A stretch of 44,857 nt of DNA from Paracoccaceae bacterium (GTDB lineage: Bacteria > Pseudomonadota > Alphaproteobacteria > Rhodobacterales > Rhodobacteraceae), in assembly GCA_019634215.1 (NCBI GenBank), contig JAHQVS010000139.1, positions 1 through 44,857 on the forward strand, in the 5' to 3' direction. The notes under the pieces are model-generated. The model did no database searches. It was not told the DNA's origin and was given only the letters and a program-made list of their open reading frames with translations. This document shows positions 1 through 44,857 of the stretch, piece after piece. Position 1 is the first letter of the stretch. Each line of letters starts with the position of its first letter. Both the position numbers and the translations under genes were made by a program.

Positions 1-440
1 GTTCTGAACCGCATCAGCCCGAGCTAGACTCCAGCCAGCATTGGCGGCGCGTGATGCAAGGCCATGCTGGCGCGAACCTCATGCCTGTCATGGCGAGCAA
101 TCGCATCGGCGTTGAGGCTTGGGATCACCTTGGGATGAGCTTCTATGGCGGCTCCTTCGTCGCCGGACAGGAAGGTGAGATACTGGCTGAGATGGATCAA
201 GGCGCTGGCATCGCCCTAGCTGATCTTGATCTAGAGGCATGCCGTCGGCGTCGGCATGAATGGGGTGTGTTTCGCGATCGGCGGCGTGATCCGTATGGTC
301 GCCTAACGTGCATGAAGCCTGACTTAGCTCATCTTAAAGCAACGCGGAATATCCAACAACCCAGAACTATATGCGGAGAGCTTGCAGGCCGAGTTTTAGC
401 CGCTCAATCAACCGATTCAGCATCTGATCACAACGTTTAA
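1..440 (+). pseudogene. 3' part of N-carbamoylputrescine amidase (AguB-like nitrilase), C-terminus altered
   Basis: The frame is open from the left edge and reads like the C-terminal third of a carbon-nitrogen hydrolase of the N-carbamoylputrescine amidase type (putrescine synthesis from agmatine). Recognisable blocks are SEPHQPELDSSQHWRRVMQG, ANLMPVMASNRIG, FYGGSFVAGQEGEI and EWGVFRDRRRDPYGRL. Family proteins normally stop a few residues after the RDRR..YG block. Here, homology ends near base 305 and the frame runs on for about 45 codons of unrelated sequence. Part of that run is antisense to the argE fragment next door. The natural stop and last residues therefore seem to be lost, so I call it a broken 3' end; the 5' part lies outside the window. 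It could still be an active enzyme with a foreign tail. Confidence 0.7.
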
Positions 441-520
441 CCTGTTCGACAGCGACATACTCATCGGGCTTATGCCCTTGCATCATGGAGCCAGGGCCGC
501 AACCATCCCCACGGATGCCG
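367..520 (-). pseudogene. 3' fragment of acetylornithine deacetylase (ArgE, M20 peptidase family)
   Basis: On the minus strand, about 50 codons read PGIRGDGCGPGSMMQGHKPD followed by EYVAVEQVKRCDQMLNRLIE. This is the C-terminal end of ArgE/DapE-type M20 amidohydrolases, where the usual form is AGIPTVVCGPGS..QAHKPDE(F/Y). Upstream of about base 520 the frame stops resembling ArgE. The other roughly 330 residues, including the metal ligands at the N-terminus and centre, are absent. The family normally hydrolyses N-acetylornithine in arginine synthesis; this remnant cannot. It lies tail-to-tail with the amidase fragment and head-on against the flavin dehydrogenase fragment. Confidence 0.7.
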
Positions 521-1059
521 GGGCTGTGGTATTCACACCCGATGGTCTGATGGCTGGAAACATACCCGCCGGCGAGGTCGTTTTGTACGATGATGACCAT
601 TTCTACATGGGCGGGGTGTTGGCGGAGCTGTTAGTTCAGCAGGGCTCGCACGTTACGTTGGTGACGCCGGCTCCACTGGTGTCACACTGGACCGTGAACA
701 CCTTGGAGCAAGGTTTCATACAAGCGAAACTGATGCGAATGGGAGTCAGCGTTTGCACCGGAGAGACGTTGGCTGCGATTGGCCAAGATGCCGTTTCACT
801 ACAGTGCGTACATACTGAGAAAAGCCAGGAGATTGCTGCTGATGCGGTTGTGTTGGAGTCGGCGCGCATCGCCAATGACAACGTGTTCCAAGAACTCAAA
901 CAACGTCGATCAGAGTGGGCTGAAGCGGGGGCTGTGAGTGTTCAAGCGATTGGGGACGCCGACGCGCTGGCGCCGATAGCTTGGGCGACCTATGCTGGCC
1001 TGCGGTATGCGGAAGAGCTGGATGCGTCTGATATCGGCGATGCGCTTCCGTTTCGATGA
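472..1059 (+). pseudogene. 3' fragment of a trimethylamine/dimethylglycine-type FMN-FeS dehydrogenase
   Basis: The 195 codons match the C-terminal NAD(P)/FAD-like domain of the trimethylamine dehydrogenase / histamine dehydrogenase / dienoyl-CoA reductase family. Clear blocks are VVFTPDGLMAG, VVLYDDDHFYMGGVLAELL, VTLVTPAPLVSHWTVNTLEQ and ADAVVLESARIANDNVF, followed by AIGDADALAPIAWATYAGLR. A full enzyme has about 650-690 residues with an N-terminal FMN barrel and a 4Fe-4S site. Only the last ~180 remain, and similarity starts at about base 515, where the argE fragment ends. It has no plausible ribosome binding site and is probably not expressed as an enzyme. The reading frame is still open, so the truncation may be recent or selection may remain. 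Confidence 0.72.
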
Positions 1060-1175
1060 GAGATGGTTGAGTTGGAGACGCCGTGACCTGCTTGCTAGCG
1101 AACAGCCCGCAGCCGATAGATATTCTTTCTCGCTACTTTGAGGCGGGATGGACTGAGAGTGCGCTGTCGAAAGCG

Positions 1176-2681
1176 TTATTGCTCAGGCAATGTCCTTGCG
1201 ACACGCAAACCGTCCTGGCCCTGACGTTGTGTGCGTGATGTCCCCATACGACTGGCCGATCGGAGCCAGAAAGGGTCGCCCACCCAAGAGCCGCCACGTA
1301 GAACCGCATCATAGCATTTGCCGTCTTCTTCCTCCATCCAAGCTGAACCATCACTTGGCGCATTTTCATAGTTCTCATGCAGGCAGTCCTGCGTCACCTC
1401 CGATAGGTTGCCTAACATATCGTAGAAGCCGAAAGCGTTTGGCCTGTACATCCCGACAGGCGCCAGCACGGGGTGACCGTCATCGCATGCAAGTCCGCCG
1501 CCGATTCCTGGGAACTGTTCGGTGGAGCTCTGATCGGCTGTATTGGCATGGTCACAGCCAGCGTCTGCGTAGCTTCCCCACGCATACTCTCCGCCGCTAC
1601 CAGCTCTGGCCGCATACTCCCATTCGGCTTCGGACGGTATGCGGTAGGGGGCTCCTGTGACCTGTTGATTTAGCCAGTTGACGTATTCAGAGGCATCTTC
1701 TCCGGAAATACAACCAGCAGGGTAAATATCGGGCTGGTCTAAACCTAATGGGGAGCCCTTCGCCACATTCAACGTTCTTACGTAGATCCTATCGCCCTCA
1801 ATGATGGAGACGCTGCACAGTCTTTCGGCGTATCCCGTCGCCTCTAGAAATTGGCGCCATTGTTGGAGGGTCACCTCGGTGCGGCCAAGGGCGAAGCGCT
1901 CGACTTCCACGCGCCGCCGTGGCCCTTCTTTGTCGTGCCGGCCTGTTTCGCTTGTGGCGGAGCCCATCATGAAGCTTCCTGCTGGGGCCACCACCATGAC
2001 AGGGCAAGCGTCGCATTCTTGGAAAATCTCTCCTGGCCCGAGGGTGGCTGGATCGGTGCCGCGCAATGGCTCGGGCGGCGCTTTTGCCGCGCGCAGACCC
2101 GTCAGAGACGTCTCGGTCAACTCACCCGTCGCTTGTAGGCCAGAGTGGCGTTCAAAGGCTTGTAACGCGGCTTCGGCATTGTCATTCCAGACGCCGTCGA
2201 TAGGACCATAATACAGTTTAAGGCGGCTCAGGTCGGTTTGGGCGGCTCGGATTTGCTCCTGCGTCAGTGTATCTTGTTGTTCTTGGAGCAGTGCAATCAA
2301 AGGGCTTTCTGGGCAGGTCTGCGCCAGCATCTCCAGCTTAGATGGATTGGTCAAAGCCGCCTCATACAGGGTTTGCTCGCGGAAGGGGGTGCATTGGTTC
2401 TGGGCAGGGGCGGTCGCCTGTCTCTCGGCGCCATCGCATTGCGTGAGGATCATGCCCAGACATTCGCGATATTGCGTGAGCTGAGCCTCGCAGTCAGTGT
2501 CGACGTCGATGATCTGCGTCTCCTGGACTGCCACGCTACCAGCGCCGACGCGTCCTAGACAATTTCTGTTTAGTTCGCGCGAACAATAGCGCGCAGGGTC
2601 CTCACAGGCGGCTTCCTGCGCATGAGGGATGGAGGGAGTCGCCAGCAACAGCAACAGAACCGGGAGCAGGCGCAACATCAT
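1176..2681 (-). CDS. Secreted protein with PG-binding-like and formylglycine-generating-enzyme-fold (SUMF1) domains
   Basis: 501 aa. Residues 1-21 form a signal peptide. A Cys-rich stretch follows at 26-100 and a peptidoglycan-binding-1-like helical repeat at about 145-197 (LKLYYGPIDGVWNDNAEAAL). A FGE-sulfatase domain fills 223-497, with the family landmarks PAGSFMMGS, ALGRTEVT..QW, PSEAEWEYAARAG, GNLSEVTQDC and LRGGSW. True formylglycine-generating enzymes need a cysteine pair near the C-terminus. The equivalent stretch here (RSASRMGTSRTQRQGQDG) has none, so formylglycine synthesis is unlikely; a binding or structural role in the periplasm is more plausible. It is monocistronic, with about 70 bp to the ribokinase stop. 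The region is less GC-rich than the rest of the window. Confidence 0.8.
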   Translation of the reverse strand: MMLRLLPVLLLLLATPSIPHAQEAACEDPARYCSRELNRNCLGRVGAGSVAVQETQIIDVDTDCEAQLTQYRECLGMILTQCDGAERQATAPAQNQCTPFREQTLYEAALTNPSKLEMLAQTCPESPLIALLQEQQDTLTQEQIRAAQTDLSRLKLYYGPIDGVWNDNAEAALQAFERHSGLQATGELTETSLTGLRAAKAPPEPLRGTDPATLGPGEIFQECDACPVMVVAPAGSFMMGSATSETGRHDKEGPRRRVEVERFALGRTEVTLQQWRQFLEATGYAERLCSVSIIEGDRIYVRTLNVAKGSPLGLDQPDIYPAGCISGEDASEYVNWLNQQVTGAPYRIPSEAEWEYAARAGSGGEYAWGSYADAGCDHANTADQSSTEQFPGIGGGLACDDGHPVLAPVGMYRPNAFGFYDMLGNLSEVTQDCLHENYENAPSDGSAWMEEEDGKCYDAVLRGGSWVGDPFWLRSASRMGTSRTQRQGQDGLRVARTLPEQ

Positions 2682-2752
2682 TACATCCTCTAAATGCCAT
2701 ATGCTGAAACAACTCTAGAATAGCGCTAGGGAGTGGTGAATTGAAGGCGGTG

Positions 2753-3679
2753 TTAACCCTTGTTCAGGACTGTCGCCACCTCCTCCAGGCTCGGCATGGC
2801 TGGCGCCGTGCCTGGGCGCGTTACGGATATTCCCGCCACTGCGCAACCGAAACGAACCGAGTCAACAGCTGGCATGCCGCGCGCCAGAGCGACGGCGAAG
2901 CCACCGTTGAAAGCGTCGCCTGCGCCGGTGGTTTCGGTCACGGGGCCGACCTGAAATGCAGGGATCAGCTCTTGCTGATTGGGCGTGCGCAACAGTGCGC
3001 CAGCTTCGCCGAGGGTGATGACGACCCCGCCTGCGCCGCGCGCCATCAGCAACTCAGCCGCTGCTTGGGCGTCCTCGATGCTACCAACAGGGCGGCCCGT
3101 GAGACCTTCGGCCTCGCTTTCATTCGGGGTGACCCAATCGCAGCGATGGAGAATGTCGTCGTCAAGCTCAGCGGCCGGGGCGGGATTGAGTATGGTGGTC
3201 ACGCCAGCAGCGCGGGCGATCTCTAGGCCGCGCGCGGCGGCGGGGATCGGCTGTTCAAGCTGAGTCATAAAGACGTCGGCGGTTTTGATTGTCTCAGCAG
3301 CAGCGTCGACGTCGGTGGTGCTAATAGTGCCGGCGGCGCCGGGAGCGATGATGATGGCGTTGTCGCCGTTGGCCGCATCGACGAAGATGTAGGCTGCACC
3401 GGTGTAGCTGTCCTCGACTTGGGTGACCCTCGGTGTCACTCCAGCTTCTGCCCAGGTTTTAAGCGCAAGTTCGGCGAAATCGTCTCGGCCTAGTTTGGTG
3501 ATAATCCGCGCCTCGGCTCCCAGCCGACCGCAGGCGACCGCTTGGTTCGAGCCCTTGCCGCCTGGACCGAGAGCGAAACTTTCGCCCAGAATGGTTTCTC
3601 CGATTTTTGGCTGTCGCCGGGCGCGATAAGCGGTGTCAGCGACGAACACGCCGAGGATGGCGATGGTTCCGGCGCTCAT
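2753..3679 (-). CDS. rbsK: Ribokinase (PfkB family)
   Basis: 308 aa, the usual ribokinase length. It phosphorylates ribose (or a similar pentose) at O5 with ATP in the cytoplasm. The sequence shows the PfkB N-terminal signature GPGGKGSNQAVACGRLGA (about 38-55) and the C-terminal signature TGAGDAFNGGFAVAL with the catalytic Asp. The early sugar-contact segment (GVFVADTAYRA) replaces the canonical G..N.D pattern, so specificity may not be strictly ribose. It is followed downstream by the FGE-like gene and preceded by a second PfkB kinase about 110 bp away on the same strand. With deoC nearby, it probably works in catabolism of ribose or deoxyribose from nucleosides; that is inference from context. 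Confidence 0.85.
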   Translation of the reverse strand: MSAGTIAILGVFVADTAYRARRQPKIGETILGESFALGPGGKGSNQAVACGRLGAEARIITKLGRDDFAELALKTWAEAGVTPRVTQVEDSYTGAAYIFVDAANGDNAIIIAPGAAGTISTTDVDAAAETIKTADVFMTQLEQPIPAAARGLEIARAAGVTTILNPAPAAELDDDILHRCDWVTPNESEAEGLTGRPVGSIEDAQAAAELLMARGAGGVVITLGEAGALLRTPNQQELIPAFQVGPVTETTGAGDAFNGGFAVALARGMPAVDSVRFGCAVAGISVTRPGTAPAMPSLEEVATVLNKG

Positions 3680-3790
3680 AATGGCGCACCAGCGTGCCTA
3701 GTCGGGTTTGTACCCTTCATCATCACACGTCCTTCATCCGTTGGATTTTACCTATGAGCGTAGAGATGTTTTTTGAAAAGTGGAGCCAGT

Positions 3791-4738
3791 TTATCCCGTA
3801 GGGCGGGGGGCGGCGTTAGCGGCATCCAGGAAGGCTTCGATCTCTTCGCCTTCAGGCAGAGCCTCGAATGCGCCGCGCCGGGAGACCGTGATCGCGCCCG
3901 CGGCAGCCCCACGTACGATCGCGTCCGGCGTTCGCGCGCCGAATAGCCTGGCCGCCACGAACGCCCCGAGGAAAGCGTCGCCAGCCCCGGTTACGTCGAC
4001 CACCGCTGTTGGAAAAGCGGGGACGACATGCATGGCGCCATCCTCGAACACCAGGGCGCCCTTGCTTCCGAGGGTCACAACCGCCGTCCGCACGCCGCTG
4101 TTTTTAACGAATTCGACATCGATGCCACCGCCGCCCGCCAAACGCTCAGCTTCGGATTTATTCACGATCAGGGTGTCGACAGAGGCTTGTAGCTGTTCAG
4201 GTAGTGTCGACCAAGCTTCGGGCGAGGGCGAGGCGTTGAGGATCACGGGCCGCCCCTCAGCGGCGGCCATCGCCGCCGCCGTCGCGGAGGTGTCGGCGCT
4301 GATTTCAAGCTGCAACACTAGCGCGTCCGCCGCCTCGATGGCGTCTCGGGCGCGTTCAACATCGCGAGCGGAGAGTTTGTTGGCGGCGCCGGGGATCGTA
4401 ATTGACGCGTAGTCGCCTCCGGTGGCGAAGATGGCGCTGGCCCCGGTGGCGAGGCTTTGATCCGTGCCGGTCAATAATAAATCGACCCCGGTTTCGCTTA
4501 ATGCATCGCGGAGCAGGCGGCCGAAATGATCTCCTCCCAGTCGGCTGACGAGTTTCACTTGCGCCCCGCAGCGCGCCATTTGCGCCGCCTGGCATGCCGC
4601 CTTGCCGCCGGGGGCGATGGAGAACGAGTCGCCGAGAATCGATTCGCCTATTGCCGGAGCACGAGTGGCGGCGGCGATCAAGTCGATGTGCGCGCCGCCG
4701 AGGACAACGATACGAGGGCGACCGTCAGCGGTTGCCAT
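3791..4738 (-). CDS. PfkB-family carbohydrate kinase, ribokinase-like paralogue
   Basis: 315 aa from the ATG at 4738, chosen because the frame upstream opens with a TTG and a Pro-rich leader (PPPPAPIP) foreign to the family. The fold signatures are present: VVLGGAHIDLIAAATRAPAI at the start, PGGKAACQAAQMARCGA for GGKGaNqA, and TGAGDAFLGAFVAARL with the catalytic Asp. The GGKGxN motif is changed to GGKAAC, which removes the Asn that contacts sugar in ribokinase and hints at another substrate. Given deoC divergently upstream, deoxyribokinase or a nucleoside kinase are candidates. A LacI-type palindrome lies about 105 bp upstream. Confidence 0.75.
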   Translation of the reverse strand: MATADGRPRIVVLGGAHIDLIAAATRAPAIGESILGDSFSIAPGGKAACQAAQMARCGAQVKLVSRLGGDHFGRLLRDALSETGVDLLLTGTDQSLATGASAIFATGGDYASITIPGAANKLSARDVERARDAIEAADALVLQLEISADTSATAAAMAAAEGRPVILNASPSPEAWSTLPEQLQASVDTLIVNKSEAERLAGGGGIDVEFVKNSGVRTAVVTLGSKGALVFEDGAMHVVPAFPTAVVDVTGAGDAFLGAFVAARLFGARTPDAIVRGAAAGAITVSRRGAFEALPEGEEIEAFLDAANAAPRPTG

Positions 4739-5237
4739 AGTCGGAATCGGTGCTGGGGGCGGAGGCAAGCAGGAGGGATATCCCTTTGCTCGCCATTGGG
4801 AGGAGTGTAGTGGCGCCCTGCTGCCTGGACGAGTGCAATGTATGCAAACGATTGATTGAACTTAATTTATTTGGGGTTTCCTTTCGAAGCTCCAGCCCGT
4901 CAGTGCTGCGATTGAGAGGGCGCTTGATCTTGAGCCCTGGGAGGTGAGCATCAGGGGGGATATTGGCTTGCTGTGGGGCTTGAGCCGCCGTTCGCCGTGT
5001 TTCGCGATAGGGAGGTTTTGCTTGCAATCTACCGTCCTTTCCTGCCGATGCGGCGCACTATGGCGACTGTGATGGTTCTGCAGGCATGACAGAAATTCAG
5101 CGTCGTGCAAAAATTAGGGCGAGAGGGGCGTCGCTTGCAGATGTTCTCATCATGGCGGAGAGGTTGGAAAAGCCGTGCCAGATGGGTTTGAGCGCCTTAT
5201 GCTAGATTAGAGACCTCGAAAATCGGGAGGCTTCGTC
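4739..5237. other. Divergent intergenic region between the PfkB kinase and deoC
   Basis: About 500 bp without a convincing gene. The short open frames here have unrelated, composition-driven translations. It must hold the promoters for the kinase (leftward) and deoC (rightward). The only site I can point to is the LacI-like palindrome at 4845-4854, listed separately. deoC has a GGAGG-like site (cgggagg) about 8 bases before its ATG. Confidence 0.5.
4844..4855. promoter_or_regulatory. Candidate LacI/RbsR-family operator
   Basis: The core CAAACGATTG (4845-4854) fits the CAAnCGnTTG palindrome recognised by LacI-type sugar regulators such as RbsR, including the central CG. It lies upstream of the sugar kinase and between two sugar-catabolic genes. 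No LacI regulator gene is in the window. This is a single motif match, so it is tentative. Confidence 0.35.
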
Positions 5238-5975
5238 ATGTCCGCGCCGATGTCCAGCGTCGCCCGGCGGGCCTTGCCGCTGCTGGATCTGACCAACCTC
5301 AACGAGGATTGCGATGAGACCGCGGTTGAGCGACTTTGCGCCGCCGCAGTCACTCCGGCGGGGCCTGTGGCCGCCGTGTGCATCTACCCAGAGTTTGTCG
5401 AGCAAGCCGCCGACCTGCTGGAGGCGACCTCGGTGCGGGTGGCCACGGTGGCTAACTTCCCAGAAGGCGTCGCTGACCCGGCCGCCGCCGCACGGGAGAC
5501 GGCGGCGGCATTTGCCGCAGGCGCGGATGAGGTCGATGTGGTTGCGCCTTGGCATAGTTTGCAAAGCGGAGATGGGGAAGCTGTGGGGCGCGTGCTGGCC
5601 GCTTGCGTCGCGTCGCGGCCCCCCGGCGGCGTAGTCAAGGCGATATTGGAAACCGGCGAATTAAACGACGTGGAAACACGACTCGCCGCAGAGACGGCCC
5701 TTGGCGTTGGCGTGGATTTTCTAAAGACCTCGACCGGCATGCAGCCCATCGGCGCCACATTGGATGCGGTGGAGGTCTTAATTGGCGAAATCAGCCGTGC
5801 TGGCCTCAACGTCGGTGTTAAGGCGTCCGGTGGGGTTCGCACTACAGCGGATGCGGCGAGTTATCTCGCGATCGCCGATCAGATGATGGGGCCCCATTGG
5901 GTCAGCCCCGAAACGTTTCGGTTTGGCGCGAGCGGATTATTGCGCAACCTGCTCGATGCTCTTGAGACGGATTGA
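5238..5975 (+). CDS. deoC: Deoxyribose-phosphate aldolase
   Basis: 245 aa. It cleaves 2-deoxyribose-5-phosphate to glyceraldehyde-3-phosphate and acetaldehyde. The class I aldolase residues are visible: Schiff-base Lys163 in VDFLKTSTGM, the second Lys195 in VKASGGVRT, and Asp100 in ADEVDVVAP. Length and layout match the E. coli-type DeoC. The ATG at 5238 follows a GGGAGG-like ribosome site. It stands divergent from two PfkB kinases, forming a probable (deoxy)ribose salvage set. Its last 39 bases overlap, tail to tail, the end of the CPBP protease gene. Confidence 0.93.
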   Translation: MSAPMSSVARRALPLLDLTNLNEDCDETAVERLCAAAVTPAGPVAAVCIYPEFVEQAADLLEATSVRVATVANFPEGVADPAAAARETAAAFAAGADEVDVVAPWHSLQSGDGEAVGRVLAACVASRPPGGVVKAILETGELNDVETRLAAETALGVGVDFLKTSTGMQPIGATLDAVEVLIGEISRAGLNVGVKASGGVRTTADAASYLAIADQMMGPHWVSPETFRFGASGLLRNLLDALETD

Positions 5976-6893
5976 ACGGGTAAATAGCGGAGGTGTTCCC
6001 AGCATCCGTTTTAGCGGGGAGCCTGGCAGCTCCATCGCAGCAATTGTCGCCACACAGAACGCAAGCGACCACAGCGCCATTTCCATACCTGTCGCTGGCG
6101 GCGCGACATAGGCCGCCAAAATGGAATATTGGTCCCCCGCCTCGCCAAGGATCAACAGAGCAATCCAGTTGTTGGCGATATGCACCCCGATCACAAACCC
6201 CAGCCCACCGGTGCGCCAAGTCGTGTAAGAGGCCAGCAGTCCAAACAGGCTGGCGGCGGCGACGTGGCCCCAGGCGCGCTCTGGTGCTTGCCCAGGGTCG
6301 AAATGCAGCAGGCCGAACATCAGCGCGGGTGCGACGGCCCAGAGCCAGGGGCTGCGGCGCCAAGCGGCTATTTGTTGCAGCAAATAACCTCGGAACATGA
6401 TCTCTTCTGAGGCGGCCTGCACGATGATCAAAGCCACCGCCGCCGCAACATATCCTGGCATTTCAGCTGTGTAGAGTTGTGGCTTCACTCCGCTTAGATC
6501 ACCGAAGAGCAGATCATATCCTAAGGCGACTAAAAACAGAGCCGCCACAAGGCCCGCTCCGGCCAGCGCGTGGCGCCCCATACGGGCGGCCGAGTTGGCG
6601 GGGCCGATCACGCTCCAGGGAGATCGCCTGTGCAGTAACGCGACTGCGCCCAGAAGCAGCACCGCCTCAAACCCAATTGCGGCGAGGGTGAGCAGCAGCC
6701 ATTGCGCTTCGAACTCCCGGGACCAAATCAGCGACGGCACTTGAATCAGATCAGCGCTGAAGATCATCGCGCCTAGCGACGCGAGCATCACGCCAAGGCA
6801 GACCAAAAGAGCCACCCAGACCCCACGTCGAGGTCGTCGCGCCGGGCTGATGTAATGGGCAAACGGCCGGTTCCGGGGCGCACGCCAATTCAT
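5937..6893 (-). CDS. CPBP-family intramembrane metalloprotease
   Basis: 318 aa with about eight hydrophobic segments. The CPBP (CAAX protease/bacteriocin-processing, Abi) motifs are present: SEEIMFRGYLLQQ (motif 1, the Glu-Glu pair), MFGLLHFD (motif 2 His) and a late HIANNW segment (motif 3 His and Asn). The family works as glutamic-type or metal-dependent peptidases inside the membrane; the substrate is unknown. The gene is the last of a tightly packed run (GNAT, DUF4169, CPBP), each overlapping the next by 4 bp, so translation is probably coupled. Confidence 0.85.
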   Translation of the reverse strand: MNWRAPRNRPFAHYISPARRPRRGVWVALLVCLGVMLASLGAMIFSADLIQVPSLIWSREFEAQWLLLTLAAIGFEAVLLLGAVALLHRRSPWSVIGPANSAARMGRHALAGAGLVAALFLVALGYDLLFGDLSGVKPQLYTAEMPGYVAAAVALIIVQAASEEIMFRGYLLQQIAAWRRSPWLWAVAPALMFGLLHFDPGQAPERAWGHVAAASLFGLLASYTTWRTGGLGFVIGVHIANNWIALLILGEAGDQYSILAAYVAPPATGMEMALWSLAFCVATIAAMELPGSPLKRMLGTPPLFTRSIRLKSIEQVAQ

Positions 6894-7105
6894 GCCGGTT
6901 TGTCGTCTGGTTCAGAGACGCCAGGCTCGCGGTCGCGTTTTTTTCCATCCAGAGCGCGTGTTTCGTGCTCCTGACGTGCCTCTTCACGCTCCTGCTCGAC
7001 TTTGCTTCGTCCATGAAGAGCTGCGTTTTGTGTTGCTTTGTGCTGTTTCGCCATCCGCGCCGCGTGCTTGCGTACGGCGCGGAGGTTGACCACTTTTCCT
7101 GTCAC
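6890..7105 (-). CDS. DUF4169 family small basic protein
   Basis: 71 aa, highly charged and Lys/Arg/Glu-rich. It begins KVVNLRAVRKHAARM and continues with ..AALHGRSKVEQEREEAR and ETRALDGKKRDRE, the pattern of DUF4169: VNLR.ARK.. followed by R.G.tKa and a LDGhkr end. No function is known. It has no signal peptide or membrane segment and is probably one long helix. It overlaps the GNAT gene upstream and the CPBP gene downstream by 4 bp each. Confidence 0.75.
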   Translation of the reverse strand: MTGKVVNLRAVRKHAARMAKQHKATQNAALHGRSKVEQEREEARQEHETRALDGKKRDREPGVSEPDDKPA

Positions 7106-7554
7106 GCTGGGCCTATGTCCTTCTGAAAAAATACCCGATCAAAGCCATTTTGCACGCGCCGCCCGACCTCCCGGAAGCCTGCGCGGCGATACAGGGCGAG
7201 ACTCTTCCCCATTTTGGCGTTGGTGTAGAGGTCTAGCGTCTTGCTTCCACGCTGCCGGGCCTCTTGTTCGGCGCACAACAGAAGCGCGCGTCCAGCTCCC
7301 CTGCCTTGATGGCCAGGTTCGATGGCGATGTTGTCGATCCACAAGCATTCGACCTCAGGGATCAGGATGACGTATCCGATAACCCTATCAGCCGCGTCAG
7401 TGGCGACCCACGCCTGTTGTTGGATGATGTGCGTGTTGAAGTCGGCGTCCATGGGCGCGGGACGACGGCCAATGTCGGCCACATAGGGCGCATAGGCGGC
7501 TTCGGCGACAGCCTGGAGGGCGTCAGCCTCATCTGGGTGCGCGGGTCTGATCAT
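7102..7554 (-). CDS. GNAT-family N-acetyltransferase
   Basis: 150 aa. It carries the acetyl-CoA-binding signature VECLWIDNIAIEPGHQGRGA followed by GRALLLCAEQEARQRG (the R/Q-x-x-G-x-G/A loop), and a typical last strand (LYRRAGFREVGRR). The acceptor substrate cannot be told from sequence. It is the first gene of a coupled GNAT-DUF4169-CPBP run, with the macro domain gene 21 bp upstream on the same strand. Confidence 0.88.
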   Translation of the reverse strand: MIRPAHPDEADALQAVAEAAYAPYVADIGRRPAPMDADFNTHIIQQQAWVATDAADRVIGYVILIPEVECLWIDNIAIEPGHQGRGAGRALLLCAEQEARQRGSKTLDLYTNAKMGKSLALYRRAGFREVGRRVQNGFDRVFFQKDIGPA

Positions 7555-7575
7555 ACGCGCCCAGACTTTGAGGAA

Positions 7576-8046
7576 TTATGGGGAGAAATCATACACATGA
7601 GTTGGAACATTGGCGATAATGAGCGTCTCTTTCAGGATCGGCTCAATCTCCTCCCATCGTCCCCCGGCCAAGCCACAGCCAATTCTCGGCATGTGGACTG
7701 ACGCGCCGCTGGCCGCCGCCGCTTCTGCGACTTGGGTTAAGCATCGCCGAACAGCTTCATACCGGATCGGCGGATGGCCATCGATGATGGCGAAGCCATG
7801 CTGCGCCACCATATTCGCCACTTGTAGCCGCTCAGTGACAGGGATCAGGCGGGTTTCCCCCAGCGCGAACCCTGTGGGTTGGCCCTTCGCCCAAGCGCGA
7901 TAGTCCGCCTCAGGTTCCGGCCAACGGGCGGAGATCGCCATGACGAATCCCCGCCCCCAACCACCAGCGTCGTTACACACATGGGCGATGATGGCGGGAT
8001 CTTCGCCGACCGGCGCGGTGGCGTCGCCGGTGAGATAGGTGATCAT
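7576..8046 (-). CDS. Macro domain protein (ADP-ribosyl hydrolase/Appr-1''-p phosphatase type)
   Basis: 156 aa, a stand-alone macro domain. It opens with MITYLTGDATAP. The ADP-ribose loop is IIAHVCNDAGGWGRGFVMAI (Asn plus a Gly-rich segment), and the late VHMPRIGCGLAGGRWEEIEP is typical of the TARG1/Poa1p/ALC1-like group that removes ADP-ribose from Glu or acts on ADP-ribose-1''-phosphate. There is no DarT-like toxin beside it, so a toxin-antitoxin role is not supported. It lies 7 bp downstream of fumC and is likely in the same transcript. Confidence 0.85.
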   Translation of the reverse strand: MITYLTGDATAPVGEDPAIIAHVCNDAGGWGRGFVMAISARWPEPEADYRAWAKGQPTGFALGETRLIPVTERLQVANMVAQHGFAIIDGHPPIRYEAVRRCLTQVAEAAAASGASVHMPRIGCGLAGGRWEEIEPILKETLIIANVPTHVYDFSP

Positions 8047-8053
8047 ATCAGCC

Positions 8054-9445
8054 TCACTTCGGGGCGATCATCAGCTCGGGCCGGACCACCTCATCAAACC
8101 GCTCAGGAGTTACAAAACCGAGCTTGACCGCCTCCTCCTTTAGGGTGGTGCCGTTCTTGTGGGCGGTTTTTGCCACCGTCGTCGCGTTGTCGTAGCCGAT
8201 CTCCGGCGCAAGGGCGGTCACCAGCATCAGGCTCTCATTGAGCAGCTTCTCGATTCGTGTGGTGTTGGCCTCAATGCCGGCGACACAATTATCGGTGAAG
8301 GCGCTGGCGGCGTCGCCGAGCAGCTGCATCGACTGCAACAGGTTGTAGATCATCATCGGCTTGAAAACGTTCAGCTCGAAATGTCCCTGGGAGCCGGCGA
8401 AACCGATGGCGGCGTCATTGCCCATCACGTGCGCGCAGACCTGGGTCAGGGCTTCGGATTGGGTCGGATTGACCTTGCCGGGCATAATTGAGGAGCCAGG
8501 CTCGTTCTCGGGCAGAACCAACTCGCCCAACCCGCAACGCGGGCCGCTGCCGAGGAAACGGATGTCGTTAGCGATTTTGAACAGCGACGCGGCCACGGTT
8601 TTCAGCGCGCCTGACATCTCGACGATGGCGTCGTGGGCGGCCAGCGCCTCGAACTTGTTCTCGGCGGTCTCGAATGGCAGACCTGTGTGATCCGCGATGC
8701 GCTTGGCCACCTCGACGTCGAAGCCCGGTTTGGCGTTCAGTCCCGTGCCGACGGCTGTTCCGCCCTGGGCCAGCGGGTAGATCGCCTCCAGCGCCGCCGT
8801 CACCCGGTGAATGCCATGGCGGACCTGGGCTTCATAGCCGCCGAATTCTTGCCCCAGGGTGAGGGGGGTGGCGTCTTGGGTGTGGGTGCGGCCGATTTTT
8901 ATGATGTCCTTGAAGGCTTCAGCCTTGTCGGCGAGCGCGCCCCGCAACTTGTCGAGCTTCGGCAGGAGATGGTCCTGCGCGGTCATGGCGGCGGCGATAT
9001 GCATCGCGGTGGGGAAGGTGTCGTTTGAAGATTGCGACCGATTCACATGGTCATTTGGATGCACCGGGCTTTTCGAGCCGATCACGCCGCCCAGGATTTC
9101 GATCGCCCGATTTGCGATCACCTCGTTGGCGTTCATGTTGGATTGCGTGCCTGATCCGGTCTGCCACACCACCAGTGGAAAATGATCGTTGAGCTTGCCG
9201 GCGGCGACCTCGCTTGCAGCGCTGACGATCGCGTTTCCGATTTCCGACTCTAACGTGCCAAGGGCCATGTTCGCCTCGGCGGCGGCTTTTTTGATGACAC
9301 CCAGGCCGCGCACCAGCGCCTCCGGCTGGCGCTCCCAACCGATCGGGAAATTCTGGATCGATCGCTGAGTTTGGGCGCCCCAGTATTTGTCTGTGGGCAC
9401 CTCAAGCGGGCCAAAGCTGTCGGTTTCGGTGCGGGTGGCGCTCAT
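8054..9445 (-). CDS. fumC: Class II fumarate hydratase
   Basis: 463 aa. It interconverts fumarate and malate in the TCA cycle without an Fe-S cluster. The fumarase/aspartase signature [15 protein letters not shown] is intact, as are [32 protein letters not shown] and [20 protein letters not shown]. Length and start fit the family. The 235 bp upstream are free of genes and carry two similar stem-loops (listed separately), which could belong to a leader RNA. Confidence 0.97.
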
Positions 9446-9524
9446 GATATAGGTCCTCGACTGGCGAAACTTTTCGCCCGTATAACGCTACGCTTGGGCG
9501 TCCGCCAGTCGAGGAAAGTAACGA

Positions 9525-9548
9525 CTCTTGGGAGGGACGTGCCAAGAG
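9525..9548. promoter_or_regulatory. Stem-loop 1 upstream of fumC, loop GAGGGACGTG
   Basis: Perfect 7-bp stem (9525-9531 with 9542-9548) and a 10-base loop. The loop shares GAGGGAC with stem-loop 2 nearby. Read in the fumC direction the loop shows GTCCCTC, an anti-Shine-Dalgarno-like stretch. It could be part of the fumC leader or of a small RNA. Confidence 0.45.
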
Positions 9549-9578
9549 CCGGGCGCGAAACAAGCGAGTCCGCAGTCA

Positions 9579-9600
9579 GACGAGGAGGGACAAACTCGTC
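9579..9600. promoter_or_regulatory. Stem-loop 2 upstream of fumC, loop GAGGGACAAA
   Basis: Perfect 6-bp stem (9579-9584 with 9595-9600; an alternative 7-bp pairing uses 9577-9583 with 9599-9605) and a 10-base loop. The first seven loop bases are identical to those of stem-loop 1, although the stems differ in sequence. That pattern suggests the loop is the conserved part. Confidence 0.45.
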
Positions 9601-9681
9601 GTCTGGCGTTCCGCCAAAAGTGTTTAAGTTAGTCTTTCCGATCTGATTTGATCAGAATTTACGCTGGTGATTGATTGCAGG

Positions 9682-9858
9682 TTACAAACGCTGCAATACC
9701 ACCCCTAACAGCATAATCACATAACCCCAAAACAGCAACCAAACTGCGAAGTGGTTGAATTGCGGCGCAACGTCTGGACGGAAGATCAACGTGCACGCCA
9801 ATCCAAACATGATGATCGACGTGATGAACATCCAGCGACGTGGCGCTGTCATTCTCAT
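9682..9858 (-). CDS. Small two-TM membrane protein
   Basis: 58 aa from the ATG at 9858, preferred over the longer open frame because AGGGGAG stands 8 bases before it. It has two hydrophobic helices (MFITSIIMFGLACTLIF and FAVWLLFWGYVIMLLGVVL) with a short basic N-terminus. I do not recognise a family. It is isolated, with more than 160 bp on either side before the next gene. Confidence 0.6.
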   Translation of the reverse strand: MRMTAPRRWMFITSIIMFGLACTLIFRPDVAPQFNHFAVWLLFWGYVIMLLGVVLQRL

Positions 9859-10026
9859 GACGGCTTCTCCCCTATCTTGTGTCTTGCGCACTTGTACACG
9901 CCACAATTTGGGGGTCAACCACAAACGAAAGCGGATGTGTTGGCCTTCGGATCTAGTGGGGGAGCCCCGTTGACGAGGCTGATTTGCATGCGGTCGCGTG
10001 GTGGACGGACCAACACCCTGTTTGGA

Positions 10027-10548
10027 TTATTTTTTCCGAAAAGCGTCGAGTTCCACTACCTCACCTGGTGGTTTGTCTTCGTCGCCGCGCTGTTCTCGAG
10101 TCGCGTTTTCAATCGCCCGCGCGGTTTCCTCCGCTGAACCGCCGCCGAGCAGGCCGCTGTCCTCTTGTTCCGAATCGCTTTCCAGATCCGCCAGGGTGTC
10201 GCTGGGATCAAACCGCAAGCCAAACTCGGCGCTGGGGTCGGCGAATTGCAGCACCGCCTCATAGGGGATCACCAGTGTCGCGGGACGGTCCTGAAACGAC
10301 AGGCTTACCGAGAACCGGTCATCCGCCACGGCGAGGTCGTCGTATTCATGCTGTAGCACGATCATCATTTCTTCGGGAAACTGCTCACGCAGCCAATCCG
10401 GCATGTCGACTCCCGGATGCGGCGTAATGAAGGAAATATAGAAGTGATGATCGCCGGGCAGGCCATGCTCCGCTACATAGCCCAAGGCTTCAGCCACAAG
10501 ACCATGCATCGCGCGCTGCATCATGCGTCCGTAATTCAGCTCACCCAA
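10027..10548 (-). CDS. sspB: SspB-like ClpXP adaptor (alphaproteobacterial type)
   Basis: 173 aa. SspB tethers ssrA-tagged proteins to the ClpXP protease. The N-terminal domain (about 1-105) shows the alpha-type signature HHFYISFITPHPGVDMPDWL followed by FPEEMMIVLQHEYDDLAV and VSLSFQDRPATLVIPYEAVL. The rest is a flexible acidic linker (DLESDSEQEDSG) ending in VVELDAFRKK, which could be the ClpX-binding tail. The start is most likely TTG at 10548, with GGGAG ten bases upstream; an ATG at 10524 is the alternative. Its proximity to the tmRNA gene, which supplies its substrate tag, supports the call. Confidence 0.85.
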   Translation of the reverse strand: MGELNYGRMMQRAMHGLVAEALGYVAEHGLPGDHHFYISFITPHPGVDMPDWLREQFPEEMMIVLQHEYDDLAVADDRFSVSLSFQDRPATLVIPYEAVLQFADPSAEFGLRFDPSDTLADLESDSEQEDSGLLGGGSAEETARAIENATREQRGDEDKPPGEVVELDAFRKK

Positions 10549-10732
10549 GACAATGACGCTCCCAGCCTCAATAACGATCGCGTAAACAGACTCTAAGTTA
10601 TGCTAAACATCAATCCCAGATCAAATCGATAGCGAGAAGCTGGTTTTTTTGATGGGCGTACTGCTCATTAGACATTGTAGACAACCGCGCTGCATTACAG
10701 GGCCGGTTGGGTGTGATCTTAAGGAAAGTGAA

Positions 10733-11065
10733 GGCTTCTGTTGCCAGGCGCCTTCGGACCCCGCCTAAACCGGCTAAGGCTTAGGACTTAAGTTTCGATC
10801 TTGCGCACTGCTTAAGCAGCGAGCGCGACCGGAGCACGGTTGTCATTGCCAACTGTACATTTCGGGCCGATAACGGTGGCGCCCCGCCGAGCGAAAGCTA
10901 ACGTCTTTGGACGTCCGTCGATCCTATTTCGGCCCCATGACAACCTTGATCCACTTCCGCCAATGAAACGGGTGGGGTTGTTGGTGGAGCCGCCGGGTAC
11001 CGCCCCCGGGTCCGAGCCGTTTATTACACGCGCGTTTATCGCCGTAGCCACTTGCGTGACACCAC
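10733..11065 (-). ncRNA. ssrA: Circularly permuted two-piece tmRNA
   Basis: The minus strand carries, in order, an acceptor piece, a spacer and a coding piece. The acceptor piece ends CGGCTCCACCA (10992-10982), with the T arm CCGGG-GGCGGTA-CCCGG just before it and CCA encoded. The coding piece begins GGGGCCGAAATAGGATCGAC at 10936; its first 7 bases pair with CGGCTCC to form the tRNA-like acceptor stem. About 45 bases (10981-10937) between them would be removed. The tag frame runs from 10850 to the TAA at 10814-10812 and ends NDNRAPVALAA, with a GGC (Gly) codon before Asn as the likely resume codon. The coding piece ends near GGCAACAGAAGCC (about 10745-10733). Outer ends are approximate. It rescues stalled ribosomes and tags products for ClpXP. 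Confidence 0.9.
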
Positions 11066-11112
11066 ACAGATAGCGCTAATCCATTGAGATTTGAAGAGCG
11101 TCTGCGCTGTTA

Positions 11113-11607
11113 TCAGTTCGCCGTCGACCAAATGTGCCAATAGGGCGCGGCGTAGACCCAATAACCGGCTGGTGCTTCCGCGCCGCACCAGCGCCCGCCG
11201 CCCCAGTGGCCGTACTCATGCAGCGCGCCGTAAGTTTGTTCATCTTCTGGGCAATGCAACCTGCTGATAAGGTTGGCGTATTTTCCGCCCAAGCTGGCCT
11301 GAACCGCCAGATCTGCTTGATCGGAAACGGCGCCCCACACATACCAGACCGGGGCCATCCACACCCAATATCCCGCAGGTCCCTCCTGCCCGCACCAGGG
11401 GCCGCCGCCCCAATAACCGTAATCATGAAAATCGCCGTATCGCTCTTGGTCTTGCGGACAGTGAATCTTGGTGATCAATTTGGTGTAAGCGCCTCCTGCG
11501 TCGGCGGTTTTCGCAGGATTCTCCGCCACCGCCATCGGCGATTTCGTCATCACGAACACCACCATGAAGCACGCGGCTACTGCGGCCAGGGGATGTTTTA
11601 CGTGCAT
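11113..11607 (-). CDS. Secreted aromatic-rich protein with two tandem ~51-aa repeats
   Basis: 164 aa. Residues 1-28 are a signal peptide ending AVA. The mature protein is two copies of one unit (about 40-91 and 109-160), joined by a short linker. Each copy has HCP(Q/E)D(Q/E), then YG..H(D/E)YG(Y/H)WGGG.WCG, then PAGYWV..AP.W..W. Each has two Cys (50/72 and 119/141), so one disulfide per repeat is likely. Trp, Tyr and Gly content is very high. I know no family for it; similar short WGGG..CG..GYWV modules occur in exported proteins of unknown role. Its start lies only 2 bp from the stop of the upstream DUF1194 gene, suggesting one operon. Confidence 0.75.
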   Translation of the reverse strand: MHVKHPLAAVAACFMVVFVMTKSPMAVAENPAKTADAGGAYTKLITKIHCPQDQERYGDFHDYGYWGGGPWCGQEGPAGYWVWMAPVWYVWGAVSDQADLAVQASLGGKYANLISRLHCPEDEQTYGALHEYGHWGGGRWCGAEAPAGYWVYAAPYWHIWSTAN

Positions 11608-11609
11608 TC

Positions 11610-12332
11610 TTACCCTCCCGATGGTGGCGCCGTTTCTCCCTGGTGTGGCTTCATCGAGACTGAGGGTGACAGTTCACGCAACAGTTTTCGCTCCATCGCG
11701 GCGGCGTAGCCGGTGTAGTCGTCAATATCGATCACGAATGCGCCCGGCCCCTGAATCACCTCGTCGAGATAGTAGGAGGCCGGGTCGGGCGTCGCGCCAA
11801 CAATGACGAGGCCATTGATTCGAAGCCCCTCCAACACTCCGCGATCCCGGAAGTAGGCCGGCTTGCGGCCGTTATTGTTCACTCCGTCGCCAGAGACGTC
11901 GATGATGCGCTGGCCACACGGGACCTGATTGAGTCCATGGAGATAGGCGCCGTACCGGAGCGCCTCGCCGACGGCTGTGGCCCGGCCGCGCCCGTGGCGT
12001 CCGCGGCGCGCGACATGGGCTGCGAACTGCTCAATCGCCGACCGGCTGTCGAGCCGGGTCCAGCCGACGATCAACTCTTGCTCATAGCCGCCGCCCCAAA
12101 GGTAAGCCGCCGCCATCACGCCAGACCCCTTGGGCGAGAGAATCGCCGCCTGTACCGGCTCCGACAGCAATGCGGCCGCCAGCCCTCTCGCTTGCAACTG
12201 CCGTTCGGCGGCGTCGACGCTCTTCGACATGTCGAGCGCTAAGGCCAAGGCGGCCTTGCACTCGAATGACAGAGCGGTGGCCGGCGTGACCACGCCCACC
12301 ACCGCCAGCGCCACGGCGCGTAATATTTTCAC
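11610..12332 (-). CDS. DUF1194 (von Willebrand A-like) secreted protein
   Basis: 240 aa. The signal peptide is roughly 1-22. The DUF1194 VWA-like fold follows: LALALDMSKSVDAAE (MIDAS-type DxSxS), QRIIDVSGDGVNNNG and INGLVIVGATPDPASYYLDE with the terminal QGPGAFVIDIDDYTGYAAAM. A Cys just before the first strand (C25) and one near the middle could pair. The role is unknown; VWA folds usually mediate metal-dependent protein contacts. A second DUF1194 gene lies at 20359-21087. The repeat-protein gene follows 2 bp downstream and is probably co-transcribed. Confidence 0.85.
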   Translation of the reverse strand: MKILRAVALAVVGVVTPATALSFECKAALALALDMSKSVDAAERQLQARGLAAALLSEPVQAAILSPKGSGVMAAAYLWGGGYEQELIVGWTRLDSRSAIEQFAAHVARRGRHGRGRATAVGEALRYGAYLHGLNQVPCGQRIIDVSGDGVNNNGRKPAYFRDRGVLEGLRINGLVIVGATPDPASYYLDEVIQGPGAFVIDIDDYTGYAAAMERKLLRELSPSVSMKPHQGETAPPSGG

Positions 12333-12342
12333 CGAGAGCGAC

Positions 12343-12774
12343 TCACCAACTGCCGGTGTTCTGCATGCTCGCCCACGGCTCAGCCGACGGCAGAGACTCG
12401 CCCCGTTGCAGCAGCTCGATCGAGATGCCGTCCGGGGACTTCACGAACGCCATGTGGCCGTCGCGCGGTGGGCGGTTGATGGTGACGCCTGAGTCCATAA
12501 GTTTCTGACATGTCTCGTAAATATTATCGACGCGATAGGCGAGATGGCCGAAATTACGGCCACCGCCATAGTCTTCGTCGGAGCCCCAGTTATAGGTTAG
12601 CTCAATCTCATTTCCGGGGCCGCCGCCTGGTTCGCTGAGGAACACCAGGGTCGCTTTCGCCCCATCCAGGTCCTTGCGCCGGGTCTCGACCAAGCCCAGA
12701 AGATCGCAATAGAACTTCTTCGAGGCTTCAATATCTTTCACTCGCACCATGGTGTGAAGGAATTCGATCGACAT
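12343..12774 (-). CDS. gloA: Lactoylglutathione lyase (glyoxalase I)
   Basis: 143 aa from the ATG at 12774, which is preceded by AGGAG; the longer open frame adds 24 residues foreign to the family. The enzyme converts the methylglyoxal-glutathione hemithioacetal to lactoylglutathione. Seen are [20 protein letters not shown] (metal His), the middle [10 protein letters not shown] (Glu), [20 protein letters not shown] (His) and [16 protein letters not shown] (Glu), the four metal ligands of GloA. Its stop is 10 bp from the start of the DUF1194 gene. It is divergent from thyX, with about 110 bp for both promoters. Confidence 0.93.
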
Positions 12775-12884
12775 TTGCGCTCCTATGTGTGTCTTGCTAC
12801 TAGATGTTGATGGTACGCTGTTGTGGTTGGAGGCGTCGCGCTTCATTGGCGCACCCTTGATCTCAAATCCCCGGGGGAAAGACT

Positions 12885-13835
12885 ATGTCGTTAACGCGTG
12901 TGCAACAGGCTGAAATCGACGCCCAGCGACGCGAAACCGCAGCCACGCGGCGGGTGGTCGCCTCGGGCTTGGAGGAGCGGCTCTATGAAGCGGTCCCGGT
13001 GCTCGATCATGGCTTCGTCCGCGCTATCGACTATATGGGCGACGACGCCGCCATTGTGCAGGCGGCGCGCGTCTCCTACGGGCGTGGCACCAAGGCGGCG
13101 CGGGACGACCGGGGGTTGATCCGCTACCTGATGCGCCATTGGCATTCAACGCCCTTCGAGATGTGTGAAATCAAGCTGCATGTGAAATTGCCGATCTTTG
13201 TAGCACGCCAATGGATTCGGCACCGCACCGCCAATGTGAACGAGATCTCGGCGCGTTATTCAATCCTTGATCGGGAGATATACGTTCCAGCCCCTGAGCA
13301 TTTAGCCGCTCAATCCGTCGCCAACCGCCAGGGGCGTGGCGCGGTTCTGGAGGGCGCCGAGGCGGAGCGGGCGCTCGCGATACTGCGGGACGACTCCACC
13401 CGTGCGTATGGGCATTATGAAGAGCTGCTGAATGAGCGCGACGGCGCGCCGATCGACCCTGAGCGCACCGGTCTGGCGCGTGAGTTGGCGCGGATGAATC
13501 TAACGCTTAACACCTATACCCAGTGGTATTGGAAGACCGACCTGCACAACCTGTTGCATTTTCTGCGCTTGCGGGCCGACGCGCATGCGCAGTATGAAAT
13601 CCGCGTCTACGCCGACGCGATAGCGGCTTTGACCCAAGCATGGGTCCCGCTCGCCTATGAGGCGTTCGAAGATTACCGCCTGAACGCCGCTCATATCTCA
13701 GGCCCGGCGCTTGAGGTGGTGCGGCGGATGTTGATCGGAGAGCAGGTGACGGCTGAAACCAGCGGGTTGTCTGCGGGGGAATGGCGGGAATTGTCTACAG
13801 TGCTTCAGACCACAGCGAGCGGACGCGCCGAGTGA
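12885..13835 (+). CDS. thyX: Flavin-dependent thymidylate synthase
   Basis: 316 aa. It makes dTMP from dUMP with methylene-tetrahydrofolate and FAD/NADPH. The ThyX signature [15 protein letters not shown] (112-126) fits RHRx7S with the FAD-contacting residues. Other family blocks are [48 protein letters not shown] and [15 protein letters not shown]. The ATG follows a GGGGGAAAG stretch. The stop overlaps the start of the next gene (TGATG). ThyX normally substitutes for ThyA; no thyA is in the window. Confidence 0.96.
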
Positions 13836-14662
13836 TGAAATCCAAACGGGTCCGTAGGCTCGCGTTTCTGGCGCAGTCGCACTTATTCGGCGGCGCCCCC
13901 GCGCCGGAGGCCCTGCCGCGTCTGGTTTTCACAGTGACCAATGGGCGTTCCGGCTCTGGCTATCTACACGCCTTGTTCGAACGCATTGACGGTGTTCAGG
14001 CCGAGCATGAGCCGTCGCCACGATTTGACGCGCTGATGCGGGATGTGCAGTTCGCCCCGGACCTCGCCGCACGCTTTTGGCGGGCGATCAAGTTGCCGGC
14101 GATCTCGAAGGTCCAGCAGCCAGTATACGCTGAAACCTCACACTTGTTTTGTAAGGGCTTTGTAGAACCGTTGATCGCGCTTGGCGCGCCGTTCGACATT
14201 GTGGTTCTGCGCCGGGACAAGAGGGCGATCGCCCGGTCGCTGTGGCGCAATGGGTCGGTTCCAGGCCGCTCCAAGCGCGGACAGCAATTTTTCCTCGACC
14301 CGGATTTGGAGGTCGCGGTGGCGCTGCCTGAGTGGCGCGAGCTGAGCGACTACCAACTCTGCTACTGGCATGTTCTTGAGACGGAGGCCCGACAACGGCA
14401 CTACGCTGAGATGGTTTCCCAGACGGGCGGGCGCGTGGTGGATACGTCGGTTGAAACGTTGAACGATTTACAGGAGGTGCGGCGCGTGCTGTCGGCGCTT
14501 GACATCCCCTTGAACGCGCCGTCCGAGCGGCGATTGGCCGAATTGGTGGGCGAGCGTGTTAATCATCGCGATCATGTCGCGGGGCCGACCGCCGAAGACC
14601 CGGCTTTGGATCAGGAGGAGCAGGCGGTTCTGGAGCGCATCACGCAACACGCTGCCAGCTAG
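13835..14662 (+). CDS. Sulfotransferase-like P-loop protein
   Basis: 275 aa from the ATG at 13835, which shares its first base with the thyX stop (TGATG). The N-terminal TNGRSGSGYLHALFER has the PAPS 5'-phosphosulfate loop pattern (R-S-G-S/T-x-x). The segment FDIVVLRRDKRAIARSLWRN resembles the 3'-phosphate (R..S) motif of sulfotransferases. The C-terminus has NDLQEVRRVLSALDIPL as in the family. The acceptor is unknown. A general P-loop of this type also occurs in proteins without sulfotransferase activity. Coupling to thyX suggests co-expression, not a shared pathway. Confidence 0.65.
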   Translation: MKSKRVRRLAFLAQSHLFGGAPAPEALPRLVFTVTNGRSGSGYLHALFERIDGVQAEHEPSPRFDALMRDVQFAPDLAARFWRAIKLPAISKVQQPVYAETSHLFCKGFVEPLIALGAPFDIVVLRRDKRAIARSLWRNGSVPGRSKRGQQFFLDPDLEVAVALPEWRELSDYQLCYWHVLETEARQRHYAEMVSQTGGRVVDTSVETLNDLQEVRRVLSALDIPLNAPSERRLAELVGERVNHRDHVAGPTAEDPALDQEEQAVLERITQHAAS

Positions 14663-14702
14663 AGCGAGTTCGGGGCGCATTGGCGCACCTCAACCGCTCT
14701 AG
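14659..14702. repeat. CTAGAGCG-bounded palindromic repeat
   Basis: Inverted ends CTAGAGCG (14659-14666) and CGCTCTAG (14695-14702) flank a GC-rich middle (cggggcgcattggcgcacc). The left end overlaps the stop of the preceding gene. Another CTAGA-type half site lies at about 14727. These resemble the intergenic CTAGAGC elements at 31.7-31.9 kb and may also act as a weak terminator, being followed by a short T run. Confidence 0.5.
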
Positions 14703-14757
14703 CTTCTGTTTTTCAAAGATAAACTCTAGAACTTAGCTCAGGCTGATCTCAGTTTGC

Positions 14758-14979
14758 TCAGCTATCGCTGGGCTGGCGCAGCTGATTGATCTGATCTTGC
14801 AGATCGCCAGTGGTGACGCCCAGGTCGATGCCCAGAGCTGGCAGAATGCCGAGCACGCCGAAGCCGATCAGGAACAAGGCGACGATCCAGTTCAGCAGGT
14901 CAGCCTTGATCAGGGTGAGCACGCCGCCGATCAGGGCGATCAAGGGCAGCAGGGGAAGTCCAGCGACATCGGTTGGCAT
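14758..14979 (-). CDS. DUF3096-like small membrane protein
   Basis: 73 aa with two transmembrane helices (LPLIALIGGVLTLIKADLLN and WIVALFLIGFGVLGILPAL) and a short polar tail. The LLNWIVALFLIGFG..GIL pattern matches the DUF3096 family of small inner-membrane proteins of unknown function. It is monocistronic, with a GAGGATG-like site before the ATG. Confidence 0.6.
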   Translation of the reverse strand: MPTDVAGLPLLPLIALIGGVLTLIKADLLNWIVALFLIGFGVLGILPALGIDLGVTTGDLQDQINQLRQPSDS

Positions 14980-15135
14980 TAGGTCATCCTCTCCAAATAA
15001 CAGTCTTTATGCGGCGACGATCCGGTTACGCTGGTGCGCAACCTTTTGTCGCGCCCTGCGTCTACGCGCAAAACGTCGCAGCGTGACCGTTTCACGATGC
15101 CGCAGTACGGATCAGTCGGCGGCGCGCAAATTCTC

Positions 15136-16476
15136 CTATATTTTGTTGTAATTGTGGCGGCGTGAGATGATCCAGGCGGCGGCGATCGCGGCTAACCCGA
15201 TCAGCGGCGCCGCCAGCGCCGCCTTGATCGCCAGTGAGGGGCCGGAGTCTGACCACAGCGCTGCGCCGAGGAGTGGGGCGAGCGCTCCCGCCAGCAGCAC
15301 CGGCGTCGCCATTGCGCCGGAGACGCCGCCGAAGCCGGCGCGGCCGAGCAATTCCGCCGAAAGCACCGGGCGCATCACGCTGCTGAGGCCGTAACCGGCG
15401 CCTTGGACGCTGGCGAAGGCAAGGATCATCACTGGATCGTTCTCGGCCCAGAGCAAAATCAGCGCGGCCAAAGCCACGGCGGCAAAACTGAGCGCGGTGG
15501 GGACCAGTGTGGGCGTGCGGGCGGCAAGCGTCGCCATCAGAACGCGGCCCATCACCTGCATGGGCCCGATGCTGGCCGCCGCCGCGACGGCCAGAGCGGG
15601 GTCGGCGCGGCGGTGGTCGAGAATCGCCAACAAATGGGTAATGAGCAGGCTGTGATTCAGCATCAGGCAGGAAAACGCCAGCGCCAACAGCCAAAAGCTG
15701 GGCGTGCGAAGCGCTGTGAGGAGGGCGCTTCGTGGGGGCGAGAGAGGAGGGGAGACGCTCGATGCCTCCAGAGACGCACCCGCGCGCCAAAACAACGGCG
15801 CGGCCGCCAACACTATGACGCCAGCGAAGAGCCAGAGGCTGGCCCGCCATCCCGCCAGCTCAGCGATTCCGGCGGCGATGGGGAAACTCAAAGCCCCGGC
15901 GAACCCGGCGACCAGGGTGATATGGGTGATAGCCCTCCGTGCATTCTCGCCGCAGCTGCGGGTGACCAGGGCGAAAATCGGCTCATACAGACACCCCGCC
16001 ATCGCCGCGCCGATGACGATCCAGAGGCCAAGAAAGCTTGGATAACCCTCCACCAGCGTCAGGCCCGCCAGCGCCGCCGCGCCTAGAATGGCCGCTCCGG
16101 CAGACACATGCGGGCCGAGCCCTTTGTCGATCAGCGCCCCGGCCAGCGGCGCCGCCGCCGCTGAGGTGATGACGCTGGCGGTGAAGCAGAGCGCAATGTC
16201 GGTTTTACTCCAACCGAATCCTTGCTCCCAGCGCAAGGCCAGCGCGGCGAAACTGTAATAGAGCCCGGCCCAGACGATGGTCTCTGCGATCGCCAGCCCC
16301 CAGATGGCCTTGCGCCGCCGCACCTCCAACAGAGTCACGGCTGCCCACGCTTTTGGTGATGATTCCCTGGAACCCTGATTGGGGGCCTCACTTTTCCACC
16401 CATTGGCGTCGTCCCCCCTTTTCAAGCCGCCACGCGCTGTCGCAGAGTGTTGCTCCGAATTACAGGCGGGCCACAT
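15136..16476 (-). CDS. MFS transporter
   Basis: Up to 446 aa with twelve predicted hydrophobic helices in two six-helix halves separated by a loop (about [20 protein letters not shown]). It has the MFS loop 2-3 pattern [14 protein letters not shown] after helix 2. The N-terminal ~46 residues from the ATG at 16476 are polar and lack similarity to the core, which begins at about [24 protein letters not shown] at 16338 may be the true start. The substrate is unknown. It is divergent from coxS, separated by only about 35 bp if the first ATG is used, which also favours a later start. Confidence 0.85.
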
Positions 16477-16511
16477 CTAGGCCTGACCAATCTATGAAGG
16501 GAAGGAAACCG

Positions 16512-17000
16512 ATGCCCAGCGTTTCGATGGTGGTGAACGGACGTCAGGTGTCCGGCGAGGTCGAGGGGCGGACGCTGCTCGTCGAGTTCTTGCGCGAACA
16601 GCTCCGGATGACCGGTACTCACGTGGGTTGCGACACCAGCCAATGCGGCGCTTGCGTCGTGCATGTGAATGGCGAGAGCGTCAAATCTTGCTCGATTTTC
16701 GCCATGGCGGCGAGCGGCGCCGAGGTGGCGACGATCGAGGGAGTGGCCAATGCGGACGGCACCCTGAGCGTGCTACAGCAGGCGTTTCAGGATCATCACG
16801 GCCTTCAGTGCGGCTTCTGCACACCCGGCATGGTGATGTCGGCGGCGGACCTGCTTAAGATCAACCCTAACCCGTCCGAGACCGAGGTGCGTGAGTGGTT
16901 AGAGGGCAATATCTGCCGCTGCACCGGCTATCATAACATCGTCAAAGCAATCTTGTCGGCAGCTGCAACGCTGAGGGGCGAGGCCGTGGCGGCTGAATGA
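16512..17000 (+). CDS. coxS: Aerobic CO/xanthine dehydrogenase-family small [2Fe-2S] subunit
   Basis: 162 aa from the ATG at 16512, with GAAGGGAAGG upstream; the longer open frame has no family residues. It carries two [2Fe-2S] clusters that pass electrons from the Mo centre to FAD. The plant-type site uses C40, C45, C48 and C60 ([20 protein letters not shown]). The second site uses C100, C103, C135 and C137 ([18 protein letters not shown]). It is first in a coxS-coxL-coxM order, the usual order of form II systems. Confidence 0.93.
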
Positions 17001-17094
17001 AGCCGAGTGGCGTGCTGCGATAAGTAGACAATGAAAAACACGTTCTAACGCCCGTGAGCGGCGCGTTTCAGGAACGGCATAGGGAGTTTCGGGA

Positions 17095-19494
17095 ATGGCG
17101 AAAGACGAAGTCAGCGCAAGCGCCGTCGGCGCGCCGATGAAGCGCCGGGAGGATGTCCGGTTTTTAACCGGAAAGGGCTCCTATACCGACGACATGAATC
17201 GGCCAGGGCAGAGTTACGTGGTGTTTCTGCGATCGTCGGTCGCGCATGGGGTGATCCGCACACTGGACGTTGAGGCGGCGAAGGCCAGCGAAGGCGTGTT
17301 GGCGGTGTACACCCATCGCGACATCGAAGCCGACGGTTTGGGCGGCGTCCCTTGTGGATGGGAGATTACCCAGTCCGATGGCTCTAAGATGGTCGAACCG
17401 GCCCATCCGATCCTGGCCAGCGGCAAGGTCCGCCATGTCGGCGATCCGGTTGTGGCGGTGATCGCCGAAACCAAGGCCCAGGCGCGCGACGCGGCGGAGA
17501 AGATCACGCTTGAGATCGACGCACTGCCAGCGGTTGTCGACATGCGCAGCGCCGAGACAGCCGGCGCCGCCGTGCATGACGAAGCGCCCAACAATGTTTG
17601 TTATGATTGGGATTTTGGCGACAAGGAAAAGACGGAGGCGGGGTTCGCCCAGGCGGCCCATGTCACCACCCTTGAGTTCACCAACAACCGCCTGATCGCC
17701 AACGCCATGGAGCCGCGCGCATGCATCGGCGAGCATGACGCGGCAGGCGATCGCTACACTCTGATCACCACCAGCCAGAACCCGCATGTGATCCGGCTGT
17801 TGATGGGTGCTTTCGTTTTGAACATCCCGGAGCATCGCTTGCGGGTGCTCGCCCCAGATGTTGGCGGCGGTTTTGGCTCTAAGATCTACCATTACGCCGA
17901 AGAAGCGTTGGTGACGTGGGCCTCAAAGAAGGTTGGCCGCCCGGTTAAATGGACGGCAGATCGCTCGGAAAGTTTTATCTCCGACGCCCATGGCCGCGAC
18001 CATGTCACCAAGGCCGAGTTGGCGATGGACGCCGAAGGCAAGTTCCTCGCCCTGCGCGCCGACACGATGGCGAACATGGGAAGCTATCTCTCCACCTTCG
18101 CGCCCTGTGTGCCGACATGGCTGCACGCCACGCTTCTCGCGGGCCAATACACCACTCCAGCGATCCATTGCCGGGTGCGGGCGATGTTCACCAACACCGT
18201 GCCGGTTGACGCCTACCGTGGCGCGGGCCGTCCGGAAGCGACCTATCTGCTGGAGCGGATCATCAACAAAGCCGCTGCGGAGCTGGGCCTGGATCAGGCC
18301 GAGATTCGGCGCCGCAACTTTATCCGTCCGGATCAGTTCCCGTATGAGACCCCGGTGGCGCTCACCTATGACACCGGTGATTACCTCGCCACTTTGGCGC
18401 GGGTGATGACCATGGCCGATTACGCCGGCTTTGAGGCGCGTCGCCAGGAAGCGGCGGGGCGCGGCAAGCTGCGCGGACTGGGGCTGTCTTGTTATATTGA
18501 GGCTTGCGGCATCGCGCCGTCGAGCCTGGTTGGCGCGCTCGGCGCCCGCGCTGGTCTCTACGAGGCGGCGACGGTGCGGGTAAATCCGACGGGTTCTGTC
18601 TCAGTGTTCACCGGCTCGCACAGCCACGGCCAGGGGCATGAGACCACCTTCGCGCAAGTGGTCGCCGATCAACTCGGCATCCCGGCAGACAGCATCGAGA
18701 TCGTCCACGGCGACACCGACCGCATCGCCTTCGGCATGGGCACCTACGGCTCGCGCAGTCTGGCGGTGGGCGGCTCGGCGATTGTCGGCGCGATCGAGAA
18801 GATCGTGGCCAAGGCCAAGCGCATCGCCGCCCATTTGATGGAAGCGTCGGTCGACGACATCGTGTTTGAGGACGGGCAGTTTAAAGTCGCGGGCACCGAC
18901 AAGGCGAAAGCCTTCGCTGAAGTCTCGCTGGCGGCTTATGTCCCGCATCAGTATCCGATTGAGGAGTTGGAGCCGGGTCTTGAGGAGACGTCGTTTTACG
19001 ACCCGAAGAACTTCACCTATCCGGCGGGCTCTTACCTCTGCGAAGTTGAGGTTGACCCGGACACCGGCGTCATCGACATCGTTGGGATGTGGGCGGCGGA
19101 TGATTTCGGTAAGGTGATCAACCCGATGATTGTCGAGGGGCAAGTGCATGGCGGCCTTGCCCAGGGCCTTGGCCAAGCTTTCATCGAGCAATGCGTCTAT
19201 GACGCCAACGGCCAGCTGCCCTCCGGCAGCTATATGGACTACGCCATGCCGCGCGCGGACGATCTGCCCAGCTTCGCGGTTGAAACCGACTTGGTCGGCA
19301 CCCCCTGCACCCACAACCCGTTGGGTGTGAAGGGCTGCGGCGAGGCTGGCGCTATCGGTTCGCCGCCGGCCTTGGTCAACGCCGTTGTCGATGCGCTCAA
19401 GCCGTATGGCGTGCAGCACATGGACATGCCGCTGACGCCGCAGAAAGTCTGGACGGCGATCGACGCCGCCACGCCGAAAATGGCCGCCGAGTAA
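17095..19494 (+). CDS. coxL: Molybdenum hydroxylase large subunit, CoxL form II type
   Basis: 799 aa, full length for the family. It binds molybdopterin cytosine dinucleotide and the substrate. The active-site loop reads AYRGAGR (373-379), the form II signature, not AYxCSFR of true form I CO dehydrogenase. The Mo-facing Glu is in [12 protein letters not shown] (E750). Other landmarks are [35 protein letters not shown] and [14 protein letters not shown]. The form II substrate is uncertain: CO oxidation is disputed, and another small carbonyl or aromatic compound is possible. The small subunit ends 94 bp upstream. A strong hairpin separates it from coxM. Confidence 0.93.
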
Positions 19495-19508
19495 GACATC
19501 CCGCACCG

Positions 19509-19536
19509 CCCAAGCCGCCCCTATCAGCGGCTTGGG
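19509..19536 (+). promoter_or_regulatory. Intra-operon hairpin between coxL and coxM
   Basis: A perfect 10-bp inverted repeat (19509-19518 with 19527-19536) with an 8-base loop lies in the 70-bp gap between coxL and coxM. No T run follows, so it is unlikely to terminate fully. It may stabilise the coxSL transcript or lower coxM output. The coxM ATG is about 30 bases after it, with ggaagatcgagg upstream. Confidence 0.55.
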
Positions 19537-19564
19537 ATGACGGACATTAAGGAAGATCGAGGTC

Positions 19565-20362
19565 ATGTACGACTTTCAATACGTGAAACCCGCCAACCTC
19601 TACGACGCGGTCGCGGCCATGGGCTCGGAGGATGCGCAAGCGCTCTCCGGCGGTCAGACCCTGACGCCGACCATGAAGCAACGTCTGGCGCAGCCAGGCA
19701 CGCTGGTCGATTTGACCGGAGTCCCCGAGTTGAAGGGGATCGAGGTTGGGCCGGACAGCGTCACTATCAAGGCCGCCACGCGTCATGTGGAGGTGGAGCG
19801 CTCCGCCGAGTTGCGCGCGGCGATCCCGGCCCTGGTTGAGTTGGCGAGCCGCATTGGCGATCCGCAGGTGCGCAATCGCGGCACCATCGGCGGCTCTGTC
19901 GCCAACAACGACCCCTCGGCCTGTTACCCTGCCGCCGTTATGGCGCTGGACGGGGTGGTGGTGACCAACAACCGCGAGATCTCGGCGTCGGACTTTTTCC
20001 AGGGCGTTTACGCCACCGCGCTGGAGGAGAATGAAATCGTGACGGCGGTGCGGTTCCGCCGCCCGGACTCGGCCTCCTACCAGAAATTCGTCCAGCCAGC
20101 CTCTCGCTTTGCGCTGACTGGCGTGTTCCTGGCGAAGTTTGGTCCGGAGGCGCGTGTGGCGGTGACCGGCGCCAGTGAAAACGGCGTGTTCCGCCATGCT
20201 GGCCTGGAGCAGGCCCTCAGCGCCAGCTTCACCGCCGCCGCCGCTGATCCTGTCGCCGTGTCCGCCGACGGCATGATCCAGGACTTGCACGGCACACCCG
20301 CCTATCGCGCCCATCTGATCAAGGTGATGACCAAGCGGGCCGTTCAGGCCTGCGGCGGGTGA
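19565..20362 (+). CDS. coxM: Molybdenum hydroxylase medium FAD subunit
   Basis: 265 aa. The FAD-binding domain of the CO/xanthine dehydrogenase family accepts electrons from the Fe-S subunit. Landmarks are ALSGGQTLTPTMKQRLAQPG (FAD loop 1) and SRIGDPQVRNRGTIGGSVAN plus NDPSACYPAAVMAL (loop 2). It is slightly shorter than CoxM of form I (about 288) but normal for form II. The TGA overlaps the GTG of the DUF1194 gene that follows, indicating translational coupling. Confidence 0.92.
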   Translation: MYDFQYVKPANLYDAVAAMGSEDAQALSGGQTLTPTMKQRLAQPGTLVDLTGVPELKGIEVGPDSVTIKAATRHVEVERSAELRAAIPALVELASRIGDPQVRNRGTIGGSVANNDPSACYPAAVMALDGVVVTNNREISASDFFQGVYATALEENEIVTAVRFRRPDSASYQKFVQPASRFALTGVFLAKFGPEARVAVTGASENGVFRHAGLEQALSASFTAAAADPVAVSADGMIQDLHGTPAYRAHLIKVMTKRAVQACGG

Positions 20363-21087
20363 GGCTTTCACATCTGTTCAGCGCCGCTCATTTGGGCGGC
20401 GCTGGGCTGAGCCTGAAACGACAGTCCTTGAAGTCGCTGCAAGCGGCGGCTCTTACCTCTCCTGTGTTCGCCTGCCACCTGTCCCTGATACTGGCGCTTG
20501 ACGTCTCAGCCTCGGTGGACGCGCGTGAATACAAACTTCAGCAGGAGGGGGTGGCGTCCGCACTGGTGGACCCTGATGTGAGCCGGATGATCCTGTCCCA
20601 AGGCGGCATCTGGATCATGGCGTTTGAGTGGAGCGGCAGCCGCCATCAGTATCCTCAAATGCAATGGACCTTCCTGGGCGATATGGCCGCCATCAACGCG
20701 GCGTCGGAGCAGCTTCGGGTGGCGCGGCGGCGCGTGAATGAGTTTCCGACCTCGCTTGGTTACGCCCTTGGGCGCGCGTTGCAGGAGTTGCGCAAGGCGC
20801 CGGAGGTTTGCGTCCGGCGGGTTGTCGATGTGGCGGGGGATGGGGTGAACAATGATGGGTTTCCACCGGCGAGCGCCTATCGCGCCAATGATATGACCGG
20901 GATCACCATCAATGGGCTGGTGATCGAAGGCGAAACGCCGCCGCCCGCCCCTTACTATCTTGAGCAGGTGATCCGCGGCCCCGGCGCCTTTGTCGAAGTC
21001 GCCGACGATTATGATGACTACGCCCGCGCCATGCGGCGGAAACTGCTGCGCGAACTGTCCTATGGCTCGATGGCGAAGCTGCAATAA
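20359..21087 (+). CDS. DUF1194 (VWA-like) protein coupled to coxM
   Basis: 242 aa from the GTG at 20359, overlapping the coxM stop (GTGA). It shows the DUF1194 pattern: LSLILALDVSASVDAREYKL (DxSxS), RRVVDVAGDGVNNDG, INGLVIEGETPPPAPYYLEQ and IRGPGAFVEVADDYDDYARA. The first ~38 residues may include an atypical signal peptide ending near SPVFA. It is clearly paralogous to the protein at 11610-12332 (shared motifs throughout, same ending KLLRELS). Known cox clusters encode the VWA protein CoxE for cofactor maturation. Whether this exported VWA protein does something similar is speculation. Confidence 0.82.
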   Translation: MRLSHLFSAAHLGGAGLSLKRQSLKSLQAAALTSPVFACHLSLILALDVSASVDAREYKLQQEGVASALVDPDVSRMILSQGGIWIMAFEWSGSRHQYPQMQWTFLGDMAAINAASEQLRVARRRVNEFPTSLGYALGRALQELRKAPEVCVRRVVDVAGDGVNNDGFPPASAYRANDMTGITINGLVIEGETPPPAPYYLEQVIRGPGAFVEVADDYDDYARAMRRKLLRELSYGSMAKLQ

Positions 21088-21098
21088 CGGCGCAGTTC

Positions 21099-21123
21099 AG
21101 GGCGTTCTGAGCAGAGACGCCCT
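21099..21123 (+). terminator. Possible terminator after the cox-DUF1194 operon
   Basis: Perfect 7-bp stem AGGGCGT/ACGCCCT (21099-21105 with 21117-21123), an 11-base loop, then a weak T-containing tract (ggattttcat) after several bases. It sits just past the DUF1194 stop. The T tract is poor, so confidence is low. Confidence 0.35.
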
Positions 21124-21234
21124 CCCGGATTTTCATCTCCTCGCTTGTTGAATGCCGATATGTCAAAAGACCCCTCCACTGCTGGAAGCGTCTCATCACG
21201 GGTGTTGGAGGCGCGCAGGGCGAGGGGTGAGGTT

Positions 21235-21825
21235 TTGAAATTTATCATTGGAATGACCGGCTGGATGATGTCGGCCTTGCTTTGCGCTGGCGGCGCGCTT
21301 GCTGACGAAAGCGTGTCTGAAGGCAAGTGGTTCGTCCATGAGTTCGGCGAACTGCGCAGCTACCACGGCGATTGGCTGGCGGTCTGCGACGACGAGGGCG
21401 CCGGGCCGTGCCGTTTGGTGCAGTACAAGCTCAAAGGCGACGGCGACACCTTCTTTGGTGAGAGCCGGTTGTCGGTTGCTCAGACGTCGATTGATGGTGA
21501 GCCGAACCTGATTTTCGATTTCTTCGATCGCGGCGCCCCGGATGAGCCGCAGGGGCTGGTGACGTTGGAGATCTTCCCAAACTCCTGGGTTCTGACGCCC
21601 GGCCGTGATGTGACGGAAGCCTTCACGCCAGGCGGCGGCACTGTGGCGGAGAGCTTTCAGGTCCGACGGCCTGATCTGATTGACGAGATCGTTGCAGAGA
21701 TGCGGTCCGGATCGCTATTGCGCCTCAGCTATCAGGGCGCCAGTGAACGCAAGAAGCTAGTGTTCTCCCTGCGCGGTTTCGCCGCCGCATTGGCGGCGAT
21801 CGAGCAATTGAAGGCCCCGAGTTAA
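21235..21825 (+). CDS. Exported protein resembling the invasion-associated locus B (IalB) family
   Basis: 196 aa if started at the TTG at 21235, which directly precedes a signal peptide (LKFIIGMTGWMMSALLCAGG, cleavage after ALA). An ATG at 21160 or 21253 is possible. The mature part has HGDWLAVCDDEGAGPCRLVQ followed by YKLKG. This is the G-D-W-x-x-x-C...C-x-(L/I)-x-Q pattern of IalB-like periplasmic proteins, whose two Cys probably form a disulfide. The C-terminal half ends LVFSLRGFAAALAAIEQL, also as in that family. Function is unclear in free-living relatives. It stands alone on the plus strand and converges on the two-TM pair. Confidence 0.55.
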   Translation: MKFIIGMTGWMMSALLCAGGALADESVSEGKWFVHEFGELRSYHGDWLAVCDDEGAGPCRLVQYKLKGDGDTFFGESRLSVAQTSIDGEPNLIFDFFDRGAPDEPQGLVTLEIFPNSWVLTPGRDVTEAFTPGGGTVAESFQVRRPDLIDEIVAEMRSGSLLRLSYQGASERKKLVFSLRGFAAALAAIEQLKAPS

Positions 21826-22637
21826 TCCACCGGTCCGTCGCCAACAGCATCTCGGCGGATTTTCTCGATTTGGCGGGCGGTTGAGAGGATCAAGCTCGCC
21901 TCAAACACCGCACCGACGCCGACGCCCAACAGCGTGGCGAAGATGATGGTGATGATTCTGGAGATCCTCTCGAAGGCTTGCAGCCGGAAACTTAGGTCAT
22001 TGCGGCGACCGTTGGAGGCGCCTGCCCCGACCTTGCCATAGCTCTCCGCAAACCGGAAACGATGCCGCTCATCGCCGGTGTTCAGCCGTGCGGCGTAGTC
22101 GCTGGCGCTGAGGCGTTCAAATAACCTGGGGAGAATTACCTTCACGAACTCATGCCGGTTCGGGTTCCCCCAATCCTGCTGTACGCTGGGTTTATTATCG
22201 TTGCGCTTGAACGCCAAAACGCCTGATGTCGTTGGCCCCGGCAATCGCTCTCCGGTGGCGTTGTGCTGGATTTCGAACGCAGTCATGTTGCTGTCGTAGA
22301 AGCTGGAGTTGTCTTTAAAGCGCATCGACTCTTCACTTGCGATCTCCACCTGCTCACAGCCCGCTCGGCTGAAGGCGTCGAAACCGATTTTAATCTCCAG
22401 GTCTGCGTCGAGGCTAAAGAAGCTTTGGCTGGAGATGTCCGCGAGTATCTCCAGGCTGTTCACGCTTGCCCCCTTGTACAGCGCGTCAGGGTCGCCTGAG
22501 CAGTCCAAACCACGGATGGAGAACGATGCTGGCGTGGGGCTGGCGTGGAACAATAGCCCCTCATTCACCAGCAGCAGCCCGAGGCTGAGCAAAGCGACCA
22601 GCGCGCCAATGGCTCGGGTGATCTTCTCTCGCTTCAT
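21822..22637 (-). CDS. Uncharacterised two-TM envelope protein, paralogue B
   Basis: 271 aa. One N-terminal helix (about 10-29, GALVALLSLGLLLVNEG), a ~195-residue probably periplasmic domain with two Cys, and a C-terminal helix (ISRIITIIFATLLGVGVGAV) followed by a short charged tail. It shares this plan and the motifs LxxNEGxxF near helix 1 and SRI...FATLLG(V/I)G(V/I)GA(V/L)FEA(S/A)L at helix 2 with the gene just upstream, so the two arose by tandem duplication. The family is not known to me. Its start overlaps the upstream stop by 4 bp. Confidence 0.72.
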   Translation of the reverse strand: MKREKITRAIGALVALLSLGLLLVNEGLLFHASPTPASFSIRGLDCSGDPDALYKGASVNSLEILADISSQSFFSLDADLEIKIGFDAFSRAGCEQVEIASEESMRFKDNSSFYDSNMTAFEIQHNATGERLPGPTTSGVLAFKRNDNKPSVQQDWGNPNRHEFVKVILPRLFERLSASDYAARLNTGDERHRFRFAESYGKVGAGASNGRRNDLSFRLQAFERISRIITIIFATLLGVGVGAVFEASLILSTARQIEKIRRDAVGDGPVD

Positions 22638-23410
22638 GGCGTGTCGTTTCCGCTGCCCTTGCGGCGTTGGGCCTTCAACGCAGCGCCAAACGCCATCAAC
22701 CGCCTGCCAGTCGCGGCGCTCAACGCCGCCTCGAACAGTGCGCCGATCCCGATACCGAGCAAGGTGGCGAACAGGATGGAAGTCATTGAGACGATCCGGC
22801 TAAAGCGCGCCAACTGGAAGGTAACGTCATGGTTCCAGCCGTCCTTGGCGACATAGCCCGTCAGCCCATAAGCCCCGAGAATTGGAGTTTCGCCAACGCC
22901 GCCGACACTGAGGCTCACCGAATAGGCGTCCGGCGTAATCCGTCGCAGCGCGCCCGGCAGTACGGTCCGAAGCACGCCCGCCTCGGCCTCGGCGCTCGCA
23001 AGATGAAAACAGTTGCAGTCCTGCCGTTGCAGGGCGTCAGGGTCTGCCGGATTGACGTTCACCATGCGATGGTCGGTCCTGACATAGGCGCCGCCGGACA
23101 GATCGAACTGCGCCGCACGCCGGGGCCGGATCTCCAAGATTTCGCAACGCTTCTTGGCGTATTCGGTGAGGTCCATCTCCATAACCAGGTCGGCTTGTGT
23201 GTCAAAGAAACCGACCGGGCTGATCCCAAGATTCAGAACATGATCATCGACCTTCTCGGCGCAATCGAAGGCGCTGATGTTGAGTTGAATGCGCTCAGCC
23301 TCACCGCTGAAAAAAGCGCCTTCATTGGCGATCAGCGCTAACAAGCCCACAACAGTCGCTGTAAGACCTGCGACCGCTGTCGCCGACGCATGTCGCATAG
23401 CCGCCCCCAT
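22634..23410 (-). CDS. Uncharacterised two-TM envelope protein, paralogue A
   Basis: 258 aa (or 254 from the second ATG at 23398). The layout is an N-terminal helix (TAVAGLTATVVGLLALIANE), a periplasmic-type domain with several Cys (FDCAEKV, KRCEIL, QDCNCF), and a C-terminal helix (SRIVSMTSILFATLLGIGIG) leading into FEAALSAATGRR. It is the tandem paralogue of the downstream gene, with 4-bp overlap. Both may form a hetero-oligomer in the inner membrane. The lipase gene is about 110 bp upstream on the same strand and may be part of the same transcript. Confidence 0.72.
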   Translation of the reverse strand: MGAAMRHASATAVAGLTATVVGLLALIANEGAFFSGEAERIQLNISAFDCAEKVDDHVLNLGISPVGFFDTQADLVMEMDLTEYAKKRCEILEIRPRRAAQFDLSGGAYVRTDHRMVNVNPADPDALQRQDCNCFHLASAEAEAGVLRTVLPGALRRITPDAYSVSLSVGGVGETPILGAYGLTGYVAKDGWNHDVTFQLARFSRIVSMTSILFATLLGIGIGALFEAALSAATGRRLMAFGAALKAQRRKGSGNDTP

Positions 23411-23519
23411 CCTGGCCCGCCCCCCTCTGGCTATACAGATGGCGCCGGGCTCTCTGCCAATAGGAAATATGCCGAGCAGAAATGCGGCAAAGCGTCCAAA
23501 GTTCCCTAAGCCGCCGCGC

Positions 23520-25433
23520 TTAAAATAGATACTTCGCTCGTGTTCGACCGTAGTACCGTTTCCGGAAGCTCTTTTCGCTGCGAAGGTCCATTAAGCGAGG
23601 TGAGGCTGCGCGCAGTTTCTTTGGCGCATAGATAAGCGATAGGTGCTGGTCGAGCTTCTGGTTTGCTTTTTGGTATTTTGGGGCGAGTTGCGCCTCGTCT
23701 GGCGAGTCTTCCCCATCCAGATCGCCGATCTCTGCGGCCCTAATCTTGCGGTAGGCGACAGTGCTAAGGAACAAGGCGTATCGGTCATATGCGCCATGGG
23801 CGGCCAGCGCCTGGTTCAGAAACGGCACGCCGTAGAATAAGGCGTAGCCGAGCGCCTTTCTGGGGATCTCGCCGAGGGCCTCGGTCTTGCCGCCTACCCC
23901 GGCCCTGGCCATCCACAGCAGTGGCCCGGTGACAAAGCGGCGCAGGATCAGCGTCGATGCCGAGGGCAGCGGCGGGAATTCAACCTCCCAGGCGCGGCCG
24001 ACATGCTGGAAATTCTTGAACAGCATCAGTTTCGGCACTGCGTCGCTGCTGGTCTCCAGGCGGATCGTGCGCTGCTCCAACTCGCCGTTCTGCAACTGCT
24101 TGTAATTGTCAATGAATGAGGGCGCGTCGGGGGACTCGTACGGCTTGCCGACGCAAGGCGCCCCGAAGGTGGCGACCGCGTGGATCTTGCGCTGGTGTTT
24201 TTCGGCGAACTCCTGCGCGCCGACGAACGCCATGGCGCCGCCGAGTGAGTGTCCGGAAAATACAAACTCTTGTTTCGCGGCCCCGGGAACGGTTTCCAGC
24301 CAGTTTTCGACCGGATCGCGGATCGCGGCCCAAGCCGCCGCGAAGCCGACGGAGCGTGCGGGCGTGAGATAGGTGGACTGTGCGCTCTGATCCGGCCCGG
24401 CGATCAGAAACCGCTCCTCCTCGGTCATATTCACCCGCTTGGAGCGCAGCCCAATGCGATACGTCATGTCGCCCATCCAGCTGCGCTGTTGGGGGGCGTC
24501 CGTGGTCATGCCGTTGTCGATGTCGACGCGCCAGTCACGGATCGAGGTGGTGCCTCGGCAGATGATGAAAGTCCTGCCCTCAAAAACGAAGCCGAAACCT
24601 TGGGCGTCGAGTTGTTTTCGGCGACGATTCAGCGGGCCAAGGTTTGTGTCCGGCCAATGCTCTGGCGCTTTGTCCAGTGGCGCATCTTCGCGGTTCGCAA
24701 GCTGATCTGGAGTGTAGCGGCGCAATGGGAGATTGCTGTCGAAAAACGCGAAATGTTGGATCTCCCCGTTCGGGTGAGCGAGTTCCAATATGCGTTTCAG
24801 ATAGGTTTTGGGCCGGTTTGGGTCATTCTGCAAATAAGCTTGAGCTGATTTGTAGGCCAAGAACTCACACAGCGAGAGCGGTAGCTTGGACGTGCCTTCG
24901 CCGTCTGCGGCCGGCAGATCAATGGCGCAGATGTCCGGGGTTTTATTGGGAGTGGCTTGATCGGTGGGCGCATCAAAATACGCGGCGTATTTCTGAAGGT
25001 TAAGGCGCACCGTGATGAGGAAGTCCGCCGTTCCGATCGCGCCCGCCGAATCTTCGACCTCGACTGTGAAGCGATAAGCGCCGGCTTGGGTCGGCGAACC
25101 GCTCAGGACGCCCTCATTGGAGAGCGTCATGCCGGGCGGCAAACGGCGCGTTGAGTCAAATAGGCTGGAGCTGGTGTCGATGCTGAACGAGTAGGGCGGT
25201 TTGCCGTCCGTGACGCTGATGCGCTGTTGCTCGCCCTTGTGGAGCCAAGCGTAGGACTGTGATTGGACGGCGGGAGGCAACTCATAGGCGCCGAACCAAG
25301 CTGTGGGCTGAATGGAGAGCTTTGGCTTAGATATCTTTCTGCCGTCAGCATCTTGTGAACTCAGGGAAGGCGCTGTTGGCGGGACGTCTTGCGCCTGCGC
25401 CGAGGCCGCTTCCGGTGTTTGTGTTGTCGCCAT
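23520..25433 (-). CDS. Class 3 lipase-type alpha/beta hydrolase with an Ig-like (He_PIG) domain
   Basis: 637 aa. There is no obvious signal peptide; the N-terminus (1-40) is polar. A putative Ig domain (He_PIG) spans about 68-143: TDGKPPYSFSI, LPPGMTLSNEGVLSGSPTQA and YRFTVEVEDSAG. The hydrolase domain shows FIICRGTTSIRDW (about 289-301, the family's oxyanion region) and the nucleophile elbow FSGHSLGGAM with Ser396. ATFGAPCVGKP then follows, as in Lipase_3. A Lys/Arg-rich end with KRYYGRTRAKYLF follows a ~100-aa extension. Likely an acyl-ester hydrolase; substrate unknown. The start follows a GGGGGG ribosome site. Confidence 0.82.
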   Translation of the reverse strand: MATTQTPEAASAQAQDVPPTAPSLSSQDADGRKISKPKLSIQPTAWFGAYELPPAVQSQSYAWLHKGEQQRISVTDGKPPYSFSIDTSSSLFDSTRRLPPGMTLSNEGVLSGSPTQAGAYRFTVEVEDSAGAIGTADFLITVRLNLQKYAAYFDAPTDQATPNKTPDICAIDLPAADGEGTSKLPLSLCEFLAYKSAQAYLQNDPNRPKTYLKRILELAHPNGEIQHFAFFDSNLPLRRYTPDQLANREDAPLDKAPEHWPDTNLGPLNRRRKQLDAQGFGFVFEGRTFIICRGTTSIRDWRVDIDNGMTTDAPQQRSWMGDMTYRIGLRSKRVNMTEEERFLIAGPDQSAQSTYLTPARSVGFAAAWAAIRDPVENWLETVPGAAKQEFVFSGHSLGGAMAFVGAQEFAEKHQRKIHAVATFGAPCVGKPYESPDAPSFIDNYKQLQNGELEQRTIRLETSSDAVPKLMLFKNFQHVGRAWEVEFPPLPSASTLILRRFVTGPLLWMARAGVGGKTEALGEIPRKALGYALFYGVPFLNQALAAHGAYDRYALFLSTVAYRKIRAAEIGDLDGEDSPDEAQLAPKYQKANQKLDQHLSLIYAPKKLRAASPRLMDLRSEKSFRKRYYGRTRAKYLF

Positions 25434-25706
25434 GGATTGTTTCCCCCCTAAGAAAACAGTTCATGCAGCCTGGAGGGGGACGATGGGTCCTGAAACAATC
25501 AGGTGGGCAGCTCAAAGTCAGCCTGCCGCCAAGCTCAGCCCCGAGTTGGGCTTCTCTCAATGACGGTCTCCAACGCATGAGCTCAATCGTCATCCCAAGG
25601 CTGTTTCTAGGCTCTGATTTTACGATTTGTTTACGGTGTTTTCGGCGATGCTGCCATGGGGCGCCCATGCATTCAAGCTACGCAAGGCGTTGGACCGCCG
25701 CGTGTG

Positions 25707-26588
25707 CTAGAGCGTCTCCAACAAACCGCGCGTAAACTTCGAGGCGTTCCGCGCGTCCACGTCGGCGCTCCGGATCAGCCCATCGAAATGCCGGGTCAAC
25801 GCCTGGATCTGGGCGCGGGCGCTCAGCACGAAATACATGTCGCCAACATAGAGCGCGGCGCGTTTGACCCCGAAGACGGTGTAGGCGGCGGAATAGGCGG
25901 CGCGGCCGTCGTAAAGGAACAGGCGGAAGGCCGGGTACAGCTCCTCGGTGAGCATCGCGATGCGCTCAAGTTGTCGGCGGCGGACGTCCTCGGTGACGCC
26001 GTCATAGAAGCCGGCGCCTTGGGCGAGCAGCTCCAGCCGCTGGCGCGGCATACAGACCTCCATATCCGCCTCAGGCGTGCGGGACAGCGCCAGGGTTTCG
26101 CGGTCGGTCTCGACCCGGGTGGCGAGGCGAGGATCGGTGGCGGAGCCGATTTCATGTTTGGTGATTTCCGGCAGGCGCAGCAGGTCTGGCAGATAGGCCG
26201 GGACGTAGCGGATTTTGGCCCCCTGCGCCTCGCGCCGCCACTCCAACAAGCGGCTGTCGTCGGAGCGGCTGGCGCGCTCCTCGATTTCGATTTCGGCGGC
26301 GATCTCGGTGGCGAGGGTGTCGGTTTCGAGCATGCCCAGCAGCCAATCGACGCTGACGCCTTCGCTGCGCGCGATGACGGCCAGGGTCTCGGCCCGGGGC
26401 AAACGGGGCTCTCGGCTGGAGAGCAATTGTGTGAGGGCCGAGCGGTCGATGCCGATCCGGATGGCGAAAGCGGCGCGGCTCAAGCCGGATTTGGCGATTA
26501 ACTCCAACAGGCGCGCGCGGAATTTCGGACCCAGCGTGCGCTTGTCTAGGCTTCTTTGGTCATCATCTAGTTGAGATTTTATATCCAT
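25707..26588 (-). CDS. XRE-family transcriptional regulator with C-terminal sensor-like domain
   Basis: 293 aa. The helix-turn-helix is at about 22-86: ARLLELIAKSGLSRAAFAIR..IDRSALTQLLSSREPRLPRAETLAVIARSEGVSVDWLLG. The C-terminal ~170 residues (for example RYVPAYLPDLLRLPEI, LFLYDGRAAYSAAYTVFGVK and YFVLSARAQIQALTRHFDGL) form a separate alpha/beta domain that I cannot assign. It is divergent from the desaturase/PhnD-like operon, with 207 bp between starts. A 10-bp palindrome sits right at its start, so it likely regulates itself and the neighbour. A CTAGAGC repeat end overlaps its stop. Confidence 0.82.
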   Translation of the reverse strand: MDIKSQLDDDQRSLDKRTLGPKFRARLLELIAKSGLSRAAFAIRIGIDRSALTQLLSSREPRLPRAETLAVIARSEGVSVDWLLGMLETDTLATEIAAEIEIEERASRSDDSRLLEWRREAQGAKIRYVPAYLPDLLRLPEITKHEIGSATDPRLATRVETDRETLALSRTPEADMEVCMPRQRLELLAQGAGFYDGVTEDVRRRQLERIAMLTEELYPAFRLFLYDGRAAYSAAYTVFGVKRAALYVGDMYFVLSARAQIQALTRHFDGLIRSADVDARNASKFTRGLLETL

Positions 26589-26592
26589 TGGT

Positions 26593-26602
26593 GATAATTA
26601 TC
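26593..26602. promoter_or_regulatory. Palindrome GATAATTATC, candidate XRE operator
   Basis: A perfect 10-bp palindrome 5 bp upstream of the regulator's ATG. About 60 bp further, at 26657-26670, lies an imperfect GTAAACtGTTcAC dyad. Both fall in the A/T-rich shared promoter region (26589-26795). The placement suits autoregulation; it is unproven. Confidence 0.35.
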
Positions 26603-26795
26603 TTCATGTGTGGAATAAAGCTTACAACTCTCACATATCACGGCGAATAGTTTTTTTGTAAACTGTTCACGGCGGTGTGATGGCAGGCTGCGAACCTGAT
26701 CGGATCACACCAAGCCTTTGTATTACTGGCGCTTCCGTCTGGCGGACCGACTTCCACCCCCATGGAGGCGCAGTAGCGTGCTGTGTGGGGGCCAG

Positions 26796-27797
26796 ATGAC
26801 GACTCCGGCGTTGGCCGATATGTTGAAGCGCGGGTCCGGCGCCCGATCTGAAGCACCGATACGTATCGACAGTGAGGGGACGTGGCTGCGGCTGCGCGAG
26901 TGGCCGACATGGGCGATGATTGCCTGCTGTTACGCTCTATGGGCGGCGGCGTTGGCATGGCATCAGGTGCTCGGGCCGCTCGGGTTTGCGGTCATCGGCG
27001 GCTATGCGATCGCGCTGCACGCCTCATTGCAGCATGAGGCGTTGCACGGCCATCCAACGCGCTCCGCAGCGTGGAATGAAGCGCTGGTGTTTCTCCCCTT
27101 GAACCTCCTGCTGCCGTATCGGCGGTTTCGGGAGACCCACCTGAAGCATCACCGCGATGAGCGGCTGACTGATCCTTATGACGATCCGGAAAGCTGGTAT
27201 CTGGCTGAGGGCGATTGGCGAAGGGCGTCGCCAGTGATGCGGGCGCTGCTGTCCGTGAACGCGACGTTGGCGGGGCGGCTGCTGTTTGGGCCGTGGCTCA
27301 GCGTTTATGGCCTATGCCGGGCCGATTGGCGTGAAGTCTGGGCTGTGGAGACCGCGCCGACACGGCGGCGGCGGTTGGTCGGCGCTTGGGCGCGGCACGC
27401 GGTGGGCGCGACGCTGGCGACGGCGCTGATTGTGGGCGTCGCGGGGGTGCATCCGCTATTCTATCTGCTGTGTGGCGTTTGGCCCGGCTACGCCTTGCTG
27501 ATGCTGCGCACCTACGCGGAGCATCGCGCCGCTGAACGCCCTGGCGAGCGGACGGCCATTGTCGAGGCCGAGCCGATCTTGGGCCTTCTGTTCCTGAACA
27601 ATAATCTGCACGCGGTTCACCATGCGCACCCCACCGTCCCTTGGTACCGGCTACCGGGGATTTGGCGGCGCCAGCGGGATCAGGTGCTTGCGGCCAATGG
27701 CGGCTATTTCATCAACGGCTATCGCGCAGTGTTGTGGCGGTGGCTGCTGCGGCGGCGGGAGCCGGTGGCGCACCCTATGATGCGGAGGCGAGGATGA
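26796..27797 (+). CDS. Membrane fatty acid desaturase
   Basis: 333 aa from the ATG at 26796 (MTTPALADMLKRG); the longer frame starts with an Arg/Pro-rich leader. The three His boxes of membrane di-iron desaturases are present: HEALHGH, HLKHHRD (HxxHH) and NNNLHAVHHAHP (HxxHH after NNN). Hydrophobic helices are at about 43-75, 83-100, 150-165 and 205-235. It introduces a double bond into an acyl chain using O2; regiospecificity is unknown. Its TGA overlaps the ATG of the PhnD-like gene (ATGA). It is divergent from the XRE regulator. Confidence 0.88.
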   Translation: MTTPALADMLKRGSGARSEAPIRIDSEGTWLRLREWPTWAMIACCYALWAAALAWHQVLGPLGFAVIGGYAIALHASLQHEALHGHPTRSAAWNEALVFLPLNLLLPYRRFRETHLKHHRDERLTDPYDDPESWYLAEGDWRRASPVMRALLSVNATLAGRLLFGPWLSVYGLCRADWREVWAVETAPTRRRRLVGAWARHAVGATLATALIVGVAGVHPLFYLLCGVWPGYALLMLRTYAEHRAAERPGERTAIVEAEPILGLLFLNNNLHAVHHAHPTVPWYRLPGIWRRQRDQVLAANGGYFINGYRAVLWRWLLRRREPVAHPMMRRRG

Positions 27798-28576
27798 TCG
27801 CCGCGCTGCCAATGTATGATTGGCCGGAGGTGCGGGACGCCACTGATGCGTTTTGGGCGGTCTGGCGGGACAAACTACGCTTGCGGGGAATTGACGCGCC
27901 AGAGCGGCTGACGCGCGATGCGCCGCTAGAGGAGATTTGGACGCATCCGGAGCTGTTGGTGGCGCAGACCTGCGGTTGGCCCTTCGTTCGTGGCCTATGC
28001 GGCGATGCGCGTCTGATTGCGACCCCTTGCTATGCAGCCGAGGGGTGCGAGGGGCCGATGTATCGCAGTTGGCTCGTGGCGCGGTCGGAGGAGGTGACGG
28101 CGGGGCGGATCACGGCGTGCCGGCACGCCGAGGGGCGGCGGATGGCGGTGAATTGTTTACAGTCGCTGTCCGGCTGGCGGGGGATCGCTGCTGAGTTGAA
28201 GGCGGGGGTCTCGGTGATGGAGACCGGCTCGCACCGGGAATCCATCCGCGCCGTGGCTGAAGAGCGCGCCGACGTGGCGGCGATCGACGTGGTGTCTTGG
28301 GGGCTGGCCTGCGCCTGGGCCCCGGATTTGACTAGGCGGCTACGAGTGGCGGCGGGAACGCCACCTGTGCCTGGGTTGCCATTCATCACGGCTGGGGCGC
28401 GGCCAGAGAGGGAGATTCTGGAAATCCGCGCGGCTTTGCATGAGGCGCTGGCGGCGCCTGAAGCTGGGCCTGCTCGGGCGGCGATGATGCTGAAAGACGT
28501 CTCGTTGCTCTCGGATGAGGATTATGCGCCGTTGAATAAGCTGGGGTCATCAGCGGAGCTGTCAGGGCGGCGTTAG
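27794..28576 (+). CDS. PhnD-like substrate-binding protein without signal peptide
   Basis: 260 aa from the ATG at 27794, which overlaps the desaturase stop; the longer frame is out-of-family. MIAALPMYDWPEVRDATDAF, LLVAQTCGWPFVRGL, CRHAEGRRMAVN, SVMETGSHRESIRAVAEERA and DVAAIDVVSWGLA are the pattern of phosphate/phosphonate ABC-type periplasmic binding proteins (two-lobed PBP fold). It has no signal peptide or lipobox, and no ABC permease or ATPase is nearby. It is therefore probably cytoplasmic and may sense a ligand or have been re-purposed. It ends 10 bp from the convergent esterase stop. Confidence 0.78.
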   Translation: MIAALPMYDWPEVRDATDAFWAVWRDKLRLRGIDAPERLTRDAPLEEIWTHPELLVAQTCGWPFVRGLCGDARLIATPCYAAEGCEGPMYRSWLVARSEEVTAGRITACRHAEGRRMAVNCLQSLSGWRGIAAELKAGVSVMETGSHRESIRAVAEERADVAAIDVVSWGLACAWAPDLTRRLRVAAGTPPVPGLPFITAGARPEREILEIRAALHEALAAPEAGPARAAMMLKDVSLLSDEDYAPLNKLGSSAELSGRR

Positions 28577-28586
28577 CCGTGTTTGA

Positions 28587-29669
28587 TCACTCGCATAATG
28601 TGTGGTCTTGGGGCGAGAGGCCGAAGAATTCCAGCAGGAGGCAACTGGCGCTGGGCCCGTCCGGCTCGCTGTAGGGCGCGCGCGGATCGCCGCCGACCCA
28701 ATAATGCGTGTTCCAATTGCGCCCGCCTTCATAAAACACGGTCTCGACCACTCGCCCTTCCGGGCCGTCATAACGTACCTGGCGGCAAGTGACGCCGTCT
28801 TGGCTGCAATCTTGGGTGGCGCTGGGGGTGGGGGCGGCGCCGTAGCGGGCGATCCAGACGTCGCGAAGGTTCTCGCCGTTGCGCAACTCCACGGTGCAGT
28901 CAAAAGCTGAGTGAATCACCATCAGCGGCGTCAGGATGTCCTCACCTGGGGCGGCCTGAGCGGCTTTCATCCGTGCAACGAGCTTGGCGACGCTTTTATA
29001 TCGCTTAGGATCGAGGCAATTGGCCTCGCGGTTAAAGAACCAGCTTTGCATATGATGCAGTGGCCAGGGGATCGCGACCGCGTCCGGGACCTCGCCAAAC
29101 GGCAGGCCCGCGACCGCACCGACGGCCGTGACGTCCTCGCTATACACCACCGCCATCGCCGCTGACATCGCCCCGCCTGAGGAGAGGCCGGCGATATAGC
29201 GGCGGGCGGGGTCTGTGCCGAAATCAGTTTCGACCTCAGCCATCAAGCGGCGTAAATCGCCGACCTCGCCGGCTCCTTCGGTGATCTGATCTTCGAACCA
29301 CCACCCCCAACAATTCTCCGCCCGTGGGGCCTCAAAGAAACCGGGGTAGCTGGTGACGAACGGGAACACTGCGATGAAATCGTTGGCGGGGTCGTCGTCG
29401 GCGGCGTTAGCGGCGGCGAGGTCGTGAATTCGGGAGGCGGTGAGAATATCGCGGTGGGTTTGGCGGCAACCATGAAGAAGCAACACCTGCGCGGGCTTTT
29501 CAGCCACGCCTTCCGGCGCGGCCAGAAGGTATCGGCGCTCGCGGGAGCCGGAGGCGTCGCTGGCGGGCAGCGCGCGTTCAATCACATTGGTTTGCGCCCA
29601 AGTTGGCGCGTGTGTGAGCGTCGCGGCGGCGAGAATGAGGGGCAGGGCGAACAGCAGCGTGTGGCGCAT
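28587..29669 (-). CDS. Secreted PHB-depolymerase/LpqC-type esterase
   Basis: 360 aa. The signal peptide spans 1-25 (TWA|QT). The alpha/beta hydrolase of the poly(3-hydroxybutyrate) depolymerase/feruloyl-esterase group shows VLLLHGCRQTHRDI (oxyanion), YIAGLSSGGAMSAAMAVVYS with the nucleophile Ser in GLSSGG, MVIHSAFDCTV (Asp region) and NTHYWVGG (His). Six or more Cys are consistent with export and disulfides. The substrate could be a short-chain polyester or an aryl ester. It is a single gene, convergent with the PhnD-like gene. Confidence 0.85.
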   Translation of the reverse strand: MRHTLLFALPLILAAATLTHAPTWAQTNVIERALPASDASGSRERRYLLAAPEGVAEKPAQVLLLHGCRQTHRDILTASRIHDLAAANAADDDPANDFIAVFPFVTSYPGFFEAPRAENCWGWWFEDQITEGAGEVGDLRRLMAEVETDFGTDPARRYIAGLSSGGAMSAAMAVVYSEDVTAVGAVAGLPFGEVPDAVAIPWPLHHMQSWFFNREANCLDPKRYKSVAKLVARMKAAQAAPGEDILTPLMVIHSAFDCTVELRNGENLRDVWIARYGAAPTPSATQDCSQDGVTCRQVRYDGPEGRVVETVFYEGGRNWNTHYWVGGDPRAPYSEPDGPSASCLLLEFFGLSPQDHTLCE

Positions 29670-29989
29670 AGCGTAAGGCCTCTCTTCCAGATTTACCGAC
29701 AGGTGGGCGCCGACTCGCTGCTGAGAAGCGCGACAAATTGGCTAATGGTTGCTCTACGGCAAAGAGGTCCGGTGCGGCGGATGGCTGCCGTTCCTACGGG
29801 CCAAGGCAGGCAGGGGGGCGCCCGGAGATGATGCTGCGCCGGAATTGCGGCGGCGCCGCAACGTTGTGGCGCTGCAAAAGCACGCGACGTCGATACGCAT
29901 CGCTTTCACACATCGCGGCGTATAGCGCTCAATCCATTCTTAGGCTGTGTAACCTTCCTTAAGCGCGGCCGCAGGCGAAATGGCGTCCG
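29670..29989. other. Intergenic region between the esterase and TauE genes
   Basis: About 320 bp with no credible gene. It holds the divergent promoters. I see a short GC palindrome at 29845-29861 and nothing else I can assign. Confidence 0.5.
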
Positions 29990-30913
29990 ATGCAGGTCTA
30001 TCTGCCCATCGCCGAAATGTCAGTCAACGCCCTGCTATTATTGAGCCTGGGCGCGGGCGTCGGCGTGATTTCCGGTCTGTTTGGGGTCGGCGGCGGGTTC
30101 CTGATGACGCCGATGCTGATTTTTGTCGGAGTGCCCCCAGCGGTGGCGGTGTCGACGCAGGCGCCGCAGATCGTGGCCTCCTCGCTCTCCGGCGTGTTGG
30201 CGCATTGGAAACGCCGCGCCGTCGACGTGAAAATGGGCCTGGTGCTGCTGGTGGGAGGGCTCGCCGGGTCGGCGATCGGGGTGCAGCTGTTCAGTTGGCT
30301 GCGCGAGTTAGGGCAGGTCGAGTTTGCAGTGACGCTGCTCTACGTGGTGTTTCTCGGCATTGTCGGAGTGTTGATGGCGGTGGAGAGCGTCACCACCCTG
30401 CGCCGCAACCGGAATGGGACGCCGCCGCCGCCAAGTAAGCCGCGCCGCCGCCTGATCCACCGCCTGCCATTCAAGATGAGTTTTAAGCAGTCCAAGCTGT
30501 ATATCAGCGTGATTCCGGTCCTGGTGATCGGCTTCACCATCGGCGTGTTGGGCGCGATCATGGGAGTGGGCGGCGGCTTTATTATGCTGCCGGCGATGAT
30601 TTACCTTTTGGGTGTTCCGACCAATGTCGTGGTTGGGACCTCGTTGTTTCAGATCATGTTCGTAATGGCTTTCACTGCGCTGTTGCATTCGGTTCAGAAC
30701 CAGACGGTGGACGCGGTGTTGGCGCTGTTGCTGTTGCTCGGAGGCGTGATTGGCGCACAGATCGGCGCGGCCTTAGGGGCGAGCCTGCGGGGCGAGCAGT
30801 TGCGGCTGCTGTTGGCGGCGGTGGTGTTGGCGGTGTGCTTGAAGCTCGCCATCGACCTGACCGTGACCCCAAGCGAGCTGTTCTCCATCACAAGTGTGGG
30901 GGACATGACGTGA
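29990..30913 (+). CDS. TauE/SafE-family (TSUP) anion exporter
   Basis: 307 aa with about eight membrane helices. The two pseudo-symmetric TSUP repeats each begin with a Gly-rich motif: GLFGVGGGFLMTPMLIFVGV (about 27-46) and GAIMGVGGGFIMLPAMIYLL (about 188-207), followed by GVPTNVVVGTSLFQI. Members export sulfite, sulfoacetate or similar organosulfur anions. The stop overlaps the GTG of the following TIGR02186 gene, a pairing seen in many alphaproteobacteria, so the two probably act together. Confidence 0.88.
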   Translation: MQVYLPIAEMSVNALLLLSLGAGVGVISGLFGVGGGFLMTPMLIFVGVPPAVAVSTQAPQIVASSLSGVLAHWKRRAVDVKMGLVLLVGGLAGSAIGVQLFSWLRELGQVEFAVTLLYVVFLGIVGVLMAVESVTTLRRNRNGTPPPPSKPRRRLIHRLPFKMSFKQSKLYISVIPVLVIGFTIGVLGAIMGVGGGFIMLPAMIYLLGVPTNVVVGTSLFQIMFVMAFTALLHSVQNQTVDAVLALLLLLGGVIGAQIGAALGASLRGEQLRLLLAAVVLAVCLKLAIDLTVTPSELFSITSVGDMT

Positions 30914-31716
30914 TTGCGCGGGGCTGGGTGAGAGGTGTCGCGGCTGCTGTGGTGGCCTGCCTCTGGGGGACGCAGGCGTTGGCCGCGCAGGCGGTGGAGC
31001 CGCTGCGGGAGAATATCTTAACGGGCGCGGCGCAGGACGAGGTCGCGATCACCGCGACCTTCTCCGGCTCGGAGCTGTTTTTCTACGGCGCGATCGAGCG
31101 GAACCGCTTTTTGGTCGAAGAGGAATTGGCGCCGGATGTGGTGATCGTGATCGAGGGGCCGTCCTCACCGATCATGGTGCGCAAGAAAGGGCGGGTCGCG
31201 GGGGTATGGATTAACCGGCAAGCGATCCGGGTCGCGGCTGCGCCGAGCTTTTACGCTGTCGCCAGCACCCGGCCATTGGATGAGATTCTACGCAGTGGCG
31301 AGGATCGCCGCTATCGGATCAGTCTAGATACGTCGGTGTATATCCTTGGCATACCGACCTCGGCAGAGGACCCGGAGGAGTTTCGCCGTGCGGCGATACG
31401 GTTGCGACAGTCGGAGGGGCTGTATTTCGCCGAACCGTATGGCGTCGAACTCAGCGACCGCACCTTGTTCCAGACTCGGCTGTCTCTGCCGGCGAACATC
31501 GTCGAGGGGGACTATCGGGCGCGGGTGTATTTGGTGCGGGACGGGCGGGTGATCGACGATGCCTCGATTAAGATCCCGGTGCGAAAGCAGGGTCTTGAGC
31601 GCTTTTTGTATTTGGCCGCTAAGGAGACCCCGCTGTTCTATGGGTTCGGCACGCTGTTGGTGGCTCTGTTTGCGGGCTATGGCGCATCCGAGCTGTTCCG
31701 GCGTTTGAGGCGATAA
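30910..31716 (+). CDS. TIGR02186-type membrane-anchored protein partnered with TauE
   Basis: 268 aa from the GTG at 30910 overlapping the TauE stop (GTGA); the longer in-frame start lies deep in tauE. A signal peptide is at about 1-24 (VAACLWGTQALA). The mature part begins EPLRENILTGAAQDEVAITATF, with SGSELFFYGAIERNR, a beta-rich periplasmic domain, and one C-terminal helix (TPLFYGFGTLLVALFAGYGA) with a basic tail. That matches the TIGR02186 'putative transmembrane protein' family. No biochemical role is known; linkage to TauE suggests a role in anion export across the envelope. Confidence 0.8.
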   Translation: MIARGWVRGVAAAVVACLWGTQALAAQAVEPLRENILTGAAQDEVAITATFSGSELFFYGAIERNRFLVEEELAPDVVIVIEGPSSPIMVRKKGRVAGVWINRQAIRVAAAPSFYAVASTRPLDEILRSGEDRRYRISLDTSVYILGIPTSAEDPEEFRRAAIRLRQSEGLYFAEPYGVELSDRTLFQTRLSLPANIVEGDYRARVYLVRDGRVIDDASIKIPVRKQGLERFLYLAAKETPLFYGFGTLLVALFAGYGASELFRRLRR

Positions 31717-31768
31717 GTCTGTGACGCGCTGCTAGAGTCTTTGCCATGAACTCCCGTCCACTTCAAAG

Positions 31769-31841
31769 GCTCTAATTCTTTGTTTTTTCGTGTTTTTGAA
31801 CCGCAAAACCGCGCACACTTTTGCTGAAAATGCTCTAGAGC
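31769..31841. repeat. Alphaproteobacterial intergenic repeat bounded by CTAGAGC-type ends
   Basis: A 73-bp A/T-containing element starts GCTCTAATTCTTTG and ends with the palindrome GCTCTAGAGC. In the middle it reads (minus strand) CATTTTCAGCAAAAGTG followed by GCGGTTTTGCG. This is the composition of the widespread Rhizobiales-type CTAGAGCATTTTCAGC... intergenic repeat. It has no coding capacity. Confidence 0.7.
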
Positions 31842-31931
31842 AAAGGCAAGATCGCGCTTGGCCTGTGCTCTAGCGCCTTGTTGTTAGATCAGATTGGCAA
31901 TCCGCTTGGCGTGAGCAGAGCGACGCTTGGT
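31842..31931. repeat. Second CTAGAGC-linked intergenic repeat next to glnK
   Basis: It follows the first element directly. The inner end GCTCTAGCGCC (about 31867-31877) and the outer GTCTAAAGCGCC (31930-31941) face each other as a partial inverted repeat around ttgttagatcagattggcaa. The outer end reaches into the glnK stop codon. It looks like a different repeat type from the first. Confidence 0.45.
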
Positions 31932-32270
31932 CTAAAGCGCCTCACCACCTGTCTCTCCGGTGCGCACCCGCAGGGCGCCGTCGACAGGCAGGGTGAAGAT
32001 CTTACCGTCCCCAATCTTGCCGGTGCGGCTGGCGGTGGTCAGCGTCTCGATCACGCGATCGACCATGTCGTCCTCGACAACCACTTCGATGCGGGTCTTT
32101 GGCACGAACTCAATTTTATATTCCGCGCCGCGGTAAATCTCCGTGTGGCCCTGCTGGCGGCCATAGCCGCGGGCCTCCACGGCGGTCATGCCTGCGACGC
32201 CGAGGTCGGCGAGGGCTTGGCGTGCGGTTTCCAGGGCGTGCGGGCGAAGAATGGCGACAATCATTTTCAT
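31932..32270 (-). CDS. glnK: PII nitrogen regulatory protein (GlnK/GlnB)
   Basis: 112 aa, standard PII length. It senses 2-oxoglutarate, ATP/ADP and, through uridylylation, glutamine. The T-loop GYGRQQGHTEIYRGAEYKIE has the modifiable Tyr51, and the C-terminal TGKIGDGKIFTLPVDGALRV is the family B-loop signature. GlnK is normally encoded beside amtB and blocks that channel when bound. Here the adjacent amtB is a remnant, so this PII may be an orphan or serve other targets. No NtrC or sigma-54 site was clearly seen. Confidence 0.93.
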   Translation of the reverse strand: MKMIVAILRPHALETARQALADLGVAGMTAVEARGYGRQQGHTEIYRGAEYKIEFVPKTRIEVVVEDDMVDRVIETLTTASRTGKIGDGKIFTLPVDGALRVRTGETGGEAL

Positions 32271-32402
32271 TTTGTGTCCTCCCTTGCGAGATCTGAGGGC
32301 GAGCTTGGCGGTGTGTGAGCCGCCGCTCGTCTTTATGGCGCCGGCTATTCCAGCGGCCTGTGTGAGTTAACCGACCGCCGGGAACCTTACGCTGGATCAA
32401 GC

Positions 32403-32615
32403 TTAACCCAGAACGTAAGCGCGTTCGCCATGATCAGAAAGGCCGAGCCCTTTGGTCAACGTCTCATCGCCGGAGCGCATGCCGACCAACGCCTGGGCGA
32501 TGATCGCCAGGACAACAGTGGTGGCGGCGGTAAAGCCGACGGTGATCAAGACCCAGAACGCCTGCGCCGTGGACTGCGCCTCCGGCGGTTACATGGACGG
32601 CCACGCCGCCCGCCC
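32403..32615 (-). pseudogene. Decayed ammonium transporter (amtB) remnant
   Basis: Two minus-strand frames retain Amt sequence. AGGVAVHVTAGGAVHG (about 32610-32560) matches the mid-protein Amt signature (D)FAGG.vVH..AG. In another frame, AQAFWVLITVGFTAATTVVL and onward to VGMRSGDETLTKGLGLSDHG then ERAYVLG, ending at a stop at 32403, is the last transmembrane helix and C-terminal tail that contacts GlnK. The 5' half is missing, and a deletion plus frameshift joins the pieces. The fragment ends 133 bp before glnK. Confidence 0.75.
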
Positions 32616-32735
32616 GTGGGGCTGATATGTCAACGAACGGTGATGGCGGTGGAGGCGGTGCGCGTTGACCAATCCCGGGCTTTGGGACTAAGCCGACACC
32701 CAGCCTCCGTGATTATAGGAAAGGGTCATCGCGTT

Positions 32736-33956
32736 ATGGCCAGAGATGAAAGCACTTGCGGCGAGTCCCCGACGGAACTCGCACCCCAAACCCACCTGGT
32801 GCACGCTGGCGCTCGGCGCAGCGCCTATGGCGAGACCTCCGAGGCGTTGTTTCTCACGCAAGGCTTTCTCTACCCCAACGCCGAGGCGGCTGAGGCGCGA
32901 TTCAAAGGCGAGGGACCCGAGGACAGCTTTATCTACGCCCGCTATGGCAACCCGACGGTGGCGATGTTCGAGGACCGAATCGCCGCCTATGAAGGCGCCG
33001 AGGCTGCATTCGCCACCGCTTCCGGGATGGCGGCGATGCACGCCTCGATGTTCGCCCAGGTGCAGGCCGGGGATCATGTGGTCGCCTCTCGGGCGCTGTT
33101 CGGCTCCTGCTTGTATGTGATTGAGACCCTGTTGCCGCGTTTCGGGGTGGCGGTTGATTTGGTTGATGGGACGAATCTTGACGACTGGGCGGCGGCGGCG
33201 CGGGCGGAGACCAAGCTGTTCTTCCTGGAGAGCCCTTCGAACCCGACCCTTGAGATCATCGACATTCCAGCCGTCGCGGAGATCGCCCATTCTGTCGGCG
33301 CGACGCTGGTGGTGGATAATGTGTTCGCCACCCCGATGTTCCAGCGGCCACTGCAGCTCGGCGCGGATATGGTGATGTACTCCGCCACCAAGCATATTGA
33401 CGGCCAGGGGCGCTGCCTCGGCGGGGTGCTGTTGGGGGATGAGGAGACGATCAGGGGCCCGATCGAGACCTTCATAAAGCACACCGGCGGCGCCATGAGC
33501 CCGTTCAATGCGTGGGTGATGCTTAAGGGCATGGAGACTCTGGAGCTGCGCTGCAGGGCCCAGGCTGAGAGCGCGAAAAAGCTGGCGGATGCCGTGGCGG
33601 CGCATCCCCGGGTCGCGCGGGTGCTATATCCGGGCCGCGAGGATCATCCCCAACATGCGCTGGCGATGCGGCAGATGCAGGCGGGGGGACAGGTGGTCTC
33701 TATTGAGATTACCGGTGGCCGAGACGCGGCTTTTATGTTTCTGAACGCGCTGCAAGTGATTGGGATCTCCAACAATCTCGGCGATGCGAAATCGCTAGTC
33801 ACCCACCCGGCGACGACGACGCATCAACGATTGAGCCCTGAACTGCGCGCCGAACTGGGCATCAGCGACGGCCTCGTGCGGCTGTCTTTGGGGCTGGAGG
33901 ATGCGGGAGATTTGGTCAACGACGTGTTGCGCGCGCTCGATCAAGCCGGAGGTTAA
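32736..33956 (+). CDS. metZ: O-succinylhomoserine sulfhydrylase
   Basis: 406 aa from the ATG at 32736 (MARDESTCGESPTELA); upstream codons overlap the amtB remnant. A PLP enzyme of the Cys/Met metabolism family that makes homocysteine from O-succinylhomoserine and sulfide. Seen are LVHAGARRSAYGETSEALFL, YARYGNPTVAMFEDRIAAYE, FLESPSNPTLEIIDI, VVDNVFATP and the Schiff-base Lys219 in YSATKHIDGQGR. The GETSEALFLTQGF start and the Q-rich ending TTTHQRL.P fit MetZ better than MetB or MetC. No SAM-II riboswitch could be recognised upstream. Confidence 0.9.
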   Translation: MARDESTCGESPTELAPQTHLVHAGARRSAYGETSEALFLTQGFLYPNAEAAEARFKGEGPEDSFIYARYGNPTVAMFEDRIAAYEGAEAAFATASGMAAMHASMFAQVQAGDHVVASRALFGSCLYVIETLLPRFGVAVDLVDGTNLDDWAAAARAETKLFFLESPSNPTLEIIDIPAVAEIAHSVGATLVVDNVFATPMFQRPLQLGADMVMYSATKHIDGQGRCLGGVLLGDEETIRGPIETFIKHTGGAMSPFNAWVMLKGMETLELRCRAQAESAKKLADAVAAHPRVARVLYPGREDHPQHALAMRQMQAGGQVVSIEITGGRDAAFMFLNALQVIGISNNLGDAKSLVTHPATTTHQRLSPELRAELGISDGLVRLSLGLEDAGDLVNDVLRALDQAGG

Positions 33957-34059
33957 CGCTCCTGATCGCCCTGTTTCACGCTGGACAAGCGCGGCGCCAA
34001 GCTGGCAGCCTTGCCACCGCGTGGGTGTGGGCCAAACGCAGAAGGCGGGAGCGGCGGAA

Positions 34060-34494
34060 ATGAGCATGCAAGACGGCGCGGCGGAAGGCGACGGGCTGGA
34101 GCCCTATCAAAAAACCACTGACGGCGTTGTGATCAAGGTTCAGCCCTATTTTCTGGAAAGCCATTCGCGCCCGGATTTCAGCCACTATGTATGGGCTTAC
34201 CGCGTTCGTATCGCCAACACCCGTGAGGGGGCGGTGCAGTTGAAGAACCGCTATTGGCGTATCATGGACAGCTCCGGCGGCGTTCAGGAGGTGCATGGCG
34301 AGGGGGTTGTGGGCGAACAGCCATTGATCCAACCCGGCGACGTTTACGAATATACCTCAGGCGCGCCGTTGAATACGCCCTCCGGGGTAATGTACGGCCG
34401 CTATGAAATGGAGACCCCAGAGGGGGAAAGATTGGATGTGGAAATTCCAACCTTCTCGCTCGATAGTCCGCATGAAGTGAGACGTGCGAACTAA
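34060..34494 (+). CDS. apaG: ApaG domain protein
   Basis: 144 aa from the ATG at 34060; the upstream open frame overlaps metZ and is non-homologous. It is a fibronectin-III-like fold: VVIKVQPYFLESHSRPDFSH followed by YVWAYRVRIANT, QLKNRYWRIMDSSGGVQEVH, GEGVVGEQPLIQPGDVYEYT and MYGRYEMETPEGERLDVEIP, i.e. the full ApaG pattern. Named from cobalt/magnesium resistance in Salmonella, but its biochemical role is unclear. It lies 103 bp after metZ and 17 bp before folE, in the same direction. Confidence 0.92.
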   Translation: MSMQDGAAEGDGLEPYQKTTDGVVIKVQPYFLESHSRPDFSHYVWAYRVRIANTREGAVQLKNRYWRIMDSSGGVQEVHGEGVVGEQPLIQPGDVYEYTSGAPLNTPSGVMYGRYEMETPEGERLDVEIPTFSLDSPHEVRRAN

Positions 34495-34511
34495 CAGGTC
34501 TCCCCAAGTGA

Positions 34512-35183
34512 ATGGTCCGGGAGGCCAAAGTGAACAAGCACGACGTCAAATCCTTCGATACTGACCGCAGCGCCGGTGAGGCTGAGGCGCGGGAGATCCT
34601 TCGCCCTTCCGAGGAAGAGGCGATGGCGGCCGTGCGCACTCTGTTGCGCTGGGCCGGGGACGATCCAGAGCGCGAGGGGCTGCTCGATACGCCGGGCCGG
34701 GTGGTGCGGGCCTATCGTGAATGGTTCCGTGGCTATGATGAGGACCCCGTCGCCTACATGCAGCGCACCTTCGAAGAGGTCGAAGGCTATGATGAATTAG
34801 TGGTGCTGCGCGATATCCGGTTCGAGAGCTATTGCGAGCATCATCTCGCACCCATCATCGGCCACGCCCATGTCGGGTATCTGCCGAAAGATCGGGTGGT
34901 GGGCATCTCAAAGCTGGCTCGAGTGGTCGAGACCTACTCCAAGCGCCTGCAGGTGCAGGAAAAAATGACGGCGCAGATCGCTAAATGCATCGATGACGTG
35001 CTGCAGCCGCGCGGGGTGGCGGTGGTCATCGAGGGCGAGCATCACTGCATGAGCACGCGCGGCGTGTATAAGCCGGGTGTGACTATGGTGACGAGCACGA
35101 TGCTGGGTGTGATGCGGAATAATCCGACCACGCGGAAGGAATTTCTAGATTTGATTGGAAACCCCGTTAACCGGAGATCTTAA
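34512..35183 (+). CDS. folE: GTP cyclohydrolase I
   Basis: 223 aa. It converts GTP to dihydroneopterin triphosphate, the first step of folate synthesis. The zinc ligands and signatures are intact: [20 protein letters not shown] (Cys and His), [20 protein letters not shown] and [20 protein letters not shown] (second Cys). The ~45-residue N-terminal extension is typical. The start may be a few codons further in; the ATG at 34512 lacks a strong ribosome site. It is the last gene of the metZ-apaG-folE stretch before a strong terminator. Confidence 0.95.
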
Positions 35184-35220
35184 CCGTATCCGGCAGATCT
35201 CGGGAGGGGGCTTTTTAATG

Positions 35221-35250
35221 AAAAAAGACGGGGCGCGCCCCGTCTTTTTT
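35221..35250. terminator. Perfect bidirectional rho-independent terminator
   Basis: A perfect 30-bp palindrome: A6-GACGGGGCG then CGCCCCGTC-T6. It gives a GC-rich stem with a T run on either strand. It sits between the convergent folE and the 818-aa gene and should stop both transcripts. Confidence 0.93.
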
Positions 35251-35286
35251 ATTGAATAGCAGCCACTTATGTTTGTGGTCCTGATT

Positions 35287-35308
35287 GGGGGCGCCTAAAG
35301 GCGCCCCC
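35287..35308. terminator. Second stem-loop downstream of the 818-aa gene
   Basis: A 9-bp perfect GC stem GGGGGCGCC/GGCGCCCCC with a TAAA loop, just after the minus-strand stop at 35315. No T run follows, so it probably protects the transcript end or assists the terminator at 35221-35250. Confidence 0.6.
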
Positions 35309-35314
35309 AGACGA

Positions 35315-37771
35315 TTAACTCGCCCGGCGCATCCCATTGGCCTTTTTGGCCGCGGCGCTGTTGATGCCTTTCAGGAAGATATCGAACGTATCGTCGACAT
35401 TGACATCCTCCTCCCGGTCCACTTCGGACAGGTGCTGCGCCGCCGGCTTGCCGCGATGCGCTTTCACCGTCTCGAATTGAGCGTCCAGGATTTGGGCCGG
35501 ACGGCGCGCGACCTCGCCCGCTTCCTCCGCCATGCGCACCGCTTCCGGATTGCTCGGCGTGTCGACCCGGTGGAACACCGTGGTCGCGCCGGAGGCGTCG
35601 TTTGCAGCGACGGGCGCGGTTTCAACGGTGGCGGTCAGGGCCACTGGCTGGCGCGGCAGCGTCGAATTGGACGCAGGGGCGCGCCCAACACGGTTTTGAT
35701 GCTCCAGCACTTCCTTACGCAGCCGCTCCAAGAACCCGGCTTTCAGGTAGAAAACCGATGGGTCCGAAGGATCAGCCACCGCCATGTGGACGGTTTTCAG
35801 CGTCATGGCGGTTGATTTGACCTCATCGCGCAGACTGCTCTCCGCAGGTACATCACGCAGCGCCAGCCGCGCCTCGGCGATGAACTTCGGCGGCAGCGGC
35901 GCGTCGATGGGCGGAGTGTCGACATAGCGCAGCAACGCCTTGGCGGTGCGGATGTTCTGCGGGTCGTCCTCGCGTTGGGCGAGATCGACCGACAGCGCCC
36001 GCATCACATTCTCCTCGGTGTTCCGATCCCACTGGCCGCGCAGATACTTTGAGACGCGTGGACGGGTGGTCACCGCGCCGATAAGGCCGCTGAACAGCAC
36101 CAGAAGATCGATAAAGGCCGCAATCGCCAGCGCGAAGTAGGACAGCTTTTCACCGCCGAGGAAGGCGTTCACCGTCTTCACGAAGCGCGAAGCGTTGGGG
36201 TCCTCCTCCAATACGAGACGATCGATCTCGCCGCGCAAGCTCGACACCGCCCCCGCCGGCAGGCCGGAGAAGCTGACGCAGTTGCGGCCATAATCGACCG
36301 CCTGGGCGAAGTTCATCTTGCCGACCGCCTGGGCGTTCGCCCCGCCGACAACGCACTCCCGCTCCAGCGTGCGCAGGTTTTCGACCGAGACGTTGATCGG
36401 GTTCATAAACTCAGCCATGCGGGCGCGGTCGCAGGTCAGATCGCCAGCGCGCGTGGCCAATTCGGGGTTGGCGCGCATCATCTCCAGCAGGGTGGCGCAT
36501 TGCGCCGCCGCCGCGTTGAATGGCTCCAGCTCCAGCTTGGTTGCGAAGGCGGCGAGGTTGGCGCGCAGGGCTTCGACCTCGCTGTCCAGCCCGCGAGGAC
36601 CAGCGTCGGCGCCGTCGTTGATCTTGGATCCGCTGAGACGTTTGATTTCTTGCTCAATCGCCGCCAACGGCGCCGCAACGCTGGAGGCGTCGCCGCTGGA
36701 CATGGCGGCGCGATGCCGCTCCAGCGCGTCGTCGATTACCTGCAGATCAGCACGGGCTTGGGTGAACAAACGATCCTTGGTCTCGGCTTCGGCGGCCATA
36801 ATGTTGCGCTCGTCGCGCAATTGCCGCCATACCGGGCCGCGTCCAGCCGGGCGATCAGCGGAACCACCGGTCGCCTCAGCTTTCATCCGGCCTTCTGCGA
36901 CCACCACCTGCTCACGGGCGGAGTCGCGCTCGGCCCGCAATTGCTCGACCTTGTCGGCCAGAGCCGGGCGTTCTTGTTCAAGGCGGCCCAATTCCCGTTT
37001 GGCCGCCTCAATCCGATCGGTTGCGCTGGACTTGGTTTGCAGCAGCGCCGCACGCTCTTCTTCAAGCGTTGCGATGCGGGCTGCCGCGTCGCGGGCGCGC
37101 TGTTGAAATTGGGCGTCGATCACCTCTCGCGCGGCGGCGGCGCGGTCGGCCACGGCGGTGACCCCGTCGCGCCAAGTGGTGTACACCTCACTGTCCAGCA
37201 GCGCCTCAACCCGCTCGCGCCGCTCGGCTAGAGCGAGGGCGTGCAGTTCAGAGACGGTGTCCTCCACCGCACGGTGAATCCGGGTCTCCCGGGTGCGGGC
37301 CTGCAGCTCTTCATCGTTAATGGTCTCGAACAGCGCCACCCAGGAGAAGAACACCGAGGTCGCGAAGCAGACCAGAAACACGAAGATCGAGAACCAGGGC
37401 GTCGGTTCTCGGTCGGAGATGGCGTAGCCGATCTTCCAGGCCGTCACAAACAACAGCGCCTGAATCGCGAACACGATGCAGAATGTGATGAACCACACCG
37501 GCATAAAGTTCAGCATGCCGGCGAAAGTGGTGAAGAACGATGCGACCGACAGCAAAATCGAGCCGATCATCAGCGACAGCAGATAGGGCTGCGTCACCGC
37601 TTCCTTGAATGCGCGGCCCATCATCTCGCGCATTTCTGTCAGGAGGTCTGGTTCTTCGATCGTTTGGGGGCGCATTCCGCCCCAACCGGTGCTTTGAAAA
37701 CGACCGGCTGCGCCGCCAAAACGCGGGCGCGGACGGTGGACGGCTGCGCGTAAACGCTCAAAACCTTTCAT
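35315..37771 (-). CDS. Four-TM protein with large periplasmic coiled coil, part of the right-end cluster
   Basis: 818 aa, no family recognised. Three helices lie near the N-terminus (about 63-86, 91-112 and 126-148). A long charged coiled coil follows at about 150-400, then a helical region with four Cys (425, 447, 473, 498), a fourth helix (about 543-566) and a ~250-residue tail. The tail ends with a low-complexity stretch and VDREEDVNVDDTFDIFLKGI. Assuming the basic N-terminus (RLRAAVHRPRPRFGG) is inside, the coiled coil and Cys would be periplasmic and the tail cytoplasmic. A ribosome site AGGTAG precedes the ATG. It is separated by 235 bp from the other cluster genes, so it may have its own promoter. 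It ends at a strong terminator. Confidence 0.75.
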   Translation of the reverse strand: MKGFERLRAAVHRPRPRFGGAAGRFQSTGWGGMRPQTIEEPDLLTEMREMMGRAFKEAVTQPYLLSLMIGSILLSVASFFTTFAGMLNFMPVWFITFCIVFAIQALLFVTAWKIGYAISDREPTPWFSIFVFLVCFATSVFFSWVALFETINDEELQARTRETRIHRAVEDTVSELHALALAERRERVEALLDSEVYTTWRDGVTAVADRAAAAREVIDAQFQQRARDAAARIATLEEERAALLQTKSSATDRIEAAKRELGRLEQERPALADKVEQLRAERDSAREQVVVAEGRMKAEATGGSADRPAGRGPVWRQLRDERNIMAAEAETKDRLFTQARADLQVIDDALERHRAAMSSGDASSVAAPLAAIEQEIKRLSGSKINDGADAGPRGLDSEVEALRANLAAFATKLELEPFNAAAAQCATLLEMMRANPELATRAGDLTCDRARMAEFMNPINVSVENLRTLERECVVGGANAQAVGKMNFAQAVDYGRNCVSFSGLPAGAVSSLRGEIDRLVLEEDPNASRFVKTVNAFLGGEKLSYFALAIAAFIDLLVLFSGLIGAVTTRPRVSKYLRGQWDRNTEENVMRALSVDLAQREDDPQNIRTAKALLRYVDTPPIDAPLPPKFIAEARLALRDVPAESSLRDEVKSTAMTLKTVHMAVADPSDPSVFYLKAGFLERLRKEVLEHQNRVGRAPASNSTLPRQPVALTATVETAPVAANDASGATTVFHRVDTPSNPEAVRMAEEAGEVARRPAQILDAQFETVKAHRGKPAAQHLSEVDREEDVNVDDTFDIFLKGINSAAAKKANGMRRAS

Positions 37772-37839
37772 AGTATTCTACCTGTAACCGCTCTCTCAGA
37801 ATCGCATCTCTAGCGATTCCCCGCCCCCCTGGCCACGAA

Positions 37840-37872
37840 ATCTTGCGTATGCTGGCGTGGGAGACGCAAGAT
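37840..37872. promoter_or_regulatory. Inverted repeat in the gap of the right-end cluster
   Basis: ATCTTGCGT (37840-37848) and ACGCAAGAT (37864-37872) form a perfect 9-bp inverted repeat with a 15-base spacer, in the 235-bp gap upstream of the 818-aa gene. It could be an operator or an RNA hairpin. No T run follows on the minus strand. Confidence 0.4.
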
Positions 37873-38006
37873 CGCCGCAGAGTGCGCTGTTATCGCCCCG
37901 AAATGGGCGTGACACTGACGCCAGAGCCTACATCAAAAACAGCGGACAAGGTCGAAATATGGCGGTCGTGGCGGCGCGGGCGCAGAGAGGTTCTAGCCGA
38001 TGCGAG

Positions 38007-39347
38007 TCAGCGCCACTCGGCTCGGTTGAACACGATCACTTTGGAGCGCAGGCGCAAATCGCGGGCCTCGTCGATATACCCAAAGCTCTCGCAATCGATC
38101 ACGAACGCGTCTGATCCGCCGCCAGCGTTGGCGACCACGGTGCGCCGCACCGGCTCCAGCTCCCGCAGGCCCTGAGAGGTGTCCGACCAGATCTCGCCTT
38201 CGTCCGGCTCCAGCGGGCTGAGCAGCCGGGCGTTCTCAACAAACACGCCTTCGCGCCGGAGCAGGGTGCGCACCCCGGTGGCGACGGCGGTGAGGCCGAG
38301 GCGGAAATCTCGCCAATCATCATAAGTCGGATAATAGGCCAGTGTGAGCGCCTCGGTGCGAAATAGCGCGTGTGGCCAGGCTTCCTCGACGATTTCAGGG
38401 TCGATGCCGCCCTGCTCCGCGTGGGCGGCGCGCTGCGCCATCAACTCACGCATCCAATCCTCATAGAGGGACTCCGCCGACAGGGCGACGAAATCAGGGT
38501 CGGCGCGTAAAGACGCCCCGGCAGAGCGCATGATCCGCCCGCCCTCCGAGATCAGCTCCCACGGCGCGGCTTTGGCGGCGTCGCGGCTTGAGCTGTCCCG
38601 TGACAGCGGTGAGCCGCCGTCGGCCTTGATCTGCGCCAGCTCTTGCTCGGCGGCGTCCAGCTTGTGACGCATTTTTTCGACCGAGCCGCCCAGGCGGTTC
38701 AGATAATCGATGGCGCCGTCGGCGGTCTCGGTCTCGATGTTGAAGCGCTCGCGGAAGAAAGCGAGCAGCCGCTCTGATTCCTCACCGCCCTTGGCGCCGC
38801 CAGCGCCGCCGCCGCTGGAGACCGGCGGCTCGTCATCATCAAAGCCAGGCTCTAGCGGGCCGTCGACAGGGGCTCTCCCGCCCTTGACCGCCTTGGCGCC
38901 CTTCCCGCGCACAGCGGGGGCGGCGGCGTCAACCCGTCGGCTCCGGCCTCGGCTGATCCGTGCGCCGAGAAAGCCGCCGAAGGCTGCGGCGACGGCGAGC
39001 AGCGCCATGGGCGCGCCATATTGCCCCAACAGCGGCTTGGCCTGCGCTTGGGCCGTACTGATAAAGTCATTCCCGCCCGCGCGCGCGGCGGCGGCGGCTT
39101 CGGCGCGGCGGTCCTGCGGCGGGGCGTCAACGGGCTCCAGCGGGGTGCTGTCCACTGGGCTCGGGGCGGGCGGGGTGATGATGCCGAGATCATTCTGTTG
39201 CGCGAGGGCGGTTGGCGCGTCGACGGGACTCAAGCCTAAGATCACACCCATCGCCAGAGCGATCGCCGTCCCGGCGCCGCGCTTAAGCCATGCGGTCCGC
39301 GCCGCGTTCCGGTTCAGATTCTCGCCGCTGGTCATGTGTCGACTCAT
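38007..39347 (-). CDS. Exported single-TM protein with cytoplasmic domain, part of the right-end cluster
   Basis: 446 aa. It has a Sec signal peptide (about 18-50, AIALAMGVILGLSPVDAPTA) and a short Pro-rich periplasmic part. One helix (about 111-129, GAPMALLAVAAAFGGFLGAR) is followed by basic residues (SRGRSRR), so the remaining ~310 residues should be cytoplasmic. This part has an acidic/Gly linker, a short coiled coil near 215-245 and a C-terminal domain (ALFRTEALTLAYYPTYDDWR...VIDCESFGYID) of no family known to me. The start overlaps the upstream stop (ATGA). It probably anchors or connects cytoplasmic cluster components to the membrane. Confidence 0.72.
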   Translation of the reverse strand: MSRHMTSGENLNRNAARTAWLKRGAGTAIALAMGVILGLSPVDAPTALAQQNDLGIITPPAPSPVDSTPLEPVDAPPQDRRAEAAAAARAGGNDFISTAQAQAKPLLGQYGAPMALLAVAAAFGGFLGARISRGRSRRVDAAAPAVRGKGAKAVKGGRAPVDGPLEPGFDDDEPPVSSGGGAGGAKGGEESERLLAFFRERFNIETETADGAIDYLNRLGGSVEKMRHKLDAAEQELAQIKADGGSPLSRDSSSRDAAKAAPWELISEGGRIMRSAGASLRADPDFVALSAESLYEDWMRELMAQRAAHAEQGGIDPEIVEEAWPHALFRTEALTLAYYPTYDDWRDFRLGLTAVATGVRTLLRREGVFVENARLLSPLEPDEGEIWSDTSQGLRELEPVRRTVVANAGGGSDAFVIDCESFGYIDEARDLRLRSKVIVFNRAEWR

Positions 39348-42300
39348 TCGCCTCGCGCGCTTTCACTACTGCTGACGGCCTGATTGCTGGCGCGCCGCTC
39401 CGCCATATCGTCCGGCCACCCCGGCGGCGCGTGCTCTTGCCTGACGTCAAACGGCGCGCGATGCAAGACCGGGAAAGGGCGGAATGGCGCAGCGTCAACC
39501 GAAAAAGGCGTCTCGCCAGCGATTAACGACAGGCGTCCATCCGGGTCTAGGCGGATTTGTGGCGGCGGGCTTTCGGAGGTGAGGCCAAGTGCGCGCGCCT
39601 CGCCGCCCAAACCCACCGGAGTAAGCAGCGTGCTGGCGAAAGGGTCGGTGTTGAGCGCCTCGGCGGTGAGGCCTGCTGGGGCCTCCATCAACCGCAATCG
39701 CCCAACATAAGCCCCGCCCATCGCCGGGAACGAGCCCTCTGGAATCAGTCGCCGCGCCCGCTCGTCGCCGTTTACCTCACGCTCAGTGATTAGCATCGCG
39801 TACCGGCCCGAGCCGGGGCCGCCCGCCTCGGCGGCCAGGCGCTCGCCGTACCCCTCGGCGGTCAACCGGGCCGCGCCCAGCGCCGCCGCCGCCTTCATGG
39901 TTTCCGCCCGGTCCGGCTGGGGGAAGGCGAAGCGCTCGGCGACGCCCCCGGCCTCCAATGTTTGCGCCAGCCGATCGTACACCAGCGGAAACAGCGCTCC
40001 TCGACCGCTGACCACTAACATATCAACCGCTTCCAGCTCCGGCAGCGCGAGGCGAATGGCGCGGTCGCAGACGAAATCGAGCAATTCCGTCATCGCCGCT
40101 CCGGCGACCGCCTCCCGGCTCATCAACAGTTTCAGCGCGCCGTTGCGGCGGGTCAGGCGTAGGCCTGGGTCAATCTCAATGATCTCGCCCTCGGCGAAGC
40201 CACTGCCATTCTTGTCGCCGTTCAGGCCGCCTCGTGTCGCCACCGGCCATAGCGACCCGCCAGCGACGGAGCGGGCGTCACCGACCTGAACCTCCATCTC
40301 GACGCCGTCGGCCCAACCATAACGGCCGCCGGATGAGGCGATGCGGCAGGCGTCGGTCAGGGCGGCTTTCGCCTCCGCGATTGCTCGGGCCATCCGCCGC
40401 TTCATCAGCCGCTCTGGGGCTTCGGCGCGAGTCTCCTCAATCGGCGCCAGCAGATCCTCTGCATAGAGCAGCGGCGCGCTGTCTGGGAGGCGCGACAACG
40501 CAGCGTGAACGATGAAATATATCGTCAGATCAATGGCTTCCGCACCTATCGCCGCTCCAGCGCGCGCGGCGATCTCCAAATCCCGCACCTCCGCTCCCAG
40601 GCCGGGCGCGGCGCGTTCGGCGGTGGCCAACGCCAAGCTCAGCTCTCGTGCGCCGAGGTCAAAAGTCAGCACCCTGAGCCCTGCCTCCTCGTCGATCGGC
40701 AGACGATCGATGTAATAGGCCGCCGTCGCGTCTGCGGCGGGGATCACGGCGACGGCGCGCGGGTCCAGCTCTAGGCCAAGGCGCCGCGCCAAGGCCCCAG
40801 CCGACTCCGCCGCCCGCCGCCGGCCTTGCGGACCCGTCCGACTCGGACAGGTCAACGCCAACGAAGCGACCGGCGCGGTGGAGAGCGGTTCGGCGTAAGC
40901 GAGATGCAGGTCGCCAAGCTCATGCAACGCGTCGCCCAGGGCGAGATCGATCGCAATCCGGTCCAGAGGCCCCCCGGCGTCCACCGCGCGCACTGGCGCG
41001 GCCAGCGGTTCCGCGCCGCCCCACGCTGGCAGTTTCGACATGAGCCCGCGCAGTTGCGCCGCCCCCGCCTCCGCAGCGCCACGCGCTGGCAGAGACACCG
41101 CGAATCGGCGCTTGAGGTGCTGCGCAGCGGCCAAAGCATCGACCTTCAGGGCCGCTTCCGGCGCGACGCTCCACAGACTTTCCGGCAACGCCTCGGCCCG
41201 CCAACAGGCCTCCGGCTCAAGGCCGACAGCCCCGTCCAGAAACGGCGTTTCAGCCGCCGAGGATGCCGGAAACGCCGCCGTCAGAGCCTTGCCGAGCGGG
41301 ATCGTCGCCGCCAACCCCGACCCGTCCGCGCGGGCTGCGGAAACGCTGTCGGCCCCGAAATCAATCGCCAAGGTGTTGGGCCGCAGCGCGTCGTCGAGCC
41401 GGAAGGCGCGGCGTAGCTCGGCGACGCCAGTCATTGCGCCGCTCACAGTTAATTTCAGGCGCAGATGCAACGGGCGGTCGGGATCAAAAGTCTCGCCCAG
41501 CGCCTCCATATACATTTGCCGCGCACTCGGCGCCGCCACTGTCAGCCGCGCGAACCGTGCCCCGGGAGAGAGCGTCGCCGAAGGCTCCGTGGAGTGTTGA
41601 AACAACGCGTTGGCCAGCCGCGTCAGGGCCATGATCGGCGCGCCGTTATGGTCGAGCAGCTCCGCCTCGGCCTCTAGCCGCACGCTGGAAGGCCCGGCGC
41701 GCAGGGACGGCGGCTGGCCATGCAGCGTGACCTCCACCGTCAACAGCCGGGCGGTCGGGGTTCTGCCGCTGGGGTCGTCAAGCGCGGCTGGCGTAACGCG
41801 CCGCTCAGGTAGCGGTGGCGGTCCATCCGCGATCTCAGGCTTCGGCTCGCCCGCCAGAGTAAACGCGCCCAACTCCCGCGTCCAATCCGCGCCGTCTGAG
41901 ACGATGCGCGCCTCCACCCGGCCCGGATCTGTCGGCGGCGCCACCCGAAGAACATGCTCTAGCGACCATGCGATCTTGGTGCGGGCGCCGCCCCGCCCGG
42001 AGAGGCCGGGGCCAATCAACAGCGCCTGAAGCGGCCCCTCCATCAGTTCCGCCGGCTCCGAGACGCCGCGCGGCCCGCAGCGCAGCCGTAGCACCCTTTT
42101 GGCGCGAAACGCCCCGCCAGGGCTTGGGGTCAGCGTCACCGCCCCGCCATCCTGCTGAGTGGCCGGATCAATGATCGACAGCGCATTGGTGACGTCGGGG
42201 TGCCAGCCATGCGCTTGCAGCCGGGTCTCGATCCGTTTGGCGATCGGCGAGACGCCCCGCGCCGACACGATTATCTCGGCGATGTCGACGTAAGCCTCGC

Positions 42301-43027
42301 TCTCGGTCAGCACCGGATATAGCGCCCGCAACTCCGGGCGGCGGTCCGATGGCGGGTCGAGACGGCCAAAGGCGCGGCGGTCGACGAGTGCGCGCAGATC
42401 GATGCGCAAGCTGTTCGGCGGCCACGGCTCACGGGCGAATTTGACTTTTAAAACATGCTGTTCTGCCGCCGGGGCGCCGGAGATCGCCCCATCCCGCCGC
42501 AGGGTGAACGGAACGGTTAGGGTGACGGTTTCCGGGTCCGTGCCCTCAAGCGCCGCCGAAGGTTGGATCTCCTCATCCATCACGGCCGCCGGGCCGAATC
42601 GGGCCGCCGCCCCGCGCGCCGTCTCCCGCGCGCCCCGCGCAGCCGAGGCGCTGGTGAGCGCTGGCGTGTCCTCTTCCGGCGCCAAAGGATCGATTATCTG
42701 TTGATCGACGGCGCTGAGCCCGCTGGCGTCGACCGCCAACCACACGCTGTACTCCCCTGGCGTTAACGCCAATTCAGTTCGCAGCGGCGATTCCGCTCCA
42801 GCGGCGGCGGCCGGGTTAGGGTCTTGAAAACCAACCAAGGGCCGCCCCGGCGTCAGCGTCAGTCCCAACTCAGGCGGCGGCGTGTAGGCGCCGATCGAGG
42901 CCGACACCACTTCCGTGGCGCCTTCGGGGCCGGGTTGCTCCGGCGCCCAGACTTGGAACAGAGCCACGGTGGCGGAGTCGCCGAGTGAAAACGGCGCGTC
43001 GATCTCCCAAACGCGGGGCGAACTCAT
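39344..43027 (-). CDS. Giant protein with divergent Hsp70/actin-fold ATPase core, part of the right-end cluster
   Basis: 1227 aa. The core from about 550 to 1060 has the ATPase landmarks of the Hsp70/actin superfamily: phosphate-1 NTLAIDFGADSVSAA (551-565), phosphate-2 LRVLTFDLGARELSLAL (784-800), AARAGAAIGAEAIDLTI (820-836, like Hsp70 LGGEDFD), RLMKRRMARAIAEAKAALT (873-891, like the Hsp70 R..CE.AK.LS helix) and the adenosine motif DMLVVSGRGALFPLV (1002-1016). The first ~545 residues are a beta-rich, Pro/Ala/Gly-rich extension, and ~160 residues follow the core. The size and plan recall the SrfB 'virulence factor' family, but I cannot confirm that. It overlaps both neighbours by 4 bp. Confidence 0.7.
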   Translation of the reverse strand: MSSPRVWEIDAPFSLGDSATVALFQVWAPEQPGPEGATEVVSASIGAYTPPPELGLTLTPGRPLVGFQDPNPAAAAGAESPLRTELALTPGEYSVWLAVDASGLSAVDQQIIDPLAPEEDTPALTSASAARGARETARGAAARFGPAAVMDEEIQPSAALEGTDPETVTLTVPFTLRRDGAISGAPAAEQHVLKVKFAREPWPPNSLRIDLRALVDRRAFGRLDPPSDRRPELRALYPVLTESEAYVDIAEIIVSARGVSPIAKRIETRLQAHGWHPDVTNALSIIDPATQQDGGAVTLTPSPGGAFRAKRVLRLRCGPRGVSEPAELMEGPLQALLIGPGLSGRGGARTKIAWSLEHVLRVAPPTDPGRVEARIVSDGADWTRELGAFTLAGEPKPEIADGPPPLPERRVTPAALDDPSGRTPTARLLTVEVTLHGQPPSLRAGPSSVRLEAEAELLDHNGAPIMALTRLANALFQHSTEPSATLSPGARFARLTVAAPSARQMYMEALGETFDPDRPLHLRLKLTVSGAMTGVAELRRAFRLDDALRPNTLAIDFGADSVSAARADGSGLAATIPLGKALTAAFPASSAAETPFLDGAVGLEPEACWRAEALPESLWSVAPEAALKVDALAAAQHLKRRFAVSLPARGAAEAGAAQLRGLMSKLPAWGGAEPLAAPVRAVDAGGPLDRIAIDLALGDALHELGDLHLAYAEPLSTAPVASLALTCPSRTGPQGRRRAAESAGALARRLGLELDPRAVAVIPAADATAAYYIDRLPIDEEAGLRVLTFDLGARELSLALATAERAAPGLGAEVRDLEIAARAGAAIGAEAIDLTIYFIVHAALSRLPDSAPLLYAEDLLAPIEETRAEAPERLMKRRMARAIAEAKAALTDACRIASSGGRYGWADGVEMEVQVGDARSVAGGSLWPVATRGGLNGDKNGSGFAEGEIIEIDPGLRLTRRNGALKLLMSREAVAGAAMTELLDFVCDRAIRLALPELEAVDMLVVSGRGALFPLVYDRLAQTLEAGGVAERFAFPQPDRAETMKAAAALGAARLTAEGYGERLAAEAGGPGSGRYAMLITEREVNGDERARRLIPEGSFPAMGGAYVGRLRLMEAPAGLTAEALNTDPFASTLLTPVGLGGEARALGLTSESPPPQIRLDPDGRLSLIAGETPFSVDAAPFRPFPVLHRAPFDVRQEHAPPGWPDDMAERRASNQAVSSSESARGE

Positions 43028-44817
43028 TTCTGCGGTCTCCGGCGGGCGGCGAGGGCGTTGATGACGGCGTCGCTTAACACGTCGTCGGTCGGGGTGCGCG
43101 GCTCATCACGGTCGGCGTTGGCCACCTGAGCTGGGCGGGCCGCCGGCGCAGCAGGGGCTGTGGTGACGGCGGTTTCAGCGGCCTTCAGTCCGCCTTCCGC
43201 GCCATATTCTTCGGCGGAGGCGGCGTCGCGCAGGCGTTCGATCTCAAGGGCGATCTCCGGCCAGGTCTCGGGCGGTCCGGAGAGTTTCAATCGCAGCCGC
43301 CGGGCCGGACGGGCGCGCCAATCGGCGCCGTCGGCAAGCCTGTCCAACTCGGCGCAGACCTCGCGCCAGACCCGGCGCGCCGCAGGCCAATCGCCATGTT
43401 CGGTGATCGCGTCGATGTCAGCGGCTGCGGCGGAAATCAGCGCGGCGGCGGCCTCACGGGCGTCGGCGGGCCGTTGGACCCGTCCCAACGCGGTGCGGGC
43501 GGCGGCGGCGGCGGACAGCGTCTCTCCCATCAGCTCTCGTTGCCGTGCTTGCGCCTGGGGCGAGATCCAGGCCGGGGCGGGCCGTTTCGCCGCGCCGCGC
43601 CGGGACAGCAGCCGTAACTGAGTCACTTCAGCCGCAGCCTCTAGGCGTTGGTCTAGAGCGCTGACAGCCGAGGCGCGATATGTGGCGTCCGCCCGCACCG
43701 CCGCCGCGACATGTATGTAAGTTTCGCCCAATCCGCGCGCGCCAGCCGCCAGCGCCCGCAGCGAGGTCGCGGCCAGATCACGCGCAACCGGGGTTTTCAG
43801 CCGCCGCGCGATTTTCGCGGCTTCCAGCACCAGCGCCCTAGCGGGCGAATCCTCGTCCTGCGCCGGCTCTGTGGCCCCGACCTCAACCGTGTCGCTCTGC
43901 GCCAAACCCAACGCCGCCAGCAGCGCCGTGGTGGCGGCGTCGACCCGCTCCGGCGCCCGTTCCGGCCACAGATCACCCACCTTGGCCTCAGCCTCCGGTC
44001 CGTTGGCGGCGATCGACGCCGCTGTCGCCGAAGCTTTGGTCCACAACGCTTCGACCCCTGGCGGGCGCGGTGCGCCCAACGGTTCCAGAACAGCGCTCAA
44101 CGCGATCAGATCTGCGGCGACGGCGGTGCGAGCGCGGGCGACCCGCTCGGCCCCACGGGCCGTCGCCGCCAGGCTGTTGTCCGGTGCTGCCTGGCGAGTG
44201 GTGTCTTCCTCGCTCTCGCTTATCTCTTTGTTTTCGCTGCTCTCCCCCTCCGGCTCAGCCCCTCGTACCGCCGCCGCTAAGGAGCGGAAATCCGGAAAAG
44301 TCTCCCCCAAGATCAACTCCGCCAATGCGATTTCCGTTGGGGTGGTTTTGAGCGCCCGTGTCGCCGACGCCGGGTCGGCGCATAGCGCCTGACTCTCGAC
44401 ATCCTCCAGCGTCAGCCCGGACCGCCGCATCAGCGCCGCGTCGCCGCCCAAACGTGTAAACCGCCATAGCGCCCGCGCCGCTGGCCAGGGCAGCGCCTCC
44501 AGCCACCGCCCCGTATCCGGCGAGGCCAACGCCTCCACCATGGCCCCGGCGACGCCGACCGGTCCGCCCGCACGCCGCGCCGGGGCCGCGAACGCCCGCG
44601 CCAGGGTTTCCGCCAATGCCGGATCGGCCCGCACCGCCGAGACCACATCGCCCATATCGGTGAATTCACGCAGAACCACAGCGTCAATCTTTAGCTGTTT
44701 CAATGCTTTAAGGGCCGGTTCCTGGCCCTCCGGCGGCGCAATTTGGGCGTCTACGAACGCGGCCATCAGCTCCGGCGTAAAGGCGTCGGCGCCTGAGAGG
44801 TTCAGCTCCAGCCCCAT
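43024..44817 (-). CDS. Ala-rich helical protein, part of the right-end cluster
   Basis: 597 aa from the ATG at 44817 (MGLELNLSGADAFTPELM), chosen because it lies 4 bases after the stop of an upstream frame; an in-frame ATG at 44844 is possible. It is soluble, with no signal or membrane segment and almost entirely predicted helix. An acidic Ser/Glu linker is near the middle (SSENKEISESEEDTT), and the C-terminus is Ala/Pro-rich ending NALAARRRPQK. I recognise no family or catalytic motif. Its stop overlaps the start of the ATPase-core gene (ATGA), so the two are translated together and likely interact. Confidence 0.7.
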   Translation of the reverse strand: MGLELNLSGADAFTPELMAAFVDAQIAPPEGQEPALKALKQLKIDAVVLREFTDMGDVVSAVRADPALAETLARAFAAPARRAGGPVGVAGAMVEALASPDTGRWLEALPWPAARALWRFTRLGGDAALMRRSGLTLEDVESQALCADPASATRALKTTPTEIALAELILGETFPDFRSLAAAVRGAEPEGESSENKEISESEEDTTRQAAPDNSLAATARGAERVARARTAVAADLIALSAVLEPLGAPRPPGVEALWTKASATAASIAANGPEAEAKVGDLWPERAPERVDAATTALLAALGLAQSDTVEVGATEPAQDEDSPARALVLEAAKIARRLKTPVARDLAATSLRALAAGARGLGETYIHVAAAVRADATYRASAVSALDQRLEAAAEVTQLRLLSRRGAAKRPAPAWISPQAQARQRELMGETLSAAAAARTALGRVQRPADAREAAAALISAAAADIDAITEHGDWPAARRVWREVCAELDRLADGADWRARPARRLRLKLSGPPETWPEIALEIERLRDAASAEEYGAEGGLKAAETAVTTAPAAPAARPAQVANADRDEPRTPTDDVLSDAVINALAARRRPQK

Positions 44818-44821
44818 CGGG

Positions 44822-44857
44822 TCATGCGGGCGTCGCCGCCGCATCGTCTTGCCCCAA
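44822..44857 (-). CDS. C-terminal end of a further upstream cluster gene
   Basis: A minus-strand frame enters at the right edge and reads LGQDDAAATPA before a TGA at 44824-44822, 4 bp before the next ATG. The close spacing suggests that one more gene of the cluster lies just beyond the window. Only 11 codons are visible, so nothing can be said of its function. Confidence 0.45.
   Translation of the reverse strand: MGQDDAAATPA

Follow-up and report, generated by a model that had tools for sequence, protein, structure and literature searches.

Hsp70-like and membrane proteins as candidate parts of an undescribed SEDS-bPBP peptidoglycan synthesis machine

The window, a contig analysed over its whole length of 44857 bases, encodes Hsp70-like, bitopic and four-transmembrane (4-TM) proteins that are probably, at a likelihood we put near 0.55, parts of an undescribed SEDS-bPBP machine for peptidoglycan synthesis. 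Their gene cluster is rare, patchily found in this bacterial family and so far undescribed. The original prediction was of an envelope machine, an idea that the co-occurrence of its four genes supports in part; it had missed, however, the SEDS protein and class B PBP of the relatives' loci, which point to peptidoglycan synthesis. Because these loci encode both enzymes, 'envelope machine' becomes 'peptidoglycan synthesis machine', a function that for the window we infer from relatives. SEDS-bPBP pairs are bacterial wall builders and drug targets, and control of the known pairs lies with filaments (MreB, FtsZ) or with sporulation programmes. If the proposal is true, wall synthesis would here come under a new form of control, in which a conserved gene set ties a pair of this type to a GTPase and an Hsp70-fold protein.

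Gene layout and distribution

The four minus-strand genes that had been claimed were confirmed as ORFs of 818, 446, 1227 and 597 aa, and their GC by codon position is coding-like in every case (GC3 0.77-0.80). The 4-TM gene (35315..37771; 818 aa) is identified by its ORF, homologues, conserved Cys residues and hydropathy, and borders a 235-bp gap (37772..38006, same strand). Beyond the gap lie the genes for the bitopic protein (38007..39347; 446 aa; ORF, blastp homologues and hydropathy), the Hsp70-like protein (39344..43027; 1227 aa; ORF, homologues and profile-profile comparison) and a helical protein (43024..44857). The predicted 4-bp overlaps are present at 39344-39347 and 43024-43027. That the four genes belong together was borne out by two other genomes, G381 and G574 of the same family, where each of the four has a homologue and the gene order is unchanged; subsets occur in more genomes. 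As had been expected of a system not known before, the four proteins are explained by no Pfam, NCBIfam or PADLOC model; among PADLOC models, weak matches were seen to P0004 only (best E 0.01), and the other three proteins gave none at E <= 1.

The helical protein, read as a 597-aa ORF at 43024-44817, had been taken to be complete, a view that we reject. Since the frame is still open where the contig ends, and since the related P0017 (897 aa) and P0019 (1573 aa), which match via their C-terminal part, are longer, the outermost gene is truncated; the contig end cuts off the N-terminus and leaves the C-terminal 597-610 codons. In blastp the helical protein matched the G574 ORF, truncated where the retrieved sequence ended, at E 4e-18 and the G381 ORF at 4e-5, and it aligned to the P0017/P0019 profile at 99.7% over columns 542-1172 (hhalign -glob). 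The large helical proteins of G480 and G254 and those of the second G016 locus showed no match to this P0001 family (hhalign).

On the other side of the cluster, a bidirectional terminator-like hairpin (35225..35246, assigned to neither strand) lies between the 4-TM gene and a folE-like gene (34512..35183, plus strand), which belongs to the genomic context outside the machine. A strong terminator had been claimed here and the hairpin exists, but the region holds 10 such sites against 7.2 expected, so that the scan alone is no evidence. An apaG-like gene (33901-34494) adjoins the folE-like gene; both names are presumptive, judged from the sequence. The pair has a matching place in G016 (82% and 49% identity, tblastn), and no match to it was found in the stretches retrieved from G381, G574, G480, G254, G502 or G019 (tblastn).

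P0002 was found in its own genome only among 61 close relatives, as was P0003 among 190 genomes of the class and A1 among 337; since A1 missed G480, despite the 4-TM gene of similar layout there, its lack of other matches does not establish that the gene is confined to the family. Plasmids gave no tblastn match to P0002, P0004 or the Hsp70-like protein and PBP of G480. Scans of genome contigs (P0002, P0003) and viral contigs (P0002, A11) with short exact patterns, which mostly reach close relatives, gave none either. In the portions of the literature consulted on SEDS proteins with Hsp70, FHA or gene neighbourhood, on DO-GTPase and on SrfB/SrfC, this gene set was not found described.

The Hsp70-like and membrane proteins

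The Hsp70-like protein consists of about 540 N-terminal residues without assignment, an Hsp70-type nucleotide-binding core at about 550-1060 and a C-terminus without assignment. Its homologues in G574 (E 2.7e-121) and G381 (E 3.2e-68) were retained, and 10 of the 13 matching genomes were discarded as short matches at E 0.0015-0.036. A five-member profile aligned to DnaK/HscA/HscC at 96.2% (hhalign, E 2.8e-9) in the right register for the nucleotide-binding domain, against 71.5% for MreB, 16.8% for FtsA and 0.0 for PBP2, and none of 20 column-shuffled controls exceeded 0.1%. The three-member profile was weak (31% to DnaK alone; FtsA 6.8, MreB 1.4, PBP2 0.06). The Hsp70/actin-type core that had been placed at 550-1060 is thus Hsp70-type by profile-profile comparison, but the label of ATPase is weakened, because the window copy reads DLGARELSLA where relatives keep the phosphate-2 motif D-x-G-[GA]-x-[TS]-x-D. 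The motif fails in the window copy only, and all four aligned relatives (G574, G381, G480 and G254) retain it, the sequences being DLGGGTLDLS, DLGGSSLDLS, DMGASTFDAI and DIGAGTLDAT.

The Pfam HSP70 gathering score of 20.6 was reached by none of the four members scanned (P0010, 11.9 bits; G480, 10.3 bits; P0002 and P0016, no match at E <= 1). Against PDB sequences the A2 profile returned DnaK only, at E 0.31 and 0.35, and P0002 nothing. Single-sequence AF2 models were uninformative (pLDDT 42.2 for P0002 residues 545-1105 and 40.6 for P0003) and were not used.

By hydropathy the bitopic protein has an N-terminal hydrophobic, signal-like stretch (24-42) and, further along, a single TM (111-132), in line with the Sec signal and single TM that had been predicted. 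Its C-terminal domain (189-446) is conserved; blastp gave 49% identity to G381 and 42% to G574 over 259 aa, and 34% to G016 over 367 aa. The claim of a four-TM protein with four Cys likewise holds, with three TMs within 62-151 and one at 541-570. All four Cys (425, 447, 473 and 498) lie between TM3 and TM4 and are invariant in 3/3 aligned relatives. Judged from hydropathy and positive charges, the coiled coil would be periplasmic and the C-terminal domain cytoplasmic. The helical protein would also be cytoplasmic, and the placement of the machine over cytoplasm, inner membrane and periplasm is supported as a prediction from hydropathy.

The 4-TM protein is 57% identical to its G381 homologue, 50% to that of G574 and 39% to that of G016 (blastp); search matches to coiled-coil parts in G476, G393 and one extra match in G016 (E 7.5e-5 to 5e-4) were left out. 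In profile comparison the 4-TM candidates of G480 and G254 scored 7.7% and 3.6% alone and 93% as a pair, and the bitopic candidate of G480 scored 25.8%. The extra genes of G502 and G019 did not join the bitopic or the large families (profile comparison).

Fuller loci and a proposed mechanism

In G381 and G574 the place of the window's 235-bp gap, between its third and fourth genes, is occupied by three additional genes. These encode a soluble-looking protein, P8 (527-555 aa), a class B PBP transpeptidase and a RodA-like SEDS glycosyltransferase; upstream lies a GTPase-like gene, divergently oriented, with a large gene next to it. The enzyme assignments exceed the Pfam cut-offs in G574 and G381, respectively: FTSW_RODA_SPOVE at E 1.9e-10 and 4.7e-9 (40.7 and 36.1 bits vs 26.4), and Transpeptidase at E 8e-9 and 1.8e-10 (35.5 and 41 bits vs 22.1). 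SEDS and PBP profiles had no match among PDB sequences. P8 gave a first impression of an FHA domain, of which Pfam shows none; two teneurin-like repeat proteins matched by its profile in PDB (E 7.8e-6 and 9.5e-6, no single stretch significant) were set aside as repeat matches, as was one further match at 0.39.

A PBP profile search across 394 genera of the family yielded seven strong loci. The remaining 108 of the 115 matching genomes were left out (E 3.6e-11 to 9.9e-6); among the matches listed these cover only about columns 796-980, as expected of canonical PBPs. P8 is present in all seven loci (two weakly, E 2e-4), the Hsp70-like protein in six and the GTPase-like gene in five. SEDS is found in six, by HMM or as the query, and G016 shows only its start. 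SxxK, SxN and KTGT occur in 7/7 PBPs, and [DS]DF and GQPMT in 6/6 SEDS proteins examined, a protein family whose conserved periplasmic Asp has a recognised role. The GTPase-like proteins show visible G1 and G3 motifs, with G4 degenerate in some members. In G016 the parts are split over two loci, with no Hsp70-like gene detected beside the PBP. Several parts in G480 and G254 are assigned by position only, and the gene next to their GTPase encodes 324-325 aa rather than 1138-1197 aa (15.4% in profile comparison).

In its fullest form (G381, G574) the machine would comprise the GTPase-like switch with its large neighbour, both divergently encoded, the large helical protein, the cytoplasmic Hsp70-like protein, the bitopic protein, P8, the class B PBP, the SEDS protein and the 4-TM protein. 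The 4-TM and bitopic proteins may form a membrane platform, which nucleotide-driven changes in the GTPase and the Hsp70-like protein would assemble or switch from the cytoplasm. The signal would pass the membrane, partly via the Cys-bearing coiled coil, and turn on the dedicated SEDS-bPBP pair, by analogy with MreB and MreC, which are thought to turn on RodA-PBP2. More tentatively, and at less than even odds, such loci may add to the elongasome and the divisome a third class of SEDS-bPBP machine, with synthesis controlled via the Cys-bearing platform by an Hsp70-fold protein and a GTPase instead of an actin or FtsZ filament. The envelope would thereby be linked to HSP70/tubulin GTPase-centric systems, some of which perhaps remodel it; these mostly predicted systems would, if this is true, gain a concrete, assayable biochemical output.

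Window copy and alternative explanations

No SEDS or PBP match was found in the window genome (G000) with P0012, A5 or A9, and no GTPase match in the window or its assembly; with the assembly 82% complete, absence is unproven. Since the enzymes were not found and part of the phosphate-2 motif is lost, the window copy may be incomplete, in decay or one part of a split locus; unless it is decaying, it functions either without the enzymes or with ones from other loci. An outright remnant, in which the SEDS-PBP segment is gone and an inactive Hsp70-like protein is left with two membrane proteins, would also account for the degenerate motif and for a 235-bp junction free of remnants of P8, PBP or SEDS genes (tblastn, E <= 0.1). 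We think it improbable, however: no frame is broken, GC by codon position is normal, the copy preserves its four Cys and its TM layout, and the MAG is only 82% complete. G016 moreover has the same kind of short bitopic/4-TM junction, beside folE as in the window, which argues against recent deletion or assembly error. The observations that run against a peptidoglycan synthesis machine include the lack of SEDS, PBP and GTPase matches in the window and its assembly, the split in G016, the positional assignments in G480 and G254, the degenerate phosphate-2 motif of the window, the HSP70 scores below the Pfam cut-off and the degenerate GTPase motifs of some members.

The GTPase-like gene raises another reading. 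DO-GTPase2 (Pfam) stays below cut-off in G381 (E 0.077) and G480 (E 0.012) and is not listed for G574, and the large proteins beside the GTPase (P0021, P0023) match no model at E 0.5 in Pfam, which we take to hold GAP1 models. A distant 4-TM relative in G514 (hhalign 99.7%), however, adjoins a Tubulin_2 gene (2.9e-44), and that locus also has a GTPase relative (3.8e-24). The closest published kind of system, as far as the parts of PMC7159879 consulted describe it, is the DO-GTPase/GAP1 class, in which a GTPase and GAP1 occur together with membrane parts, peptidoglycan-binding domains and either HSP70 or tubulin, and which is proposed as immunity-like conflict systems. The loci could be a branch of this class, with the GTPase, its neighbour gene and the 4-TM protein as core, Hsp70 or tubulin assembling it, and SEDS-PBP as one variable output, by which the envelope would be remodelled or blocked during an attack. 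Patchy presence and modular parts fit, as do the adjacent gene and membrane components, but we consider this rather unlikely: the family models are below cut-off or absent here, the word 'penicillin' is absent from that paper's main text, SEDS-bPBP output does not appear in its sections 27-29, and its HSP70 systems are described there as predominantly in actinobacteria and firmicutes (PMC7159879).

SrfABC-type loci, in which a large Hsp70-like protein is likewise encoded alongside further large proteins, had been suggested as the closest idea for the ATPase. P0002, P0010 and P0016 have no match at E <= 1 to SrfB or SrfC in Pfam, which presumably holds both models; the suggestion for the ATPase is thus not supported, and we consider an SrfABC-type locus most improbable.

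A SEDS-bPBP machine of the proposed kind can also be set beside known ones. The actinobacterial rodA-pbpA-FHA-kinase cluster likewise groups SEDS and bPBP with a soluble-looking protein, whereas the proteins scanned here show no kinase or FHA match and are accompanied by Hsp70-like and 4-TM proteins instead. The Rod complex (MreB, MreC, MreD, RodZ, RodA, PBP2) similarly joins a SEDS-bPBP pair to a cytoplasmic actin/Hsp70-fold protein and a coiled-coil membrane protein. It differs in its nucleotide protein, the one here favouring DnaK/HscA/HscC over MreB (represented by a single sequence, so that the percentages are not like-for-like); further differences here are the additional GTPase-like gene, the patchy distribution and the lack of any family match for the 4-TM, bitopic and P8 proteins. 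In local hhalign the cluster SEDS aligned at 75.9% to RodA vs 2.6% to FtsW, and the cluster PBP at 95.2% to PBP2 vs 40.1% to PBP3.

Gene order at the window locus and in two relatives

The four-gene locus, as read from open reading frames, occupies positions 35315-44857 on the minus strand. Its first three genes overlap by 4 bp each, and the fourth, encoding the four-transmembrane (4-TM) protein, begins after a 235-bp gap and ends at a hairpin that it has in common with a convergent folE-like gene. Pfam, NCBIfam and PADLOC scans of the four proteins gave nothing above cut-off, and searches of 61 close relatives, class samples, plasmids and contig collections returned matches in the window's own genome only. 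Searching 394 family genomes, one per genus, with the Hsp70-like protein recovered, besides the genome of the window itself, G574 (2.7e-121) and G381 (3.2e-68) as clear relatives; ten weaker matches were left out. In both relatives all four window genes have homologues, on a single strand and in the window's order, which bears out the original prediction that the four co-occur elsewhere.

Three additional genes are inserted between the bitopic and 4-TM genes of G574 and G381. Two of these exceed the curated Pfam cut-offs, as a RodA-like SEDS glycosyltransferase (FTSW_RODA_SPOVE, 1.9e-10 and 4.7e-9) and as a class B penicillin-binding transpeptidase (PBP; 8e-9 and 1.8e-10), while the third, P8, encodes a 527-555 aa protein without a Pfam family. 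Two divergent genes lie upstream, one for a P-loop protein of 421-513 aa with GTPase-like motifs and, alongside it, one for a 1138-1197 aa protein. The observation behind the predicted envelope machine is real, but the window holds only part of the set.

The window is one whole contig (44857 bases) of a 3.90 Mb assembly in 326 contigs. Its outermost protein, read as 597 aa, is truncated, since the reading frame is still open at the contig end and the protein matches the C-terminal part of longer relatives (897 and 1573 aa). In the window's own genome, searches for SEDS, PBP, GTPase and the large divergent protein returned nothing, but the assembly is 82% complete and absence is thus unproven; this copy may be incomplete, decaying or part of a split set. 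Its short bitopic/4-TM junction is unlikely to be an assembly error, because the same arrangement occurs in another family member, G016, where the two genes lie side by side and face convergent folE and apaG genes that are 82% and 49% identical to the window counterparts. On a second G016 contig lie P8, PBP and the beginning of SEDS, together with a GTPase and a bitopic paralogue, so the machine can be split. The G016 bitopic/4-TM pair is also adjoined (L033:10494-13400) by a homologue of the large divergent protein, which in G381 and G574 is the partner of the GTPase; in G016 the GTPase is on another contig. Elsewhere in the window, a tmRNA-like gene at 10721-11077 (tag GNDNRAPVALAA) was marked by an asterisk in the ARAGORN output, which we take to denote the permuted form.

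Distribution of components across seven transpeptidase loci

The PBP profile matched 115 genomes among the 394 genera, seven of them strongly (E from 0 to 1.9e-16: G574, G381, G016, G480, G502, G019 and G254). Among the remaining 108, the best scored 3.6e-11; these look like ordinary PBPs matched in their C-terminal part. We read the 20-40 kb surrounding each strong locus. PBP, as the search bait, is present at 7/7 by construction; P8 (499-638 aa) was also found at all seven, with E 2e-4 in G254 and G502, and SEDS at six, although in G016 only its first 424 codons fall within the stretch read, near a contig end. The Hsp70-like protein occurs at six loci, namely G381, G574, G480 (2.5e-17), G254 (1.8e-25), G502 and G019, the last two matching its profile as a pair (97.7%, E 1.5e-12). 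SEDS, PBP, P8 and the Hsp70-like protein thus form a firm core. A GTPase relative is present at five of the seven, lying downstream in G480 and not adjoining the first gene; none was found within the 35 kb (G502) and 32 kb (G019) read.

The 4-TM protein is less uniform than the other components. Its profile, run against the 394 genera, recovered the window's own genome, G381, G574 and G016, as well as the more distant G514 at two places. It is a clear homologue at the G381 and G574 loci, and in G016 its gene sits at a second locus, apart from the PBP locus. Homologues in G502 (97.7%) and G019 (98.6%) have additional N-terminal transmembrane segments. In G480 and G254 the equivalent position holds a protein of 4-TM layout that may be homologous, scoring 7.7% and 3.6% singly and 93.0% only as a pair, over the C-terminal half; the G480 bitopic protein (265 aa) scores 25.8%. 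For the membrane partners the assignment is therefore firm in three to five genomes; in two it goes by position. Four cysteines of the coiled coil are invariant among the window, G381, G574 and G016.

Two more conserved genes accompany the G502 and G019 clusters (L092-L095), one of 451/512 aa before P8 and one of 981/967 aa after the 4-TM gene, neither matching any family profile built here. After the G480 cluster (L091, ~7700-15000), genes resembling ParB, phage terminase, DNA methyltransferase and Vsr by eye hint at a mobile region.

Nucleotide-binding and catalytic motifs

The predicted Hsp70-type core held up in profile comparison. A five-member profile matched DnaK/HscA/HscC at 96.2% (E 2.8e-9, a pairwise and not a database value), compared with 71.5% for MreB, 16.8% for FtsA and 0.0% for PBP2, and 0/20 column-shuffled copies rose above 0.1%. 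A three-member profile gave 31% against DnaK alone, with FtsA (6.8), MreB (1.4) and PBP2 (0.06) all below it. The Pfam HSP70 model stayed below cut-off in 4/4 members scanned. The phosphate-2 motif is intact in four relatives and is not kept in the window copy (DLGARELSLA), making ATPase activity of that copy doubtful.

The PBP motifs SxxK, SxN and KTGT are intact in 7/7 proteins and the SEDS motifs [DS]DF and GQPMT in 6/6 aligned. The SEDS profile is nearer RodA (75.9%) than FtsW (2.6%), and the PBP profile nearer PBP2 (95.2%) than PBP3 (40.1%). Judged by these motifs, the relatives' SEDS-PBP pair should be active.

Proposed machine and its possible relation to GTPase-centric systems

We read the cluster as a new form of SEDS-bPBP system, in which the Hsp70-like protein and the GTPase would act as an unusual layer of control. 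Its gene content, order, families and motifs were read directly; its contacts, direction of control and product we infer. The Hsp70-like protein, the helical protein, the GTPase and the C-terminal domains of the 4-TM and bitopic proteins would lie in the cytoplasm, SEDS and the 4-TM and bitopic proteins in the membrane, and the PBP domain and the four-cysteine coiled coil in the periplasm. In this model, patterned on MreB-MreC-RodA-PBP2, nucleotide-driven changes in the cytoplasm would switch a platform that turns on SEDS and bPBP.

In the open-licence literature we found no description of a SEDS-PBP/Hsp70/GTPase gene set. The nearest published class, described in PMC7159879, is GTPase-centric, with GAP1 and HSP70 or tubulin; the main text of that paper does not use the word "penicillin". 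Pfam revealed no GAP1 in the large proteins beside the GTPase, and the DO-GTPase2 model scored under its cut-off, so we did not file the cluster there. A link to that class is suggested by G514, where a 4-TM relative (hhalign 99.7%), a GTPase relative (3.8e-24) and a Tubulin_2 gene (2.9e-44) lie together; this group is a tubulin counterpart of the Hsp70 cluster. The stretch (L035:56-17970) also holds more large uncharacterised genes, one beginning, by eye, like a secreted vWA protein. At L037:12610-15222, also in G514 and amid transposase-like genes, an 870-aa protein has a start resembling a ParA/MinD-type ATPase by eye and runs on into a sequence related to the 4-TM coiled-coil protein (8e-22).
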